Assembly (NCBI GenBank): GCA_017642445.1
Contig: JAGCPA010000092.1
Span: 1 to 64,000 of the forward strand
Direction: 5' to 3'
DNA from: Spirochaetia bacterium
Lineage (GTDB): Bacteria > Spirochaetota > Spirochaetia > CADAEX01
Length of the DNA stretch: 64,000 bases
The notes below the pieces were generated by a model. That model saw nothing but the letters and a program-made list of their open reading frames with translations. It was not told the origin of the DNA and did not search any database. The stretch's first letter is position 1, and each line of letters starts with the position of its first letter. The translations under genes were made by a program, and so were the position numbers. Below are positions 1 to 64,000 of the stretch, piece by piece.

Positions 1-792
1 GAGAAGGCAGTGAGCGAGGCATCGGCCCGCATAGCCGCCCGCAAGGCCAAGGACGCACTCCGCAAAAAGTCCTTCGCCGACAGCTTCGGACTTCCGGAAA
101 AACTTTCCGACTGCTCCTCCAAGGATCCGGAGCAGTGCGAAGTCTACATTGTCGAGGGAGACAGCGCCGGCGGCTCTGCCAAGAAGGGAAGGGACAGCCG
201 CACCCAGGCTATCCTGCCGCTCTGGGGCAAGATGCTCAACGTAGAGAAGGTCAAGGAAGAGAAGGTTATGAACAACGATAAGCTTGAGCCAGTGATCGCA
301 GCTCTGGGTGCCGGCTTCGGCGAGACCTTCAACCTGGAGAAGCTCCGCTATCACAAGATCATAATCATGGCCGATGCCGATGTGGATGGAAGCCATATCA
401 GGACACTGCTCCTGACATTCTTCTTCCGCTATATGCCGGCCCTTATAGAGAACGGTTATGTATATCTGGCCATGCCTCCGCTGTTCAAGATACAGCTGGG
501 CAAGAACAGGCCTGTATACGTATATACCGAGGAAGAGCGGGAGGCCGAGCTTGCCAAGCTGGGCGAGAACCGCAACAAGGCCAATGTGCAGCGGTACAAA
601 GGTCTTGGAGAGATGGACGGGACCCAGCTGTGGGAGACCACTATGGATCCTGCCAGAAGAAAGATGAAAGTTGTCACAATTCCTGATGCCCAGGCCGCAG
701 ACCAGATATTCACAGTCTGCATGGGCGAGGAAGTCGAGCCGCGGCGTAAGTTTATCGAAGAGAACGCAGTTTACGCCAAGCTGGATGTTTAA
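1..792 (+). CDS. gyrB: DNA gyrase subunit B, 3' part (5' end outside window)
   Basis: This is the C-terminal part of the ATPase subunit of DNA gyrase, which with GyrA introduces negative supercoils. The frame is open from base 1, so the start lies upstream; about 263 residues are visible. The TOPRIM domain shows EGDSAGGSA and, later, DADVDGSHI, the acidic metal-binding motif. The GyrB/ParE tail motif QRYKGLGEM follows. The usual LRGK in the motif after EGDSAGG reads LWGK here. ParE would look similar, but gyrA starts 18 bp downstream and carries a GyrA box, so gyrB is the better name. A purine-rich Shine-Dalgarno stretch for gyrA lies in the gap, and the two are very likely cotranscribed. Confidence 0.96.
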   Translation, partial: EKAVSEASARIAARKAKDALRKKSFADSFGLPEKLSDCSSKDPEQCEVYIVEGDSAGGSAKKGRDSRTQAILPLWGKMLNVEKVKEEKVMNNDKLEPVIAALGAGFGETFNLEKLRYHKIIIMADADVDGSHIRTLLLTFFFRYMPALIENGYVYLAMPPLFKIQLGKNRPVYVYTEEEREAELAKLGENRNKANVQRYKGLGEMDGTQLWETTMDPARRKMKVVTIPDAQAADQIFTVCMGEEVEPRRKFIEENAVYAKLDV

Positions 793-810
793 CAGGAAGA
801 GGGTAGAGAT

Positions 811-3282
811 ATGGAAGAGATTATTACACCACAGGGCGGAACAGTTATACAGATTCCTATAGAAGAGGAAGTTAAGCAGGCATACATCGATTATTCCATG
901 TCAGTAATCGTTCAGCGGGCGCTGCCGGACGTGCGGGACGGCTTAAAGCCGGTTCACCGCCGTATCCTGTACGCAATGGACGAGCTGCATCTGGTCAACA
1001 GCGGGCCTACCTGTAAGTGTGCCAAGATAGTCGGCGATGTGCTTGGTAAATACCACCCGCACGGCGATGCGTCTGTCTACGACGCATTGGTCCGCCTTGG
1101 ACAGGATTTCGCACAGCGCTACACAGTAATAACCCCACAGGGAAACTTCGGTACTATTGCCGGCGACCCGGCAGCGGCATACCGGTACACCGAGGCCAAG
1201 ATGGCAAAGCTTGCCGAGGAGATGGTCAAGGATATCGACAAAGAGACTGTGGACATGGTTCCGAACTTCGACGAGACAGTCAAGGAGCCTACAGTACTCC
1301 CCGCCAAGTTCCCGTTCCTCCTCTGTAACGGAACCACAGGTATCGCAGTAGGTATGGCAACCAACATGCCGCCGCACAACCTGCGGGAAGTCGCTTCTGC
1401 CATCAGCGCATATATCGACAACCCTGATATCACTGTGGACGAGCTCTGCGAACACATCAAGGGACCAGACTTCCCGACCGGCGGCATTGTGTATGGAACC
1501 TCCGGCTTCAAGCAGGCTTACCAGACAGGTCGCGGCAAAGTTGTGATCCGGGCCAAGAAAGAGGAGGAAGTATCCTCCACCGGCAAGATCTCGTTAGTGT
1601 TCACCGAGGTTCCATACGGCGTCAACACAACCAACATCATCAAAAAGATCAAGGAGCTTGTTCGCGATAAAGCTCTGGAAGGAATTTCCGATGCCAACGA
1701 CGAGTCATCGGACCGCACAGGAATGCGCCTTGTAATCGGCCTTAAGCGGGATGCCAGCCCGATGGTTGTGCTGAACCAGCTTTATGCAAAGACAGACCTG
1801 CAGGCCAACTTCGGTATCATCAACCTGGCGCTAGTGGATGGCCGCCCGCAAATCCTTACATTAAAAGAACTTATACAGAATTTCGTAAAGCACCGCGACA
1901 TTGTAGTGACCCGCCGTACCCAGTTTGAGCTCAAGAAGGCCAAGGAGCGGGCTCACGTCTTGGAAGCTCTTATCGTGGCAGTGGACAACATCGACGAGGT
2001 TGTGGCTATTATCCGCGCCAGCAGCGATGTTGCCGATGCAAAGGCAGCCCTCTGCAAGCGGTTCGGCTTCGACGACATCCAGGCTCAGGCTATTGTTGAT
2101 ATGCAGCTCAAGCGGCTTACCCATCTGCAGATAGACGAGCTCAAGAAGGAGATGGAGGAGCTTATGGCTCTTATCCGTCACCTGGAAGACCTTCTGGCAC
2201 ACCACGAGAAGATTCTGGAAGTGGTAAAGAACGAGACCAACGATATAGCTGCCCGCTACGGCGACGACCGGAAGACAGAGATTGTACAGAGCGAGCTTGA
2301 GGGCTTCAATATCGAAGATCTTATCGAGCGGGAGGATATGGCTGTCCTTATCTCCAACCAGGGCTTCATCAAGCGTGTTCCTGTATCTGCATACAAGAGC
2401 CAGAGCAGGGGAGGCAAAGGCTCCATGGTATCAAAGATCAGGGGCAGAGAAGACTTTGTGGAGCACCTCTTCATAGCCTCCACCCACGACTATATCTTCT
2501 TTGTCACCAACCGCGGCCGGGCATTCTGGCTCAAGGTGCACGAGATTCCTGAGCTGGCAGGCAAGGGTTCCAGGGGTGTTCTTGTCCGGACTCTGTTCAA
2601 CATCGATGCAGACGAGGAGATTGAGACAATCATCAACCTTCAGGACTTCAATGACGAGACTTTCATCCTGTTCTGCACTGCAAAGGGTATTGCAAAGAAA
2701 GTTGCGACCAGCGCCTTCCGCAACGCCAAGACCAAAGGTATCCGGGCCATCGAGATCCGCGAGGACGACAGGCTTGTCAGGGCAATCCTCACCACCGGCA
2801 ATGATGATATCCTGGTGGTATCCAAATCTGGCAACGCACTGCGTTACAACGAAAGCGCTATCCGTGCTATGGGGCGTACGGCCATGGGTGTTATCGGCAT
2901 GAGAGTGCAGGGCGACGACGAGGTTGCCGGCGTAATGCGGGCCGAAGAAGGGAAGATGATGCTTCTTATCACAACCCAGGGCTATGGAAAGAGGACAGAT
3001 TACCAGCTCTTCAAGCCGCACGGCCGCAGCACCAAAGGGCAGATCGCCTATGCAATCAACGATAAGACCGGCCAGGTTGCCGGCGTAGTATCGGTAGCCG
3101 AAGAGGATGAGCTTATGTGCATCACCTCCAAGGGCAACACCGTAAAGGTCAAGGTAAACGAGATCTCTACCCAGGGAAGGAACTCCATGGGAGTCAAGGT
3201 GGTCAATGTGGCAGAGGGCGATTACATCATCAGCCTGGCCAGCGTCTCACCGGACGAGGAAGACGAAGGTGCCGAGGAATAA
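811..3282 (+). CDS. gyrA: DNA gyrase subunit A
   Basis: This is the DNA cleavage and rejoining subunit of gyrase, 823 aa and near the usual family length. The winged-helix cleavage domain holds the catalytic tyrosine at about residue 126 (AAAYRYTEAK). The quinolone-resistance region reads GKYHPHGDASVYD, with Ala87 where E. coli has Ser83 and Asp91 where it has Asp87. A GyrA-box-like SQSRGGKG (usually QRRGGKG) precedes the beta-pinwheel repeats of the C-terminal domain, which separates it from ParC. The C-terminus is acidic (DEEDEGAEE). The start follows a GGAAGAGGG-type ribosome-binding site 18 bp after gyrB. A strong terminator follows the stop. Confidence 0.98.
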   Translation: MEEIITPQGGTVIQIPIEEEVKQAYIDYSMSVIVQRALPDVRDGLKPVHRRILYAMDELHLVNSGPTCKCAKIVGDVLGKYHPHGDASVYDALVRLGQDFAQRYTVITPQGNFGTIAGDPAAAYRYTEAKMAKLAEEMVKDIDKETVDMVPNFDETVKEPTVLPAKFPFLLCNGTTGIAVGMATNMPPHNLREVASAISAYIDNPDITVDELCEHIKGPDFPTGGIVYGTSGFKQAYQTGRGKVVIRAKKEEEVSSTGKISLVFTEVPYGVNTTNIIKKIKELVRDKALEGISDANDESSDRTGMRLVIGLKRDASPMVVLNQLYAKTDLQANFGIINLALVDGRPQILTLKELIQNFVKHRDIVVTRRTQFELKKAKERAHVLEALIVAVDNIDEVVAIIRASSDVADAKAALCKRFGFDDIQAQAIVDMQLKRLTHLQIDELKKEMEELMALIRHLEDLLAHHEKILEVVKNETNDIAARYGDDRKTEIVQSELEGFNIEDLIEREDMAVLISNQGFIKRVPVSAYKSQSRGGKGSMVSKIRGREDFVEHLFIASTHDYIFFVTNRGRAFWLKVHEIPELAGKGSRGVLVRTLFNIDADEEIETIINLQDFNDETFILFCTAKGIAKKVATSAFRNAKTKGIRAIEIREDDRLVRAILTTGNDDILVVSKSGNALRYNESAIRAMGRTAMGVIGMRVQGDDEVAGVMRAEEGKMMLLITTQGYGKRTDYQLFKPHGRSTKGQIAYAINDKTGQVAGVVSVAEEDELMCITSKGNTVKVKVNEISTQGRNSMGVKVVNVAEGDYIISLASVSPDEEDEGAEE

Positions 3283-3299
3283 TCCCCGGGCCAAGGCAA

Positions 3300-3331
3300 T
3301 AAAAAAAGGGCGTCACAACGACGCCCTTTTT
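3300..3331. terminator. Bidirectional intrinsic terminator between gyrA and the NifU-domain gene
   Basis: A GC-rich 7-bp perfect stem (GGGCGTC at 3308-3314 with GACGCCC at 3320-3326) has an ACAAC loop. It is preceded by an A-run and followed by a T-run, so it can end transcription from both convergent genes. Confidence 0.93.
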
Positions 3332-3346
3332 GTTTCACGTGAAACA
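3331..3346. promoter_or_regulatory. parS centromere site 1 (perfect palindrome)
   Basis: The 16-bp sequence TGTTTCACGTGAAACA is a perfect palindrome and matches the bacterial ParB/Spo0J parS consensus. It overlaps the last T of the gyrA terminator, 294 bp upstream of parA. ParB encoded at 4388-5248 should load here. Confidence 0.95.
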
Positions 3347-3351
3347 GATGG

Positions 3352-3576
3352 TCAGGCCTCTTCAACCACCAGCTTGTCAGAGATAGTTTTTCTCATGTAA
3401 GACTCAACTCCGTTCTTCAGAGTAAGTTTTGCCATAGGGCAGCCGTTGCAGGCACCCTTAAGCTTAACAAGCACCAGGTTCTCTGCCTCTTTGAAATCAA
3501 CAAACTCAATATCGCCACCATCTGCCTGGAGGCTAGGGCGGATATTATCTATTGCCATTTTAATCTGTTCAATCAT
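3352..3576 (-). CDS. NifU C-terminal-domain iron-sulfur scaffold protein
   Basis: This small 74-aa protein consists only of the NifU C-terminal (Nfu) domain, which binds a [4Fe-4S] cluster and passes it to apo-targets. The two cysteines are in the expected CNGCPMAK motif, preceded by the domain's LQADGGDIEFV signature. The start ATG (3576 on the minus strand) has a good AGAAGGAGT ribosome-binding site. The gene converges on gyrA across a shared terminator and is divergent from parA, with overlapping promoters. Free-standing Nfu proteins of this size are common, so function is assigned at family level only. Confidence 0.9.
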   Translation of the reverse strand: MIEQIKMAIDNIRPSLQADGGDIEFVDFKEAENLVLVKLKGACNGCPMAKLTLKNGVESYMRKTISDKLVVEEA

Positions 3577-3600
3577 CTTTGACTCCTTCTACCTATAAAT

Positions 3601-3633
3601 ATACTTGAAGAAAAAAAATAATCAAGTATAATA
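3601..3633. promoter_or_regulatory. Overlapping divergent promoters for parA and the NifU-domain gene
   Basis: Rightward: TTGAAG (3605-3610), 16-bp spacer, TATAAT (3627-3632). Leftward on the complement: TTGATT, 16-bp spacer, TATATT. Each -35 overlaps the other's -10 because the segment is an inverted repeat (ATACTTGA at 3601-3608, TCAAGTAT at 3622-3629). The rightward start point should fall at about 3639-3640, essentially on the parA ATG, which suggests a leaderless message. This is read from sequence, not measured. Confidence 0.65.
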
Positions 3634-3639
3634 TGAGCG

Positions 3640-4398
3640 ATGGGAAAAATAATTGTATTTTCTAACCAGAAGGGTGGAGTAGGAAAAACCACCACCGCAG
3701 TAAACCTTGGGGCATATATCGCCGACATGGGGAAAAAAGTGCTCCTTATCGACTTCGACCCCCAGGGAAACCTCTCGACTTTCGCAGGGCTGGACAAGGA
3801 TGCTCCCGGCATCTACGAGGCAATTGCAGGCATTAAAGATATCAAGGATGTGATCCAGAAGACCCCGGTTGAGAATCTCTATGGAATAGGATCGAATGTG
3901 AACCTCTCGGGAGCAGCCATCGAGCTGGCTACAGTTGACCACAGGGAAGAATATCTCAAGACAGTCCTGGAGGAGATAAAAGAGGAATGGGATTATATCT
4001 TTATTGACAGCCCGCCGTCATTAGGACTTCTCTCCCTCAACTGTCTGGTGGCCTCTGACTTCATCATCATACCGATGCAGTGCGAATATTTTGCAATGGA
4101 GGGCTTAAGCCTTCTTATCCAGACTATCAGCTCTGTGCAGCACAGCCTGAACCCGAACCTCCGCATCGGCGGCATACTCTTTACAATGTACGATTCACGC
4201 ATAAAGCTGGCCAACGAGGTGGTGCGCAATGTCACCTCCTACTTTGGCGACAAGGTGTTCCGGACAGTGATTCCCCGGAACGTGGCCCTCTCCGAGGCTC
4301 CCTCCCATTCAGTCCCTATAAATATTTATCGGGAAAACTGCCAGGGTGCATTCGGATATAAAAAATTAGCAGAAGAGGTGATTAACCGTGTCAAATGA
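3640..4398 (+). CDS. parA: Chromosome partitioning ATPase ParA (Soj)
   Basis: This Walker-type ATPase acts with ParB-parS to segregate origins; the ATP-bound dimer binds DNA nonspecifically. At 252 aa it is the usual size of a chromosomal ParA without the N-terminal DNA-binding extension of plasmid types. The deviant Walker A is KGGVGKTTT near residue 10. Walker A' and B follow as LLIDFDPQGN and YIFIDSPPSLG. The ATG at 3640 lies 8 bp after a good -10 with no room for a Shine-Dalgarno site, so translation may be leaderless. parB overlaps its 3' end by 11 bp. Confidence 0.97.
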   Translation: MGKIIVFSNQKGGVGKTTTAVNLGAYIADMGKKVLLIDFDPQGNLSTFAGLDKDAPGIYEAIAGIKDIKDVIQKTPVENLYGIGSNVNLSGAAIELATVDHREEYLKTVLEEIKEEWDYIFIDSPPSLGLLSLNCLVASDFIIIPMQCEYFAMEGLSLLIQTISSVQHSLNPNLRIGGILFTMYDSRIKLANEVVRNVTSYFGDKVFRTVIPRNVALSEAPSHSVPINIYRENCQGAFGYKKLAEEVINRVK

Positions 4399-5248
4399 GA
4401 AATTAACCCGGCTGGGCAGGGGATACGATGCCCTTATTCCAAACGCAGGAACAATCAAGAACCAGGAGACCAACTTCATCGATATACAGCTGATTATCAC
4501 GAATCCAGATCAGCCTAGAAAGGATTTTGACCCGACCGCGCTCCAGGAGCTGGCCAACTCTATTAAAGAGAAGGGAATCCTTCAGCCTATCCTGGTTGAG
4601 AAAATTGCAGAAAAGTATCAGATTATAGCGGGTGAGCGGCGTTACAGGGCAGCTCTTCTGGCACATCTTACTAAAGTGCCTATCATCACTGGCCATTTCT
4701 CTAAACAGGAGAAGCTGGAGATTGCTCTTATAGAGAATATCCAGCGGAAAGACCTGACTCCGATAGAGGAGGCGCTGGCCTATGAAGCTCTTATGAAGAA
4801 CAGCAATCTGAATCAGGATGAGCTGGCTAAAAAAGTGGGTAAAAACCGCTCCACAATAGCAAATGCCCTCCGCCTCCTCAAGCTTAATGATGAGATGAAG
4901 GATGCTGTTTCACGTGGAACACTCACCGCAGGACACGCCCGGGCCATCCTTTCTGTGGACTCTAAAGAGAATCAGCAGAAGCTTTTTGAGGCGATAGAGA
5001 AGAAGGGTCTTTCGGTCCGCGAGGCAGAGGCTATGGCTGCAAAACTGAACCAGGAAGATGCGAATGCAGTCAATCCAAAGCTCTATAACAGCAAAAAAGA
5101 TCCTGAAATGGCTGCCACAGAGCAGAAATTTGCAGAAAAACTTGGAACAAAGGTTACCCTTAAGGGTACAATGAAGAAAGGAAAGCTGGAAATCTCATAT
5201 AAAACCAAAGAAGAACTCCTGCACCTGTACGCAATGCTTGGAAGATGA
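4388..5248 (+). CDS. parB: Chromosome partitioning protein ParB (Spo0J), parS-binding CTPase
   Basis: ParB binds parS, spreads as a CTP-dependent clamp and stimulates ParA. At 286 aa it has the family order: the ParA-interacting N-terminus (GRGYDALIP), the ParB/Srx domain with CTP-binding motif AGERRYRAA, the IENIQRKDL box, the helix-turn-helix ([17 protein letters not shown]) and a C-terminal dimerisation region. It starts at GTG 4388, inside the parA stop region, with GAGGTG as ribosome-binding site. A parS-like site (4906-4921) lies within its own coding sequence. Confidence 0.97.
4906..4921. promoter_or_regulatory. parS site 2, inside parB
   Basis: TGTTTCACGTGGAACA differs from the perfect palindrome by one base (A to G in the right half) and fits the parS consensus with a variable position. 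It is an in-frame part of parB. Confidence 0.88.
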
Positions 5249-5258
5249 GGTAAATAAA

Positions 5259-6935
5259 GTGGAAGAGGAAAAAAACGAGGTAGTCTTAAAGAATTTCATA
5301 CAGAAAATAATAGAAGAGGACATAAAAAACGGCAAGAACGGAGGAGCTGTAATCACCAGATTCCCTCCGGAGCCTAACGGCTATCTTCATATAGGGCATG
5401 CCAAGTCTATCTGCCTTAACTTCGGGCTGGCCAAGCAATATGGCGGGCGGACAAACCTCCGTTTCGACGACACCAACCCGGCCAAGGAGGAGAACGAGTA
5501 TATCGACTCTATCCAGGCCGATGTAAAGTGGCTGGGCTTCGACTGGGGCGGCAAGCCTTGCTATGCCTCCGACTATTTCGAAAAGATGTACCAGCTGGCA
5601 GTACAGCTTATCAAAGCTGGAAAAGCCTATGTGGACGACCTTTCGGCCGATGAGATCCGGGAGTACCGGGGCACCCTCACCGAGCCGGGAAAAGAGAGCC
5701 CGTACCGCAACCGCACAGTTGAGGAGAACCTTGACCTCTTTGAGCGGATGAAGAATGGCGAGTTCCCCGACGGCTCCAAGACACTCCGGGCTAAAATAGA
5801 CATGGCATCAGGAAACCTGAACCTGCGGGATCCCGTGATGTATAGAATTGTAAGGGTAGAACACCCAAGACAGGGGAACAAATGGTGTATCTACCCCATG
5901 TACGACTGGGCCCACGGCCTTGAGGACTCCATAGAGGGAATAACTCATTCCATCTGCACCCTGGAGTTCGAGAGCCACAGACCTCTTTACGACTGGTTCC
6001 TGGACCAGCTGCCGGAGATGCACCATCCACAGCAGATCGAGTTTGCCCGCCTTAACCTTAACTACACAGTAATGAGCAAGCGGAAGCTTCTCCGGCTGGT
6101 TAAGGAAGGCTATGTGAAAGGGTGGGACGACCCCCGTATGCCTACAGTATCAGGCCTTAGGAGAAGAGGCTATTCCCCTGAGTCTATCCGGGAATTTGCA
6201 GCCCGCATCGGTGTGGCTAAGATGGACAGCATCGTGGATATTGCAATGCTGGAATTCTGTCTCCGGGAAGACCTGAACAAGCGGGCCCTCCGCCGGATGG
6301 TGGTTCTGGATCCCCTCAAGGTGATAATCGACAACTACCCCGAAGGGCAGGTTGAATGGTTCGATGGCGAGAACAACCCGGAGGAAGAGAATTCCGGAAC
6401 CAGAAAAATTCCGTTCACCAAAGAGCTCTACATAGAGCGTGAAGACTTTATGATCGACCCGCCGAAGAAATATTTCCGCCTCTCACCAGGCAAGGAGATA
6501 AGGCTTAAGCACGCCTACTATATCACTTGCAATAGCTACAAAACTGACGAGAACGGCAAGGTTACAGAGGTGCACTGCACCTACGACCCTGCAAGCAAGG
6601 GGGGCTGGACTGAGGACGGCCGCAAGGTCAAGGGAACTTCCCACTGGGTAAGCGCACAGGAGAACATAAAGGTGGATGTGCGGCTCTACGACAGGCTCTT
6701 TACAAAGGAGAACCCGGACGAGGACGGCGACTTCATCAGCTGCATCAACCCCGATTCCTGCAAGGTTCTGGAGGGGTGCCTGGCCGAAGTTTCCCTTAAA
6801 GAGGCAAAACCAGGAGAGTACTACCAGTTCCTGCGGCAGGGCTACTTCTCTCCAGATCCGGATTCCACAGAAGAGAAGCTTGTGTTCAACCGCAGCGTCT
6901 CACTCAAGGACAGCTGGACGCCTCCGCGCTCATGA
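5259..6935 (+). CDS. glnS: Glutaminyl-tRNA synthetase
   Basis: This class Ic synthetase charges tRNA-Gln with glutamine. The HIGH motif is at about residues 44-47 ([12 protein letters not shown]) and the KMSKS equivalent is VMSKRKL. The C-terminal anticodon-binding beta-barrels are present, and the 558-aa length matches bacterial GlnRS (about 550). GTG 5259 is chosen because GAGG sits about 8 bases upstream; a TTG at 5238 inside parB would add 7 residues without such a site. The HIGH region and overall length favour GlnRS over GluRS. A direct GlnRS implies that an amidotransferase route to Gln-tRNA is not essential here. Confidence 0.95.
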
Positions 6936-7807
6936 GCCTGACGATTTTTCTTCTTGCGATTTTTTCCGGAGCACTGAACTCAACCTGGAACTTCTTCATC
7001 AAGAAGAATGCCTCAGATTATTCAGTCATGATAACCGGTGTTTGTGTGGCAAACCTCACGGTGCTGCCTATAACTATCCTTATCATCGGCTTACATGGAT
7101 TTGACTACCATGCTATTCCGTTCCTGATTGCAACAGGGGCAATAGAGGCGGTCGATTTCTATATGCTGACAATAATTTACAAGGTGTCGGACATCTCTAT
7201 GGCATACCCTGTTTCACGTGGAACAGGTGTCATGCTTACCGCTCTTTTCAGCGCTCTTATCCTCAAGGAGCATATTTCGGGAATAGCAATCATCGGAATA
7301 ATCACAGTCCTTTTCGGAGTCTTTTTCTTCGCTTTGAACAAGGGAACCAACCCAAAAATGATCTGGGAAAGCCTCAAGGCCCAGAAGCTTGCTCTAATCA
7401 AAGGGTTCACAATAGTTGCATACACACTGGTGGACAGGGTGGGGGCCAAGTATGCCAACCCTCTGGTCTACTTCAATTTCAAGGAAGTGGTCGCCATGTC
7501 CCTTCTGATTCCATTCCTGGCCCACGGGGGAACCCTTACCTTCAGGCACATGAAGGAGACTTTCAAGAATCATGGTAAGGCAGCTCTTGCCATCGGATAC
7601 GGAATTATCTGCTCCTATGTCCTTATCCTTATAATCTACAACGTGTTTGCCGAAGCCAAGGCAAGCTATGTCACTGTAATCCGGGAAAGCGCAGTAGTTT
7701 TCGGCGCCCTTCTGGGCTTCATCTTCCTGCGGGAGAAGGCTACCCCAAACAAGATTGCAGGTATTCTGACCATAGTATTGGGTGTAATCCTGATCAAGGT
7801 GGGCTGA
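6932..7807 (+). CDS. EamA/DMT-family membrane transporter, copy 1
   Basis: This predicted inner-membrane transporter of the drug/metabolite (EamA) superfamily has 291 aa and about ten hydrophobic helices in two repeats of five. The second repeat ends in [23 protein letters not shown], split here only by description: the typical GxxFLxE segment and a closing glycine-rich helix. Substrate is unknown. Its ATG overlaps the glnS stop (ATGA). A second copy follows after 3 bp and aligns along its full length, showing tandem duplication. A parS site lies inside the gene. Confidence 0.85.
7210..7225. promoter_or_regulatory. parS site 3, inside EamA copy 1
   Basis: TGTTTCACGTGGAACA is identical to site 2 and is embedded in the first EamA gene. 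The second EamA copy lacks it at the equivalent place, so it is not a by-product of shared coding sequence. Confidence 0.88.
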
Positions 7808-7810
7808 TAG

Positions 7811-8686
7811 GTGAACCTGACCATATTCCTCCTGGCCTTAGGCTCCGGCACCCTCCATGCGGTCTGGAACTTCTTCAGCAAAAAGAAGGCCGACAACATG
7901 GCTATAATGCTCCTGGGGGTCTGGTTTGCCAACATCACTCTGTTGCCGTTCTCCCTCTATATCATAGCCAAAAGCGGCTTTTCCCTGGGAATCTTCGCAT
8001 TCGCAATAATCTCGGCACTTTCAGACATAGCCTACTATTTCTGCGTAATGTATTCCTACAGGGAGGGGGAGCTCTCCCTTATGTACCCGGCAGCCCGGGG
8101 TACAGGCGTGGTTCTGGTGGCTATATTCAGCATGATCATATTCCACGACCAGATATCAGCCTGGGCTGTAGCGGGGATAATGATGGTAGTTGTTGGAATC
8201 TTCAGCTTTGCACTTAAGGATGGCCTTAACCGGAAAGTGCTTGCCGGCAGCATAAAATCGATGAAATATGCACTTCTGCTGGGGTGCACGGTGGTGATCT
8301 ACACCCTCATAGACAGGGCGGGGGTGCAGCAGTACAACCCTATTCTCTACCTGAACCTGACAGGAGTTCTCTCGGCCACAATCTTTACACCGTTCATCGT
8401 TAAGGGAGAGCTGGGAACTGCAAAAGGGGTTAGAAATTTCATACGTCAGGAAGGGAAGTATGCCGCAATAATCGGGTACGGAATCACAGTCTCCTACCTG
8501 ATAATCCTCTTCATCTACGCCACATTTGCCGAGGCCAAGAGCAGCTATATAACCCCAATCCGGGAATTCTCGGTGGTGATCGGCTCTATCCTGGGTTTTG
8601 TCTTCCTCAAGGAAAAAATCACAACAAATAAGATAATCGGGATAGTGACAATTCTCCTCGGTGTGATTATGATAAAGATAGGGTAG
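7811..8686 (+). CDS. EamA/DMT-family membrane transporter, copy 2
   Basis: This second EamA-family permease has the same length (291 aa) as its neighbour and clear similarity to it. Both share a LTIFLLA...SGxLxxxWNFFxKK opening, YPxxRGTGV in the first half, VxYTLxDRxG in the middle and FAEAKxSY near the end. GTG 7811 is the likely start, 3 bp after copy 1, so the two may be translationally coupled. EamA proteins can be homodimers or heterodimers. A paired transporter is possible but not shown. Substrate is unknown. Confidence 0.84.
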   Translation: MNLTIFLLALGSGTLHAVWNFFSKKKADNMAIMLLGVWFANITLLPFSLYIIAKSGFSLGIFAFAIISALSDIAYYFCVMYSYREGELSLMYPAARGTGVVLVAIFSMIIFHDQISAWAVAGIMMVVVGIFSFALKDGLNRKVLAGSIKSMKYALLLGCTVVIYTLIDRAGVQQYNPILYLNLTGVLSATIFTPFIVKGELGTAKGVRNFIRQEGKYAAIIGYGITVSYLIILFIYATFAEAKSSYITPIREFSVVIGSILGFVFLKEKITTNKIIGIVTILLGVIMIKIG

Positions 8687-8690
8687 CAGT

Positions 8691-9542
8691 ATGCCGTTGC
8701 AGTGGTTTCCCGGTCACATGACCAAGGCCGTAAGGCAGATAAAAGAGAATCTCAGCCGTGCAGACATCGTGATTGAGGTGCTGGATGCCCGCATACCTAT
8801 GTCCAGCCGGAACCCTATGATAGACGATATCGTTGGAAAGATGCCCCGTCTTATAGTGCTCAATAAAGCAGATCTGGCCGATCCGAACCTCTTGGGCCAG
8901 TGGGAAAAAGCGCTTAAAAAGGGCGTCGAATCCATCGAAGTGGTGCAGATATCGGCCAAGACCGGTAAAAACCTGCCCCAGCTTATAGAAAAAGCCAAAT
9001 ATCTATGCCGCAACGCCAGCTGGGCAGGGCGCCGGGCGGTCCGCGCCATGGTGCTGGGCGTGCCCAATGTAGGCAAATCTGCAATCATAAACTACCTGTC
9101 GGGCAGGAAAAGCCGCAATGTGGAGAACCGCCCCGGTGTGACCCGCGATGTATCACAGAGCATAAAAATATCGGCATCGCTCAAGGTGATCGACACCCCG
9201 GGCATCCTATGGCACAAGTTCGAAGACCAGGCTGTAGGTGAAAAACTGGCTATCCTGGGAAGCATCAACGACGAAATACTGTTCCGTGAGGACATTGCAA
9301 TCAAAGGGTTGGAGTACTTTTATCAGAATTACCTTAAAAAGCTCCAGGAGCGCTTTAATTTGGCCCCAGAAGAGATTTCCTGCAGCGACATGTTTGCCCT
9401 GTTGGAAACAATAGGGCGCAAACGGGGCTGCTTAGTGCCTGGTGGAAAAGTAGATACAGAAAGGGTTGCCAGAGTAGTGTTGACCGAGATACGGGACGGC
9501 AGGATATGCCGCTTCTGCCTGGAAAAGCCGTCAGCTCTTTGA
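8691..9542 (+). CDS. rbgA: Circularly permuted GTPase RbgA/YlqF (50S ribosome assembly)
   Basis: This late-stage large-subunit assembly GTPase of the YlqF/YawG family (283 aa) opens with the diagnostic QWFPGHM. The G motifs are in permuted order: G4 NKAD (58-61), G5 SAK (88-90), G1 GVPNVGKS (123-130), then G3 DTPG. A C-terminal helical ANTAR-like extension is expected and present in length. It follows EamA copy 2 by 4 bp and converges on the wecA-like gene, with a 12-bp 3' overlap. Confidence 0.93.
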   Translation: MPLQWFPGHMTKAVRQIKENLSRADIVIEVLDARIPMSSRNPMIDDIVGKMPRLIVLNKADLADPNLLGQWEKALKKGVESIEVVQISAKTGKNLPQLIEKAKYLCRNASWAGRRAVRAMVLGVPNVGKSAIINYLSGRKSRNVENRPGVTRDVSQSIKISASLKVIDTPGILWHKFEDQAVGEKLAILGSINDEILFREDIAIKGLEYFYQNYLKKLQERFNLAPEEISCSDMFALLETIGRKRGCLVPGGKVDTERVARVVLTEIRDGRICRFCLEKPSAL

Positions 9543-10637
9543 AGTCCCGCGCTTCTTGAAAGCCCTGTACTTCTTGTGCAGCAGTACAAACAGAAGACCA
9601 AAGAAAACCCACACCGCAAAGAAGAAAAGGATAGCCACGGTCCCTTTCATAAGCCAGTACATAAGAGCACAACTTCCGGCAATAACAGAGAAGGAGTAGA
9701 CTACAGCCAGCACCTGGTTAGGGGTAAGGCCAAAGTCCTGGAGCTTATGGTGCAGATGTTCCCGGTCGGGGGAGAATATAGGGCGTCCACGGCGCTTACG
9801 GCGCAGAATAGCACCCGCCATATCCAGAATAGGAATAATGAAAATCAACAATGCAGGGAACAGCACATCGGTGCTAACGGGAGGGGCGTTGTGGATCAGT
9901 GGGATCACGGCCATGGAGAAGCCCAAAAGCAGGCTGCCCGAGTCTCCCATATAAATCTTGGCAGGGGGGTAGTTGAACACCAGGAAAGCCACAATTGAGC
10001 CCAGGATACAGGCCGACACAGCCACTGCAGTAAAGTTGCCGGCTAGGGCAAAGATAATTATGTAGAACACAGCGCCTATAGAAGCAATACCGCCGGCAAG
10101 ACCATCCATGCCATCCATCAGGTTTATGGCGTTGCAGAAGCTTATTATCCACAGAATAGTCAGGGCGTGGGACCAGAATGCGTTCAGAGGGATTGCCACA
10201 GGAGTCCAGGCGATGGAAAAAATAGTGAACTTGAAGCCGCCCATGGTTATGCACAGTGCAGCGATAATCTGAATAACAAATTTAACCCCTGCCTTAAGGT
10301 TGTAAAAATCGTCTGCAAGACCCATCAGCACAATGATCAGATAGCCTATGCTCATAAGAAGGTGGGAGTACTTGGACAGATAGTTCAGCTCCTTGATATC
10401 CAGCACATGACAGCCAACAACATATACAAAGGCGGCAAGCGAGAAGCCTATGAAAATTCCAACACCGCCAATCCGCGGCATTTTATCGGGGTGGATCTTC
10501 CTCTCATCGATAAAATCGTACCATTTGTGTTTATGAGAAAGCCGTATCAGAAGCGGAGTTGCGACACCGTTTATGAGGAAGGCGAGGATAAGGACAACTG
10601 TGAATACCAACAATTGAAGCATAATTAATAATAACAC
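9531..10637 (-). CDS. Undecaprenyl-phosphate N-acetylhexosamine-1-phosphate transferase (WecA/TagO-like)
   Basis: This integral membrane enzyme transfers a sugar-1-phosphate from a UDP-sugar to undecaprenyl phosphate, the first step of O-antigen or similar glycan assembly. At 368 aa with about ten or eleven hydrophobic helices it shows the family motifs: [14 protein letters not shown] (catalytic Asp pair), [27 protein letters not shown] and the C-terminal DREHLHHKL histidine motif that separates WecA/TagO from MraY. It sits 21 kb from the large glycan operon, which contains no such initiating transferase of its own, so it may start that glycan. Confidence 0.92.
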
Positions 10638-10666
10638 TTTTACTTTTTAAAATAAAGTGCTATTTT
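10635..10666 (+). promoter_or_regulatory. Candidate promoter for ahcY-metK in the divergent gap
   Basis: TTTACT (10639-10644), a 16-bp spacer and TATTTT (10661-10666) make a weak sigma-70-like match 18 bp before the ahcY ATG. CACTTT/AAAGTG (10635-10640 and 10654-10659) forms an inverted repeat over the spacer and could be an operator. Both are suggestions only. Confidence 0.4.
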
Positions 10667-10684
10667 ATAAGCGGAGAAAAGCGT

Positions 10685-12109
10685 ATGGATTATTTTGTAA
10701 AAGACATCAACCTGTGCGACTGGGGCAGAAAAGAGATCTCTATCTCCGAGTATGAGATGCCAGGCCTTATGGCAGCTCGGGAAAAGTTTGGAAAGAAAAA
10801 ACCTCTCAAGGGTGTGCGGATCACAGGATCCCTGCACATGACTATCCAGACTGCAGTTCTTATCGAGACCCTCACTGCTCTTGGGGCCGAAGTCCGGTGG
10901 GCAAGCTGCAATATTTTCTCCACCCAGGATCATGCTGCCGCAGCTATTGCAGTAGGCAAAGGAACAGCAAAAAAGCCGGCAGGCGTATCTGTCTTTGCAT
11001 ACAAGGGGGAGACCCTGGAAGAGTACTGGGAATACCTGTACAACGCATTCTCCTTCCCCGGTGGAAAGGGGCCACAGCTTATAGTTGATGATGGTGGCGA
11101 TGCCACTCTTATGGCCCATCTGGGATACGATATAGAGAACGATCCGTCCCTCCTTAGGAAAAAGCCGGAGAGCGAGGACGAGAAGTATCTGCTCAAGACC
11201 CTTGCAAAAGTCTACAAGAAAGATAAAAACCATTGGCATAAAATCGTAGCTGACATAAAGGGAGTTTCTGAAGAGACCACCACTGGTGTCCACCGGCTCT
11301 ACAAGATGGCAGAACAGGGCAAGCTTCTTTTCCCAGCCATCAACGTGAACGATTCTGTCACCAAGAGCAAGTTCGACACCCTCCATGGCTGCCGTGAGTC
11401 CCTTCTGGACGGTATCAAGCGGGGTACCGATGTTATGGTTGCCGGCAAGGTTGCTGTAGTGTGCGGCTATGGTGATGTAGGCAAGGGTGTTGCCCAGTCT
11501 CTCCGAGGCATGGGCGCCAGAGTAATTGTAACCGAGGCAGACCCTATCTGCGCTCTCCAGGCTGCAATGGAGGGGTATGAGGTCAAGACAGTGGAAGATA
11601 CATTGGGCTGGGCCGACATCTATGTGACTGCCACAGGCAATATTGACATCATCACTGTAAAACATATGAAGAAGATGAAAGATCAGGCTATTGTATGCAA
11701 CATCGGCCACTTCGACATGGAGATTCAGGTGAACCAGCTTAAGGCTGTTCCCGGCATAAAAGAGGTGAACATAAAGCCCCAGTACGATATGTACACATTC
11801 CCAGATGGCCACACAATCTATATTCTGGCACAGGGAAGACTGGTCAATCTTGGCTGTGCTACAGGCCATCCATCCTTTGTAATGTCCAACTCCTTCACTA
11901 ACCAGGTGCTGGCACAGATAGAGCTGTGGGAAAAGCAGAAAGAGCTCAAACCCCAGGTTTATGTTATTCCAAAGAAACTGGACGAGGAAGTTGCAAGGCT
12001 CCACCTGGGCAAAATCGGCGTCAAGCTGACCAAGCTTTCCAAGGCTCAGGCAGATTATATCGGAGTTCCTGTAGAGGGACCGTTCAAACCAGATTATTAC
12101 AGATACTAA
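10685..12109 (+). CDS. ahcY: Adenosylhomocysteinase (SAH hydrolase)
   Basis: This NAD-dependent enzyme splits S-adenosylhomocysteine into adenosine and homocysteine, relieving product inhibition of methyltransferases. It has 474 aa, typical for bacterial AhcY. Visible marks are the N-terminal substrate region ([16 protein letters not shown]), the NAD-binding [25 protein letters not shown] and the C-terminal lysine/tyrosine-bearing tail ending in PDYYRY. Ribosome-binding site GCGGAG precedes the ATG. metK follows by 12 bp, so synthesis and recycling of SAM are probably one operon. A long antisense open frame across it is a coding shadow. Confidence 0.97.
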
Positions 12110-12121
12110 AAGGCAAATGCT

Positions 12122-13276
12122 ATGAAAAAATATCTTTTTACTTCAGAATCAGTGGGCGAGGGACATCCAGATAAGCTCTGCGACCAGATTTCAGACGGAA
12201 TCCTGGATGCATGCCTTAAGGACGACCCTGAATCCAGAGTTGCCTGCGAATGCTTCTCCACCACCGGCATGGTGCTGGTAGGGGGCGAGATCACCACAAG
12301 CACTTATGTAGATGTACAGCATGTGGCCCGGGAAATAGCAAGAGGGATCGGCTACACCAAGGCAGAATATGGCCTTGACTGCGATTCCATGGCAGTGCTC
12401 AATGTAATTCACAACCAGTCCCCCGATATCTCCCAGGGGGTGTCAGGAACAGGACTTTATAAAGGAGAACAGGGTGCCGGCGATCAGGGCCTTATGTTCG
12501 GCTTTGCCTGCAACGAGACAGCCTCCCTCATGCCTGCACCAATCATGCTGGCTCACAAGATTCTGCTCAAGGCAACAGAGCTTAGGAAAAGCGGTGCCAT
12601 CAAATGGCTCCGGCCCGACGCAAAGAGCCAGGTTACCATCGAATACGAAGGCTACACACCTAAACGCATCGACACAGTAGTTGTATCTCATCAGCATGAC
12701 GACAACATCTCCTACGACCAGATAAAGAACACAATTATCTCAGAAATTATCAATCCTGTTCTGGCAGAAGAAAAGTTTGACCAGAAGAACATCAAATATT
12801 TCATCAACCCCACAGGCCGTTTCGTAATCGGGGGACCACATGGAGACACAGGTCTCACCGGGCGCAAAATTATCGTAGATACCTATGGTGGAATGGGTCG
12901 CCACGGCGGCGGCGCTTTCTCCGGCAAGGACCCAAGCAAGGTGGACCGTTCTGCAGCTTACATGGCCCGCTATATTGCAAAGAATATCGTAGCTTCCGGC
13001 GCATGCACACGGTGCGAGGTTCAGCTGGCTTATGCTATCGGAGTGCCTTTCCCGGTATCTGTAATGGTCAACACCTTCGGTACAGCTCAGGTAGAGGAAA
13101 AGAAGATAGAAAAGGCAGTAAAAGAGCTGTTCGATTTAACCCCTGCAGGCATTGTAAAGACACTGGATCTTAAGAAGCCTATTTACCAGAAGACAGCATC
13201 ATATGGCCACTTCGGACGGGATATCTTCTCCTGGGAGAAAACTGACAAAGCAGAAGCAATTAAAAAAGAGCTGTAA
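12122..13276 (+). CDS. metK: S-adenosylmethionine synthetase
   Basis: MetK makes SAM from methionine and ATP. At 384 aa it is the usual size and has the three signature segments: the N-terminal [17 protein letters not shown], the central [12 protein letters not shown] and the ATP/phosphate loop region [18 protein letters not shown] with [16 protein letters not shown] downstream. The product should supply methyl groups to, among others, the adenine methyltransferase at 24.7 kb and the sugar-locus methyltransferase at 38.5 kb. A hairpin and a strong shared terminator follow. Confidence 0.98.
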
Positions 13277-13286
13277 TACCGCGTCA

Positions 13287-13305
13287 CCTTGAACTCGTTT
13301 CAGGG
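13287..13305. repeat. Small intergenic hairpin after metK
   Basis: CCTTGAA (13287-13293) pairs with TTCAGGG (13299-13305) around a CTCGT loop, with one G-U pair. It resembles short CCCTGAA-type palindromes that I recall being dispersed between genes in various bacteria, but only one copy is seen here, so membership of a repeat family is a guess. Confidence 0.3.
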
Positions 13306-13314
13306 GCTACAATA

Positions 13315-13344
13315 AAAAAGCTGGATTTTTTAATCCAGCTTTTT
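13315..13344. terminator. Bidirectional intrinsic terminator between metK and the PfkB kinase
   Basis: A 13-bp perfect stem (13315-13327 with 13332-13344) has core AGCTGGATT and a TTTT loop, A-rich on one side and T-rich on the other. The stop codon of the minus-strand kinase lies at the loop. Confidence 0.93.
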
Positions 13345-14319
13345 CTTTAATTCTTCGATTTCAGCTTTATTAAACTGGCCACCGAACTTTGCAATTATTG
13401 CTGATGCGGCGATTGAAGCGTAACTTCCAGCCTCTTCCAGAGATTTCTTTCGGTCAATACCATAGAGGAAGCCGGCTGCAAAGGTATCGCCTGCACCAGT
13501 AGTATCCACACACGTTGTGAAGCCTTTTACCGGGACAGGAATAGTCTCTTCTCCAGGTGCCTTAATCAAAGCCCCTTTATCACCAAGCTTTACAATTGCG
13601 GTGCAGCCCAGTTCAGAGAGCAGTTTTACGCATTCTTCAGGATTGTCGTTATCAAAGAGAGTGGAAGCCTCTTTTTTGTTGGCAAATACATAGTCGCAGT
13701 GCTGCTGGATAATGGTTAAATAATCATCCCGGTAACGCTGGATACTCAATTTGTCAGCCACATCAAAAGCAACCTTTATGTCGTTAAGTTTGCAAATATC
13801 CAGAGCTTTCATAACAGCCTGCTTCTGGTTCTCGGTATCCCACATATAGCCGGTAAAATAGAGCATCGAAGATTCTTTCAGCTCGTTTTCGTCAATATCC
13901 TCAGGAGAGAAGTTTTTGCAGATGCCTAAGTTTGTATTCATAGAACGCTCATAGTCTGGGGTAATCAGTACAATACTGGAGCCTGTGTCACCGTCTTCCC
14001 TTACAATGGCAGAGGTTAGGTTCTTCCGCTCAGAAAGCCTGTCTATATAAATCTGGCCAAAGGAATCGTTTCCTGCCCGGCCGCAGAGCACCGCTTTAGG
14101 CCCAAGTCCCGAGAGTGTGATCATGGTGTTTGCAGCAGAGCCACCGCAGTAATACTTAGTTTTATATCCCTTAAGATAATCTAGGATAGCCTGTCCCTCT
14201 TTGTGGTCTATGATCTTCATTGTCCCCTTGTGGATATTCAAGGCTTTAAGATCTCTGTCTTCTACGCTTATAAGAATGTCTGTAAGGATGTTCCCCATGC
14301 TGAAAAAATCGTACTTCAT
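13330..14319 (-). CDS. PfkB-family carbohydrate/nucleoside kinase, probably adenosine kinase
   Basis: This ribokinase-fold enzyme has 329 aa. Its motifs are GGSAANTMITLSGLG near the N-terminus and the PfkB signature DTTGAGDTFAAGF with the catalytic Asp near the C-terminus. The N-terminal MGNxLxD segment and its place beside ahcY and metK suggest adenosine kinase, which would remove the adenosine released by AhcY. A different nucleoside or sugar substrate is possible. ATG 14319 is preferred; an upstream TTG at 14385 would start in a hairpin loop and add a non-family leader. No Shine-Dalgarno site is evident before 14319, and a TATACA -10-like box lies about 12 bp upstream, so a very short leader is possible. 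Confidence 0.85.
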   Translation of the reverse strand: MKYDFFSMGNILTDILISVEDRDLKALNIHKGTMKIIDHKEGQAILDYLKGYKTKYYCGGSAANTMITLSGLGPKAVLCGRAGNDSFGQIYIDRLSERKNLTSAIVREDGDTGSSIVLITPDYERSMNTNLGICKNFSPEDIDENELKESSMLYFTGYMWDTENQKQAVMKALDICKLNDIKVAFDVADKLSIQRYRDDYLTIIQQHCDYVFANKKEASTLFDNDNPEECVKLLSELGCTAIVKLGDKGALIKAPGEETIPVPVKGFTTCVDTTGAGDTFAAGFLYGIDRKKSLEEAGSYASIAASAIIAKFGGQFNKAEIEELKKKLD

Positions 14320-14365
14320 AGATGATAGTGTATAGCTAAAAAGAGGAAAAAACAAGGTATAAATA

Positions 14366-14404
14366 CTCTTTTTGCTATATTGCAAAGCAATATAGCAAAA
14401 AGAG
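14366..14404. repeat. Perfect 18-bp inverted repeat with 3-base loop
   Basis: CTCTTTTTGCTATATTGC (14366-14383) and its exact complement (14387-14404) surround AAA. The stem is AT-rich and lies at the boundary between GC-richer core genes and the AT-rich island. It could act as a terminator-like hairpin for leftover transcription, a protein-binding palindrome, or a scar of integration. Nothing in sequence decides between them. Confidence 0.9.
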
Positions 14405-14411
14405 AAATAAC

Positions 14412-14503
14412 CGCAAATCTCTTAAATAAAAGTGCACAAATTACTTAAATAAAATGCCACAAATCTCTTAAACAAGATTGCGCAAATCTCTTAAATAATA
14501 TAT
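14412..14503. repeat. Four 23-bp tandem repeats (iteron-like) upstream of the DUF4143 ATPase
   Basis: Four head-to-tail units begin at 14412, 14435, 14458 and 14481, exactly 23 bp apart. They share the core CRCAAATYWCTTAAAYAA with few differences. The unit junctions form TTGCGCAA or GTGCAC palindromic steps. The last unit supplies most of the -35 element and spacer of the downstream promoter, so a protein bound to the array would sit on the polymerase site. No spacers are present, so it is not a CRISPR array. Confidence 0.9.
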
Positions 14504-14506
14504 AAT
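14478..14506 (+). promoter_or_regulatory. Promoter of the DUF4143 ATPase gene
   Basis: TTGCGC (14478-14483), a 17-bp spacer and a consensus TATAAT (14501-14506) place the start point at about 14512-14513, on the ATG itself. The message would be leaderless. The -35 overlaps the fourth 23-bp repeat. Confidence 0.7.
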
Positions 14507-14512
14507 GACTAT

Positions 14513-15793
14513 ATGAAATACAAGAAACGAATTATCGACGAGATTCTTTCCTTAAAAATGGAAGCCTTTGGTGCCGTTTGGATTCAGGGACCAAAAGGTT
14601 GCGGTAAAACAACTTCAGGGAAACAAAAAGCCAAAACAATAGTCGAATTTCAGGACGAGGAAAAAAGAGATAACTTATTAAAAATTGCATCCATAGCACC
14701 CAGCAAGTTGCTTGTAGGGGAAAAACCCATTCTTTTTGATGAATGGCAGGATGCTCCTAAACTGTTTGGAATTATAAGAAAGGATGTGGATGATTCAGGG
14801 AAAAAAGGGCAGTATATTCTTACTGGATCAACATCAAATATTGCTCAAACACCCCACACGGGAACGCTTAGGATTAGCCGCCTGCAGATGTATCCTATGA
14901 GTCTATATGAAACAAAAGAATCAAATGGAACAGTTTCGTTGCTTGATTTATTCAACAATCCAGGTTCTTTTGATAGTTGTAAATCAGACATGTCTTTGGA
15001 TGATGTTATTTTTGCTATTTGCAGAGGAGGGTGGCCCAGTGTTTTAGGAATAAAAGCTAAAAAGGGTCAGCTTGAAATAGCAAAAGATTTATACAAACAA
15101 ACATATTCCGTTGATATCTCAAAAATTGACAACGTAAAAAGAAATCCACTTTTGGCACAGACTATTTTGCGTTCATATAGCAGAAATATCTGCACTCTGG
15201 CCGAGATGAAGACTATAGTTGCCGATATAACAGCAAACTATGATGTAACAGAACCCACTATATATGATTATATCAATGCACTTGAAAAGCTTTATATAAT
15301 TGATGATATTGATGCTTGGTCGCCGGCAATTCGTTCAAAAACAGCAATTCGTTCATCAAAAAAGAAAAACTTTATTGATCCTTCTATTGCCGTTGCGGCA
15401 CTTGGTATTGCCCCAGATTATTTTAACAAAGACTTCAAGACATTAGGGTTCTTGTTCGAATCCCTTTGTATAAGAGATTTGAAAGTCTACAGTTCCCTCT
15501 ATGATGGAAAGTTTTCATACTATCATGACCGATATGGTCTTGAAGCGGATGGGGTCCTGCATTTAAGCGATGGCCGTTATGCCTTGATTGAATTTAAATT
15601 GGGCGAAACAGAAATTGATGAGGGCGCAGCACACCTTTGCGAGATAGAAAAACTGATAAAGGAATATAATAAATCTGAAAAGCAATGCCCGCTCAGACTA
15701 CCTGATTTAAAGATGGTAATTACTGCCACCCAGTTTGGCTATGCCCGCGAAGATGGGGTTCTTGTAGTACCGATAGGGTGTTTAAAAAACTAA
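14513..15793 (+). CDS. AAA ATPase with DUF4143-type C-terminal domain
   Basis: This 426-aa protein has an N-terminal AAA P-loop domain: Walker A GPKGCGKT (26-33), Walker B PILFDEWQDAP and sensor-like YILTGS. The C-terminal half matches the layout of DUF4143, with a winged-helix linker and a PD-(D/E)XK-like core: EADGVL (D346) and IEFKLG (E360, K362). These ATPases are abundant in host-associated anaerobes, often beside mobile or defence genes; their role is unknown. The start has no ribosome-binding site because the promoter ends next to it. The next gene overlaps by 16 bp, implying coupling. Confidence 0.82.
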   Translation: MKYKKRIIDEILSLKMEAFGAVWIQGPKGCGKTTSGKQKAKTIVEFQDEEKRDNLLKIASIAPSKLLVGEKPILFDEWQDAPKLFGIIRKDVDDSGKKGQYILTGSTSNIAQTPHTGTLRISRLQMYPMSLYETKESNGTVSLLDLFNNPGSFDSCKSDMSLDDVIFAICRGGWPSVLGIKAKKGQLEIAKDLYKQTYSVDISKIDNVKRNPLLAQTILRSYSRNICTLAEMKTIVADITANYDVTEPTIYDYINALEKLYIIDDIDAWSPAIRSKTAIRSSKKKNFIDPSIAVAALGIAPDYFNKDFKTLGFLFESLCIRDLKVYSSLYDGKFSYYHDRYGLEADGVLHLSDGRYALIEFKLGETEIDEGAAHLCEIEKLIKEYNKSEKQCPLRLPDLKMVITATQFGYAREDGVLVVPIGCLKN

Positions 15794-18120
15794 AACATTT
15801 ATTATGCCAGTGCGGTTTAAAGAAGGAAAACAAATTGAAAAAAGAAATACTATCTGACGAACCAATCAATAAACCAGAAGAAGATATATTGGGTCGTGAA
15901 AGTTTCGCTAAAAACCTAGCAGACTCTTTAATATCATGGAAAGAAGAGAAATCATTAATCATAGGTCTTTTGGGCAAATGGGGCTCTGGAAAAACATCGG
16001 TTATAAATCTAACAGAATACTTTTTAAAAGATATATTACGAAGCCAGACAAAAGAAAAGAATAAACCAATAGTAATAAAATTTAACCCATGGGGATATTC
16101 CCAGACAGAAGATCTACTTATTTCTTTTATTAATCAACTATACTCATCAATAAAAGATAATAAAAAGATAAGAAAACTAACAAAAGTAATTAAGAAATAT
16201 ATAAATTTTTTTAAGGAAATTAAACCGCAAAAAACGATTAATACGGTATTAACGATAACAGCTCTTGTTTTTACAATACTTGGAATAAGCCTTTCTCATA
16301 TTTTCCAGCAATCACCAGAAATGGTAAACAGTTTAACAAAACGAACTATTATATCTTTAGCAATATATGCAGTTGTCTATTTTTCATGGAGATGTTTAGC
16401 TTGTATTTTAACAAGGCAAGATAAATTGCCTATATCTGAAATAAAAGAAGAAATAAGTAACATTATTATAAAAAACAAAATTAGAATGATAATTATCATC
16501 GATGATATAGATCGATTAACCTCAGTTGAAATAAAACAATTATTTAGAATTATAAGAATTAATGCAGATTTTCCTAATACTATATATTTGCTTTCTTTTG
16601 ATAGAAATATAGCTGAAAAGAGTTTAACAGTACAAGATACAATTAGTGGGCATGATTACTTGGAAAAAATAATAAATATTGAATATGATTTACCAGGGAT
16701 ATCACAATTTAAGCTTGAGAAATATTTCAAAAACAACCTTGAAAAATTAATTTCTGCTTTACCTGATAATACAGCGAATATTTTTGAAACAGATAATAAA
16801 AAATGGTCTCAAATTCATTCTATAATAATCTCAGAATTATCAAGCATAAGAAATATAAAACGCTATTTTAACTCAATTTCTTTTAAAATAAACCAATTTA
16901 TTAAAGAAAATGTTTTAGAAATAAATCTAGTTGATTTTTTAGGAATAGAACTTATTAGATTAAAGTATCCAGATTGCTATTCTTTTATTCGAGACAATAA
17001 GCAATGGTTCATATCTGATAAAATGTTGAAAGATGAACCAGGCGCAAAAGAAAAAGGAACTTATGCAAAATGGTATAAAGACAATGTTCAAAAATTTGGT
17101 TCCACTACAAACGAAAAGAATAATATCAATATAATTATAACAGAAATATTTCCAATTACCTTTTTTGGTTCAAAAAACATTCAAATTAATTCTCTTTTTA
17201 ATAAATCTGAAATTGACGCAACCAACTCAATTGCCTCTGAAAGATTTTTTGATATATATTTTGACCATATTTCAAGCATTTCAGATGAAGAATGCTCAAA
17301 TTATGATGCTCAACGAATAAAAGCAGTTTCAAATGATTATGATGCTTTAAAAACACTTTTAAGAGAGTATATTAACAATAATAAAATCCATAGCCTGCTT
17401 GATTTGCTGGAAAAACATTCTATTGAAGGAGATTTAATCCCCAAGGATAATTATTTATCTTATTTTGCCGCCTTATTTGATATAATTAATGAGATTCCCG
17501 ATGGACATGAAAGATTGCAATTTGGAAATGATACTATTATCCATAGAATAGTTTATTTTTTAATAAGGTTTAATGATAAATATGAAAACGCAGATTTGTT
17601 TGAAAAGCTTATAGAAAATACAGAAGATCCGTTCATGTGTTGTGATTTTATTGAAAATGAAATTAACAACTATAAAGAGCAAAAAGAAGAGCTGGTTGCT
17701 CGCAACCGGATTCCTTATTTGCAGCAAAAAATGGTTAAAAAAATATATGAATATAGGGATAAACTATTAGATTCCAAATATTTTATTCGTATGCTTTACT
17801 TCTGGAGAAAAAATGATTTCGCTAGCTATCAAAGATATATATATGATCTTGCAAGTGATATAAATAAGCTTTTACGAGCAATCGAAAGAACCTTTTATTT
17901 AAGTTATTCTAAATCTAACGATGGTACAGAAAAAGCAAAAAAAGAAATCCGTTATGATGATGTAAAGCTACTTGGGGACTTAGAAAACATACGGAATAGA
18001 CTTCATCTTATTCGCTTTGGCAACGGAGAACTCTACAGAACTAATAAAGAAATAATAAATCTATTTTTGGATAATTATGAAAAAGATGGTGTTGCTAAAA
18101 AAATATTAATTAAAAAATAG
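15778..18120 (+). CDS. KAP-family P-loop NTPase with inserted membrane segments
   Basis: This 780-aa KAP NTPase has Walker A GKWGSGKT at 66-73, the KAP-typical FNPWGYSQTEDLL near 102-114, two predicted transmembrane helices at about 154-175 and 190-211 between Walker A and Walker B, and Walker B RMIIIIDDIDRL at about 236-247. The C-terminal 450 residues are helical and unrecognised. KAP proteins are membrane-anchored STAND-like ATPases found in several antiphage settings, so a sensor or scaffold role is likely. GTG 15778 overlaps the preceding gene; TTG 15835, after AAGAAGGAAAAC, is an equally good start and would remove 19 residues. Confidence 0.85.
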   Translation: MFKKLKHLLCQCGLKKENKLKKEILSDEPINKPEEDILGRESFAKNLADSLISWKEEKSLIIGLLGKWGSGKTSVINLTEYFLKDILRSQTKEKNKPIVIKFNPWGYSQTEDLLISFINQLYSSIKDNKKIRKLTKVIKKYINFFKEIKPQKTINTVLTITALVFTILGISLSHIFQQSPEMVNSLTKRTIISLAIYAVVYFSWRCLACILTRQDKLPISEIKEEISNIIIKNKIRMIIIIDDIDRLTSVEIKQLFRIIRINADFPNTIYLLSFDRNIAEKSLTVQDTISGHDYLEKIINIEYDLPGISQFKLEKYFKNNLEKLISALPDNTANIFETDNKKWSQIHSIIISELSSIRNIKRYFNSISFKINQFIKENVLEINLVDFLGIELIRLKYPDCYSFIRDNKQWFISDKMLKDEPGAKEKGTYAKWYKDNVQKFGSTTNEKNNINIIITEIFPITFFGSKNIQINSLFNKSEIDATNSIASERFFDIYFDHISSISDEECSNYDAQRIKAVSNDYDALKTLLREYINNNKIHSLLDLLEKHSIEGDLIPKDNYLSYFAALFDIINEIPDGHERLQFGNDTIIHRIVYFLIRFNDKYENADLFEKLIENTEDPFMCCDFIENEINNYKEQKEELVARNRIPYLQQKMVKKIYEYRDKLLDSKYFIRMLYFWRKNDFASYQRYIYDLASDINKLLRAIERTFYLSYSKSNDGTEKAKKEIRYDDVKLLGDLENIRNRLHLIRFGNGELYRTNKEIINLFLDNYEKDGVAKKILIKK

Positions 18121-18126
18121 TTTTCA

Positions 18127-18135
18127 TGTTATACT
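18127..18135 (+). promoter_or_regulatory. Extended -10 promoter before the HEPN protein gene
   Basis: TGTTATACT is an extended -10 (TGn plus TATACT) directly after the KAP stop. The sequence CATGTTATA recurs before the DUF2971 gene at 22705-22713. No clear -35 is seen. Confidence 0.45.
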
Positions 18136-18153
18136 ATCCATAGGAGTATACAT

Positions 18154-19497
18154 TTGTTTTCGCCAGGAACTATAATAGCAGGAAGATGGTCTAACCCTTA
18201 CCTGAAAGATAAGAATTATTTTGGCAATCTTTTTATCTACGAAGAGAAGGCTGTTTTAAAAATTTATTTCTCCCAAGACCAACTTAAAGCCCAAGAATAT
18301 AGAGAATTAATTGAACTTTTCAAAGATAACAAAAGTTCTATTTTTTATGGATATCACGAGGCATTGCCTCATATATATGGTTATACCCTTGTTGACAATC
18401 ATATTAAAGAGTCGGTAGCAAATGATGTTTATGTGTTTTATTATGGCGAATTGTGCATAGAAACAAGGGCCATATATGAAGGAATTATTCTAGAAAAATA
18501 TGATGAAAAGATAATTGCAAAAGCCGTCTTAAAAACAAGTTATGCAAACAAGTGGATACCTTCATATGATATTAAAATGAATTCAAAAAAAGGGCGTTTA
18601 CCAGAACAAATATCTTATTCATTAAAGCAAAAAACCTATCATATTTTTTCGACCAAAACACTAGATATTGACTTTATTTCTGGGCTTAATGTTAGAAAGG
18701 AATTCAATGTTGGTCAAAAAATAGTGCTACAAAACGAAGTCAGGATTGAGATATCGGCGAAAACAAAAATAAACCTTGAAACAGTCATGAGATATATTAC
18801 ATATATCAATTCGTTCATTATGCTGTGCTCGGGAAATAATTCAGATATAACAGATGTTGAATTATATTATGATTATAATCAAAAATTTCCTAATAAATGC
18901 TGGTTTAAAACCACAAAGGGCAGAGAAACTAAATATGATAATATAATTGACTTTAACACAATCACCCAATGGGATGTTGTATTTTCTCGATGGAATAACC
19001 TATGTCTAAAAAGAATTGAAATATTGAATATGCTTTTTTATATTCTTAGATTTCCAGAAAAGTTTATTCCAGAAATGAAAACTGAAAATCTAGTTCATAT
19101 TTTCGAAGGATTGATGCGTTATAAATATGGCAAAATAGTTTCCGTTCAAGGTAAAAATTTAAAATTATTTAACCCTAATAAGAATTATACTCAAGAAATA
19201 ATTTCAAGTGGCAATCTACTAGGCAAGTTCATTTTCTTTTTCTTGGAGAATAAGAGGCAGTTTTTTCATGAAGATTTTAAAAGGTTTGCATTAAGTGATA
19301 CAGAAGCAACCTATGTTTCTTTTATACAAAACTGTATAACATTACGAGATTATTTTAGCCATGGTGGATTTGACGAGAGAATAAAAACAATTAACCCTAT
19401 TCTGCTTAATGCATTTTTGCTGAAAGCAGTTAGAATTCTTTTGATTCATGATATTTTGGGGATTTCTGATGCGGAAATACCGCTTGAGAGGATATAA
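18154..19497 (+). CDS. HEPN-domain protein, ApeA-like abortive-infection nuclease candidate
   Basis: This 447-aa protein has a beta-rich N-terminal half and a helical C-terminal half ending with RDYFSHGG, the R-x4-H motif of HEPN ribonucleases (Arg398, His403). This two-part layout and size fit the ApeA family of defence proteins, which are thought to cut RNA on infection; I infer the family from architecture, not from a search. The TTG start follows TAGGAG at 7 bases. It has its own likely promoter, and two co-directional genes follow within 36 and 13 bp. Confidence 0.68.
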   Translation: MFSPGTIIAGRWSNPYLKDKNYFGNLFIYEEKAVLKIYFSQDQLKAQEYRELIELFKDNKSSIFYGYHEALPHIYGYTLVDNHIKESVANDVYVFYYGELCIETRAIYEGIILEKYDEKIIAKAVLKTSYANKWIPSYDIKMNSKKGRLPEQISYSLKQKTYHIFSTKTLDIDFISGLNVRKEFNVGQKIVLQNEVRIEISAKTKINLETVMRYITYINSFIMLCSGNNSDITDVELYYDYNQKFPNKCWFKTTKGRETKYDNIIDFNTITQWDVVFSRWNNLCLKRIEILNMLFYILRFPEKFIPEMKTENLVHIFEGLMRYKYGKIVSVQGKNLKLFNPNKNYTQEIISSGNLLGKFIFFFLENKRQFFHEDFKRFALSDTEATYVSFIQNCITLRDYFSHGGFDERIKTINPILLNAFLLKAVRILLIHDILGISDAEIPLERI

Positions 19498-19533
19498 ATG
19501 GTTTATTTGAAATAATAAAGGTATTATAAATAT

Positions 19534-21138
19534 ATGTTTGATATAGAAAATGCAATAAAAGAAGCAAAACAAGAATATGCTAATAAAGATTTTGAATTGC
19601 TTTTAAAAGAAGGAAATATAGCCTTTTATAAAGGCTGTGAAGTGTCCCATATATTTATATTTGATAAAGAAGAAAAAAAAGCTATAAATTATTTTACACT
19701 TTTTTCTTTTGACGAATTATCTTCTGTTGATAAAACCCCTAATTATTTATCAAAACAACTTGATATAAACGATAGATATTTTTGTGGCATACAAAGAAAA
19801 CGAATAAGCATAGAAAATGCTCAAAATTGTTTTATTAATATTCAAAAAGGAATCCTTAATTTTGACGAAGAATGTCTAACTGGTAGAAATTTATATTTGC
19901 TACCCAAGGCGTTTGTTCCTTGTGAATCAAATGAAAAAGCACTTCTAAATTCTATTCTTAAACCAAATTACTGGGGTGATAATTATATCATTGAGTTTTT
20001 TGATGAAAAGAAAGAATTATTGACTGAAATTTTAAATATAAAGAATGTATCTGAAAAAATCTATGATTATATTAGAAAAACTCAAAGAATAAAAATGGAT
20101 TTTTCAAAAATCTATGAGAGAATTGGTAATATTATCTTTCAGTTTCCAATAACAATATGTAAAACGGGTATTTATTCAGAAAAGAACAGCAATGATATTC
20201 GTTTAAAGCTAGAATATCATCCAAGACAAAAAGCAGGTAAAAATATACATATAATTATAACAGCATCTTTTGATGATACAATAACAGCTGCTGATTATTA
20301 TGATTCATGCGATTTAAAAATTGATCATATCTTCCATTTAGGAGACGATTATAATCTTACAACTACTATACTAGATAAAGATAATAATCTTTTTCTGCAT
20401 AAATCAACAGTTAATTTTATAAAAAAAATAAGTATTTCGTCATCTTTGGGAATAACCTATTCAGAACCGAGACTTTTAAAAACAGAAACGGGGCACAAAG
20501 AAATAGATTTAGTCCATCGTACATCTTTTGGAATAAACATTCAAAGAAAGGATTATACAGATTATATTAATCAGCGGGTACGAAACAATGAAATAATAAG
20601 AAAAAGTAGTGATTTGGGAGTGTTTAAAAAGAAACAAAGACAAGAAGCTTTGAAATTTATTCAAAATAGAATAAAAAACATTTCTTCAGATTTTATTGCT
20701 ATATATCTATGGGATCCATATCTTTTACCAGCCGATATAATTAATACTTTATATTATGAAAATTCAGGATTAATTTTTCAGTGCATTACAGATTACCAAA
20801 AAACAAGAAAAAAGTTAAAGGCTAATTGTTTTAGTGATTATATTCAAAAAGTTAAAGAAGAATTTTCAAGCTTGTCAAACAATCAAGGTGTACATTTAAA
20901 ACTGGTGGCCAGATATGGTGGGCATGGCTGGGGGTTTCATGACAGATTTCTAATATTTGTTCCGAGAGATTCCTTTACTTTGCCAGAAGTTTATTCACTT
21001 GGAATTTCTGTAAATCAACTTGGAAAAAGCCACCATATTATTCAAAAAGTTCCTAATCCTCGTGTTATTTTAGATGACTTTGAGAAATTATGGAAAGAAC
21101 TTGATAATTCAGATTGTTGCGTTATCCATATGCCATAA
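19534..21138 (+). CDS. VPA1262-like protein with PLD-type C-terminal domain
   Basis: This 534-aa protein has a C-terminal region resembling a phospholipase-D/nuclease fold: YLWDPYLLPADI, then HDRFLIF (His469) and GISVNQLGKSHHIIQKV before the end. One HxDRF-type half-site is clear; a second HKD is not obvious, so it would need to dimerise to act as a nuclease. The combination recalls the VPA1262 family, found in defence islands, though I assign this from memory of the C-terminal motif. It follows the HEPN gene by 36 bp with AAAGG before the ATG. The function is unproven. Confidence 0.55.
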   Translation: MFDIENAIKEAKQEYANKDFELLLKEGNIAFYKGCEVSHIFIFDKEEKKAINYFTLFSFDELSSVDKTPNYLSKQLDINDRYFCGIQRKRISIENAQNCFINIQKGILNFDEECLTGRNLYLLPKAFVPCESNEKALLNSILKPNYWGDNYIIEFFDEKKELLTEILNIKNVSEKIYDYIRKTQRIKMDFSKIYERIGNIIFQFPITICKTGIYSEKNSNDIRLKLEYHPRQKAGKNIHIIITASFDDTITAADYYDSCDLKIDHIFHLGDDYNLTTTILDKDNNLFLHKSTVNFIKKISISSSLGITYSEPRLLKTETGHKEIDLVHRTSFGINIQRKDYTDYINQRVRNNEIIRKSSDLGVFKKKQRQEALKFIQNRIKNISSDFIAIYLWDPYLLPADIINTLYYENSGLIFQCITDYQKTRKKLKANCFSDYIQKVKEEFSSLSNNQGVHLKLVARYGGHGWGFHDRFLIFVPRDSFTLPEVYSLGISVNQLGKSHHIIQKVPNPRVILDDFEKLWKELDNSDCCVIHMP

Positions 21139-21151
21139 AAAAGAGTTGAAT

Positions 21152-22639
21152 ATGAAAATTGAATATTTATTAAACGATATAAAAAATGGTAATGAAAGTG
21201 CAGAACTGTTTGAAGCATTTAAACAAATATTAGAGAATCCAACAAAAGAAATTAATATCGATTTTTTTAAACAAATCAATGCTATTATTTTTAATTATAC
21301 AAAGATAAATAAAAATGAATTTTTACAAATTAATTTGCCAGAAGAAAAAATAAAAAAAATAAAAGAATGTCTCATTCTTTCTCGAAAACTATATACTGAA
21401 AGTGTCAATGAATTAAGCGAAAAAAAATTAATAATATCATTACTTCTTCTTAGGTTTTATGAGCAGAGTTTTTTGCTTTTATCGGATATTAAAGTTTCTA
21501 AAAACTTTTTAGATAAAATTATTGAAATGCTAAAAAATGTTTCTATAACTTTCAATATAAAAGATGATGCACGCTATGGAGAAAAAAAGTGGTTAGATGC
21601 TATTAACGAGGCAAAGACTTTAAATGATTATTCTAAAATGTTAAAGATGATGGATGAATTAAACAATAGTCCTTTTTTGTTCGAGGGAATTGAATCTTCC
21701 TGGACAATTATTTTTCAATGGATTTGGTTTATAAGGCATGAAATAATTATTGAGTTGATAACCACAATGTCGCCAGAAACAGTAGAAGTTGTATTTTATA
21801 GTTTAAAAGATGAAATACATAACATAGTTATTCATCTTCCGCAAAACAACCCCCAAAAAGCCTATCCTGTTTTAAGAGGGTTTATGCTCTTATTCCATTG
21901 TCTTGAAGAAAAAACCCGAGGAGAAAACGCCATTACTTTACAAGAATTACCAGATTGTACGGATTGGATTATTGAAATGTTTCATAACAAAATAATTAAT
22001 ATCCCGGAATATATACCGGCAATGAGAATTGCGCATTTAAAATCGTTTAATTATTATTTAGGGAAGGCTATTGCAAAGGATATATCACTATTTAATAAAT
22101 TTCTATCGGCAATTGATTTGGATGCTGAAGTAAGCGTTGTTTTTTCAGAAAGCTTTTTAGACAATGTGAACCAGAATCGTAAAATATTATTTGTGGGTAA
22201 TAAAATTATATATAAATATTTTAGTGAAAAAATAAATACATATGATTTTACTAATAAAAACATTGGATGCTTAGGCATAATAATACAATATTTTTATTTA
22301 AAATATAAAACAAAAGAAAAATACATTAAAAAACTTAATAAAACATCTTCAATGATAATTAAAATTCAAAGCAGTTGGGATTTTACAAACATCAAAAAAT
22401 TCTGGATTTATTTATTTTATTTAGCAATGGCTAATAATTATTTAGAATATCATTTTACAGAAAAACAATTAAAGGAAATAATTCCGATTGTATTTGACGA
22501 GAGAGAAAGAATAAACCAAGGATATTATTGCATAGATACTATAATAGCATTATTAACTTCATTTGTTGAAAAAATTAAATTAAAGAAGATTAATAATGAT
22601 GTTGTTGAATTTTCAAAAAAATCGGATAAAAACGAGTAA
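21152..22639 (+). CDS. Unknown protein, mostly helical, partner of the PLD-like protein
   Basis: I do not recognise this 495-aa protein. It is AT-rich in coding, highly charged and predicted mostly helical, with Lys/Glu/Ile/Leu-rich stretches reminiscent of a helical-repeat scaffold; no catalytic motif or signal peptide is seen. ATG 21152 is preferred over an in-frame ATG at 21074 inside the upstream gene because AAGAG lies just before it. It starts 13 bp after the PLD-like gene, so the two are very probably cotranscribed and may act together. Confidence 0.7.
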   Translation: MKIEYLLNDIKNGNESAELFEAFKQILENPTKEINIDFFKQINAIIFNYTKINKNEFLQINLPEEKIKKIKECLILSRKLYTESVNELSEKKLIISLLLLRFYEQSFLLLSDIKVSKNFLDKIIEMLKNVSITFNIKDDARYGEKKWLDAINEAKTLNDYSKMLKMMDELNNSPFLFEGIESSWTIIFQWIWFIRHEIIIELITTMSPETVEVVFYSLKDEIHNIVIHLPQNNPQKAYPVLRGFMLLFHCLEEKTRGENAITLQELPDCTDWIIEMFHNKIINIPEYIPAMRIAHLKSFNYYLGKAIAKDISLFNKFLSAIDLDAEVSVVFSESFLDNVNQNRKILFVGNKIIYKYFSEKINTYDFTNKNIGCLGIIIQYFYLKYKTKEKYIKKLNKTSSMIIKIQSSWDFTNIKKFWIYLFYLAMANNYLEYHFTEKQLKEIIPIVFDERERINQGYYCIDTIIALLTSFVEKIKLKKINNDVVEFSKKSDKNE

Positions 22640-22706
22640 CGTCTTCAATCATATTTCATATTAAGAAAATATAATAGATATTTGTATGCAACAAACACCA
22701 GATACA

Positions 22707-22715
22707 TGTTATAAT
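22707..22715 (+). promoter_or_regulatory. Extended -10 promoter before the DUF2971 gene
   Basis: TGTTATAAT is an extended -10 with a consensus hexamer at 22710-22715, 39 bp before the ATG. Upstream context CATGTTATA matches that before the HEPN gene. A -35 is unclear. Confidence 0.5.
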
Positions 22716-22753
22716 TTTCTGAAAAATAAAAAGAATTGTGGAGAACTATTTAA

Positions 22754-23770
22754 ATGGCAGAAAATGTTCTTTTGTTAATAGAAATTCTAAAAAGAAATGA
22801 TTATGTTGGATATATTCAGTATTTACGAGCGAACTTGCCAGAAAAGCTTTATCGATATTGCTCTCATACAAACCAAAATATTAGTACAATAACGTCATCA
22901 AAAATTCCTTTATCAAATCCACGTTATTTTAATGATCCATTTGATTCATTGTCACAGGAGGTTTATAGGGTTTATACCCACTATTATAAAAAAATCGACA
23001 GAACAATTCAAAGAATTTTATATTCCCGAGATAAAAAGGTCAGGATACTAAGAGATGCGATATTGCGCAGGAATATCTTAAGCAGAAAAGTTGCTTATAA
23101 AGAAAAGTTTAAAATATTAGAAGAAGAAAAGCAAAAGATAATTAAACCCAATGCAGATGTAGGCATTGAGGATATACATATTCACGGAATTCTTTGGGAA
23201 ATGAAACAAATTTCTGGTTTTACAAATAGATATTTGGGTGATTTTGTGTCAGATTCAGGAGTTTTTTGTCTCTCTGAAGAAAAAAACAATATAATTATGC
23301 ATTCCCATTATGGAAATGCTCATAGTGGCTTTTGTATTGAATATAAAACAGATAATATTATTCAAGATATATTAAATGGGAAATATTTTATAATTCCTTT
23401 ATATTATTCTGATACAATATATACTGATTATTCTGAGCAGATTTACCCGGAGAGATTAACATATTTGTGGAATCTTCCACAATTTATGTATAAGAAAAAA
23501 CAATGGGAATATGAAAAAGAGTGGAGAATTGTTAAATTTGATTCATCTGACCATCAATTAGATTTTGACTATATTAACACCATATATTTAGGCGCTTCTT
23601 TTGAAAATGTTGATTTTGTTTTTAACAATAATTCTGAAAGGGAAGAAAAGAAACAAATTGATTATTTAATTAAATTATTCGACTATTGTAGTGAAAAGGG
23701 TATAAAAATTATCCCGCTTCGGGCGGCAACCCATAAATATGGACTTGAAGAACTTGATAAATACAAATAA
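22754..23770 (+). CDS. DUF2971-family protein
   Basis: This 338-aa protein has the features of DUF2971: an N-terminal KLYRYCS...PLSNPRYFNDPFDS, a central VFCLSEEKNNIIMHSHYGNAHSGFCIEY, KKKQWEYEKEWRIV and a closing segment with conserved basic and aromatic residues. The biochemical role of this family is not established. It is recurrent in accessory and defence-rich regions, which fits its place here. A GGAG ribosome-binding site precedes the ATG and it has its own likely promoter. Confidence 0.75.
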   Translation: MAENVLLLIEILKRNDYVGYIQYLRANLPEKLYRYCSHTNQNISTITSSKIPLSNPRYFNDPFDSLSQEVYRVYTHYYKKIDRTIQRILYSRDKKVRILRDAILRRNILSRKVAYKEKFKILEEEKQKIIKPNADVGIEDIHIHGILWEMKQISGFTNRYLGDFVSDSGVFCLSEEKNNIIMHSHYGNAHSGFCIEYKTDNIIQDILNGKYFIIPLYYSDTIYTDYSEQIYPERLTYLWNLPQFMYKKKQWEYEKEWRIVKFDSSDHQLDFDYINTIYLGASFENVDFVFNNNSEREEKKQIDYLIKLFDYCSEKGIKIIPLRAATHKYGLEELDKYK

Positions 23771-23802
23771 TCAATTTGTATATCAAGTAGAAAAACTGCC
23801 AG

Positions 23803-23926
23803 TAGCCAATATACCCTAAAAGGCTAACAACATCTGATATCTCTATTCTGGTCATAAAGAGCGCCCCAGGTGATACAGGATTTTTCCTGGCTGAAAGAAT
23901 CATCGCGGGAAAGAGAATGGGGCATT
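23803..23926 (+). pseudogene. Possible 3' remnant of an unknown gene
   Basis: A plus-strand frame opens after a TAG at 23803-23805 and runs to TAA at 23924-23926, about 40 codons. Its end reads SAPGDTGFFLAERIIAGK and then RMGH, protein-like and unlike neighbouring AT-rich codon use. There is no start codon or ribosome-binding site. I do not recognise the family. An alternative is a non-coding repeat with chance coding look. Confidence 0.25.
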
Positions 23927-23973
23927 AATCCATTTGTTTTATAAAAAGCGATAATTTTAACAATTTTTTCCGC

Positions 23974-24002
23974 TTGCATTATATAAATATATATATTATA
24001 AT
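23974..24002 (+). promoter_or_regulatory. Strong sigma-70-type promoter for the regulator-defence-glycan operon
   Basis: TTGCAT (23974-23979), a 17-bp AT-alternating spacer and consensus TATAAT (23997-24002) predict a start near 24009. The leader would be about 90 nt if translation starts at 24099. Confidence 0.75.
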
Positions 24003-24017
24003 GTTCAAAAGTTGAAC
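24003..24017. promoter_or_regulatory. Palindrome at the predicted transcription start (operator candidate)
   Basis: GTTCAA-AAG-TTGAAC is a perfect 6-bp inverted repeat placed immediately after the -10. The winged-helix protein encoded next could bind it as an autoregulator; this is inference. Confidence 0.45.
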
Positions 24018-24098
24018 GAAAAATCTGCCTGGAGAGGGGACAGCAGGTTTCGGCGGCGTCTTTGGACACAGGTGGTCTATTTTTAGTTTACCATTTCT

Positions 24099-24656
24099 AT
24101 GGGCGAGGTATGCCCACGCATGTACACTTCCGATAAAGAAGCGATTATCCTAGAACACATTTATAATGACGACTCACTAAAGCAAAGAGAACTTGCAGAC
24201 AAAGCAGGCATCTCTCTTGGCATGGTCAATGCCATCCTGAAACGACTTATAGAAAAAGGCTGGCTCATGACCAAGCGTCTTAACCAGCGTAATATAAGTT
24301 ATGTGGTTTCTCCGGCTGGAATAGAAGAGATATTCAAACGAAGTTATCGATATTTCATGCGGACTATTGATAATATAAACCTCTATAGAGAAAAAATAGA
24401 ACAGCTTGTCGCAGAGGCCATGGAAGCCGGATATAATAGTATCACGTTGGTTGGTAAGAGCGATCTGGAATTCCTTGTGGAGTACACTTGTGGGAAAATG
24501 GGAATAGGCTTTAAAAAGGGAGATGCCAATCAGATAAATGGCAAGATGTATATCTTGTATGGAGAACAGTATGAACCAATTAACAAAATACAGGATAAAC
24601 ATTGGCTTCGAAATATTATAATAACTCAAAAGGCATCAGAAGATAATGACCTATGA
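24099..24656 (+). CDS. Winged-helix (MarR-like) transcriptional regulator
   Basis: This 185-aa protein has an N-terminal winged helix-turn-helix: LKQRELADKAGISLGMVNAILKRL is the recognition region (about residues 27-51), followed by a wing with KRLNQRNISYVVSP. The remainder is an alpha/beta domain with a glycine-rich ITLVGKSDLEF segment of unknown ligand. Regulators like this often head polysaccharide loci, yet here defence genes come between it and the sugar genes. The ATG at 24099 has no ribosome-binding site; ATG 24120 has GCGAGG about 12 bases upstream and would drop 7 residues. Confidence 0.75.
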   Translation: MGEVCPRMYTSDKEAIILEHIYNDDSLKQRELADKAGISLGMVNAILKRLIEKGWLMTKRLNQRNISYVVSPAGIEEIFKRSYRYFMRTIDNINLYREKIEQLVAEAMEAGYNSITLVGKSDLEFLVEYTCGKMGIGFKKGDANQINGKMYILYGEQYEPINKIQDKHWLRNIIITQKASEDNDL

Positions 24657-24691
24657 ATATAAAAAGATTGGTTTTTTAGTTTGGATTAGTG

Positions 24692-25531
24692 ATGTTTTAT
24701 TCACCGCTTAGATATCCAGGAGGAAAAGGAAAGCTTACTCCTGTTATTGAAAAATTGATAAATCAATATGGTCATAGAGGGGGCACATATATTGAACCTT
24801 TCGCTGGAGGAGCTGCTGTTGCTATTGAATTGCTCGAGAGAGGAGTCGTTTCTGAAATTGTAATCAATGACTTGGATAAAGGCATTTATTCTTTTTGGCG
24901 GGCAATTCTGGAGGATACAGAAAGATTTATCAAACAGATAAAAGCTGTTCCTTTAAATATTGATGAATGGAAACATCAGAGAGATATTTGTTTTAATCAA
25001 AACAAAAAATATAGTTTTGAGTTAGGTTTTGCAACTTTTTATATGAATCGAACTAATCGGTCAGGTATAATTAAGGGCGGCGTTATTGGTGGCCAGAATC
25101 AAGCGAGGGAATGGAAATTAGATGCTCGCTTTAATAGGAACAGATTGATTGAAAGAATAGAAAAGATAGCAAAGAATAAATCAAAAATCCATCTCTATAA
25201 TAAAGATGTTGAATCATTTATTATAAATTATATTCCGCTTTATGGGGATAATTCGTTTATTTATTTTGACCCGCCATATTATAATAAGGGGAAACAATTA
25301 TATTTGAATTTCTTTAATCACAATGATCATTTAAGAATTGCTAAACTGATAAAGGAAAAAGTAAATAGTGATTGGGTTATTACATATGATGAAGAACCAC
25401 AAATAGCAGAAATATATAAAGAATATACTATTCGACCATATAAATTAAACTATAGTGTTTCAAAAAAAAGAACAGGAAAAGAAATAATTATATTTAAGAC
25501 AACAGTAAATATGTATGAAGAAATTTCATGA
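24692..25531 (+). CDS. D12-class adenine-N6 DNA methyltransferase (Dam-like)
   Basis: This 279-aa enzyme transfers a methyl group from SAM to adenine in DNA. Motifs are in the order of the D12/Dam family: the FxxPLRYPGGKGK opening, SAM-binding YIEPFAGGAAVAIELL (motif I), the NDLDKG region, and the catalytic DPPY motif in YFDPPYYNKGKQLY. The target is not readable but GATC is common for the family. No restriction endonuclease is adjacent; an AAA-TOPRIM protein follows by 27 bp and may be its partner. ATG 24692 is taken; a GTG lies one codon upstream. Confidence 0.92.
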   Translation: MFYSPLRYPGGKGKLTPVIEKLINQYGHRGGTYIEPFAGGAAVAIELLERGVVSEIVINDLDKGIYSFWRAILEDTERFIKQIKAVPLNIDEWKHQRDICFNQNKKYSFELGFATFYMNRTNRSGIIKGGVIGGQNQAREWKLDARFNRNRLIERIEKIAKNKSKIHLYNKDVESFIINYIPLYGDNSFIYFDPPYYNKGKQLYLNFFNHNDHLRIAKLIKEKVNSDWVITYDEEPQIAEIYKEYTIRPYKLNYSVSKKRTGKEIIIFKTTVNMYEEIS

Positions 25532-25558
25532 TTAGAAGACTCATAGGGAATATGAAGA

Positions 25559-27187
25559 ATGGAAGAATATAAGACAGCCGCAGATTTTGGATATGAAAGC
25601 AATAAAGATGTAATTATAGAAAAGATTGAAAAAATTATTATCGAAAAATTTAGAACTATCGAAAACCAAGAAATACTTTTAGGAGACAACCTGACAATAT
25701 TGTCTGGAAAAAACGGTACAATGAAATCTTCAATTCTTGGTTTAATTGCACATCCATTTTCATCCCCCAATGATGCGGTTGATTCTTTTGGTGTCAAACT
25801 AAAAACTGACATGAAAGATGTTTTTTATCTAAGTTTAGAGAAAGATAAAGAAATCTACCGATACAATCTCGTATTAAAAACGGATAAGGCCGAATATATC
25901 TCTGAGCCAATTCGTGTTTATCCTCGTCCGAGCGAAAAGCGTCATCGAGTAACAGTTGGGAAAGATAATACAAAAGGATTAGGGAATTTTTCTCTTAATA
26001 CCGCGTATATTAATTTAAAAAGGGTATATCCAATTGTTGAAACACAAGCTGAATCAAATGATTCTTCACTTGGCACAGATGAGAAGAAGTTTATAGCTGA
26101 AGGATATTATAAAATACTTCAACGAGAAGATTTTTCGGAGCCAGTTGTGGTTGAAGAAAAAAGACGAAAAAACACTTTTGGGCCATCACCAACAGCAACT
26201 TATGATTTTAAGTCCATTTCATCGGGAGAAGATAATTTAGGACATATACTTAATAAAATGTTTGCATTTATCAATTATCAATGCAAAGAACGAAAACTAC
26301 AAGGTGTTTTGTGTATAGATGAAGTTGAAGCCGCATTACACCCAATTGCACAAAAATGTCTTCTTGAATATTTATTGTCGTGGTCAAAAAAATATAATAT
26401 TCAAGTTGTTGTAACGTCTCATTCTCTTTATTTTATCCAATGCGCATTGGAGCAACAAGAAAAAGAGAAAGATGCTATTTCAATAAATATGATAAGTACA
26501 GCACATGTTTCTGGGAAAAAATATCAAGTAATACATAATCCAACTTACTCAATGGCATATAAAGAACTTACCTTAGATGATTTAAACGGGTTAATGGAAT
26601 CATATCTTATAGATATTTTGTGTGAAGATAAAGTTGCTGAATATTATTTGAAAACTATCTTATCATCAAGAAATATTAAAAAACGACTTAATTTCATGCA
26701 TGATATGTTCTTTGAACAGGAGGGAACTGGGTTTAAGACATATAAGGCTTTAATAAAGAATGGTGAAAAACTTCTAGAAAATGCAATCGTTGTATTTGAT
26801 TCCGATGTTGATATTTCAAGTTTAAAGGGAAATGTTAGTTTTTTAAAACTTCCTTCAAAATATGAAATGCCTTTAGAAAAAGAATTAGTAAAGTATATTC
26901 ACGATTTAGAAGGAGACAATAATTTTTTTAAGAAATATAAAAGAGAAAAACAATTTTTTTTGAGGGAGTTTGGAAAATATAATATTACTGATTATGATAT
27001 TGATCATATGAAAAAGGACGATAGTTTGAAATATAAGAACTGGTTCAGGTCTGACCCCAAAAGAAATCAATATATTAACTATTTCGCAAAAAATAATGAT
27101 TCGTTCATTACCCCTTTTAGAAAAAAATTGATAATGCTTGTTAATGAGAAGTTAAAAAGGAAATCATTACCTATAATAGCAGAATAA
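25559..27187 (+). CDS. AAA ATPase with C-terminal TOPRIM-like domain (OLD-like)
   Basis: This 542-aa ABC/SMC-like ATPase has Walker A GKNGTMKSS (50-58; the second glycine is replaced by Met55), signature-like SISSGEDNLGHIL (219-231), Walker B VLCIDEVEA (250-258) and an H-loop VVTSHS. The C-terminal part has a TOPRIM pattern: LCEDKVAEYYL (Glu356) and VVFDSDVD (Asp414, Asp416, Asp418). ATPase-TOPRIM proteins include OLD and Gabija GajA nucleases, so a DNA-cutting defence role is likely. It lies between an adenine methyltransferase and the RADAR genes. A pairing with the methyltransferase would resemble a self-marking system, but this is inference. Confidence 0.72.
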   Translation: MEEYKTAADFGYESNKDVIIEKIEKIIIEKFRTIENQEILLGDNLTILSGKNGTMKSSILGLIAHPFSSPNDAVDSFGVKLKTDMKDVFYLSLEKDKEIYRYNLVLKTDKAEYISEPIRVYPRPSEKRHRVTVGKDNTKGLGNFSLNTAYINLKRVYPIVETQAESNDSSLGTDEKKFIAEGYYKILQREDFSEPVVVEEKRRKNTFGPSPTATYDFKSISSGEDNLGHILNKMFAFINYQCKERKLQGVLCIDEVEAALHPIAQKCLLEYLLSWSKKYNIQVVVTSHSLYFIQCALEQQEKEKDAISINMISTAHVSGKKYQVIHNPTYSMAYKELTLDDLNGLMESYLIDILCEDKVAEYYLKTILSSRNIKKRLNFMHDMFFEQEGTGFKTYKALIKNGEKLLENAIVVFDSDVDISSLKGNVSFLKLPSKYEMPLEKELVKYIHDLEGDNNFFKKYKREKQFFLREFGKYNITDYDIDHMKKDDSLKYKNWFRSDPKRNQYINYFAKNNDSFITPFRKKLIMLVNEKLKRKSLPIIAE

Positions 27188-27267
27188 AATAATAATAAAA
27201 ACATACGGGCAATTAGTAGTTAAATACCCATCCAGTTAATTAATTAAAGACCCTTTTGGAGGCTTTT

Positions 27268-29703
27268 ATGCATGAAATTATAATTGATTTAAATGAAGAT
27301 AATATTATATTTACAAATGAACAAATAATTCATCAGGATGAACTTAAAAAAGCAAAGGAAATAATAAAAGAAACTCTTAGAACCTTAGGCAATGGAAAGC
27401 CCAAAGACATTCATTTTGACCAATCATTAGCTTTTAATAACACAATTCTCATAGAAGGAACAAGAGGTTCTGGAAAGACTTCTTTCCTGTTATCATTAAT
27501 GCAGACATGTAAAGATAATTTTTCTAATTTGGAAATCCTCCCGCTCCTTGATCCAACCATGGCTGAAGAAAAAGCTCATATATTTTTAACAATCATAAGT
27601 ATGATAAAAAATGTAGTGGAAAGAAAAATTGACAGTTTTGATGACAATACTAATCTTGGAAAAAGAAAAGATTGGGAAAATAGATTAATTAAACTTTCAA
27701 AAGGACTTCCAATAATTGATGGAGTATCAGAAAAAAAACCAGATTATTGGGATGATGCATCGCAGATAATGTATAAAGGGCTGGAGGATGTCGATGCTGC
27801 TTTTAGTTTGCGAAGCAATTTTAATGACTTTATAAGCGAAAGCCTTTCTATTTTAGGAAAGGATGCATTTTTGTTGGTTATTGATGATGTTGATACTGAT
27901 TTTAATAAAGCATGGCCTGTTTTGGAGATGCTCAGAAAATATATTTGTACCAATAAAATAATATCAATAGTTAGTGGAGATTATAATCTTTTTTCGTATG
28001 CTGTGCGAAAAAAACAATGGAAAAATTTTGGGGAATCGCTCCTAAAGAATGAATATGATAAATATATTGATAATTCAAATAAGTATCCCGTACAAGTTAA
28101 CGATCTTGAAAACCAATATTTGAAAAAAATTCTTCCTGTTGAAAACCGTATTAACCTTCATTCTATTTATGAATTAATAGCAGGGAAAAAAGAAATTAGA
28201 ATAATAACTGTAAATACATCAAAGAAAACTGCAATAGAAGATTTTTATACTGAAATACTACAGCACTTTGGAATAAGAAATGTTGGTCAACGACTATCGT
28301 ATATCCGTTTTATTGAATCGTTGCCAATTCGAACCCAAATTCAGCTAATGAAAGTTTTAGGCAACAACAATTATGATATTATAAATACATTTATTACAGA
28401 ATTATATTATTATAATATAAGGATAAACTTATTAAGCGATAATAAAGTATTTCTTATAATTTCTATACTCAGATTTCTTGCTGAAAATGATGAGTTATTT
28501 AATTATTATCAGCTTGAACCAATTAGCGATTCAATTATTAAAAATGCTTGTCTTTTAACATTTAGCCTTTTATTGTCTGAAAGCATAAAGGGCAATTCTT
28601 TGCAGCTTTTTAACTATATTATAAAAATAGGATATGTCCGCAACTTGATTCCCTATTTTGATAATAAAATAGCTGACGATAATAAACGCGTAGGAATAAA
28701 AGATTTAATAAATTATACAAGTCTTTATAATGAAAATGATTTACACCTGATTAGTAGTAAAATTATTTCATATATGCGTTCTGTAATTGGAAAGGATTCA
28801 AAATCATTTGCAGGAACACTAGTACTGTCTGGTTTTGCTGCAAAGGCTAAAGAAAAACAAGAAAAACATGCCAATTCTTTTGATACCATTGTAAATGGGA
28901 TACAGAACCCATTGCTAAAACAAATTGCCTGCCTTCCTCTTTCTGTTACTTCTTTTGAAAAAAAGACAGCAACGGTAAATGAATATTCCTTTTTTACTCT
29001 ATTGGCGGGTATTTATGATATAGTAAATGAGTTTAAACAGATTGATGAAAAAAAACGCGAAACAGAACTACCCGAAATTATTTACAAAGTTAGTCAAATT
29101 AGAAAATATCCAGGATTTGATTTTATCTCCAATAATTCTTTTAAGGAAAACGAAGAAAATATAGTGCCAGTTATTAAATCAAAAGAAATCAATATTAATA
29201 GTGAAGACTGGAAACATTTTTTCCAGGTCTTTGAAACATGGTTAAACAGATCATCAAACGGCATCGTTGTTTCTTCATATGTGTTAGGAAAAATTTGTAC
29301 TCGTTCCATGGTGGCTTTTGACGAAATAATCATTGCCAGCGGGAAGAAAACACTTGGTGAAATAATGCATTTGTTTATCTGCGCTTTCTTTAATGCTTGT
29401 ATCATTGAAGAAATGCAAGATGTATTAGATAATGTTCCAATAATTAGTAGGGATAATGTTCTTTCTAGCGAAGACGAACTAAAAAACAACTTGAAAGCAG
29501 TAATAAAATCGCTTAAAGAAAACAAATTGCCTGTTACAAGATTTTTCATAACTTGTCCATTTCTGTTGGTATTTATTAATAATAATTCTGGAATTTGGGA
29601 GCAACTGACTGACTTTACTGATATTGATAGTATGAAAAAAATACAAATATATTCTGACCTCTGTATAATTAATGTAAAAGATTTGAAGTCAGCAACAAAT
29701 TGA
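27268..29703 (+). CDS. rdrA: RADAR defence ATPase RdrA
   Basis: This 811-aa protein is the AAA+ component of a RADAR (restriction by an adenosine deaminase acting on RNA) system. Walker A is GTRGSGKT (64-71) and Walker B FLLVIDDVD (201-209); the large helical C-terminus is unique to the family. Identification rests on size, these motifs and the adjacent RdrB-type deaminase. In known systems RdrA forms a ring that acts with RdrB during phage infection. ATG 27268 is chosen because GGAGG at 27258-27262 lies 5 bases upstream; a TTG 12 bp earlier overlaps that site. No clear promoter is seen in the 80-bp gap. Confidence 0.87.
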   Translation: MHEIIIDLNEDNIIFTNEQIIHQDELKKAKEIIKETLRTLGNGKPKDIHFDQSLAFNNTILIEGTRGSGKTSFLLSLMQTCKDNFSNLEILPLLDPTMAEEKAHIFLTIISMIKNVVERKIDSFDDNTNLGKRKDWENRLIKLSKGLPIIDGVSEKKPDYWDDASQIMYKGLEDVDAAFSLRSNFNDFISESLSILGKDAFLLVIDDVDTDFNKAWPVLEMLRKYICTNKIISIVSGDYNLFSYAVRKKQWKNFGESLLKNEYDKYIDNSNKYPVQVNDLENQYLKKILPVENRINLHSIYELIAGKKEIRIITVNTSKKTAIEDFYTEILQHFGIRNVGQRLSYIRFIESLPIRTQIQLMKVLGNNNYDIINTFITELYYYNIRINLLSDNKVFLIISILRFLAENDELFNYYQLEPISDSIIKNACLLTFSLLLSESIKGNSLQLFNYIIKIGYVRNLIPYFDNKIADDNKRVGIKDLINYTSLYNENDLHLISSKIISYMRSVIGKDSKSFAGTLVLSGFAAKAKEKQEKHANSFDTIVNGIQNPLLKQIACLPLSVTSFEKKTATVNEYSFFTLLAGIYDIVNEFKQIDEKKRETELPEIIYKVSQIRKYPGFDFISNNSFKENEENIVPVIKSKEININSEDWKHFFQVFETWLNRSSNGIVVSSYVLGKICTRSMVAFDEIIIASGKKTLGEIMHLFICAFFNACIIEEMQDVLDNVPIISRDNVLSSEDELKNNLKAVIKSLKENKLPVTRFFITCPFLLVFINNNSGIWEQLTDFTDIDSMKKIQIYSDLCIINVKDLKSATN

Positions 29704-29921
29704 ATAACGTTAAAATTGAATTTAGAGAATGGAACAGTGAATATATTTTTGCAAAGTTAAAAGAAGAGCATTATCCACTTCAAGCATTTATGGATAAGGC
29801 TTCAGATGATTTAAGAAAGGATATAAAAGGCTATTTTGAAAAATGTTCAAGGATGACTAAAACATTTGAATATCATCTAAATAAGTTAAGAATGAAATTA
29901 AAGGGACAGAATTCTTATTAA
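29700..29921 (+). CDS. Small 73-aa protein between rdrA and rdrB
   Basis: This short, basic, mostly helical protein has no recognised domain. TTG 29700 overlaps the rdrA stop by 4 bases and its own stop overlaps the rdrB ATG by 1 base (TAATG), so it is fully embedded in the operon and likely translated by coupling. No strong ribosome-binding site is seen. Described RADAR accessory proteins (for example membrane SLATT-type) look different; this one has no membrane segment. It may be a coupling peptide, an adaptor or an undescribed accessory subunit. Confidence 0.6.
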   Translation: MNNVKIEFREWNSEYIFAKLKEEHYPLQAFMDKASDDLRKDIKGYFEKCSRMTKTFEYHLNKLRMKLKGQNSY

Positions 29922-32200
29922 TGGAATCGCAGATTAAGTTTTTTCAATGCGATATGATTTCTCTTAATGATTATCATCATGGATACAGAGTATCTTTTGA
30001 TGATGTAAAGCGCAGATTACTTTTGAAACAACGTGAATTAAATGTTGGAATATCAGATAACTGCTATAAATTGAATCAAAAGAAATCATTTTATGGAATT
30101 GACAGTTTTATTTCATTTTTTACGAAAGCCATTCCAGACTATATAAAAAAATACTTATATATTAATCAAACAAAAATATATGTTAAAGAAGATTATTTTA
30201 TTGAATGGCAAGACTTAATAACAAATTGTTCGCCGCTATTTCTAATGGCTGAATTTTTGCATAGTTTACATATTCTTTCTAATTTTGACTGGCAAGAAGT
30301 TCAACACATTTTTTCTTTATATATTCTAGAAAATTCTAGATACACTGCACTTGTTTCACCGAACATAAAACCATTGGATGATTTCTTTGAACAGAACAAA
30401 GGATTTTATGACTTACACATTCATTTAAATGGAATCACAGAAAGCGATGCAGTCTGGCAGAGTTTTTTATCAGATAAGTATCATAATTTATATAATATTT
30501 CTAAAAAAATTAATACTGATTCGTTTAAACAACAGTTAGAACAAATGGGGCTTGATTATTCTCTTAATGATTTTTTATCCTTGATTAATAGGGCAAAAGC
30601 AATTCGAGAATATTTTTTTAGAAAAATTTTTTGTGACAGCAAACATTATATGCAGGAACGAATTAGTAGTGATAGTTTTTATAATCCTTTTTTGATGCTT
30701 GTTGGCAAACCAGAAATACCCATGCATCCGAACAGACAACTTCGCTATGAACTATTAATGTATATCATCGTTCTTAAATATCTTGAGAAGGAACAAGACG
30801 AACATATGGCTATGTGTTTGCATGAATACTTACTTATTGCAGGTTTCTTTCATCAATTACTTGTTCAAAATTCAATGCAATTTGGTTTTACACAGTTTCA
30901 GAATATAACATTGAATGATATCCGTGCAGAAACAGACAGAAATCAGTTAAATAAATTTTTACAAATCTGTGGAAATAATTTAAAAAATATTAATACAATT
31001 GAACTTCGTTTTTCTCCCAAGGATTCAATTGATAAGCAGATGCCGATTCTTAGGCAAATAAAACGGGATTGGGAAAAATTACAAGAAATTGTAACCCATA
31101 AAGATCCCTCTTATGATTTTAAACCCAATTATGTATTAATAGCTCATTTTATTAAACAGAAAGATAAAGATTCCATAAATATACCTTTCGAGAAACTACG
31201 GACCAACCTTGAAAAGAAAAAATTAATGTTACAATCATTGAAGAACATGGGCTCTGCTCTTTCTAAGAAAATAGTTGCTATTGACGCGGCTTCAAGCGAA
31301 TTTGATACACCTCCAGAGGTCTTTGCTCCGTTTTTCAACGAGTTAAGAGAAAAACAATGCTTCAATCATATGACATATCATGCGGGGGAAGATTTTTATC
31401 ATATTCTTAGTGGTCTTAGAGCAATTTACGAAGTAATAATGTTTATGCAAATGAAAAATGGCGATAGAATAGGGCATGCAACAGCTACTGGAATTGATAT
31501 AGAGACTTGGTTGTCAATTGTTGGAAAGCAAATACTTCTTCCGAAAGGTGAATATTTAGATGATCTTGTTTTTGCTTATAATTTAATTAATGAAGAACAT
31601 ATTGAAGAGTTGTTTCATATTCTTCAATTTCTTAACATGAACATAGAAAAATTAAGTTATGAAGTTTATGATGAAGCATATAATGTTTCGTTGTTGATTG
31701 ATTGTTGGAAAATGAGAAACCAAGAACCTAGAAATATTAAATTTGATGGGGACAAAAAGAAAAAAGATTATTTTGAAAAATATAATAATAAAATAATTCG
31801 TAAAAAATATAATGAACCTGTTGAGATTAATGTTACAGATGTTTTTAATGTCGATCAACTTGTTAAATTGCAACAGGCTATTTTGTGCCTAATGCAAAGA
31901 AAAGAGATTATAATAGAAACTTTACCAACAAGTAACCTTCGAATTGGATATCATAAGACATTAGAGAGTTATCAACTATTTAATTGGTTTAAATGGAGAA
32001 AAAAGGGCATACCTATTCCCCCGATTATACTTGGAACCGATGACCCGGGGATTTTTTCGACAAATATATATAATGAGTTTGCTCTAATATATTGCTATAT
32101 GGTTTATAAAGAAAACTTGTCGCGCTCGGAAACGATGACTTTCTTACAAGAAATAAATGCTAATAGTAGAATATATTCATTTTCAGGAGAAAAACTCTAA
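29921..32200 (+). CDS. rdrB: RADAR adenosine deaminase RdrB
   Basis: This 759-aa adenosine-deaminase-superfamily enzyme has the metal and catalytic residues: DLHIHLNG (His166, His168), YHAGED (His487, Glu490), RIGHA (His519) and GTDDPG (Asp707, Asp708). The deaminase core is spread over 540 residues with long insertions, as in RdrB, rather than a 330-aa nucleoside deaminase. RdrB is reported to deaminate adenosine in RNA and/or ATP/dATP when activated with RdrA. Its stop codon is followed directly by the ATG of rfbF, and the ribosome-binding site for rfbF (GGAG) lies in rdrB coding sequence. Confidence 0.9.
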   Translation: MESQIKFFQCDMISLNDYHHGYRVSFDDVKRRLLLKQRELNVGISDNCYKLNQKKSFYGIDSFISFFTKAIPDYIKKYLYINQTKIYVKEDYFIEWQDLITNCSPLFLMAEFLHSLHILSNFDWQEVQHIFSLYILENSRYTALVSPNIKPLDDFFEQNKGFYDLHIHLNGITESDAVWQSFLSDKYHNLYNISKKINTDSFKQQLEQMGLDYSLNDFLSLINRAKAIREYFFRKIFCDSKHYMQERISSDSFYNPFLMLVGKPEIPMHPNRQLRYELLMYIIVLKYLEKEQDEHMAMCLHEYLLIAGFFHQLLVQNSMQFGFTQFQNITLNDIRAETDRNQLNKFLQICGNNLKNINTIELRFSPKDSIDKQMPILRQIKRDWEKLQEIVTHKDPSYDFKPNYVLIAHFIKQKDKDSINIPFEKLRTNLEKKKLMLQSLKNMGSALSKKIVAIDAASSEFDTPPEVFAPFFNELREKQCFNHMTYHAGEDFYHILSGLRAIYEVIMFMQMKNGDRIGHATATGIDIETWLSIVGKQILLPKGEYLDDLVFAYNLINEEHIEELFHILQFLNMNIEKLSYEVYDEAYNVSLLIDCWKMRNQEPRNIKFDGDKKKKDYFEKYNNKIIRKKYNEPVEINVTDVFNVDQLVKLQQAILCLMQRKEIIIETLPTSNLRIGYHKTLESYQLFNWFKWRKKGIPIPPIILGTDDPGIFSTNIYNEFALIYCYMVYKENLSRSETMTFLQEINANSRIYSFSGEKL

Positions 32201-32992
32201 ATGAAAACATTGATTCTTGCCGGTGGTTTAGGGAGTCGATTGGGAGAAGAAACACAGAGAATTCCCAAGCCTATGGTTGAAATAGGTAATTACCCGATTC
32301 TTTGGCATATAATGAAAATCTACAGTCACTATGGCTTTAACGATTTCATTATTCTGACTGGGTATAAAGGTCATGTTATAAAAGACTTCTTCTTGAATTA
32401 TTACAATCGTTATTCTGACATCACCATTGATATGTCGAACAATGATGTTCAGATTCACAAAATGCGGACCGAGCCATGGACCGTGACCATGCTTTACACT
32501 GGGCAGACAACTATGACAGGTGGCAGAATTAAAGCGGCCCAGAGATATATTGGAAACGAACCATTTATGCTTACCTATGGTGATGGTGTTGCGGATATAG
32601 ATATTGGAAAGCTTATAGAATGCCATGAAAAATCTAATAAACTTGTTACTTTGACTGCAGTTCAGCCTTCTGGTCGGTTTGGGGCATTGGATATCGTTGA
32701 TGACAACAAAATAAAAAACTTCAAAGAAAAACCCACAGGGGATGGCAATTGGATAAACGGCGGATTCTTCGTATGTGATAATAAGGCTTTTGACTATATC
32801 AAAGAAAATGACCCAACTGTCATTTGGGAAAAAGAGCCACTTCAGAGCTTGGCAAAGGATGGGCAGCTCAATGCCTATAAGCATTCTGGATTTTGGCATC
32901 CTATGGATATGCTTAAAGATAAACAAGAATTAACAGAACTTTGGGTAAACCACAAGGCTCCTTGGATGATATGGAATCAGTGGCAGAAATAA
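32201..32992 (+). CDS. rfbF: Glucose-1-phosphate cytidylyltransferase
   Basis: This enzyme makes CDP-glucose from glucose-1-phosphate and CTP. It has 263 aa (family about 257), with the nucleotidyltransferase signature LAGGLGSRLGEET and KPMVEIG, and the family-typical GYKGHVIKDFFLNY. It is the first sugar gene. There is no intergenic base between it and rdrB, so it is probably transcribed from the promoter near 24.0 kb or from an unseen internal one. rfbG overlaps its 3' end. Confidence 0.95.
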   Translation: MKTLILAGGLGSRLGEETQRIPKPMVEIGNYPILWHIMKIYSHYGFNDFIILTGYKGHVIKDFFLNYYNRYSDITIDMSNNDVQIHKMRTEPWTVTMLYTGQTTMTGGRIKAAQRYIGNEPFMLTYGDGVADIDIGKLIECHEKSNKLVTLTAVQPSGRFGALDIVDDNKIKNFKEKPTGDGNWINGGFFVCDNKAFDYIKENDPTVIWEKEPLQSLAKDGQLNAYKHSGFWHPMDMLKDKQELTELWVNHKAPWMIWNQWQK

Positions 32993-34053
32993 GTTCTTTT
33001 TACAATAATAAAAGAGTTTTCATCACTGGACATACCGGTTTTAAGGGAACTTGGCTTACTAGAATCCTGATGATGTTCGGAGCAGATGTTGTTGGATATT
33101 CTTTAGAGCCACCAACAAACCCCTCTCTCTTTAATCAGACTAGGACGGGTAATCAGATTCATTCAGTTATTGGTGATGTAAGGGACAGAGCCAAACTGAC
33201 CACAGTAATGCAAGAAGCTCGACCTGATATAGTCCTGCATCTTGCCGCTCAACCTATTGTTAGAACATCATATAAAGAACCAGTCTTAACATACGAAACT
33301 AATGTTATGGGAACAGTTAATGTTCTAGAAGCTGTCAGAGAGGTAAAAAGCATAAGATCCGTTGTCAATGTTACTACCGATAAGGTCTATCTAAACAGAG
33401 AAAGAGAAGCAGGATATAGAGAAGATGAAGAACTTTGCGGTTACGATCCTTATTCTAATAGTAAAAGCTGTAGTGAACTTGTGACATATAGCTATAGAAA
33501 TTCCTTTTTTGCTGACAAAAGTGCTCCCGCAATATCTACGGCACGGAGCGGCAATGTGATTGGCGGTGGAGATTATGCAGCTGATAGAATAATCCCAGAT
33601 TGCATACGAGCCGTAGAGCAAGGACAACCAATAATGTTACGTAACCCGAATTCAACAAGACCTTATCAGCATGTTCTGGAATGCCTTAGAGGATATCTAA
33701 TACTTGCCCAAAAACAATATCTGGATAAAACAATTACTGGTGCCTATAACTTTGGACCTGATGATGAAAGTTGCGTTACCACAGGAGAGTTAGCAACTTT
33801 GTTTTGTGATAAATGGGGTGATGGGGTATATTGGGAAAGCAAAAAGGAACTCTTCCCCCCCCCCTATGAAGCAACTTTCTTGAAATTGGACAACACAAAG
33901 GCAAAAAAGATCTTGAATTGGTTTCCAAAGTGGGATATTAAAATAGCGGTTGAAAAAACAATTGAGTGGGAAAAAGCCGTAAAAAAGGGTATTAGTGCTG
34001 CTGAAATCACAGACAACCAAATAAAAGAATATTTAATTTATCTTTATGAATAA
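32971..34053 (+). CDS. rfbG: CDP-glucose 4,6-dehydratase
   Basis: This extended short-chain dehydrogenase converts CDP-glucose to CDP-4-keto-6-deoxyglucose. At 360 aa it has the NAD-binding TGHTGFKGTWL and the catalytic YxxxK in YDPYSNSKSC. ATG 32971 (22-bp overlap with rfbF) gives the standard short N-terminus before KRVFITGHTGFKG; a TTG at 32941 is less likely. Ten consecutive C residues at 33855-33864 encode a PPP stretch, so a one-base slip would cut the protein after about 80% of its length. The usual next enzyme, RfbH, is absent from the window. Confidence 0.95.
   Translation: MESVAEISSFYNNKRVFITGHTGFKGTWLTRILMMFGADVVGYSLEPPTNPSLFNQTRTGNQIHSVIGDVRDRAKLTTVMQEARPDIVLHLAAQPIVRTSYKEPVLTYETNVMGTVNVLEAVREVKSIRSVVNVTTDKVYLNREREAGYREDEELCGYDPYSNSKSCSELVTYSYRNSFFADKSAPAISTARSGNVIGGGDYAADRIIPDCIRAVEQGQPIMLRNPNSTRPYQHVLECLRGYLILAQKQYLDKTITGAYNFGPDDESCVTTGELATLFCDKWGDGVYWESKKELFPPPYEATFLKLDNTKAKKILNWFPKWDIKIAVEKTIEWEKAVKKGISAAEITDNQIKEYLIYLYE
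33855..33864 (+). repeat. C10 homopolymer tract inside rfbG
   Basis: Ten C residues in an otherwise AT-rich gene encode F-P-P-P in frame. Runs of this length in surface-glycan genes are classic slipped-strand phase-variation sites. The frame shown here is the intact (ON) one. Confidence 0.9.
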
Positions 34054-35074
34054 TATTAAATTATTAGACTGCACATTACGCGATGGAGGATTAGGTCTTG
34101 ATGATATCCAACAGTATGGTTATTCTTGTTCTTTTACGGCCAATCAAATAAGTACAATTTATAATAATCTACTTGAATCTAATGCAGATTTAATTGAATG
34201 TGGTTCAATAGAAATATCAGATAACGATAAAACAAAATTTGCAATTTATAAAAATATTGAAAATATTTCAAAAGGCGCAATTCCATTATCTAAAAGGCGC
34301 GTAGCTTTATATCGGGGACCCGATACACCAATTGAAGATATTCCGCGTTGGACTAAAAGCCTAATTAAAAATATTCGTGTAATTATTCGCTATTCGGAAC
34401 TAGAAAAATCCATGCTTTTCTGTAGGGACTTGGCTGCAAAGGGATATAATGTTTTTATACAACCCATGGTAACAGCTCGTTATACTGATAAAGAAATCAA
34501 ATATATGATATCAATGGCAAATGAAATGAAAGCTTTTGCTATCTATTTTGTTGATAGCTATGGATATTTGACCTATAATGAAATAAAAAAATATTTTAAC
34601 TTATATAATAAATATTTAAAAAATACTATTTATATTGGTTTTCATGCTCATAATAATATCAATATGGCATTTGCAAATGCACAATTTTTTATTGGTTTAG
34701 CTCGCAAAGAAAACCGTAAGGCTATCATTGATTCATCCTGCTTTGGAATGGGACAAGGGGCTGGAAATTTACAAACAGAACTCATATCAAATTATTTAAA
34801 TAAAGAAGTAGGGACCAAATATAAGATAGATAAAATTTTAACAGTATGTGATCTGCTTGAACCATTATATAAATTACAGATCTGGGGATATTCTCCAATG
34901 TATCTTATTCCAGCCCAAAATAGGGCCGCATATAAGTTTTCAGTAGCGCTGCGCAAGAGGTATAATTATTCATATCCAGATATTTCTGAGTGTCTTAAGG
35001 ATATTCCAGATGTATTAAGGCATCGTTATTCCAAAGAGAATCTAAATGCTTTGTTTAAATTGAGATCAGAATAA
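34046..35074 (+). CDS. DRE-TIM metallolyase / HMGL-like aldolase
   Basis: This 342-aa TIM-barrel enzyme has DRE-TIM features: LDCTLRDGG at the N-terminus and metal-binding GFHAHNN, with CFGMGQGAGNLQTE near the end. Relatives include 4-hydroxy-2-oxovalerate aldolase, citramalate and isopropylmalate synthases. Aldolase-like members occur in glycan loci with unknown substrates. The start overlaps the end of rfbG by 8 bp; a 2-hydroxyacid dehydrogenase follows after 2 bp. Together they may make or consume a 2-keto or 2-hydroxy acid for decoration of the glycan. The substrate cannot be read from sequence. Confidence 0.8.
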   Translation: MNNIKLLDCTLRDGGLGLDDIQQYGYSCSFTANQISTIYNNLLESNADLIECGSIEISDNDKTKFAIYKNIENISKGAIPLSKRRVALYRGPDTPIEDIPRWTKSLIKNIRVIIRYSELEKSMLFCRDLAAKGYNVFIQPMVTARYTDKEIKYMISMANEMKAFAIYFVDSYGYLTYNEIKKYFNLYNKYLKNTIYIGFHAHNNINMAFANAQFFIGLARKENRKAIIDSSCFGMGQGAGNLQTELISNYLNKEVGTKYKIDKILTVCDLLEPLYKLQIWGYSPMYLIPAQNRAAYKFSVALRKRYNYSYPDISECLKDIPDVLRHRYSKENLNALFKLRSE

Positions 35075-35076
35075 AG

Positions 35077-36021
35077 ATGAATATAGTTTCAACCGTTCAA
35101 TTGTCAGATGAAAATATTGAATATATTTACTCAAAAACCCATGAAAGAGTTTCTTATATTGATAAAATGATATCCTCTCTAATGTCGATTGAAAACATAG
35201 AAATACTTCTTGCCCGTGATAGAGATATAACTATTTCACTTTTGGAAGAAATGATTTCGCTAAAAATGATTTTCATAGTTAGTACAGGTGTTGAAAAAAT
35301 ACCATTTAAATATTTGCAAGAAAGAAATATTATGGTTGCTAATACGACAGGGGTAAGCGAAGAGGCGATGTCTAATTATGTAATTGGGGCATTGCTAAGC
35401 TTTTCAAGTAATTTTCTAAATTGTTTTCACTATAAAAATCAGCGGCATTGGCAGAAATATTTATGTACAGAACCATTGGTAGAAAAAAAATTATTAATTT
35501 GTGGCGCTGGAAAAATAGGTAGAAAAATAGCAGAAAAGGCGAAAGCTTTTAAAATACGAACAATTGGTATTAAAACAAAAATTGAACAAGTTAGTTATTT
35601 TGATGAAATATACGATATGACAGCTTTCGAAAAACAACTTAGGGAAGCAGACTATACCGTTTGTTGTTTGCCTTTAACAAAACAGACTTATAAACTTTTT
35701 AACGCCAATGTTTTTTCAATGATGAAACAAAGTTCTGTTTTTATTAATATATCGAGAGGTGGTCTTGTTGATGAAGATGCGCTAATTGTTGCCTTGGAGG
35801 ATAATCAAATAAAAGGGGCTGTTCTTGATGTATTTGAAACAGAACCTTTGCCCAAAGAAAGCAAATTATGGGATTTAGATAATGTCATATTAACACCACA
35901 TTCTAGCGGAAGAATACATAATTTTTTAGATTATTCAATTCATTGTTTTTGTAACAACTTAATATCTTATAAAACGACTGGCAGGCTTGTTTCTCCCATT
36001 GATTTAGACAAGGGGTATTGA
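35077..36021 (+). CDS. D-isomer-specific 2-hydroxyacid dehydrogenase
   Basis: This NAD(P)-dependent oxidoreductase has 314 aa, a Rossmann GAGKIGRKIA and the catalytic triad of the family: Arg in INISRGGLVDE, Glu in DVFETEPLP and His in LTPHSSGR. It interconverts a 2-keto acid with a D-2-hydroxy acid; the partner substrate is unknown. It sits 2 bp after the aldolase-like gene and overlaps the acyltransferase by 4 bp, so these three are a tight unit. SerA-like serine biosynthesis is less likely because the ACT domain is missing and the context is glycan-related. Confidence 0.85.
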   Translation: MNIVSTVQLSDENIEYIYSKTHERVSYIDKMISSLMSIENIEILLARDRDITISLLEEMISLKMIFIVSTGVEKIPFKYLQERNIMVANTTGVSEEAMSNYVIGALLSFSSNFLNCFHYKNQRHWQKYLCTEPLVEKKLLICGAGKIGRKIAEKAKAFKIRTIGIKTKIEQVSYFDEIYDMTAFEKQLREADYTVCCLPLTKQTYKLFNANVFSMMKQSSVFINISRGGLVDEDALIVALEDNQIKGAVLDVFETEPLPKESKLWDLDNVILTPHSSGRIHNFLDYSIHCFCNNLISYKTTGRLVSPIDLDKGY

Positions 36022-37100
36022 TTTTGGAAGAGCAACGCTTAGATTGGATTGATATGTCAAAAGGAATCGGAATAATTCTTGTTGTTTTAGGGCATTGTTT
36101 TAACAAAGGAAATCCTATCCATAATTGGATTTTTAGTTTTCATATGCCACTTTTTTTTATTCTTTCTGGTTTCTGTTTCCATATTGAAAAATATCCCGAG
36201 TTTAACATATTGTTAAGAAAAAAGATTTCAAGACTTATCGTTCCTTTCATAAAGTTTTGGGTGTTAGCATTGTTCGTGTCGCTTCTAATTCCATATATGC
36301 GAAAAGATATCACTTTAAGTACAGTGCTAACTGTGTTATATACAGGGTGGCCTGGTCCAATTCATATGGGATCAATATGGTATTTATTAAGCCTTTTCAT
36401 ATGTATGTGTGCCTTTTGGATATTAACTAGAATAGAAACAGAGTTGAAGCTAAAAAAAATTGTTGTTGTTATGATTATTTTAAGCGGATTATTGGGATGT
36501 ATTATCAGCAAGCTTAAATCACAATTCTATGATACAGGTCGGGTTGCAGAAGAATTTCATTATTTTTTACCAGGTAATAGGTTACCTTTAACAATTGACG
36601 CTACATTTACATCAATTGTCTTTTTTTATATTGGGGTTTTGTTGCAAAAGAAAGAATTATTAATATTTAATTTAGATAATTATTTGATAAAAATTGGTAT
36701 AGGAATTGTAATAAGCATTATAGTATCACTTTTCCTAAATTCAAGAGTTAATTTACATGGGTGTACATTGGGGAATTGTTTCTACTTTTATTTAGCCGCC
36801 CTTGCTGGAAGTTTTGTGGTAATGATTTTTTCTCGAAAGATTTGTAAAAAAAATTTTTTCAATTATATTAAATCTTGTTTCATTTTTTTGGGGAAAAACA
36901 GCCTTTTAATGCTCGGCGTACAGTCGTTGGGAATAAATATATATGTATCAACAATAAATCAAATCTTAAATAAAAACTATATATTGTTTGAAACAGTGCC
37001 TGTAAAACATGGTGTGATTATGTTTTTTGTAGTCACATTGATTTTTTTCCCAATATTATACGTGTTAAATAAAAGGTTGCCAGAGTCTATAAAAATATGA
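36018..37100 (+). CDS. Membrane acyltransferase 3 family protein (OafA-like)
   Basis: This 360-aa integral membrane protein has about ten hydrophobic helices and the family opening: RLDWIDMSKGIGIILVVLGH with the conserved His, then NWIFSFHMPLFFILSGF. Such proteins O-acetylate or otherwise acylate sugars at the membrane. TTG 36018 overlaps the previous stop (TTGA); the next in-frame TTG two codons later is possible. The acceptor is presumably a residue of the glycan made here. Confidence 0.88.
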   Translation: MILEEQRLDWIDMSKGIGIILVVLGHCFNKGNPIHNWIFSFHMPLFFILSGFCFHIEKYPEFNILLRKKISRLIVPFIKFWVLALFVSLLIPYMRKDITLSTVLTVLYTGWPGPIHMGSIWYLLSLFICMCAFWILTRIETELKLKKIVVVMIILSGLLGCIISKLKSQFYDTGRVAEEFHYFLPGNRLPLTIDATFTSIVFFYIGVLLQKKELLIFNLDNYLIKIGIGIVISIIVSLFLNSRVNLHGCTLGNCFYFYLAALAGSFVVMIFSRKICKKNFFNYIKSCFIFLGKNSLLMLGVQSLGINIYVSTINQILNKNYILFETVPVKHGVIMFFVVTLIFFPILYVLNKRLPESIKI

Positions 37101-37139
37101 TTTATGGTTTCTAGCTATAAAATTATGGAGAAATATACC

Positions 37140-38075
37140 ATGAAGAAAGTATCTATAGTTGTAGCATGTTACAATGAAGAAAAAAATGTAATTCCATTAG
37201 TTGCTTCAATTAAGAAACTGTTTTCCGAAAAACTTTACAATTATGCTTATGAAATTATATTTATAGACAATGATTCTACAGATAATACACAGCAGCAAAT
37301 AATTGCATTGTGCCAAGGAGATAAATGTATTAAGGCAATTTTCAATTCTCGCAATTTCGGATCAATCCGCTCGTCAGTTTATGGTTTATTAAATGCTTCT
37401 GGGGATTGCGTTATTAAGATGTGTGCTGACTTTGAAGATCCTCCAGAGTTAATAGTGAATTTTGTAAATGAATGGGAAAAGGGAAGCAAAATAGTTTTAG
37501 GTATAAAAAACAAAACAAAAGAAAAGTTTCCAATGTCATTTATTCGTACAGTTTATTATAAATTTATAAAAAAAATTACAGATATTAATCATATTGATAA
37601 TTTTGTTGGATATGGGCTTTACGATAAAAAGTTTATAGATATAGTGAGAGAATTAAAGGATCCTATGCCTTATTTTAGAGGAATTGTGGCGGAACTTGGA
37701 TTTAAACATAAAACAGTATTTTATACACGACCTGTGCGAAAATGTGGTAAAAGCAAATATAACTTTTATAGATTATATGACTATGCAATGCTTGGTATAA
37801 CAGCATATTCTAAGATTCCGTTGCGCATTCTTTGTTTTATAGGTGGAATATGTGCTTTGGGCAGTATTTTTACAGCTTTTGGTTATACTGTGTATAAAAT
37901 ATTTAATTGGCATAGTTTTTCTATGGGGATGGCTCCTGTTATAATAGGAATATATTTTCTTGGATCAATGCAATTGTTATTTCTTGGAATTATGGGTGAA
38001 TATATTCTTAACATTAATACACGAGTGTTAAATAGGCCGCTTATAACTGAAGAGCGGAGAATTAATTTTGAATAA
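37140..38075 (+). CDS. gtrB: GT2 polyprenyl-phosphate glycosyltransferase (GtrB/DPM1-like)
   Basis: This 311-aa protein has an N-terminal GT-A domain (VSIVVACYNEEKNV, then MCADFEDPPE with the metal-binding Asp cluster) and two C-terminal membrane helices (about residues 225-250 and 265-290). This is the GtrB/YkcC architecture, which charges undecaprenyl phosphate with a sugar on the cytoplasmic face. ATG 37140 is preferred because GGAG lies 9 bases upstream; an in-frame ATG at 37104 lacks a site. gtrA overlaps by 8 bp, supporting a GtrA-GtrB unit. Confidence 0.88.
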   Translation: MKKVSIVVACYNEEKNVIPLVASIKKLFSEKLYNYAYEIIFIDNDSTDNTQQQIIALCQGDKCIKAIFNSRNFGSIRSSVYGLLNASGDCVIKMCADFEDPPELIVNFVNEWEKGSKIVLGIKNKTKEKFPMSFIRTVYYKFIKKITDINHIDNFVGYGLYDKKFIDIVRELKDPMPYFRGIVAELGFKHKTVFYTRPVRKCGKSKYNFYRLYDYAMLGITAYSKIPLRILCFIGGICALGSIFTAFGYTVYKIFNWHSFSMGMAPVIIGIYFLGSMQLLFLGIMGEYILNINTRVLNRPLITEERRINFE

Positions 38076-38493
38076 TAGAATAGCAAGATATATACAGTTT
38101 ATAAAATTTGGGCTGGTTGGCATCTCTAATACAATTGTTTTTTATATTACCTATTGCTTGCTTATTTTTTTAGGTTTTCATTATCTTATAGCAAGTCTTT
38201 TAGGTTTTCTTTTTGGTGTGTTAAATTCATTTTATTTTAATAATAAATTTGTTTTTAAAAAAGGAAAATTAGAAGCACGTAATCCGTGGTTAGTACTAAT
38301 AAAAACACTTATTTCATATGGTCTAACAAGTTATGTAATTGGCAGTATTTTATTAGTGCTGTTTATTGAAGGTTTGGGAATATCTAAATATATTGCTCCT
38401 TTTTTAGGTTTGATGGTAAAAATTCCATTAAATTTTATTTTAAATAAAAACTGGGCATATAAATCTTCTAAAATGGAGGAAAAATCAGACTAA
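38068..38493 (+). CDS. gtrA: GtrA-family flippase
   Basis: This 141-aa membrane protein has four hydrophobic helices and the GtrA pattern: FIKFGLVGISNT at the start and LNFILNKNWAYK at the end. GtrA is thought to flip undecaprenyl-phosphate-sugar across the inner membrane, where a GT-C type enzyme uses it to decorate the glycan. It starts at TTG 38068 inside gtrB. The downstream GT87-like protein is the obvious candidate for the third component. Confidence 0.87.
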   Translation: MNNRIARYIQFIKFGLVGISNTIVFYITYCLLIFLGFHYLIASLLGFLFGVLNSFYFNNKFVFKKGKLEARNPWLVLIKTLISYGLTSYVIGSILLVLFIEGLGISKYIAPFLGLMVKIPLNFILNKNWAYKSSKMEEKSD

Positions 38494-38494
38494 A

Positions 38495-39241
38495 ATGGCA
38501 ATAAAAAGTTTTAATGAAATCGCAGAAATATATGATAAGAACTTGGAAGAACTTCTTGGTAAGTATATGAAGGGAGGAACAGAAAAGTATGCGGAATATA
38601 AAGTGCAACTAATTCATAACCTGCTGAAAACACATAATATTAATTCCATTCTTGATTTTGGATGTGGAGTAGGTCGGAGTTTAAAATACTTGACGAAATA
38701 CTATCCTCAAGCAGAACTTTGGGGATGTGATATTGCAGATGAAGAATTGCAAATTGCAAAAAAAATTTTTCCAAAAGTTTCTTTTTTTAATAATGGATAT
38801 TTAGAAGAATTCTCTAGCGGAGAAAAAAGTTTTGACTTGATTTTTACATCATGCGTTATGCATCATATTAACCCAACGGAAAGAAAAGCGTGGGTCAAGG
38901 CTGTATTGAATAGATTGAATAAAGGAGGATATTGGGCTATTTTTGAGCATAATTTGATTAATCCCTATACGAAAAAAATTGTCATAGATAAAGATAATAA
39001 GTCTGATGATATCAATTGGATGTTTTCAAGAAAAAAGCTAATAAAGCTGTTTGAGGGTATAACAGATGTAAATATTTTTTGGCAAGGTTATACATTATTT
39101 TTCCCTTTTAGATTTACATCAATACAGTACCATGAAAATAGTTACGACTTTTCTTATTTTTTAACTAATTGCGAACGTCTCTTTAAATGGTGTCCTTTGG
39201 GTGCCCAGCAATGTATTATTGTGAAAAACAAGGGAGAATAA
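38495..39241 (+). CDS. SAM-dependent class I methyltransferase
   Basis: This 248-aa methyltransferase shows the SAM-binding glycine motif in ILDFGCGVGRSLKYL and an acidic residue at the end of strand 2 (LWGCDIADEEL). The FTSCVMHHI segment is typical of UbiE/Methyltransf_11-like members. The substrate is unknown; it lies between gtrA and the GT87-like gene, so sugar or lipid-linked sugar methylation is likely. It begins 1 bp after gtrA. Confidence 0.87.
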   Translation: MAIKSFNEIAEIYDKNLEELLGKYMKGGTEKYAEYKVQLIHNLLKTHNINSILDFGCGVGRSLKYLTKYYPQAELWGCDIADEELQIAKKIFPKVSFFNNGYLEEFSSGEKSFDLIFTSCVMHHINPTERKAWVKAVLNRLNKGGYWAIFEHNLINPYTKKIVIDKDNKSDDINWMFSRKKLIKLFEGITDVNIFWQGYTLFFPFRFTSIQYHENSYDFSYFLTNCERLFKWCPLGAQQCIIVKNKGE

Positions 39242-39246
39242 CAAAA

Positions 39247-40632
39247 ATGACAAAAATATTCGCAATAATGGTTTTTGTTTTCTTAGTTGCTATATTGGCC
39301 ATATTGTTCTTTGGTAAAAGATATGCATTTTTTCTCTTGAAAATAGGTATGGCAACAAAAGATAAAATTTTTATCATTATTTTTCTATCTTTAACTTTTT
39401 TTTCTCTATTTCAATTATCTTTTGGAGATAAATATGGCTATTATTTTTTTGTAAACCCAAACCCCTCCTATGAACTTCCCAGTAACACAAAAAGTGATTT
39501 GTATGTTTCTATAATCGATGAATCAGGTGGCAAATGGGGAGAAAAAATGATGAAGACTTATCCGCCTCTTGCAACCTTTCCATATCAAGTTCTTGCAAAA
39601 ATGCTTCCATATGAGCTTGTGAAAAACGATAGAACTCGTAACTGGGAGAAAACAATAATCTTGAGAGATACAATGCCTGGCTCGGTTATAGGTATTGTAA
39701 ATAATTTGTTGTTTATACTTCCATTTGTTTTAATTTGTGTTTTTTTCATCCAAGGGGATAAAATACGAAAAATACTTTATACGAGTTTGCTTTCTATTTC
39801 TGGTGTAATGATCTGGGTTCTTGAACGAGGCAACTTAATTAGTTATTCTTTTCTTTTTCTCTTGTTATTTGTTATTTTATATGAGAATGGCAAAACAAGA
39901 TCTTTAAAATTAGTTTCGTATTTTTTTCTTGCAATTTCCGCAAATTTAAAAATATATCCAGCATGTTTTGGGATGCTTTTACTTATCAAAAAAGATTATA
40001 GGGGGGTTGCTTATTCAATTGTCATTTCAATAATTATTTATATTCTATCTTTCTTTTTGTGTGGATATGCCCCCTCTGAGTTCGGAAGAAATTTCTTAAA
40101 TGTATTTTCTTATAGTGATTCATACACAGCTTTTCTTAACAATTATAATTTTTCTGCTAGAAACTTCTTGGCACTTCTAAATTATTTATTAGTAAAAATA
40201 GCAGGAAAGTTTCAATTGTTAGATTTGCATAACTTTATTTTTATTGCGTTCACTTTTTTAGAGTTTTTTATAGGATTATTCATTTCTTGGTACTCTTCAT
40301 TATTCTGGAAAAGGCTGGCAGGACTTTCGTTGCTTTGTATACTTGTTCCAGTAATGTCATGGCAGTATGCTTTAATTTTTCTGTTTATTCCATTACTTTA
40401 TTTTATCAATGATTATGACGATTCTAAGTCAAGCAGGTTTTATGCGGTTTTATTTGCAATTATTATTTCTTTTTTGATAATCCCCATCAGCGCTTCATTG
40501 CAAAAACAACCTCTGACAGCTAATTTTGTGGTTCAGGATTTTGCGGTACAGTTCTTAATGCTTACGCTCTTTTTAGAATCATTACATAATTATTGGGAAC
40601 AAAGGTCTTTAGCAAATAAAAAAATAATCTAA
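39247..40632 (+). CDS. Polytopic membrane protein, GT87/GT-C-like
   Basis: This 461-aa protein has about ten to twelve hydrophobic helices. After the first helices comes a short periplasmic loop, then VLERGNLISYSFLFLL and AISANLKIYPACFGMLLL, a pattern reminiscent of GT87 (DUF2029) polyprenyl-phosphate-dependent glycosyltransferases. It lacks a second obvious motif, so GT-C is inferred. ATG 39247 with GGGAG upstream is chosen; an ATG at 39187 would lie inside the methyltransferase gene. It would use the lipid-linked sugar made by GtrB and flipped by GtrA. Confidence 0.68.
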   Translation: MTKIFAIMVFVFLVAILAILFFGKRYAFFLLKIGMATKDKIFIIIFLSLTFFSLFQLSFGDKYGYYFFVNPNPSYELPSNTKSDLYVSIIDESGGKWGEKMMKTYPPLATFPYQVLAKMLPYELVKNDRTRNWEKTIILRDTMPGSVIGIVNNLLFILPFVLICVFFIQGDKIRKILYTSLLSISGVMIWVLERGNLISYSFLFLLLFVILYENGKTRSLKLVSYFFLAISANLKIYPACFGMLLLIKKDYRGVAYSIVISIIIYILSFFLCGYAPSEFGRNFLNVFSYSDSYTAFLNNYNFSARNFLALLNYLLVKIAGKFQLLDLHNFIFIAFTFLEFFIGLFISWYSSLFWKRLAGLSLLCILVPVMSWQYALIFLFIPLLYFINDYDDSKSSRFYAVLFAIIISFLIIPISASLQKQPLTANFVVQDFAVQFLMLTLFLESLHNYWEQRSLANKKII

Positions 40633-40689
40633 GGGATTCAAGAATTAAAAAATGTAAATTTATTATAACGAGACAAAAGGGTATATTAT

Positions 40690-41490
40690 ATGGATAAATT
40701 ACAGAAAATGATAAAAGGAGCTGTGAAAAACACTTATAGCTATAGGGGTTTATTAAAGCAGCTTGTAACACGAGATTTAAAGCTAAAATACAGAAGAAGT
40801 GTATTGGGATATCTGTGGAGTGTTCTAAACCCATTGTTGACAATGCTTATAATGACTATTGTTTTTTCCCATATGTTTCGTTTTCAGATAGTTAATTATC
40901 CCGTATATTTGCTTTGTGGTAATATTATATTTGGTGTATTCAGTTCAACAACAATCAAAAGCTGTCATGCTGTTTTGGATAATGCTGCTTTGATAAAAAA
41001 AGTATACTTACCCAAGTATATTTTTGTATTCAGCCGAGTCACAAGCGGTTTTGTAGATTTTTTATTTTCATTTGCTGCATTAATATTTGTTTTATTGATT
41101 ACTAAATCAAAATTTAGTTTATATAATTTATTATTCTTTATTCCATGCATTGAAATCTATTTGTTTAGTCTAGGGATGAGTTTGTTTCTTGCCCAGGCAA
41201 ATGTTTTTTTCCGTGATATACAGTATTTATATGGTGTTTTTTGTACTGCGTTAAATTATTTATGCGTTTTGTTTTATCCTATTGAAGCATTGCCGACAAA
41301 TGTCCGTTTTTTTGTTGAGAACTTTAACCCTATTTATCTTTACATTACAATGTTTAGGCAATGTGTTCACTTAAATGTTCTAATTAGTCCTCAGATGGTC
41401 TTAAGAGGTTTACTTTGGGCATTATGTATGTTTGTTTTTGGGATTTTTTGTTTTAAACGAAGTCAAGAAAAATTTATTCTTTATATATAA
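40690..41490 (+). CDS. wzm: ABC-2 type O-antigen exporter permease Wzm
   Basis: This 266-aa inner-membrane permease has six hydrophobic helices and the family opening LKQLVTRDLKLKYRRSVLGYLWSVLNPL. It pairs with the ATPase encoded 28 bp downstream to export a completed, lipid-linked polysaccharide. No Wzx or Wzy is seen in the window, so this ABC route is the likely export path. ATG 40690 has AAAGGG about 9 bases upstream. Confidence 0.93.
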   Translation: MDKLQKMIKGAVKNTYSYRGLLKQLVTRDLKLKYRRSVLGYLWSVLNPLLTMLIMTIVFSHMFRFQIVNYPVYLLCGNIIFGVFSSTTIKSCHAVLDNAALIKKVYLPKYIFVFSRVTSGFVDFLFSFAALIFVLLITKSKFSLYNLLFFIPCIEIYLFSLGMSLFLAQANVFFRDIQYLYGVFCTALNYLCVLFYPIEALPTNVRFFVENFNPIYLYITMFRQCVHLNVLISPQMVLRGLLWALCMFVFGIFCFKRSQEKFILYI

Positions 41491-41518
41491 GAAATAGAAT
41501 AGGCAGGGAGATAAAAGA

Positions 41519-42259
41519 TTGCAGTTAGAAGAGGAGCTAATAGTCGAAGTAAATAATGTCTTTATTCAGTTTAATATGGCGACAGAACGAGTGAGTCATC
41601 TTAAAGAATATGTTATAAAACTTTTAAAACACCAGCTTTTATTCCAGAAATTTGAAGCCTTAAAGGGAATAACTTTTAATGTGAAAAAAGGAGAGGCTTG
41701 GGGGATTGTTGGGGCAAATGGATCTGGTAAATCCACCTTATTAAAAACTATAAGTGGTATTTTAAAACCATATAAAGGAAATGTAAAAATAAAAGGTACT
41801 GTTTCTCCATTGATAGAACTTGGCGCTGGTTTTGATGGGGAAATGACAGCCCGCGAAAATATTTTTCTTAATGGGTGCGTTCTTGGTTACACAGAAGAGT
41901 TCCTTAAAGAAAAGTTTGATGAGATTGTTGATTTTGCAGAAGTTAGAGAATTTCTTGATGTACCATTAAAAAATTTTTCAAGTGGTATGGCGGCACGCCT
42001 GGGGTTCGCAATTGCGACAACAGTTAAACCAGATATATTGATATGCGACGAGGTTCTTGCTGTTGGTGATTTTAAGTTCCAGGAAAAATGTGAAAAACGA
42101 ATGAATGATCTTTTAAGCGGCGGAACAACCTTACTTTTTGTGTCTCATTCTATCGAACAAGTTAAGCGTATGTGCAAAAAAGCTATTTGGCTTGATCACG
42201 GCGAGATGAAAATGATTGGTGAAGCCGATGAGGTTTGTGACTTATATTCAAAAAGCTAA
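41519..42259 (+). CDS. wzt: ABC-type O-antigen exporter ATPase Wzt (short form)
   Basis: This 246-aa ATPase has Walker A GANGSGKST, Q-loop region, signature FSSGMAARLGFA and Walker B ILICDEVLAVGD, with a switch histidine in FVSHS. The usual C-terminal carbohydrate-binding domain (about 150-200 aa) of Wzt proteins that recognise a capped chain end is absent. That points to the type whose chain length is not set by Wzt recognition of a terminal cap. TTG 41519 is used because GGGAG lies about 8 bases upstream and no better start exists. Confidence 0.93.
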   Translation: MQLEEELIVEVNNVFIQFNMATERVSHLKEYVIKLLKHQLLFQKFEALKGITFNVKKGEAWGIVGANGSGKSTLLKTISGILKPYKGNVKIKGTVSPLIELGAGFDGEMTARENIFLNGCVLGYTEEFLKEKFDEIVDFAEVREFLDVPLKNFSSGMAARLGFAIATTVKPDILICDEVLAVGDFKFQEKCEKRMNDLLSGGTTLLFVSHSIEQVKRMCKKAIWLDHGEMKMIGEADEVCDLYSKS

Positions 42260-42295
42260 TATAACATTATTCTAATAAAAAGCAGAAGGTAAAAT

Positions 42296-43678
42296 ATGTC
42301 TAATACTGTACAATCCATATTAAAAAGTTGGTGCATAAACGAAAGTTCACTTAATCCTACTGCAGAACTTCTTGCATGGATAAAAGAAAGAAATAACAAT
42401 ATATATGTAAATATAGAAAAAAAACCTCTTAAATCAATGAGTAATTGGTTTTATGATGAAGCAACTGGAAAAATTTGTAATAAGAATAATAGTTTCTTCT
42501 CTATTTCTGGTATTCATTGTGAAAAAGAAGATGGTTCGGAGTGGGATCAGCCAATAATTTTACAAAATGAAATTGGGTATCTTGGAATTATTTGCAAAAA
42601 TTTTGACGGAATAATGCATTTTTTAATGCAGGCAAAAATTGAACCAGGAAATGTTAATAAGGTTCAAATTTCTCCAACAATACAAGCCACTAAAAGTAAT
42701 TTTACACTGAAGCATGGAGGAGCAAAGCCACTTTACTTAGATTATTTTCAGGCTAGCTCAAAATATGAAATTATAGTTGATCAGATTCAATCAGAACAAG
42801 CATCTTGTTTTTATAAGAAACGAAATCGGAATATTATTATTCGTGTAGAAGGCGATATTCCTGTTTACCCCTCTCATCGCTGGATGACATTGGGACAAAT
42901 AAAAGCATTAATGCATATAGATAATCTTGTTAATATGGATACCCGAACAGTTTTATCATGCATACCTTTTTGCAATTTAAATTTGTCATGTGATATTTCG
43001 GATATTAATAAAAGGATTAAAAACAAAACTCTTTTTCAGTCAATAATTGGATACAGAGATAATAATGTTGAAAAAGCATATAATTATATAAATAATATTA
43101 AAATGTCAGGTGGTATTAAATCTGAACTTATTCCGCTTTCTATGATGAAAGACTGGGAGCTAAAAACCAATGAATTGGTGAATAATAATCCATGGCCATT
43201 TAAAGTTATTTTTTGTGATGTAACTATAGAGGGCCGAGAAGTAAAAAATTGGAATCAGCCGTTTTTTGAGGCAACTGGAAGTTCGTTATTTGGTTTGTTG
43301 TGTGTAGAAGATAATGGTGTATTGAAATTTTTAGTTAAAGCTACAGTTGAAGTAGGATGTTTTGATTGTGTAGAACTTGGTCCTACCGTGAGATATATTG
43401 CATTTTCTTCAGAAAAAAAGAATGAAATTGACTTATTATTTGATAACCTAGTTAAAAATAGAGATTCTGTTATGTTTGATAATTATCTTTCTGAAGAGGG
43501 GGGGCGTTTTTATCATGAATGTAATCGCAATGTTATCGTTCGTATAAAAAAACAGGATTTGCCCATACTGCCTGATGGATATTTCCTTTTTGACTATAAA
43601 ACATTAAATTCTTTAGTGCAGATAAATAATACACTGAATATACAATTACGAAATCTTCTTTCATTATTGGAGGTGTAA
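42296..43678 (+). CDS. NDP-hexose 2,3-dehydratase
   Basis: This 460-aa protein has two tandem homologous halves, as in the EvaA/TylX3 family: WDQPI...GYLGIICKNFDG...FLMQAKIEPGN in the first, WNQPF...SLFGLLCVEDNG...FLVKATVEVGC in the second. These enzymes remove the C2 hydroxyl of an NDP-4-keto-6-deoxyhexose, giving a 2,6-dideoxy-3,4-diketo sugar. The substrate could be the dTDP or the CDP form, as both routes are encoded nearby. A Gfo/Idh reductase and a DegT aminotransferase follow, matching later steps toward an amino-dideoxy sugar. A G7 run (43498-43504) is a minor slippage candidate. Confidence 0.9.
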   Translation: MSNTVQSILKSWCINESSLNPTAELLAWIKERNNNIYVNIEKKPLKSMSNWFYDEATGKICNKNNSFFSISGIHCEKEDGSEWDQPIILQNEIGYLGIICKNFDGIMHFLMQAKIEPGNVNKVQISPTIQATKSNFTLKHGGAKPLYLDYFQASSKYEIIVDQIQSEQASCFYKKRNRNIIIRVEGDIPVYPSHRWMTLGQIKALMHIDNLVNMDTRTVLSCIPFCNLNLSCDISDINKRIKNKTLFQSIIGYRDNNVEKAYNYINNIKMSGGIKSELIPLSMMKDWELKTNELVNNNPWPFKVIFCDVTIEGREVKNWNQPFFEATGSSLFGLLCVEDNGVLKFLVKATVEVGCFDCVELGPTVRYIAFSSEKKNEIDLLFDNLVKNRDSVMFDNYLSEEGGRFYHECNRNVIVRIKKQDLPILPDGYFLFDYKTLNSLVQINNTLNIQLRNLLSLLEV

Positions 43679-43688
43679 TATAAAGACT

Positions 43689-44663
43689 ATGAAAATTGGA
43701 TTAATAGGTGCTTCTGATATAGCATTTAGAAGATTTTTACCAGCATTAAAGAAATGTACAGAAATTGAATATATAGGTGTGGCCTCGAGAAGTTTAGGAA
43801 AATCTGATAAATTTAAAGAAACATTTGGCGGGAAAATATATTCTTCTTATGAATCTTTACTTAATGATAATAATGTTGATGCTGTTTATGTTTCTTTGCC
43901 GCCGGCATTACATTTTGAGTGGGGGAAAAAGGTTTTGCTTTCTGGTAAGCATTTGCTTATGGAAAAACCTTTTACAATTTCTTTTTCCCAAACAAAAGAG
44001 TTATTAGAAATTGCAAAAAATAATAACTTGGCTGTTCATGAAAATTATATGTTTTTATACCATAACCAGATGAAAAAAATAAAAGAAATAATCAATAATG
44101 GAGATCTTGGAGAATTAAGATTAATCAGGATGGCTTTTGGTTTTCCAAAACGTGCAGAAGGAGATTTTAGATATAATAAAGCCCTGGGAGGTGGTGCACT
44201 CTTTGACTGTGGCGGTTATCCTGTGCGACTTGCTTTAGATTTACTTGGAGAAGATATACGAGCGACACAAGCTCGATTAATTCAACCACATAATTATAGT
44301 ATTGATTTATATGGAAATGCTGTATTAGAAAGTAATAATGGGCTTTGTGCTCAAATAACCTTTGGAATGGATAACAGTTATAAATGTGAACTTGAAATTT
44401 GGGGAAGCAAGGCAAATCTTTTTACAAATCGCATTTTTACCGCCCCGCCAGAGTTTGCTCCAAAGATTGAAATACAAGAAGCAAAAGGAGAAAGAGCATA
44501 TAACTTGGATGCTGACAACAGTTTTATGAATTCAATTAGATTTTTTTTAGAATGCATCAAAGATAATTTGCTAAGAATAAAAGAAACATCACAAATTAAA
44601 AAACAAGCTGAATTAATAGAAAGTATTAATATTATTAATGCAAAAGGAGAAACCCAATGTTGA
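43689..44663 (+). CDS. Gfo/Idh/MocA-family NDP-sugar 3-ketoreductase
   Basis: This 324-aa NAD(P)-dependent oxidoreductase has a Rossmann MKIGLIGASDIA at the N-terminus and the family's catalytic-lysine motif in LLMEKPFTI, with GGGALFDCGGYPV in the C-terminal domain. In deoxysugar pathways the enzyme after a 2,3-dehydratase is a Gfo/Idh 3-ketoreductase, which fits its place here (10 bp after the dehydratase). Stereochemistry at C3 cannot be predicted. It overlaps the aminotransferase start by 7 bp. Confidence 0.88.
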   Translation: MKIGLIGASDIAFRRFLPALKKCTEIEYIGVASRSLGKSDKFKETFGGKIYSSYESLLNDNNVDAVYVSLPPALHFEWGKKVLLSGKHLLMEKPFTISFSQTKELLEIAKNNNLAVHENYMFLYHNQMKKIKEIINNGDLGELRLIRMAFGFPKRAEGDFRYNKALGGGALFDCGGYPVRLALDLLGEDIRATQARLIQPHNYSIDLYGNAVLESNNGLCAQITFGMDNSYKCELEIWGSKANLFTNRIFTAPPEFAPKIEIQEAKGERAYNLDADNSFMNSIRFFLECIKDNLLRIKETSQIKKQAELIESINIINAKGETQC

Positions 44664-45790
44664 AAAAGATTGAAACACCAATTCCTATTATGAAACCATA
44701 TCTTCCTCCAAAGGAAGCATTTATGAAGTATGCTGATTCAATATGGGAAACTAGACATTTAACACACGGAGGACCACTCGTAAAAAAATTTTCTAATTTA
44801 TTAAGCGAATATCTTAAAGTTGCTCATACTGTAGTATTTGCTAATGGTCATTTGGCCCTTGATTGTGCATTAAAAGCACTGGGAATAAAAGATGGAGAAG
44901 CGATAACTACTCCATATACATATATTTCTACATCAAATGCTTTATCAATGAATGGTTTAAAACCTGTATATTGTGATATAAAAGAAGAAGATTGTTCCAT
45001 TGATGAAAATAAAATAGAAGCACTCATTACAGAAAAAACAAAGGTAATTGTTCCTGTGCATGTTTATGGATTCCCTTGTAAGTATAAAAAAATCCAAGAA
45101 ATAGCGGATAAATATAATTTAAAAGTTGTTTATGATGCTGCTCATGCATTTGGTGTTGAGGTCGAAGGAAGAGGAATTGGATCTCTTGGAAATGCTTCAA
45201 TGTTTTCTTTTCATGCGACCAAGGTTTTTCATACAGTAGAAGGTGGGGCAGTCACAACAGAAGATGATTCTTTGGAGGAAAAGCTTATTGCCGCTAAAAA
45301 TTTTGGTATGATAAATGCTGATGATGCCACAACAATTAGCTTTAATGCAAAAATGACAGAAATTCACGCAGCCATGGGACTTGCTAATCTGGAAATTGTC
45401 GATTGGGAAATTTTGCAAAGAAAACAAATAATAGAACGATATATAGAAAATTTGAAAAATATTAATGGAATCCGTTTGTTCCACTGGGATAAAAAAGATG
45501 TTAAATATAACTATTCATATTTCCCTATTATTTTGGAAGAGAAAGTATTAGACAAAAATAGAGATTTTATCGCCGAGATATTAGCAACGAAATATAATAT
45601 ATTTACTAGAAGGTATTTTTACCCAATTTTAAGCGATATGTCTTGTTATAAAAAAACACATAATAGCAACCAGACTCCTATAGCAAAACATATTTCTGAT
45701 CAAGTTTTGATGATGCCGTTATTTGTTGAAATGACCCCAAGTCAAATTGATTATGTTTGCGATGCTATAAAAGAAATCTTAAATGGTTAA
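44657..45790 (+). CDS. DegT/DnrJ/EryC1-family sugar aminotransferase
   Basis: This 377-aa PLP-dependent enzyme transfers an amino group from glutamate to a keto-sugar nucleotide. The Schiff-base lysine is Lys189 in SFHATKVFHTVEGG, with HxF/Asp (VYDAAHAFG) ahead of it and THGGPL near the N-terminus. Following a 2,3-dehydratase and 3-ketoreductase, amination at C4 would give a 4-amino-2,4,6-trideoxyhexose; C3 amination is the alternative. The product is a likely acceptor for the acyltransferases downstream. Confidence 0.9.
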   Translation: MLKKIETPIPIMKPYLPPKEAFMKYADSIWETRHLTHGGPLVKKFSNLLSEYLKVAHTVVFANGHLALDCALKALGIKDGEAITTPYTYISTSNALSMNGLKPVYCDIKEEDCSIDENKIEALITEKTKVIVPVHVYGFPCKYKKIQEIADKYNLKVVYDAAHAFGVEVEGRGIGSLGNASMFSFHATKVFHTVEGGAVTTEDDSLEEKLIAAKNFGMINADDATTISFNAKMTEIHAAMGLANLEIVDWEILQRKQIIERYIENLKNINGIRLFHWDKKDVKYNYSYFPIILEEKVLDKNRDFIAEILATKYNIFTRRYFYPILSDMSCYKKTHNSNQTPIAKHISDQVLMMPLFVEMTPSQIDYVCDAIKEILNG

Positions 45791-46922
45791 ACCAAGTTTA
45801 TTTTTTATTAAGCTGAAAAAGAAAATTAAGAATTCTCTCAAACCATATAGTTTTGAAGTAAGGAAAGCTATTTATATACAAAACCATTACAATTTAGATG
45901 CTTTAAAAAAAACAAAAAAAATTATAATTTTTCTTGTTCCAGCATCTACTTATGTAAATGGTGGAATTATGTCAATTTTTTCACTATGCCGATATTCAAG
46001 GTTAATAGCAAAAGATTATGTTTGTTTAATATCAACAGTACCAGGAAAAATTACTTATGCATACAATAATATGTTTAAAAATAATGAAAAAGTTTTTAGA
46101 TGGAAACAGATAATAGAAATATCTGATAGTTTGACAAATCTAATTATTCATATTCCTGAATATTATGCTAAAAAATTTTATAAAGATTTAGACAAATTAG
46201 ACATTGATGTTTTAAAAAAAATACCAGAACTGCAAATCAATATAATGAATCAAAATGTTGAATTGATGCCTAACCCTCAGGCGTTATCAGATTTATACAA
46301 ACTTACAGATAATATTACACAGACTATATCAAATAATAAATATGTAAATCAAAGTATATCTGATAAGTGGAAAATTCCAACACATTATTTGCCAGTCTGG
46401 TTACCAACAGATCATTATAAAAAATATGATTTTGATGAAAAAGAAAAAATTATTGTTCTTTCTCATGATAAAAATATATATAAAAATAACATAATTAATA
46501 TTTTAAAAATAAATTTACCCGATTGGAAAATAATTACTGTTAGAAATCTATCTTTTGATGAGTATATGGATTTAATTGCAAAAGCTTTTTTTACAATTTC
46601 CTTTGGGGAAGGTTTTGATTCATATTTTATACAACCAATAAGTGTAAGAAGTATGGGGCTTACTGTATATAATGATGAATTTTTCCCAGATAAAAGTTGG
46701 CGCGAACTGGGGAATGTTTTTCTTTCTTACCATGAAATGCAAGAAAGAATTGTTTCAAAAATAATATATTTTTTTAATAATAAAAAAATATATTATGATA
46801 CTATAAATATTATATTTGAAAAAATAAAAACGAAAAAAATTTATAATTATGATATCTATATTGAAAGTCTAAAAAATTTCTACAATAAAAAATATGACTT
46901 TTCCCCATCATTTCAAAGTTAA
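45783..46922 (+). CDS. Glycosyltransferase-like protein (GT-B type), unassigned family
   Basis: This 379-aa protein shares its whole length with the N-terminal 420 residues of the next gene: KKIIIFLVPASTYVNGGIMS in the first Rossmann half and TISFGEGFDSYFIQPISV near the end, where GT-B enzymes keep an acidic donor-binding motif. I cannot place it in a named GT family. It overlaps degT by 8 bp. A promoter follows it, so it may close the first half of the operon. Confidence 0.62.
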   Translation: MVKPSLFFIKLKKKIKNSLKPYSFEVRKAIYIQNHYNLDALKKTKKIIIFLVPASTYVNGGIMSIFSLCRYSRLIAKDYVCLISTVPGKITYAYNNMFKNNEKVFRWKQIIEISDSLTNLIIHIPEYYAKKFYKDLDKLDIDVLKKIPELQINIMNQNVELMPNPQALSDLYKLTDNITQTISNNKYVNQSISDKWKIPTHYLPVWLPTDHYKKYDFDEKEKIIVLSHDKNIYKNNIINILKINLPDWKIITVRNLSFDEYMDLIAKAFFTISFGEGFDSYFIQPISVRSMGLTVYNDEFFPDKSWRELGNVFLSYHEMQERIVSKIIYFFNNKKIYYDTINIIFEKIKTKKIYNYDIYIESLKNFYNKKYDFSPSFQS

Positions 46923-46951
46923 TTGTTTTTATCAATCGAAGATGATATAAT
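46923..46951 (+). promoter_or_regulatory. Internal promoter before the GT-PglD fusion and acyl block
   Basis: TTGTTT (46923-46928), 17-bp spacer and TATAAT (46946-46951) with an upstream TG (extended -10) lie 29 bp before the ATG. A purine-rich AAAGGAAAGGAAAG leader supplies the ribosome-binding site. It would start a unit covering the acyl module. Confidence 0.65.
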
Positions 46952-46979
46952 CAAATAGAATAAAAGGAAAGGAAAGAAG

Positions 46980-48884
46980 ATGAACCATATTAATATTAGT
47001 GAAAAAATTATATTGTCATTAAATGCTTTTTATAAGAAAAATCATAAAAAGCATAAAATTATTCATTCATTATTTCATCTTTTCCCTTTCAAAAACCGAA
47101 TAAGAAAATATCGTAATGCAAGTTTACAGAAACAAGCTAAAAAAATTAGAGAAGAAGAAAATCAGAAGAGCATACTTTATCAAGATCAATATGATTTATC
47201 GTTTGCAAAGAAAGCGAAGAAAGTTGTTATATTTATAGAAATAGAACCATATCCTATGTGTGGTGGACAAATGAATTTATTTTCTTGTTGTAAATATTCA
47301 CAACAAGTTTTAGGTGGTGATATACCAGTTTTAATGACAACAATGCCAGGTGATAACACCTATCATCATAATAACTATTTTATAAACAACATAGATATTT
47401 GCAGGTGGTCACAAATAATAGATATTTTGGCAAATAAAGAAGAGGCAATTATACACATTCCAGAAGTTGACATTTTAAATCCCGAGACGGGCGAAGAAAT
47501 GTTAAGGAGACGGTTGACAGTAGAAGATATAAAAGTACTAAAAAAAATTAATAATCTTAGAATTAATATTTTTGTTCAAGAAATTAATAAAATGCCTCCA
47601 AAAGAAAAATATAAATATTTATTTGATATAACTAATAATATTTCAATGACAACAGCTCACCCTGGATATTCAACACAGGATTGTTCAACTAAATTTAACC
47701 TGCCATTAAAAAGACTTTCATGTTTTATTGACCTAACCCCTTATGAAAAGTTTGCAAAAAACAAAATTGAAAAGATAATAATTTTATCTCCAGATTATAA
47801 TAATCCTTATCGCCAGTATATTGCACAAAAACTTAGAGAAAAGCTTGAAGGGTGGGAGATAATTGATTTTTACAGAATGACTTTTACCGAATGTATGGAA
47901 TTAACTAGCCGATCTTTTGCAACAATTACTTTTGGGGAGGGGCTTGATGGTTATTTTATTCACCCCATTGGCGTAAAACGTCTTGGATTTGCTGTATACA
48001 ATGAACAGTTTTTCCCAGATAGCTCATGGAAAAAACTATTTTGTTGCTATTCATCATGGGAAGAAATGGATGAAAAAATAGTAGATGATATAATCTTTTT
48101 ATATAATAATCCTAAGAAATATGAAGAAGCCGTTGAGGAATTAACTAAAAAAACAAAGAATGAATATGTTTTTGATGAATATATAAAATTTTTATCAGAT
48201 TTTTATAAAAATAAGTTTGATTTTTATCCACATAAATTTGTTTATATTGTTGGTGGAAATGGTTTTGCACGTGAATGTTATATTCACTTAAATGAAATTA
48301 TGGAAGAAAACCCTGAAATTAGCTTTGGTGGTTTTTTGGGGCACGGGGGATATGGTAAAACGGTTGATTATAAGGATTTTCAGATTTTTTATAAAGGAGA
48401 GGTCTCTGAGCATAAGTTCTTGGACAATGAATATGTTGTGATTGGTGCAGGATATCCTAAATTAAGAAAACAGATTTATAATGACTTGAAAAAGATGAAT
48501 TGTAAGTTTTATACATTGGTGTCTGGTTCAAAGACGATAAATAAATTTGTTGATATAGGCGAAGGAAATATATTTAATCATAGCTTCCCATCCCCAAATG
48601 TAAAGATTGGAAATGGAAATGTTTTTAATTATGAAGTAATTATTGCGCATGATGTTGAAATTGGGGATTTTAATTTTTTTGGTCCACGCAGTCAGATTTT
48701 AGGCGATGTTAAAATCGGAAACTCAAACACAGTTGGCGCAAATACCATTTTTTTACCACATTCTAAAGTGGGCAATAGCAATTCTATTGCACCGTTATCC
48801 TGTATATATAAAGGTTGCAAAAATAATTGTTACATTCAAGGAAACCCTGCATTAAAAATAGGAGATATTCAAAGTGAAATGTAA
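46980..48884 (+). CDS. Fusion: glycosyltransferase-like domain plus PglD/NeuD-like acyltransferase
   Basis: This 634-aa protein has residues 1-419 related to the preceding glycosyltransferase-like protein (FGEGLDGYFIHPIGV, as FGEGFDSYFIQPISV there). From residue 420 it is a complete sugar acyltransferase of the PglD/NeuD kind: Rossmann-like FVYIVGGNGFARE, then left-handed beta-helix hexapeptides (VKIGNGN, VEIGDFN, VKIGNSN) with the candidate catalytic base His557 (AHDVEIGD). PglD acetylates a 4-amino sugar nucleotide, so one protein may acylate and another domain transfer the amino sugar. It has its own promoter and overlaps the next gene by 11 bp. Confidence 0.78.
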   Translation: MNHINISEKIILSLNAFYKKNHKKHKIIHSLFHLFPFKNRIRKYRNASLQKQAKKIREEENQKSILYQDQYDLSFAKKAKKVVIFIEIEPYPMCGGQMNLFSCCKYSQQVLGGDIPVLMTTMPGDNTYHHNNYFINNIDICRWSQIIDILANKEEAIIHIPEVDILNPETGEEMLRRRLTVEDIKVLKKINNLRINIFVQEINKMPPKEKYKYLFDITNNISMTTAHPGYSTQDCSTKFNLPLKRLSCFIDLTPYEKFAKNKIEKIIILSPDYNNPYRQYIAQKLREKLEGWEIIDFYRMTFTECMELTSRSFATITFGEGLDGYFIHPIGVKRLGFAVYNEQFFPDSSWKKLFCCYSSWEEMDEKIVDDIIFLYNNPKKYEEAVEELTKKTKNEYVFDEYIKFLSDFYKNKFDFYPHKFVYIVGGNGFARECYIHLNEIMEENPEISFGGFLGHGGYGKTVDYKDFQIFYKGEVSEHKFLDNEYVVIGAGYPKLRKQIYNDLKKMNCKFYTLVSGSKTINKFVDIGEGNIFNHSFPSPNVKIGNGNVFNYEVIIAHDVEIGDFNFFGPRSQILGDVKIGNSNTVGANTIFLPHSKVGNSNSIAPLSCIYKGCKNNCYIQGNPALKIGDIQSEM

Positions 48885-49995
48885 TTTTAATCATGTCAAG
48901 ATCAAAGGAATAAAGACGGTTATTCCAGAACATTATATTGATATTGCCGATGAATTACAATATTTTGAAAACAATCCAAAAAAATTAGCTCGTGCTCAAA
49001 AAATGATAGGTTATGGTCGCCGTTATATTGCAGATGAGATGACAACAGTGACTGATTTGGCAGTTGATGCAGCGGAAAAGCTTCTAAGAGAGATGAATAT
49101 TAATCGAGAGGATATTGATTTATTGATATTTGTTAATCAGAAACCTGATTTTAAGGAACCAAATGATGCCTGTGTGGCTCATGGGAAATTGAATTTAAAG
49201 AAAACATGCTTCGCGCTGGATATTAATTCAGGGTGCACTGGATATATTCAAGGATTGATTACTGCTCATGCTCTAATGTCTACAGAAGCCTTTGATACAT
49301 GCCTACTCCTGGCTGGTGATTTATGTGGCAGAATGAATGATCAGAAAAATAGGAAAACAGCACCAGTCTTTGGAGATGCAGCATCAGCGACAATTTTGAA
49401 ATATTCAGCTGATGAAATAAAATCTGCATTTGTAATGGGAACAGATGGTAAAGGATATGATAAAATTATATATCCATTTGGCGGTACACACTTGCCATTT
49501 GATAAAGAATCTTTTGATATGACTGTTTTTGATGAGCAAGGAAATTATTGGAATAATAAATATGGTATAATGAAAGGCGAAGATGTCTTCAAATTTACGA
49601 TGGATGTTGCACCGCAATTGATTATTGATACAATGAAAGTGGCAAATTGGACAGCATCTGATGTAGATTTATTTGCTATCCATCAGGCCAACAAACAAAT
49701 TATTGAAAATATTGTTGCTAAGGCGGGTATTCCTGTAGAAAAAGCTCCTGCTGATGTTTTTTCAAAATATGCAAATAATTCAACAAATTCAGTTGTAACT
49801 GTTTTATCAGATCAAACAAAGACTTTAAATAAAGTAATTTTATGTGCTTTTGGCGTTGGACTGACTTGGGGAGGGGCAGCACTGGATTTGTCAGGGTGTT
49901 ATAATGGAGGTATTTCAACGTTTATTCCTCCCAACGACAAACTGACAAAAGAAGAGCAAATTAACTATTGGATCAAATATTTTAAAGGAGAATAA
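48874..49995 (+). CDS. Ketoacyl-ACP synthase III-like condensing enzyme, copy 1
   Basis: This 373-aa thiolase-fold enzyme has the KASIII triad: Cys121 (NSGCTGYIQG), His270 (FAIHQANKQ) and Asn301 (YANNS). It could condense an acyl-CoA with malonyl-ACP, or transfer an acyl group from an ACP. The triad retains Asn, which fits condensation; KASIII-like acyltransferases often change it. GTG 48874 is used because GGAG lies upstream and the sequence aligns with copy 2 from its first residues. A discrete ACP follows after 1 bp. Confidence 0.88.
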   Translation: MKCNFNHVKIKGIKTVIPEHYIDIADELQYFENNPKKLARAQKMIGYGRRYIADEMTTVTDLAVDAAEKLLREMNINREDIDLLIFVNQKPDFKEPNDACVAHGKLNLKKTCFALDINSGCTGYIQGLITAHALMSTEAFDTCLLLAGDLCGRMNDQKNRKTAPVFGDAASATILKYSADEIKSAFVMGTDGKGYDKIIYPFGGTHLPFDKESFDMTVFDEQGNYWNNKYGIMKGEDVFKFTMDVAPQLIIDTMKVANWTASDVDLFAIHQANKQIIENIVAKAGIPVEKAPADVFSKYANNSTNSVVTVLSDQTKTLNKVILCAFGVGLTWGGAALDLSGCYNGGISTFIPPNDKLTKEEQINYWIKYFKGE

Positions 49996-49996
49996 A

Positions 49997-50215
49997 ATGA
50001 CTAGAGATGAATTTTTAAATGAAATGGTAGAAGTACTACAGACAGAAGATGATATTTCGTTTGATACAGTTTTAGCTGATTTGGACGAGTGGGACTCTTT
50101 GTCTGTTATGGCAACAATGGCCTTTTTGGATAAATCTTTCGGAGTTAAGACTGAGATGAAAGATTATAAAATGATGAAAACAATTGGAGATATTGCAGCC
50201 AAGGCAGGATTATAA
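49997..50215 (+). CDS. Acyl carrier protein, copy 1
   Basis: This 72-aa protein has the 4'-phosphopantetheine attachment Ser34 in EWDSLSVMA and the acidic four-helix pattern of ACPs. GGAG precedes the ATG. It sits between KASIII copy 1 and an SDR, so it is likely the dedicated carrier for an acyl intermediate and not the housekeeping fatty-acid ACP. Confidence 0.88.
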   Translation: MTRDEFLNEMVEVLQTEDDISFDTVLADLDEWDSLSVMATMAFLDKSFGVKTEMKDYKMMKTIGDIAAKAGL

Positions 50216-50218
50216 AAT

Positions 50219-50953
50219 ATGATTTCTTTTTATAGAGAACAGGGGTTTATTGTTACAGGTGCATCTTCTGGGATAGGTGAAGGTGTGGCTTTGTTGCTAA
50301 ATGAACTTGGGGCGACGGTTGTAGCGATTGCTAGACGTGAAGATAAACTCAATGAAATGAAATTAAAAGCCAAAAATCCTGAAAATATCTTTATTGAAGT
50401 TAAAGATTTGACAGAAGATATCGAGGGGCTGCCTCTTTATGTTAAAACTTTAAGGGCAAAATATGGCAAGTTTCAGGGAATGGCTTATTGTGCTGGTTTA
50501 GGTGGAATCCATCCATTGCGTTCCGTTGATATGGAAACAATGCAAAAAATATTTGCAATCAATTATTTTGCACCAGTTTTTATGGCTAAGGGTTTTGCTG
50601 ATAAAAGAAACAATACAGGGCAAAGAAGTTCGATGGTATTTATAGCATCTGGAGGAGGTATTCATTGTGATCCAGGGATGACTTGTTATTCTGGTTCTAA
50701 GGGAGCATTGATTGCTACAATGCAATCAATTGCCAGAGAAATTGCACCGACTGGTGTTCGTGTTAATTGTGTATCACCATCATTAATTGAAACAAGTATG
50801 GCTGGTGAAATAGAACGCCAATATGCAGAAGGGAAATATCCTTTTGGACTAGGGAAGGTTTCTGATGTTGCCAATATGATTGTTTATTTGCTCTCTGAGC
50901 AATCTAAATGGATTACGGCACAAAACTACATTATTGATTGTGGAGCAATGTAA
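50219..50953 (+). CDS. Short-chain dehydrogenase/reductase (FabG-like), copy 1
   Basis: This 244-aa classical SDR has cofactor motif TGASSGIGE, NYF/NNAG-region variant YCAGLGGIH and catalytic YSGSK. The position beside ACP1 and KASIII suggests 3-ketoacyl-ACP reduction to 3-hydroxyacyl-ACP, but a sugar-oxidising role is possible. It starts 3 bp after ACP1 and ends 2 bp before KASIII copy 2. Confidence 0.85.
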   Translation: MISFYREQGFIVTGASSGIGEGVALLLNELGATVVAIARREDKLNEMKLKAKNPENIFIEVKDLTEDIEGLPLYVKTLRAKYGKFQGMAYCAGLGGIHPLRSVDMETMQKIFAINYFAPVFMAKGFADKRNNTGQRSSMVFIASGGGIHCDPGMTCYSGSKGALIATMQSIAREIAPTGVRVNCVSPSLIETSMAGEIERQYAEGKYPFGLGKVSDVANMIVYLLSEQSKWITAQNYIIDCGAM

Positions 50954-50955
50954 AA

Positions 50956-52098
50956 ATGTCAAAGTCAACGTTCAACCATGTTAAAATCAGAGGTATTACA
51001 TCTGTTGTTCCAGAAAAAGTTATTAATATTGATGATGAAATTGATTTTTTCAACAATGATTTAAAGCTTCTTGAACGCAATAAAAAAATATTAGGCTTGG
51101 GCACAAGACATGTTACAGATGATTGCACAACCAACTGTGACTTGTGCGAAGCTGCTGCAAGGGATTTAATTGATGCTTTGGCCGTTGACAAAAGTACAGT
51201 TGATGCTTTGATTGTTGTATCCTCTTCACATGATTACCATTATCCTGCTGATGCATGTATTTTACAAGGGCGGTTGGGCTTAAGCGAAGATTGTACTTGC
51301 TTTGATATTTCTGGTTTGGCATGTTCTGCTTATGTTCATGGATTGCTGCAGGCTCATGCTCTTATATCTACAGGTGTGGCAAAAAAAATATTGCTATTAT
51401 CTGGCGATATTACCAGCACTCATTCTGATCGGCGCAACCGTAATTCAAATATGCTTTTTGGGGACGCTGGTACAGCAACACTTTTGGAATGGACGGACGA
51501 AGAAAATACCGCTTGGTTTTATACAGGGACTCGTGGAAAAGATTGGAATAAACTGATTGCTCCAGCCGGGGGGTATGCTTTGCCTATAAGGGGAGATATT
51601 GCTGATTTGGAAATAACAGATAATGTTGGCAATGTTTGGCGGATGTATGATGATATCATGAAAGGACTTGATGTGTTCAAGTTTACTACAGAAATTGGGC
51701 CCAAAGGCATAGCAAAAGTTATGGAAATGAGTGGCAAGTCGATAGATGATATTGATTATTTCGCCTTTCATCAGGCGAATAAGCAAATTGTCAGAACGGT
51801 TGCAGGCTTTGCAAAACTGCCAAAAGACAAGTATTCCAGCGAAACATTCACACAGTATGGTAATTGTGGAGCAGCGGCAGTAACACTTGATATATGCCGT
51901 CATTTATCACAGCACAAAGTACAATCTCTTTGTTTGGCGACTTTTGGAGTTGGATTGTCCTTTGGTTTTTCTTTATTAAAAACCCAAAATACTTATATTG
52001 GTAAAATTAAATTATATAGAACACCCACAGGGAAAATGAATCGTCAGGAAAAAATAAAATATTGGATTTCTTACTTTAAAGAGGAAAACAATGCTTAA
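50956..52098 (+). CDS. Ketoacyl-ACP synthase III-like condensing enzyme, copy 2
   Basis: This 380-aa KASIII homolog is related to copy 1 (FNHVKIRGITSVVPE aligns with FNHVKIKGIKTVIPE). The triad is Cys123 (GLACSAYVHG), His272 (FAFHQANKQ) and Asn303 (YGNCG). ATG 50956 is chosen over TTG 50938, which lies inside the SDR gene. Two KASIII genes around one ACP and one SDR could perform successive condensations, or one may load and one transfer an acyl unit. The next SDR overlaps by 8 bp. Confidence 0.87.
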   Translation: MSKSTFNHVKIRGITSVVPEKVINIDDEIDFFNNDLKLLERNKKILGLGTRHVTDDCTTNCDLCEAAARDLIDALAVDKSTVDALIVVSSSHDYHYPADACILQGRLGLSEDCTCFDISGLACSAYVHGLLQAHALISTGVAKKILLLSGDITSTHSDRRNRNSNMLFGDAGTATLLEWTDEENTAWFYTGTRGKDWNKLIAPAGGYALPIRGDIADLEITDNVGNVWRMYDDIMKGLDVFKFTTEIGPKGIAKVMEMSGKSIDDIDYFAFHQANKQIVRTVAGFAKLPKDKYSSETFTQYGNCGAAAVTLDICRHLSQHKVQSLCLATFGVGLSFGFSLLKTQNTYIGKIKLYRTPTGKMNRQEKIKYWISYFKEENNA

Positions 52099-52834
52099 TG
52101 GCAAAACAGCTTTAATAACAGGAACCAATAGGGGAATAGGTCATGCAATTTTAGAAAAATTTGCAGAAAATAAAGCAAACATTTTTGCCCATGCAAGAAA
52201 AGAAACCCCAGATTTTATAGAAAAGATAAGCAGGCTATCTGAAAAATATAATATAACTATTACCCCCTTGTACTTTGATTTGTCTGACACCACAGCGTTA
52301 AAAGAAGAGATAAAAAATAAAATATTTAAAACAAACCAGAAAATAGATGTTTTAGTTAATACAGCAGGCATTGCCCACGGTGGGTTTTTTCAAATGACAC
52401 CTATTTCAAAAATAAAAGAGGTCTTTGATATAAATTTATTTGCCCAGATGGAAATAATTCAATTAATAATGAAAGTTATGATGAAAAACCAGAAAGGCAG
52501 TATTATCAACTTGGCTTCGGTTTTAGGTATTGATATAACAGCGGGCAGTTGTGCCTATGGGGTGTCAAAAGCCGCATTTATTGCTTTTACTAAAACACTT
52601 GCGGCTGAATATGCAAAATATAATATTAGAATTAATGCTGTTGCCCCTGGTTTAATTGATACCGATATGGCAAAGTTAATGGAAGCAGGTGCAAAGGAGA
52701 GGTTGTTAAATCAGTCTGCTATGCATCGATTGGGAAAGCCGGATGAAGTGGCTGATTTAGTTTTGTATTTGGCATCGGATAAATCTTCTTTTATCAATGG
52801 CCAGATAATAAGAGTTGATGGTGGAAAAGCATGA
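52091..52834 (+). CDS. Short-chain dehydrogenase/reductase (FabG-like), copy 2
   Basis: This 247-aa classical SDR has motif TGTNRGIGHA, NTAGIAHGG and catalytic YGVSK with Asn/Ser upstream (INLASVLG). Its sequence is closer to FabG than copy 1 is, so ketoacyl reduction is plausible. It overlaps KASIII copy 2 and ends in an ATGA overlap with the transketolase N-half. Confidence 0.87.
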   Translation: MLNGKTALITGTNRGIGHAILEKFAENKANIFAHARKETPDFIEKISRLSEKYNITITPLYFDLSDTTALKEEIKNKIFKTNQKIDVLVNTAGIAHGGFFQMTPISKIKEVFDINLFAQMEIIQLIMKVMMKNQKGSIINLASVLGIDITAGSCAYGVSKAAFIAFTKTLAAEYAKYNIRINAVAPGLIDTDMAKLMEAGAKERLLNQSAMHRLGKPDEVADLVLYLASDKSSFINGQIIRVDGGKA

Positions 52835-53640
52835 ATGATCTCAGGATAATCTCAAAAAGAATAAGAAAAGATATTTTATTAATGGGATTAAATACAGGTA
52901 ATCAGGGTTCGCACCTTGGAGGTTCCTTGTCATTGGTTGAAATTATGGCAGTGCTCTACGCCAGGGTATTGAACTTGGAAGATTTCAATTCTGAAAGCCG
53001 GGATAGGGTGATTCTTAGTAAAGGCCATGGTGTTATGGCCCAATATGCTGCTATGAAAGAAAACAACCTTCTTAAAGAAGATCTTCTGACTTTTAAACAG
53101 GATGGCAGCAAGCTTCCAGCTCATCCATCATTATTGCATAATCTACCAGGAATAGAATTCGCCACAGGTTCACTTGGACAAGGTTTATCTCTGGGAGTAG
53201 GCGTTGCCCTTGGCCTTAAGCGTAATAATAATGATAAATCAAAAGTTTATGTGGTCTTGGGTGATGGTGAGTGCAATGAAGGTTCTGTTTGGGAAGCTGC
53301 GATGTCTGCCGCACATTATAAACTAGATAATCTTATTGTCATTGTAGATAAAAATGGACTTCAATATGATGGAAAGACAGATGACGTTATGTCGATGGGT
53401 CTTCTTGATAAAAAATTTATGGCGTTCGGTTTTAAAGCAGTGTCGGTTGATGGACATAATGAGGAAGAAATATTGAATGCATTAAATATAGCACATGATA
53501 ATCAGCCTATGGCAATAATTGCAAATACGATAAAAGGGAAAGGTGTTTCGTTTATAGAGAATGATAAAACATGGCACAACAAGAGACTGACAAAAGAACA
53601 ATATGAACAGGCTATAGCTGAAGTGGAGTTAGAACGATGA
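52831..53640 (+). CDS. Transketolase-like protein, N-terminal (TPP-binding) half
   Basis: This 269-aa protein is the first half of a split transketolase. It has the thiamine diphosphate motif GDGECNEGSVWEA...KNGLQ and SKGHGVMAQYAA with the catalytic histidine region. The C-terminal half is the next gene (4-bp overlap), so they should form one heterodimeric enzyme. Split transketolases in glycan loci probably move a two-carbon ketol or form a C-C bond with an aldehyde, and are distinct from the pentose-phosphate enzyme. Confidence 0.92.
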   Translation: MNDLRIISKRIRKDILLMGLNTGNQGSHLGGSLSLVEIMAVLYARVLNLEDFNSESRDRVILSKGHGVMAQYAAMKENNLLKEDLLTFKQDGSKLPAHPSLLHNLPGIEFATGSLGQGLSLGVGVALGLKRNNNDKSKVYVVLGDGECNEGSVWEAAMSAAHYKLDNLIVIVDKNGLQYDGKTDDVMSMGLLDKKFMAFGFKAVSVDGHNEEEILNALNIAHDNQPMAIIANTIKGKGVSFIENDKTWHNKRLTKEQYEQAIAEVELER

Positions 53641-54614
53641 TTGATTATACCCCTATTAATATGAAGATTTGGTCAAGACTTGGTTCTTCTGGGGCTTACG
53701 GAATAGCAGCCGTTGAGGTGGTGCAGAATAATCCTAATATAGTTTTTTTAACAGCAGATGTATGTTCTTTTTCTGGCCTGGATAGATTAAGCGAGAATTA
53801 TCCGAAAAATTTTTATAATGTTGGTATTTCTGAACAAAATTTAATAGGAATTGCGGCAGGCCTTGCAAAAGAAGGGTTTATCCCATTTGTGTCAACTTAT
53901 GCCGCCTTTGACAGTTTAAGGGCTGCCGATCAAATAAAAGTTAATATGGGATATATGAATTTACCAGTAAAAATAGTTGGTTTGACCTCAGGACTTTCGG
54001 TTGGAATTCTAGGACCCACTCATTTCTGCAACGAGGATATTGCTTTAATACGAAGCCTCCCTAATATCATAATTATTTCTCCAGCTGATTGTACAGAAAC
54101 AATCAAAGCAACGATTGCGTCGGCAAAGATTAATGCACCAGTATATTTGAGGCTTACTGGAGGAATTAATAATCCCCCGGTTTATAAAAGCGATTATGAT
54201 TTCGAGATTGGAAAAGCAATAACAATTAAAGATGGAAATGATATTGCAATTATTGCGACAGGCTCAATGGTTTTCAATTCTTTGTCTGCAGCAAAGCTTC
54301 TTGAAGAAGAAGGGATTAGTGTTAAAGTAGTTAATATGCATACTATTAAACCTTTAGATGTTGATGCTGTGAGAGAATGTTTTAACACAAAGCTTATTAT
54401 AACAGTTGAAGAACATTCTGTTTATGGAGGACTGGGAAGTGCTGTTTCCGAAGTGGTTGCCATGTCCCCCAACAGCCCTCCCCAAAGGATTTTAGGGTTG
54501 TCAGATGAGTATAAAGCAGCGGGCTCTTATACCTACCTGATTGATCAATATGAATTGAATCTTAATCAAATAAAAGAAAAAATATTAAAAACTTATAAGG
54601 AGATTACAAAATGA
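53637..54614 (+). CDS. Transketolase-like protein, C-terminal half (Pyr plus C-terminal domains)
   Basis: This 325-aa protein supplies the pyrimidine-binding and C-terminal domains of the split transketolase. The TPP-activating glutamate is in YNVGISEQNLIGIAAGLA, with FDSLRAADQIK after it. The C-terminal domain has TVEEHSVYGGLGSAV. It starts in the stop codon region of the N-half and overlaps ACP2 by 4 bp, tying carbon-carbon chemistry to the carrier protein. Confidence 0.92.
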   Translation: MIDYTPINMKIWSRLGSSGAYGIAAVEVVQNNPNIVFLTADVCSFSGLDRLSENYPKNFYNVGISEQNLIGIAAGLAKEGFIPFVSTYAAFDSLRAADQIKVNMGYMNLPVKIVGLTSGLSVGILGPTHFCNEDIALIRSLPNIIIISPADCTETIKATIASAKINAPVYLRLTGGINNPPVYKSDYDFEIGKAITIKDGNDIAIIATGSMVFNSLSAAKLLEEEGISVKVVNMHTIKPLDVDAVRECFNTKLIITVEEHSVYGGLGSAVSEVVAMSPNSPPQRILGLSDEYKAAGSYTYLIDQYELNLNQIKEKILKTYKEITK

Positions 54615-54853
54615 CAAATCTAGAGATTTATACAAAGGTATTTGTTGATACATTTGGAATTTCAGAAGAGGAGGCAAAGGTATTAAAATTTCAGGATATC
54701 AAGGCATGGGACTCTGTGGGACATATGGGGCTTATTGCAAACCTGGAAGAAGCTTTCAATATTATGATGGAGACCGATGATATCATCGACCTTAATTCTT
54801 TTGAGAAAGGAAAAGAACTATTAGCAAAATATGATATTGATTTTGCTAAGTAA
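54611..54853 (+). CDS. Acyl carrier protein, copy 2
   Basis: This 80-aa ACP-like protein has candidate phosphopantetheine Ser35 in AWDSVGHMG. It differs clearly from ACP1, so each carrier may serve a separate set of partners. It lies between the transketolase C-half and a metallo-beta-lactamase-fold hydrolase, both within 4 bp. Confidence 0.85.
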   Translation: MTNLEIYTKVFVDTFGISEEEAKVLKFQDIKAWDSVGHMGLIANLEEAFNIMMETDDIIDLNSFEKGKELLAKYDIDFAK

Positions 54854-54855
54854 AT

Positions 54856-55563
54856 ATGGATTTTTTTCATATTGATGATTTAACAATATATCGGTCAGTC
54901 TATAAATATATTAATTCCAACATGTACATCCTTGTTGAGGAAGACAGGGCTTTTGTTGTTGATCCTCATGAGGATGTATATGCGATAAGTTTATTAGAAA
55001 AAGTAAAAAATGTAATTATACTACTGACCCATGAGCATACAGACCATACATCAGGTATATATTGGTTCCAGCAGAAATTTCCAAGTAAGCTTATTTGTAC
55101 AAAAAAATGTTCGGATTATATTTCTTTGGAAGAAAATAGACGCCCCATCCTGATCAGCTTTATTCTTGAGGAGCAGGATAGGTTAAATGGGACAAATCTT
55201 CTTGAAGAATTTAAAAAACAATATGTTCCCCAAACATATAAAGCAGATATAACTTTTGAGGATAGCCTTATAGAGCAATGGGGTAGCCATAAACTTGAGT
55301 TTTTTAAGGTTTTGGGGCACTCTCCGGGTTCCTGTGGTATAATTTTTGATAATAAGATTGCATTTATGGGGGATTCTTTGATGAAGGATTTACCTATAAT
55401 TACCCGATTCCCCCGAGGAAACAAGAAAGTATATATAAACGAGACATTGCCATTCCTAGAACAGAAATTGAAAGAAGATATGATGATTATGCCAGGACAT
55501 GGAAATCCTTTTTTATTGAGTGATATAATGAAAGGTGGAAAGATAAATGTGGAATTTAGATAA
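54856..55563 (+). CDS. Metallo-beta-lactamase-fold hydrolase (glyoxalase II-like)
   Basis: This 235-aa MBL-fold enzyme has the metal motif LLTHEHTDHTSG (HxHxDH), then GHSPGSCGI, FMGDSLM and a final MPGHG. The overall pattern resembles thioester hydrolases of the glyoxalase II type. In this setting it may release an acyl group from an ACP or CoA thioester, either as an off-loading or an editing step. It starts 2 bp after ACP2 and overlaps the AMP ligase by 17 bp. Confidence 0.86.
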   Translation: MDFFHIDDLTIYRSVYKYINSNMYILVEEDRAFVVDPHEDVYAISLLEKVKNVIILLTHEHTDHTSGIYWFQQKFPSKLICTKKCSDYISLEENRRPILISFILEEQDRLNGTNLLEEFKKQYVPQTYKADITFEDSLIEQWGSHKLEFFKVLGHSPGSCGIIFDNKIAFMGDSLMKDLPIITRFPRGNKKVYINETLPFLEQKLKEDMMIMPGHGNPFLLSDIMKGGKINVEFR

Positions 55564-56962
55564 ATATGGACAAAATATAGCTGTAGTTACTGAAAATGGA
55601 CAAAAAGTAACATACTCTGAATTTAATTCACACTGCAAAAATTTAACAATGAATATTCCATCTCGATGTCTTGTCTTTAACCTTTGCAGGAATGAAATCG
55701 GATCCTTGGTTGGTTATATTGGATTCTTAAACGCAAGAATAGTCCCTCTTATGCTAAAGGCAGACCTTGATGATGAACTGCTTGGACATTGTCTTGAAAC
55801 ATATAAGCCAGATTATATTTATGTTCCTAAAGATCAGAAGTCAAGATTCTCGGATTATCGGTGTGTTTATGAAAAATTAGATTATGCACTTCTTAAAACC
55901 CCCTTTAATCACGAATATAAACTTTTTGATGACCTAGCACTGCTTTTGACAACATCTGGCTCTACGGGTAGTCCTAAGTTGGTTCGGCAGAGTTACAGAA
56001 ACATAGAGGCCAATACAAAATCGATAGTGGAATACTTGAAGCTGGATTCGACAGAACGTCCAATCACAACTCTTCCTATGAACTATACATACGGTATTTC
56101 CATTTTAAATACCCATCTATGGGTGGGTGCTAGTATTATCCTGACCGAAAAGGGATTGATGCAAAAAGAATTCTGGCAGCAGTTCAAAGAGTATGAGGCA
56201 ACATCATTTGGGGGCGTTCCATATACATACGAGATGTTGGCGCGGCTTCGGTTCTTTATGATGAGTTTACCATCTTTGCGGTACATGACCCAGGCAGGTG
56301 GAAAATTATCTCCAGAATTGCACGAAAAGTTTGCAGAATGGGCTTTAAAAAATGGAAAGAAGTTCATTGTTATGTATGGACAGACAGAAGCTACTGCAAG
56401 AATGAGCTATTTGCCAGCAGAGAAGTCCTTGGAGAAATATGGATCAATGGGAATTGCAATTCCCAGAGGAAAGTTATCTCTTATAGATGTTGATGGCAAG
56501 ACAATAACAGAGCCGGAAACGGTAGGCGAGCTGGTTTATGAAGGAGAAAACGTTACCCTTGGGTATGCTCAGTGCGGAGAAGATCTTTCTCTTGGGGATG
56601 AGCGGCATGGCAGGCTTATTACGGGAGATATGGCAAAGTTTGATAACGACGGCTTCTTCTATATTGTTGGAAGAAAAAAACGGTTTCTGAAAATATATGG
56701 AAACAGGGTTAATCTTGATGAGACCGAGCGGTTGATAAAAGCACATTTCCCAGAAATTGAATGTGCTTGTGCCGGAGTTGACGACAATATGAAGATTTTC
56801 ATAACAGACGATTCTTATAAAGATAAGATAATTACTTTTATATCTGAGAAGACAGGATTAAACAGAGCTGCTTTCGGAGTTAGTGTCATAAGCGAGATTC
56901 CCAAGAATGAGGCTGGAAAAACATTATATAGTGAATTAGAGAAGACAATTGGAAAAGCTTAA
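55547..56962 (+). CDS. AMP-forming acyl-CoA/ACP ligase (ANL family)
   Basis: This 471-aa adenylate-forming enzyme has the P-loop-like LLTTSGSTGSPKLVR, the YGQTEA motif, the RLITGDMAKFDNDGF segment with conserved Asp, and a C-terminal domain with the catalytic lysine region NEAGKTLYSE. It is somewhat shorter than acyl-CoA synthetases (about 550) because the N-terminal domain is compact. It probably activates a short acid and loads it on an ACP or CoA. ATG 55547 follows AGGTGG inside the MBL gene. Confidence 0.88.
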   Translation: MWNLDKYGQNIAVVTENGQKVTYSEFNSHCKNLTMNIPSRCLVFNLCRNEIGSLVGYIGFLNARIVPLMLKADLDDELLGHCLETYKPDYIYVPKDQKSRFSDYRCVYEKLDYALLKTPFNHEYKLFDDLALLLTTSGSTGSPKLVRQSYRNIEANTKSIVEYLKLDSTERPITTLPMNYTYGISILNTHLWVGASIILTEKGLMQKEFWQQFKEYEATSFGGVPYTYEMLARLRFFMMSLPSLRYMTQAGGKLSPELHEKFAEWALKNGKKFIVMYGQTEATARMSYLPAEKSLEKYGSMGIAIPRGKLSLIDVDGKTITEPETVGELVYEGENVTLGYAQCGEDLSLGDERHGRLITGDMAKFDNDGFFYIVGRKKRFLKIYGNRVNLDETERLIKAHFPEIECACAGVDDNMKIFITDDSYKDKIITFISEKTGLNRAAFGVSVISEIPKNEAGKTLYSELEKTIGKA

Positions 56963-57617
56963 AATAATCAACAATACTACAATTATAGAGGCCGATACTG
57001 CAGATGTTGTTTCTAAAGGCGATATTGTTAAAATATCTTTACCAACGTCCAACGAGAATGAGATTTTGATGTTCAATAATGGATTTAAGCTGGTGGAACG
57101 TACTATCCAGACCGATATTCATGTTTTGAAGATTGATTTGAATCTTGATAAACTAATCAGATTAAATGTGGAAGAAACAACCAAATATAAAAAGGAAATA
57201 GAAAATATTGCATTAAAGTCTTTTCCTTATGACAGAAGATTTCATCTGCGAATAAATTTTGATGATGAGGATCTATTTGAGTCAATCATGAAAGAATGGA
57301 TAGATGACTTGGAGTCTGTCTTGGTTGCTAAATTCAAAGATACTGTTGTGGGCTTTCTGGCATTGAAAGAAACAGCAGAAGATACATTATTTGTTCATCT
57401 GGCTGCGGTTGACGAGAAGTATAGATTGACCGGGGCAGCCATGTCTCTTTATTCAAAAGCGGTTCAGATTGCAAAAGATAAGGGCTATAAAACACTTGAG
57501 GGGCGGATCAGCACAAGAAATACAGCTGTTATGAATCTATATTCATATTTTGATGCTCATTTTGAAAACCCTATAGATATTTACCTACGGGAATATGACA
57601 AGGAAAATCAACAATGA
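56949..57617 (+). CDS. GNAT-family N-acyltransferase
   Basis: This 222-aa protein has a divergent first 100 residues and a C-terminal GNAT domain: VAKFKDTVVGFLALKE, then FVHLAAVDEKYRLTGAAMSLY in the acyl-CoA-binding beta4-alpha3 region, and RISTRNTAVMNLY. It resembles WecD/FdtC-like sugar acyltransferases. It is a candidate to attach the carrier-bound acyl to the amino sugar. TTG 56949 overlaps the ligase gene; no stronger start is seen. LuxE overlaps by ATGA. Confidence 0.8.
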   Translation: MEKLKIINNTTIIEADTADVVSKGDIVKISLPTSNENEILMFNNGFKLVERTIQTDIHVLKIDLNLDKLIRLNVEETTKYKKEIENIALKSFPYDRRFHLRINFDDEDLFESIMKEWIDDLESVLVAKFKDTVVGFLALKETAEDTLFVHLAAVDEKYRLTGAAMSLYSKAVQIAKDKGYKTLEGRISTRNTAVMNLYSYFDAHFENPIDIYLREYDKENQQ

Positions 57618-58690
57618 ATTTAGAAAAATTTCATGAAATTGAACCATATGGATTAAGCAAAACTGAAAAAGAAAAAATATTCTTTGACGAGATGCTTGCT
57701 TTGACAGAATATCATGCAAGTAAATGCAACGAGTATAACAATATTTTGTGTAAACTTGGTATTGATATAAATTCCATTAAGAATATTGAAGAGATTCCTT
57801 ATATTCCTGTCAGATTGTTTAAGATGTTTGACCTGAAAAGCATAACCGCTGAAGAAATCTTTAAGACAATGACATCTTCCGGAACAACAGGCCAGTCTGT
57901 ATCAAAAATATTTTTAAGTAAGGAAAATACACTTAATCAGACAAAGACATTGACCCATATTATTTCATCTTTCATCGGCAAGCAGAGATTGCCACTGCTT
58001 CTTCTGGATACTGAAATGGTAAAGAAAGACCGCAGCATGTTTTCTGCCCGCGGAGCTGGAATCATAGGGTTTACAACCTTTGGAAGAAATATAACCTATG
58101 CCCTTGATGAAAATATGCAGTTAGATATTAATAAGGTTGAGCAGTTTTTGGCAGAACATAATGACGAAACCATCCTGATGTTTGGATATACATATATGAT
58201 CTGGCAGTTTGTTGTCAAAGAACTGGAAAAACAGAACAAGCATTTTAATATTAAAAACGGAATTCTATTCCATATCGGAGGCTGGAAAAAGCTTAAGGCC
58301 GAGGCAATTGATACAATATCATATAACAAACGCATCCAGTGTGTTCTGGGAAATGTTCATGTTTATAACTATTATGGTATGGCAGAGCAGCTGGGTTCTG
58401 TATTTGTAGAGTGTGAACATGGTCATATGCATTGTTCAAATTATTCAGATATAATAATTCGTAAACCACAGGATTTCTCTGTTTGCCCAACGGGGGAAAG
58501 AGGACTTATTCAGTTGTTATCCGTTTTGCCATCCAGTTATCCAGGGCATTCTATTCTGACAGAAGATGAGGGAATTGTTCTTGGAGAAGATGATTGTCCT
58601 TGTGGAAGAAAGGGTAAATATTTCAAAATACTTGGACGCATTAAGAATGCAGAAATAAGAGGATGTTCAGATACATATGAAAAACATTGA
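57614..58690 (+). CDS. LuxE-like acyl-protein synthetase
   Basis: This 358-aa protein resembles LuxE, which activates a fatty acid as acyl-AMP and hands it to LuxC. The adenylation P-loop region reads MTSSGTTGQSVSK, with EIPYIPVRLFK ahead of it as in the family. The C-terminal region contains cysteines (CPCG, near residues 332-335) of uncertain role. Its fusion by overlap to a LuxC-type reductase (14 bp) strongly supports the assignment. No luxAB luciferase genes are nearby, so it serves biosynthesis. Confidence 0.88.
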   Translation: MNLEKFHEIEPYGLSKTEKEKIFFDEMLALTEYHASKCNEYNNILCKLGIDINSIKNIEEIPYIPVRLFKMFDLKSITAEEIFKTMTSSGTTGQSVSKIFLSKENTLNQTKTLTHIISSFIGKQRLPLLLLDTEMVKKDRSMFSARGAGIIGFTTFGRNITYALDENMQLDINKVEQFLAEHNDETILMFGYTYMIWQFVVKELEKQNKHFNIKNGILFHIGGWKKLKAEAIDTISYNKRIQCVLGNVHVYNYYGMAEQLGSVFVECEHGHMHCSNYSDIIIRKPQDFSVCPTGERGLIQLLSVLPSSYPGHSILTEDEGIVLGEDDCPCGRKGKYFKILGRIKNAEIRGCSDTYEKH

Positions 58691-59852
58691 ATATTTAATT
58701 GGCAATGATAATATTAATGTGAAACCACTGCAGACTTTCTCTCCCGAGGCATGTAGTTTTTTGAATGAATTGTCTTCTGTAATACTAAAATCTCCGGCAG
58801 CAAGACAGTATCCTGACTTGTCTGCAGTTGCATTCTGGTGCCGTAAGGCAAATATAGATAAGAAAAAGAGCATTGTTAATGATTATAGCTGTCGCCTTGG
58901 CCGTGGGCTGTGTTTTCATATAGCACCTTCTAATATCCCGGTTAATTTTGCCTTCTCGTTCTTTTTCAGTCTGTTGTCAGGGAACGCAAACATTGTCCGG
59001 ATTCCAAGTAAAGAGTTTGAACAAGTAAGTGTTCTAATTAGTTTTATTAAGGATGTGTTAGAAAAATACCCAGCAATCAAAGAGAGAACAGCATTTGTCA
59101 AATACGAGCGGGACAATGAGATTTCCGAGAGTTTCTCTATGATAGCAGATGCAAGAATGATTTGGGGTGGAGATAAGACGATAGAGATAATGAGGAATTT
59201 GAAAACAAAACCAAGGTGTATTGATATAACCTTTGCAGACAGATATTCAATTTGTATTATTGATGCAGAAAAAGTTTTATCCCTTGATGATGTAAAGTTG
59301 AAGCGACTGTCTGAGAATTTTTATAATGATACTTTTCTAATGGATCAGAATGCATGTTCTTCTCCCCAGATGATTTATTGGGTCAATGATAATGAACAAG
59401 GACGCAGAATCTTCTGGAATGCCGTTGAGAAAACTGTAAAAAACAAATATCATCTTCAGGATGCCGTTTGTGTTGACAAGTATACAAAAGCCTGTGAGGA
59501 TTCAATAAAAAGCGGCGATATCATTGATAAAATAATGTACGATGATAATTACCTTTACCGATGTGAAATCAAGGAGATTATCCCCAATGTTGAAAACTTA
59601 AGAGGGAAGTGTGGATATTTCTATGAATACTCCTTGAACGGTTTCAACAATCTGTTTGATGTTGTCGATTCAAAATATCAAACTATTACTTATTTCGGTA
59701 TTGATCCAGAAAAGTTGTTACAGGCGGTTGTTGAAAACAAGCTTGTAGGAATAGATAGGATTGTTCCTATTGGAAAAGCAATGGATATAGATGCAATTTG
59801 GGATGGTCATAATCTTGTTGCAGAGCTATCAAGATTTATTAATATAGAATAA
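58677..59852 (+). CDS. LuxC-like acyl-CoA/acyl-protein reductase
   Basis: This 391-aa aldehyde-dehydrogenase-fold enzyme reduces an activated acyl group to an aldehyde with NAD(P)H. The catalytic cysteine is Cys227 in MDQNACSSPQ, and GRGLCFHIAPSNIPVN is a LuxC-family cofactor segment. It overlaps LuxE. Together they would turn an acyl acid or acyl-ACP into an aldehyde, which a TPP-dependent transketolase could use. It is shorter than LuxC of luminous bacteria (about 480). Confidence 0.88.
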   Translation: MKNIEYLIGNDNINVKPLQTFSPEACSFLNELSSVILKSPAARQYPDLSAVAFWCRKANIDKKKSIVNDYSCRLGRGLCFHIAPSNIPVNFAFSFFFSLLSGNANIVRIPSKEFEQVSVLISFIKDVLEKYPAIKERTAFVKYERDNEISESFSMIADARMIWGGDKTIEIMRNLKTKPRCIDITFADRYSICIIDAEKVLSLDDVKLKRLSENFYNDTFLMDQNACSSPQMIYWVNDNEQGRRIFWNAVEKTVKNKYHLQDAVCVDKYTKACEDSIKSGDIIDKIMYDDNYLYRCEIKEIIPNVENLRGKCGYFYEYSLNGFNNLFDVVDSKYQTITYFGIDPEKLLQAVVENKLVGIDRIVPIGKAMDIDAIWDGHNLVAELSRFINIE

Positions 59853-59859
59853 AAAAGAT

Positions 59860-60804
59860 ATGTACATAGTTAACAAAATTGGTAATAGAAAAGTGGCAAT
59901 TATTGGAGCCGGCTTTGTTGGTAGTTCTATTGCCTATGCTCTGGCATTACGAGATATTGCTAGAAAAATCGTCTTAGTAGATGTTGTTCAGGAAAAAGCT
60001 GCAGGAGAAGCTAAGGATATTCGGCATGGAATCCCTAACATGGGAACCGTTGATTTATATGCAGGTGATTATTCAGACTGTAAAGATTGTGATTTAATTG
60101 TTATTACTGCTGGCCGTAACCGAAGAGACGGAGAATCCCGCCTTGATATGGCCAATGAGAATATAACAATAATGAAAGATGTTATTACATCTATTAAACA
60201 ATATTATACCAGAGGAGTTCTTCTAATTATCTCTAACCCTATAGATATTCTTGTTCAAAAAGTATCTGAATGGATGGACCTTCCAAATGGAATGATAATG
60301 GGTTCTGGCTGCGTTCTTGATACTTCAAGATTTATCCGGTCAATTGCAGATTATGTTGGCTTGAGTACTGGTGTAGTCAGTGGTTATGTTGTAGGAGAAC
60401 ATGGAGATAGTCAGGTGCCGCTTTGGAGCAGCGTAAGGATTGGAGGCATCCCAATTCAAGAGTATTGTTCTGCATGCAATATTAAATGGAATGATGAGAT
60501 TAAGAATAAAATTGCTTTGCAAACAAAGAAAATGGGAACAGAAATAATCAAGGCAAAAGGAAAGACTCATTACGGAATTGCCACATGTGTTTGCTATTTA
60601 GCAGATGCAATTATTAATCAAAAGCCGACTATTGCATCGGTATGTTCTCCGCTTATGGGCGAGCATGGGGTAAGGGGGGTTTCTCTGTCTGTTCCTTCTG
60701 TAGTTGGAGCAGCTGGTGTTCAGCAGCGAATTCGGGAGCGTTGGGCTCCAGATGAATATAAAAAGTTTTTTGAATCTGTAGAACAGGTTAGAAATAGTCT
60801 TTAA
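59860..60804 (+). CDS. LDH/MDH-superfamily 2-hydroxyacid dehydrogenase with Arg at the specificity position
   Basis: This 314-aa enzyme has L-lactate-dehydrogenase layout: IGAGFVGSSIAYAL, VLDTSRF (Asp154, Arg157) and the catalytic GEHGDSQVPLWS (His181). In the active-site loop TAGRNRRDGESRL, Arg88 occupies the place of Gln102 of Bacillus stearothermophilus LDH, where Arg gives oxaloacetate/malate preference; Arg94 matches Arg109. The rest looks LDH-like, so malate or another 2-keto diacid is the likely substrate. Its place between luxC and rfbA suggests a biosynthetic role in the glycan. ATG 59860 follows the luxC stop by 7 bp. Confidence 0.87.
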   Translation: MYIVNKIGNRKVAIIGAGFVGSSIAYALALRDIARKIVLVDVVQEKAAGEAKDIRHGIPNMGTVDLYAGDYSDCKDCDLIVITAGRNRRDGESRLDMANENITIMKDVITSIKQYYTRGVLLIISNPIDILVQKVSEWMDLPNGMIMGSGCVLDTSRFIRSIADYVGLSTGVVSGYVVGEHGDSQVPLWSSVRIGGIPIQEYCSACNIKWNDEIKNKIALQTKKMGTEIIKAKGKTHYGIATCVCYLADAIINQKPTIASVCSPLMGEHGVRGVSLSVPSVVGAAGVQQRIRERWAPDEYKKFFESVEQVRNSL

Positions 60805-60827
60805 AATAAGGGGTGGAGGATTATTAA

Positions 60828-61706
60828 ATGAAAGGAATTATTCTTGCTGGAGGATCTGGAACAAGATTATACCCTATTACAAAAGCAGTATCTAAACAAC
60901 TTCTTCCAGTATATGACAAACCAATGGTTTATTATCCTTTGTCGGTTTTGATGCTGGCAGGAATAAAAGATATTCTAATTATTTCAACCAGAAGCGACTT
61001 GTTCCTGTATGAGAAACTTCTTGGCAGTGGTGAGAATCTGGGCATGAATTTCCAGTATAAGGTTCAGGATACTCCTCGTGGACTCGCTGATGCTTTTATT
61101 ATAGGCAAAGACTTTATTGGGCAGGATTCTGTTGTGATGATATTAGGTGACAATATCTTCTATGGACAGGGGTTGCCAACCATATTAAGGCAAGGTCGCG
61201 AAACAGTTGAAAAAACAAATAATGCAGTAATATTCGGCTATTTTGTAAAAGATCCAACAGCATATGGAGTTGTCGAGTTTGATGATAGTTGGAAAGCTAT
61301 TTCTATAGAGGAGAAACCTTCCAAACCGAAATCTAATTATGCAGTTCCCGGATTATACTTCTATCCTAATGATGTTATCCAAAAAGCAGAAAACACTAAA
61401 CCTTCAGCCAGAGGTGAAATAGAAATAACCTCAATAAACAATGACTATATAGCAGAAAATAAGCTTAAGGTTCAACTCTTGGGGCGTGGTTTTGCTTGGC
61501 TTGATACAGGAACTTATGATGGTCTTTTGGAGGCTTCAAATTATGTAGCTACAATTCAGAAGCGACAGGGTCTTTATGTTTCCTGTATTGAGGAAATTGC
61601 ATATCGCAAAAAATGGATATCTAAAGAACAGTTGTTGAATTTGGCAGCTGGTTATAAAACAGATTATGGTACATATTTAAAGTATATTGCAGAGTATTTA
61701 TCATGA
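60828..61706 (+). CDS. rfbA: Glucose-1-phosphate thymidylyltransferase
   Basis: RfbA makes dTDP-glucose, the first step of dTDP-rhamnose synthesis. It has 292 aa, typical. Signature motifs are [20 protein letters not shown] and [16 protein letters not shown], with [10 protein letters not shown] and [18 protein letters not shown] later. A strong GGTGGAGG precedes the ATG. It is the first of four co-directional rhamnose genes and overlaps rfbB by ATGA. Confidence 0.98.
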
Positions 61707-62773
61707 AGTACAATAACATCCTTATTACTGGTGGAGCTGGCTTTATTGGCAGCAACTTAATACGCTATATTTTTGAGAAAACCGATTTTGATGGACGAAT
61801 AATCAATCTTGACAAGTTGACTTATGCTGGAAACCCGTTGAATATTGTTGATATTGAGAAAAAAGAGAAGGGAAAGAGGTATTTTTTTGAGCATGGCGAT
61901 ATCTGCAATTTTGACAATAATGTACGTATATTCAAGCAATATGATATAGACGCAGTCATCCATCTGGCGGCAGAGAGCCATGTGGATAGAAGCATACTTG
62001 GCCCGGGAGAGTTCATTCAGACCAATATTAATGGTACATTTTCTTTACTTGAGGCTTGTCGTTCTGTTTGGAAGGATAGAAAAGATGTACGGTTCCACCA
62101 TGTCAGCACAGATGAGGTCTTTGGTAGCCTTGGCTCGACAGGCTATTTTACAGAAACAACACCATATTACCCCCGGAGTCCATACAGCTCCTCAAAGGCT
62201 TCCAGCGATCATTTGGTAAGGGCTTATTTTCATACATATGGTTTGCCTATTACTCTTACCAATTGTTCAAATAATTATGGATCATACCAGTTCCCAGAAA
62301 AGCTTATTCCTGTAATGATTTATAATATGCGGGACAGAAAACCGCTTCCAGTTTATGGCGACGGAAAAAATATCAGGGATTGGCTCTATGTTGAAGATCA
62401 CAACAGTGCAGTTTGGACTGTTCTTCAGAATGGAAAAGTTGGAGATAGTTACAATATTGGTGGTGAGAATGAGTGGGAAAATATCAAGTTGGTGAACACC
62501 CTATGCGAGATATTTGCCCAGGATACAGGTGCTGACGAAGCAGAAATAAAGGGACTTATAACCTTTGTAAAGGATAGGCCAGGGCATGACCGCCGTTATG
62601 CTATAGATTGTTCAAAACTTAAAAAAGAGCTTGGCTGGAAACAGTCGGTAGATTTTGGACAGGGGCTTAGAAAGACTGTACAATGGTATTTGGAAAATAT
62701 TAAATGGGCAGAATCTATCCGTTCTGGAGAATATCTTAAATGGATAGAAAAGAACTATGTTAATAGGAAATAA
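61703..62773 (+). CDS. rfbB: dTDP-glucose 4,6-dehydratase
   Basis: RfbB converts dTDP-glucose to dTDP-4-keto-6-deoxyglucose. It has 356 aa, with NAD-binding [33 protein letters not shown] and catalytic [10 protein letters not shown]. The product is shared by the rhamnose branch (RfbC, RfbD) and may be the substrate of the 2,3-dehydratase at 42.3 kb. rfbC starts on the base after its stop. Confidence 0.98.
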
Positions 62774-63322
62774 ATGAGATACATAAAAACAAAACTTGAT
62801 GGTGTTGTTATATTAGAACCCAGAGTTATCAAAGATAATCGAGGTTATTTCTTTGAAAGCTTCCGCCAGGATGAGTTTGAAGCAAATGTTTCAAAAACAA
62901 CCTTTGTTCAAGATAACGAATCAAAGTCATCATATGGAGTTCTCAGAGGACTTCATTTTCAGAAACCACCTTATACACAGGCAAAGTTAATCCAAGTTGT
63001 AAAAGGAAAAGTATGGGATGTTGCTGTCGATATACGTAAATCTTCTCCTACCTTTGGCCAATATGTTGGTGCCGAGCTCTCGGCGGCTAATCATTTGATG
63101 ATGTTTATTCCCAAAGGTTTTGCACATGGCTTTGTTGTTTTAAGTAAAGAAGTTGTTTTTCAATATAAATGTGACAGTTATTATAATCCTCAGAGTGAAG
63201 GTGCCATCGCTTGGGATGATCCTGATTTAGCTATAGATTGGAAAGTACCAGTAAAGGATATCATCCTTTCAGAAAAGGATAAAAAGCATCCTCTTCTAAA
63301 AGATGCTTGGGTTTTTGAATAA
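62774..63322 (+). CDS. rfbC: dTDP-4-dehydrorhamnose 3,5-epimerase
   Basis: RfbC epimerises C3 and C5 of dTDP-4-keto-6-deoxyglucose. It has 182 aa, with the cupin core: KDNRGYFFESFRQ near the N-terminus, LRGLHFQKPPYTQAKL containing the catalytic His, VAVDIRKSSPTFG and FIPKGFAHGF. It lies 5 bp before rfbD. Confidence 0.97.
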   Translation: MRYIKTKLDGVVILEPRVIKDNRGYFFESFRQDEFEANVSKTTFVQDNESKSSYGVLRGLHFQKPPYTQAKLIQVVKGKVWDVAVDIRKSSPTFGQYVGAELSAANHLMMFIPKGFAHGFVVLSKEVVFQYKCDSYYNPQSEGAIAWDDPDLAIDWKVPVKDIILSEKDKKHPLLKDAWVFE

Positions 63323-63327
63323 ACGAT

Positions 63328-64000
63328 ATGAATATTCTTATAACTGGTGCAAATGGACAGCTTGGTAATGAAATACATAACTTAGAAAAAGATTCAAAGA
63401 ATAATTATTTTTTTACCAGTAGAGAAAATCTTGATATAACAGATAAAGGAAGAATCCAAAAATATATTTCTGATAATAGAATTGAAATAATTATTAATTG
63501 TGCTGCATATACTGCTGTCGAAAAAGCAGAAGAAGAGTTTAAAAGGGCAGATTTAGTAAATCATATAGCTGTAAAAAATCTTGCAGAAGTTTCAAAAGAA
63601 AATAGTGTATTTTTAATTCATATTTCAACAGACTATGTATTTGGTGGAGTCGGGAATCTGCCTTATAAAGAGGATGATATAGCTAATCCACTTGGTATCT
63701 ATGGAAAAACAAAGTTTGCCGGAGAACAGGCGATAAAGGATATAGGCTGTAAAGCATTAATTATTAGGACTGCATGGCTGTATTCCTCTTTTGGCAACAA
63801 CTTTGTTAAAACAATGATTAGGCTAATCTCTGAAAAAGAAAGTATAAAAGTAGTCTATGATCAGATTGGTTCTCCTACATATGCAGGTGATTTGGCAAAA
63901 ATTATTATTGATATAGTCGAAACAAGAAAGTACATAGACAACGAAGGAATATATCATTTTACTAACGAGGGTGTTATTTCCTGGTATGATTTTGCAGTTG
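63328..64000 (+). CDS. rfbD: dTDP-4-dehydrorhamnose reductase, 5' part (runs off the window)
   Basis: RfbD reduces the epimerised keto sugar to dTDP-L-rhamnose. The ATG is at 63328 and about 224 residues are visible before the window ends. Motifs: NILITGANGQLGNEI (NADP-binding), NCAAYTAVEKAEEE, ISTDYVFGG and catalytic YGKTKFAGEQ, then RTAWLYSSFGNNFV and DQIGSPTYAGDLA. The operon continues beyond the window. Confidence 0.96.
   Translation, partial: MNILITGANGQLGNEIHNLEKDSKNNYFFTSRENLDITDKGRIQKYISDNRIEIIINCAAYTAVEKAEEEFKRADLVNHIAVKNLAEVSKENSVFLIHISTDYVFGGVGNLPYKEDDIANPLGIYGKTKFAGEQAIKDIGCKALIIRTAWLYSSFGNNFVKTMIRLISEKESIKVVYDQIGSPTYAGDLAKIIIDIVETRKYIDNEGIYHFTNEGVISWYDFAV

What the first reader, a model, noticed from the sequence alone, without database searches (positions are those of the whole stretch)
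46980..60804. Acyl-aldehyde and carbon-carbon chemistry block inside a glycan operon: possible undescribed sugar-modification pathway
The sequence shows two KASIII, two ACPs, two SDRs, a split transketolase, an MBL thioesterase-like protein, an AMP ligase, a GNAT, LuxE, LuxC and an LDH-fold enzyme, nearly all overlapping or within 8 bp. By family knowledge KASIII/SDR/ACP build a (hydroxy)acyl chain, LuxE/LuxC reduce an acyl to an aldehyde, and transketolases join C2 units to aldehydes. I infer a pathway making an unusual acyl or branched higher-carbon group that ends on the amino-deoxysugar encoded just upstream. I know of no described pathway with this full set.
Basis: partly seen in the sequence, partly recalled or inferred. 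Interest (0 to 1): 0.85.

Follow-up and report, generated by a model that had tools for sequence, protein, structure and literature searches.

The report
Transketolase-extended acyl-group module for glycans
A gut spirochaete carries a block of genes, shared with distantly related bacteria, that most likely builds an unusual polyhydroxy acid, using a reductase pair to make an aldehyde and a specialised transketolase to lengthen it by two carbons, and attaches that acid to an amino sugar on the cell surface.

Summary
The genes are all there, in one overlapping operon, and the exact 13-gene order recurs in an alphaproteobacterium (L008). Comparing 80 LuxE-anchored loci splits it into three modules: (A) ACP-ligase-LuxE-LuxC, near universal; (B) SDR-TktN-TktC, in 34 of 50 well-flanked loci, replaced in 9 by an unrelated thiamine enzyme, never both; (C) KASIII-ACP-SDR-KASIII, optional. 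Module A has the gene content of the Vibrio cholerae O1 tetronate operon. Cassette transketolases form their own clade, keep thiamine and donor residues, but lost acceptor residues H461 and D469 in 49/49 copies (kept in 13/13 housekeeping-type copies); neighbouring changes were engineered into E. coli transketolase for carboxylate-bearing substrates. Best model: an acid (probably malate) is reduced to its semialdehyde, lengthened by C2, reduced, loaded on ACP2 and placed on the 4-amino sugar. Core plus transketolases was seen in Dickeya zeae EC1 without a function. New variant of a known kind; product unproven.

The parts
42296..43678 (+). NDP-hexose 2,3-dehydratase (TylX3-like): start of the 2-deoxy amino sugar route
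   Evidence: Pfam PF03559 E 1e-123
43689..44663 (+). GFO/IDH/MocA oxidoreductase, probable 3-ketoreductase
   Evidence: Pfam; role inferred from neighbours
44657..45790 (+). DegT-family sugar 4-aminotransferase (DesI-like)
   Evidence: Pfam PF01041; best NCBIfam TIGR04427 PLP_DesI 274 bits, below its cut-off
45783..46922 (+). unknown protein, probable glycosyltransferase-like, paralogue of the N-terminal part of the next gene
   Evidence: no Pfam hit; 39% identity to residues 60-417 of the 46980 protein; fold prediction failed
46980..48884 (+). fusion: unknown glycosyltransferase-like domain plus NeuD/PglB/VioB-like sugar acyltransferase
   Evidence: Hexapep; TIGR03570 at residues 421-624, 105 bits, below cut-off
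48874..49995 (+). KS1, KASIII (module C)
   Evidence: Pfam PF08545/PF08541; Cys, His and Asn conserved 41/41
49997..50215 (+). ACP1 (module C)
   Evidence: PF00550; Ser 14/14
50219..50953 (+). SDR1, probable 3-ketoacyl reductase (module C)
   Evidence: Pfam
50938..52098 (+). KS2, KASIII in a clade separate from KS1 (module C)
   Evidence: Pfam; tree and Asn 41/41
52091..52834 (+). SDR2, travels with the transketolase (module B); proposed reducer of the C2-extended ketone
   Evidence: Pfam; an SDR lies within about one gene of 38 of 48 cassette TktC
52831..53640 (+). TktN, thiamine-diphosphate-binding half of the split transketolase (module B)
   Evidence: PF00456; H26 45/45, H66 44/45, H100 38/45, G114 45/45
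53637..54614 (+). TktC, pyrimidine and C-terminal half; acceptor pocket altered (R358S, S385F, H461T, D469L in E. coli numbering)
   Evidence: PF02779/PF02780; clade and residue analysis
54611..54853 (+). ACP2 of the core module (A)
   Evidence: Ser 59/59; present in 49 of 50 well-flanked LuxE loci
54856..55563 (+). metallo-beta-lactamase-fold hydrolase, proposed thioesterase (LuxD-like role)
   Evidence: PF00753; metal ligands 17/17; never with the TEII-type thioesterase, 13 v 5 loci, not significant
55547..56962 (+). AMP-forming acyl ligase, proposed loader of ACP2 (module A)
   Evidence: PF00501; best PDB relatives are oxalate-CoA ligases; 471 aa, the length given for WbeL
56949..57617 (+). 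GNAT, WecD-like sugar N-acyltransferase, proposed to move the acyl group onto the 4-amino sugar
   Evidence: PF00583; best NCBIfam match WecD, near full length but 34 bits v 219 cut-off
57614..58690 (+). LuxE-like acyl-protein synthetase (module A)
   Evidence: PF04443 E 2e-55; C-terminal Cys 75/75
58677..59852 (+). LuxC-like acyl-thioester reductase (module A)
   Evidence: PF05893 E 4e-31; catalytic Cys 69/69, aligned with LuxC structure 7xc6
59860..60804 (+). LDH-fold enzyme with malate-type Arg at position 102: proposed supplier of malate or a related 2-hydroxy dicarboxylate
   Evidence: PF00056/PF02866; Arg in 14/14 cassette copies
60828..63322 (+). rfbA, rfbB, rfbC: dTDP-4-keto-6-deoxyglucose supply
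   Evidence: read from translations; relatives of 47-74% identity in cassette loci

Best explanation
A glycan N-acyl-group pathway. Shown by sequence: the gene set, its modularity and intact active sites. Inferred: the reactions. LuxE activates a carboxyl group, most likely one end of a hydroxy-dicarboxylic acid such as malate supplied by the malate-type dehydrogenase, and LuxC reduces it to an aldehyde (malic semialdehyde, possibly while the other end sits on ACP2). The dedicated split transketolase adds a two-carbon ketol unit from a donor such as hydroxypyruvate. SDR2 reduces the new ketone, giving a linear C6 acid, 2,4,5,6-tetrahydroxyhexanoate (a 3-deoxyhexonic acid). Ligase plus ACP2 hold it as a thioester, the MBL protein edits or hydrolyses mis-loaded ACP, and the WecD-like GNAT transfers it to the 4-amino-2,4,6-trideoxyhexose made by the TylX3/GFO/DegT genes from dTDP-4-keto-6-deoxyglucose. 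KS1-ACP1-SDR1-KS2 is a separate plug-in that probably makes a second short hydroxyacyl group, for example 3-hydroxybutyryl or 3,5-dihydroxyhexanoyl.
For: Core A has the gene content of the V. cholerae O1 tetronate region (VC0248-0252), and an Enterobacterales locus shows ACP-ligase-Fe-ADH-fused LuxE/LuxC of 825 aa (L137). Where no transketolase is present, ACP-SDR-ligase-LuxE-LuxC is found (Deinococcus, Ponticoccus), as if the aldehyde is simply reduced. Transketolase linkage: 34 of 50 LuxE loci; in reverse, 3 of 3 Lachnospiraceae, 2 of 2 Spirochaetota, and the 10 best TktC records among 299 plasmids are the 10 Rhizobium plasmids with LuxE. A different thiamine enzyme, mostly with a NeuB-family (PEP-condensing) protein, replaces it in 9 loci, never both. 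Cassette TktC is its own clade: H461 and D469 lost 49/49, R358 lost in 26/49, bulky residue at S385 in 26/49, while E411, H473 and donor-side residues H26, H66, G114 stay. Engineered E. coli transketolase R358I/H461S/R520Q takes 5-ketogluconate to tartaric semialdehyde, essentially the reverse of the proposed step on a one-oxygen-richer analogue (PMC12016104); S385Y/D469T/R520Q accepts formylbenzoate with hydroxypyruvate (PMC10787763). The LDH-fold enzyme has malate-type Arg in 14/14. GNAT is WecD-like. The genome has a separate, ordinary transketolase.
Against: No product has been measured. Malate is an inference; the LDH-fold enzyme passes the L-lactate dehydrogenase cut-off and is present in only 13 of 80 loci. 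Pairwise distances of TktC and LuxE barely correlate (rho 0.085), so the modules reshuffle rather than co-evolve. GNAT is absent from more than half of the loci. ACP2 lies within 1.5 kb of TktC in only 20 of 48. Loss of the sugar-phosphate pocket also argues against ordinary sugar-phosphate donors, and no hydroxypyruvate source has been shown. The R520 position could not be aligned safely.
Confidence: 0.5

Rival explanations
1. One reading: KASIII/ACP/SDR build a hydroxyacyl chain, LuxE/LuxC reduce that chain to an aldehyde, and the transketolase lengthens it into a branched or higher-carbon group.
For: All genes share one operon; 19 of 23 well-flanked KASIII loci also have the transketolase; the full order recurs in L008.
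Against: 15 of 34 transketolase loci have no KASIII, and the Rhizobium and Dickeya sets lack it, so the chain cannot be the obligate aldehyde precursor. Nothing points to a branched sugar.
Confidence: 0.15
2. Four-carbon product only: the operon makes tetronate (2,4-dihydroxybutyryl) as in V. cholerae O1, and the transketolase serves something else, for example another sugar.
For: Core A has the tetronate gene content; modules A and B re-assort.
Against: Transketolase is linked to LuxE in every direction tested and has an acceptor pocket unlike housekeeping copies; no Fe-ADH in the window operon.
Confidence: 0.15
3. Glycolyl-ACP route (as recalled for NapB/NapD in naphthyridinomycin): the transketolase passes a C2 unit from a ketose to ACP2, giving a hydroxyacetyl thioester that is extended or transferred.
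For: TktC and ACP2 overlap in the window and lie within 1.5 kb in 20 of 48 cases.
Against: No lipoyl domain or E2-like protein for the needed oxidation; does not explain the constant LuxE/LuxC; TktC often lies on the other side of LuxE from ACP2.
Confidence: 0.1
4. Liposugar: the genes make a long-chain fatty aldehyde or fatty acyl group on the glycan, as suggested for flagellin islands.
For: Family names LuxE, LuxC, FadD, FabG; proposed in PMC4875605 and PMC7874193.
Against: LuxE and LuxC score far below the long-chain equivalog cut-offs (73 v 550, 45 v 750 bits); the LuxC match to the long-chain enzyme starts only at its residue 133; ligase best matches are small-acid ligases; no chain-elongation set in many loci; leaves the transketolase unexplained.
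Confidence: 0.08

Closest known systems
Vibrio cholerae O1 tetronate genes VC0248-VC0252 (rfb/wbe KLMNO)
   Same: ACP, 471-aa AMP ligase and LuxE-LuxC next to perosamine (4-amino sugar) genes; product is an N-linked short hydroxy acid (operon order read from the look-alike L137, and memory)
   Different: LuxE and LuxC fused; Fe-ADH reduces the aldehyde; no transketolase, SDR pair, KASIII, MBL or malate-type dehydrogenase
Dickeya zeae EC1 flagellar-cluster insert W909_12275-12315
   Same: acyl-CoA reductase, LuxE, FadD-type ligase, TktA and TktB, two FabG, ACP, acetyltransferase (PMC4522980); same layout in L156
   Different: no KASIII module, MBL or GNAT listed; authors thought it unrelated to flagella and gave no function
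Aeromonas group II and Enterobacteriaceae flagellin glycosylation islands
   Same: ACP, SDR, AMP ligase, LuxE, LuxC next to sugar genes
   Different: no transketolase mentioned; proposed to add a liposugar
Split transketolase of Carboxydothermus hydrogenoformans (6yaj)
   Same: two-chain architecture, closest solved relative; thiamine and donor residues
   Different: keeps R358, H461 and D469; general transketolase, other clade
LuxCDE fatty acid reductase of luminous bacteria
   Same: LuxE and LuxC families with conserved cysteines
   Different: no LuxD or luciferase in the operon; scores far below long-chain cut-offs; MBL takes the LuxD-like place
Treponema denticola flagellin glycan with a 2-methoxy-4,5,6-trihydroxyhexanoyl amide (recalled, not checked here)
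   Same: the acyl group is an O-methylated 3-deoxyhexonic acid, the proposed product
   Different: no biosynthetic genes assigned as far as recalled; paper not in the library

Membership tests
V. cholerae O1 tetronate pathway | ACP + AMP ligase + LuxE + LuxC together | tested here: met
V. cholerae O1 tetronate pathway | iron-containing alcohol dehydrogenase between ligase and LuxE/LuxC | tested here: not met
   no Fe-ADH among operon genes; present in L137
V. cholerae O1 tetronate pathway | product 2,4-dihydroxybutyryl amide | not testable with these tools
   needs NMR/MS
Transketolase (ordinary, sugar-phosphate) | thiamine site and catalytic Glu, donor histidines | tested here: met
   E411 49/49, H26 45/45, H66 44/45, G114 45/45, H473 48/49
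Transketolase (ordinary, sugar-phosphate) | acceptor residues R358, H461, D469 | tested here: not met
   H461 0/49, D469 0/49, R358 23/49; window has Ser, Thr, Leu
Lux long-chain fatty acid reductase | LuxE/LuxC at equivalog level | tested here: not met
   72.9 v 550 and 44.8 v 750 bits
Lux long-chain fatty acid reductase | active-site cysteines of LuxE and LuxC | tested here: met
   75/75 and 69/69
KASIII condensing enzymes | Cys-His-Asn triad | tested here: met
   41/41 for each residue
L-lactate dehydrogenase | Gln at position 102 | tested here: not met
   Arg in 14/14, aligned with Gln of 1a5z; overall score passes the LDH cut-off, 311 v 303.6
WecD-type sugar N-acyltransferase | NCBIfam equivalog cut-off | tested here: not met
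   34 v 219 bits, near full-length match

The most novel reading that the evidence does not exclude
A previously undescribed, widely shared pathway makes linear 3-deoxyhexonic acid (2,4,5,6-tetrahydroxyhexanoyl) N-acyl groups on surface sugars, with a transketolase that evolved away from sugar phosphates to join a C2 ketol unit to a carboxylic semialdehyde, and with a PEP/NeuB-like version as its natural alternative.
Probability: 0.35. Interest if true: 0.8.

Novelty: new variant of a known kind. Interest (0 to 1): 0.62.

Why it matters
It would give a function to a gene set so far written off as fatty-acid genes in O-antigen and flagellin islands, across spirochaetes, Gastranaerophilales, Clostridia, rhizobia and enterobacteria. 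It would add a C-C bond-forming transketolase to surface glycan chemistry, and show that nature had already changed the residues that biocatalysis groups mutate to broaden transketolase. It turns an open question (where do polyhydroxyhexanoyl groups on bacterial glycans come from) into enzyme assays.

Tried and rejected
Structure prediction of the 45783 protein without an alignment failed (mean pLDDT 33.7), so no fold search was made. Literature searches for the Treponema denticola glycan paper and for the original V. cholerae pathway paper found only citing papers. Mirror-tree comparison of modules showed no coupling between transketolase and LuxE/LuxC, which speaks against a tight co-evolving complex. 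MBL v TEII thioesterase exclusivity is suggestive but not significant (p 0.31). The small ACP-MBL-LuxE-LuxC clusters of other Treponema-family genomes (L095, L096, L099, L100) lack the ligase and, in the one read in full (L096), lie outside a sugar locus, so they were not counted as members. A phage LuxE-like hit (24.9% identity) was not followed. R520 was left out of the counts because the alignment around it shifts by one.
Full report
WHAT WAS CHECKED. The window is one contig stretch (G000:C91) of a 1.70 Mb genome that falls in the same class as Treponema-family genomes, so the organism is a spirochaete (the Treponema-family genomes were reached through the named locus L061). Three genomes of the same genus have no LuxE or cassette-type TktC, so the locus is accessory. 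Its best relatives by LuxE are from Gastranaerophilales and Alphaproteobacteria, which suggests lateral transfer.

All reported families are present, at the reported places and in the reported order, in an operon from 42296 to 63322 whose genes mostly overlap. All active sites examined are intact. KS1 and KS2 belong to two separate clades that each recur in other phyla, so they are not a recent local duplication.

MODULES. A LuxE search over 84,980 species genomes gave 80 loci in many phyla. Mapping window genes, clustering all their ORFs and counting show three modules. In 50 loci with at least 6 kb each side: A = LuxC 50, ligase 49, ACP2 49; B = TktN and TktC 34; C = KASIII 23. Nine loci carry instead an acetolactate-synthase-type thiamine enzyme, mostly followed by a NeuB-family protein and preceded by a FabA-like protein (families named); none has both (Fisher p 4.6e-6, although loci are not independent). 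Caveat: the 80 loci are those nearest to the window's LuxE, so frequencies are not those of all LuxE homologues.

REVERSE TESTS. Starting from TktC rather than LuxE: Lachnospiraceae, 348 genomes, cassette-type TktC in 3, LuxE within about 5 kb in all 3, although LuxE occurs in only 23. Spirochaetota, 393 genomes: TktC of at least 55% identity in 2, both beside LuxE. Plasmids: of 299 records with a TktC match, the 10 best are the 10 Rhizobium plasmids that carry LuxE; the annotated R. anhuiense locus reads transketolase, transketolase, acyltransferase, small protein in the ACP position, AMP-binding protein, then aminotransferase, LuxE-like, acyl-CoA reductase, SDR.

WHAT THE TRANSKETOLASE TELLS. 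The cassette TktC proteins form one clade apart from other split transketolases of the same genomes, and the window's genome has its own separate transketolase. Using E. coli TktA itself for numbering, the thiamine Glu411 and residues H26, H66, H100, G114 and H473 are kept in most or all (donor role of H66, H100, G114, H473 from PMC7661550). His at 100 in the window speaks for a ketol donor rather than pyruvate. H461 and D469 are kept in 13 of 13 housekeeping-type chains and in none of 49 cassette chains; the window has R358S, S385F, H461T, D469L. In E. coli, R358I/H461S/R520Q improves use of 5-ketogluconate and yields tartaric semialdehyde (PMC12016104), and S385Y/D469T/R520Q lets the enzyme take formylbenzoic acids with hydroxypyruvate (PMC10787763). 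The natural cassette enzymes thus look like transketolases for an unphosphorylated aldehyde without an alpha-hydroxyl group, which malic semialdehyde is (inference).

WHAT THE CORE TELLS. In V. cholerae O1 the tetronate genes VC0248-0252 make the 2,4-dihydroxybutyryl group on perosamine (PMC3441752), and RfbN holds a LuxE domain (PMC4772473). I could not fetch that operon by name, but an Enterobacterales locus shows its recalled layout: ACP, ligase, Fe-ADH and an 825-aa LuxE-LuxC fusion (L137). Elsewhere an SDR stands in for the Fe-ADH (Deinococcus, Ponticoccus, most of the Enterobacterales loci read). So a series is seen: the same aldehyde-forming core followed by an alcohol dehydrogenase, by a single SDR, by SDR plus transketolase, or by the alternative thiamine enzyme with a PEP-type condensing enzyme. 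Each is a plausible fate of an aldehyde. The malate-type Arg in all 14 cassette-linked LDH-fold enzymes fits malate as the starting acid, but that enzyme is present in only 13 of 80 loci. That Gln to Arg at 102 marks malate specificity is established knowledge, not tested here.

END OF THE PATHWAY. The TylX3-like dehydratase, GFO reductase and DesI-like aminotransferase with rfbABC would make a dTDP-4-amino-2,4,6-trideoxyhexose (inference from family knowledge). Two acyltransferases are at hand: the WecD-like GNAT next to LuxE and the NeuD/VioB-like domain of the 46980 protein. Wzm/Wzt-like transporter genes at 40690-42259 suggest export of the finished glycan. The KASIII module is absent from 15 of 34 transketolase loci, so it probably makes a second acyl group.

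PRIOR NOTICE. The core plus two transketolases and two FabG was described in the flagellar cluster of Dickeya zeae EC1 and judged unlikely to concern flagella (PMC4522980); the core alone was noted in Enterobacteriaceae and Aeromonas flagellin islands as possible liposugar genes. No paper found here assigns the transketolase version a function. From memory only, T. denticola flagellin carries a 2-methoxy-4,5,6-trihydroxyhexanoyl amide, which would be the O-methylated form of the proposed product; a Treponema-family genome does carry modules A and B next to rfbBAC (L097).

WEAK POINTS. No chemistry was measured. Distances of TktC and LuxE across loci hardly correlate, so modules are mixed freely. 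The donor is unknown. Classification: new variant of a known kind, with a real chance that the product itself is new as an assigned pathway.

Noticed in passing
window 27256-32200: Adjacent RdrA-like (27256-29703, PADLOC E 1e-29) and RdrB-like adenosine deaminase (29921-32200, E 2.6e-27) genes: a divergent RADAR-type defence pair directly upstream of the glycan locus.
   Followed up: partly
window 14513-27187: Other likely defence genes: PifA-like KAP NTPase 15778-18120 (E 2e-74), ApeA_NTD1 protein 18154-19497, PDC-S31-like 22754-23770, D12 DNA methylase 24689-25531 (PD-Lambda-5_B, E 1e-115), AAA_15 ATPase 25559-27187. Looks like a defence island beside the glycan locus.
   Followed up: partly
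window 32201-36021: CDP-glucose genes rfbF and rfbG (both over NCBIfam cut-offs) followed by a 4-hydroxy-2-oxovalerate-aldolase-like protein and a D-2-hydroxyacid dehydrogenase: possibly a second unusual sugar or acid in the same glycan.
   Followed up: no
L036 4583-7895 and similar loci: Recurring trio FabA-like, acetolactate-synthase-type thiamine enzyme and NeuB-family protein beside ACP-ligase-LuxE-LuxC, the thiamine enzyme never together with the transketolase: a second uncharacterised chain-extension route.
   Followed up: partly
L095, L096, L099, L100: Treponema-family genomes with a compact ACP-MBL-LuxE(-LuxC) cluster without the ligase: a LuxCDE-like unit with an MBL protein in place of LuxD.
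   Followed up: partly
window 45783-46922 and N-terminal part of 46980-48884: Two paralogous proteins without any Pfam family (39% identical), one fused to a NeuD-like acyltransferase; possibly a new glycosyltransferase family.
   Followed up: partly
window 1-29000 v 32200-63322: G+C drops from 39.7% to 33.4% at the glycan locus, in line with lateral acquisition.
   Followed up: no
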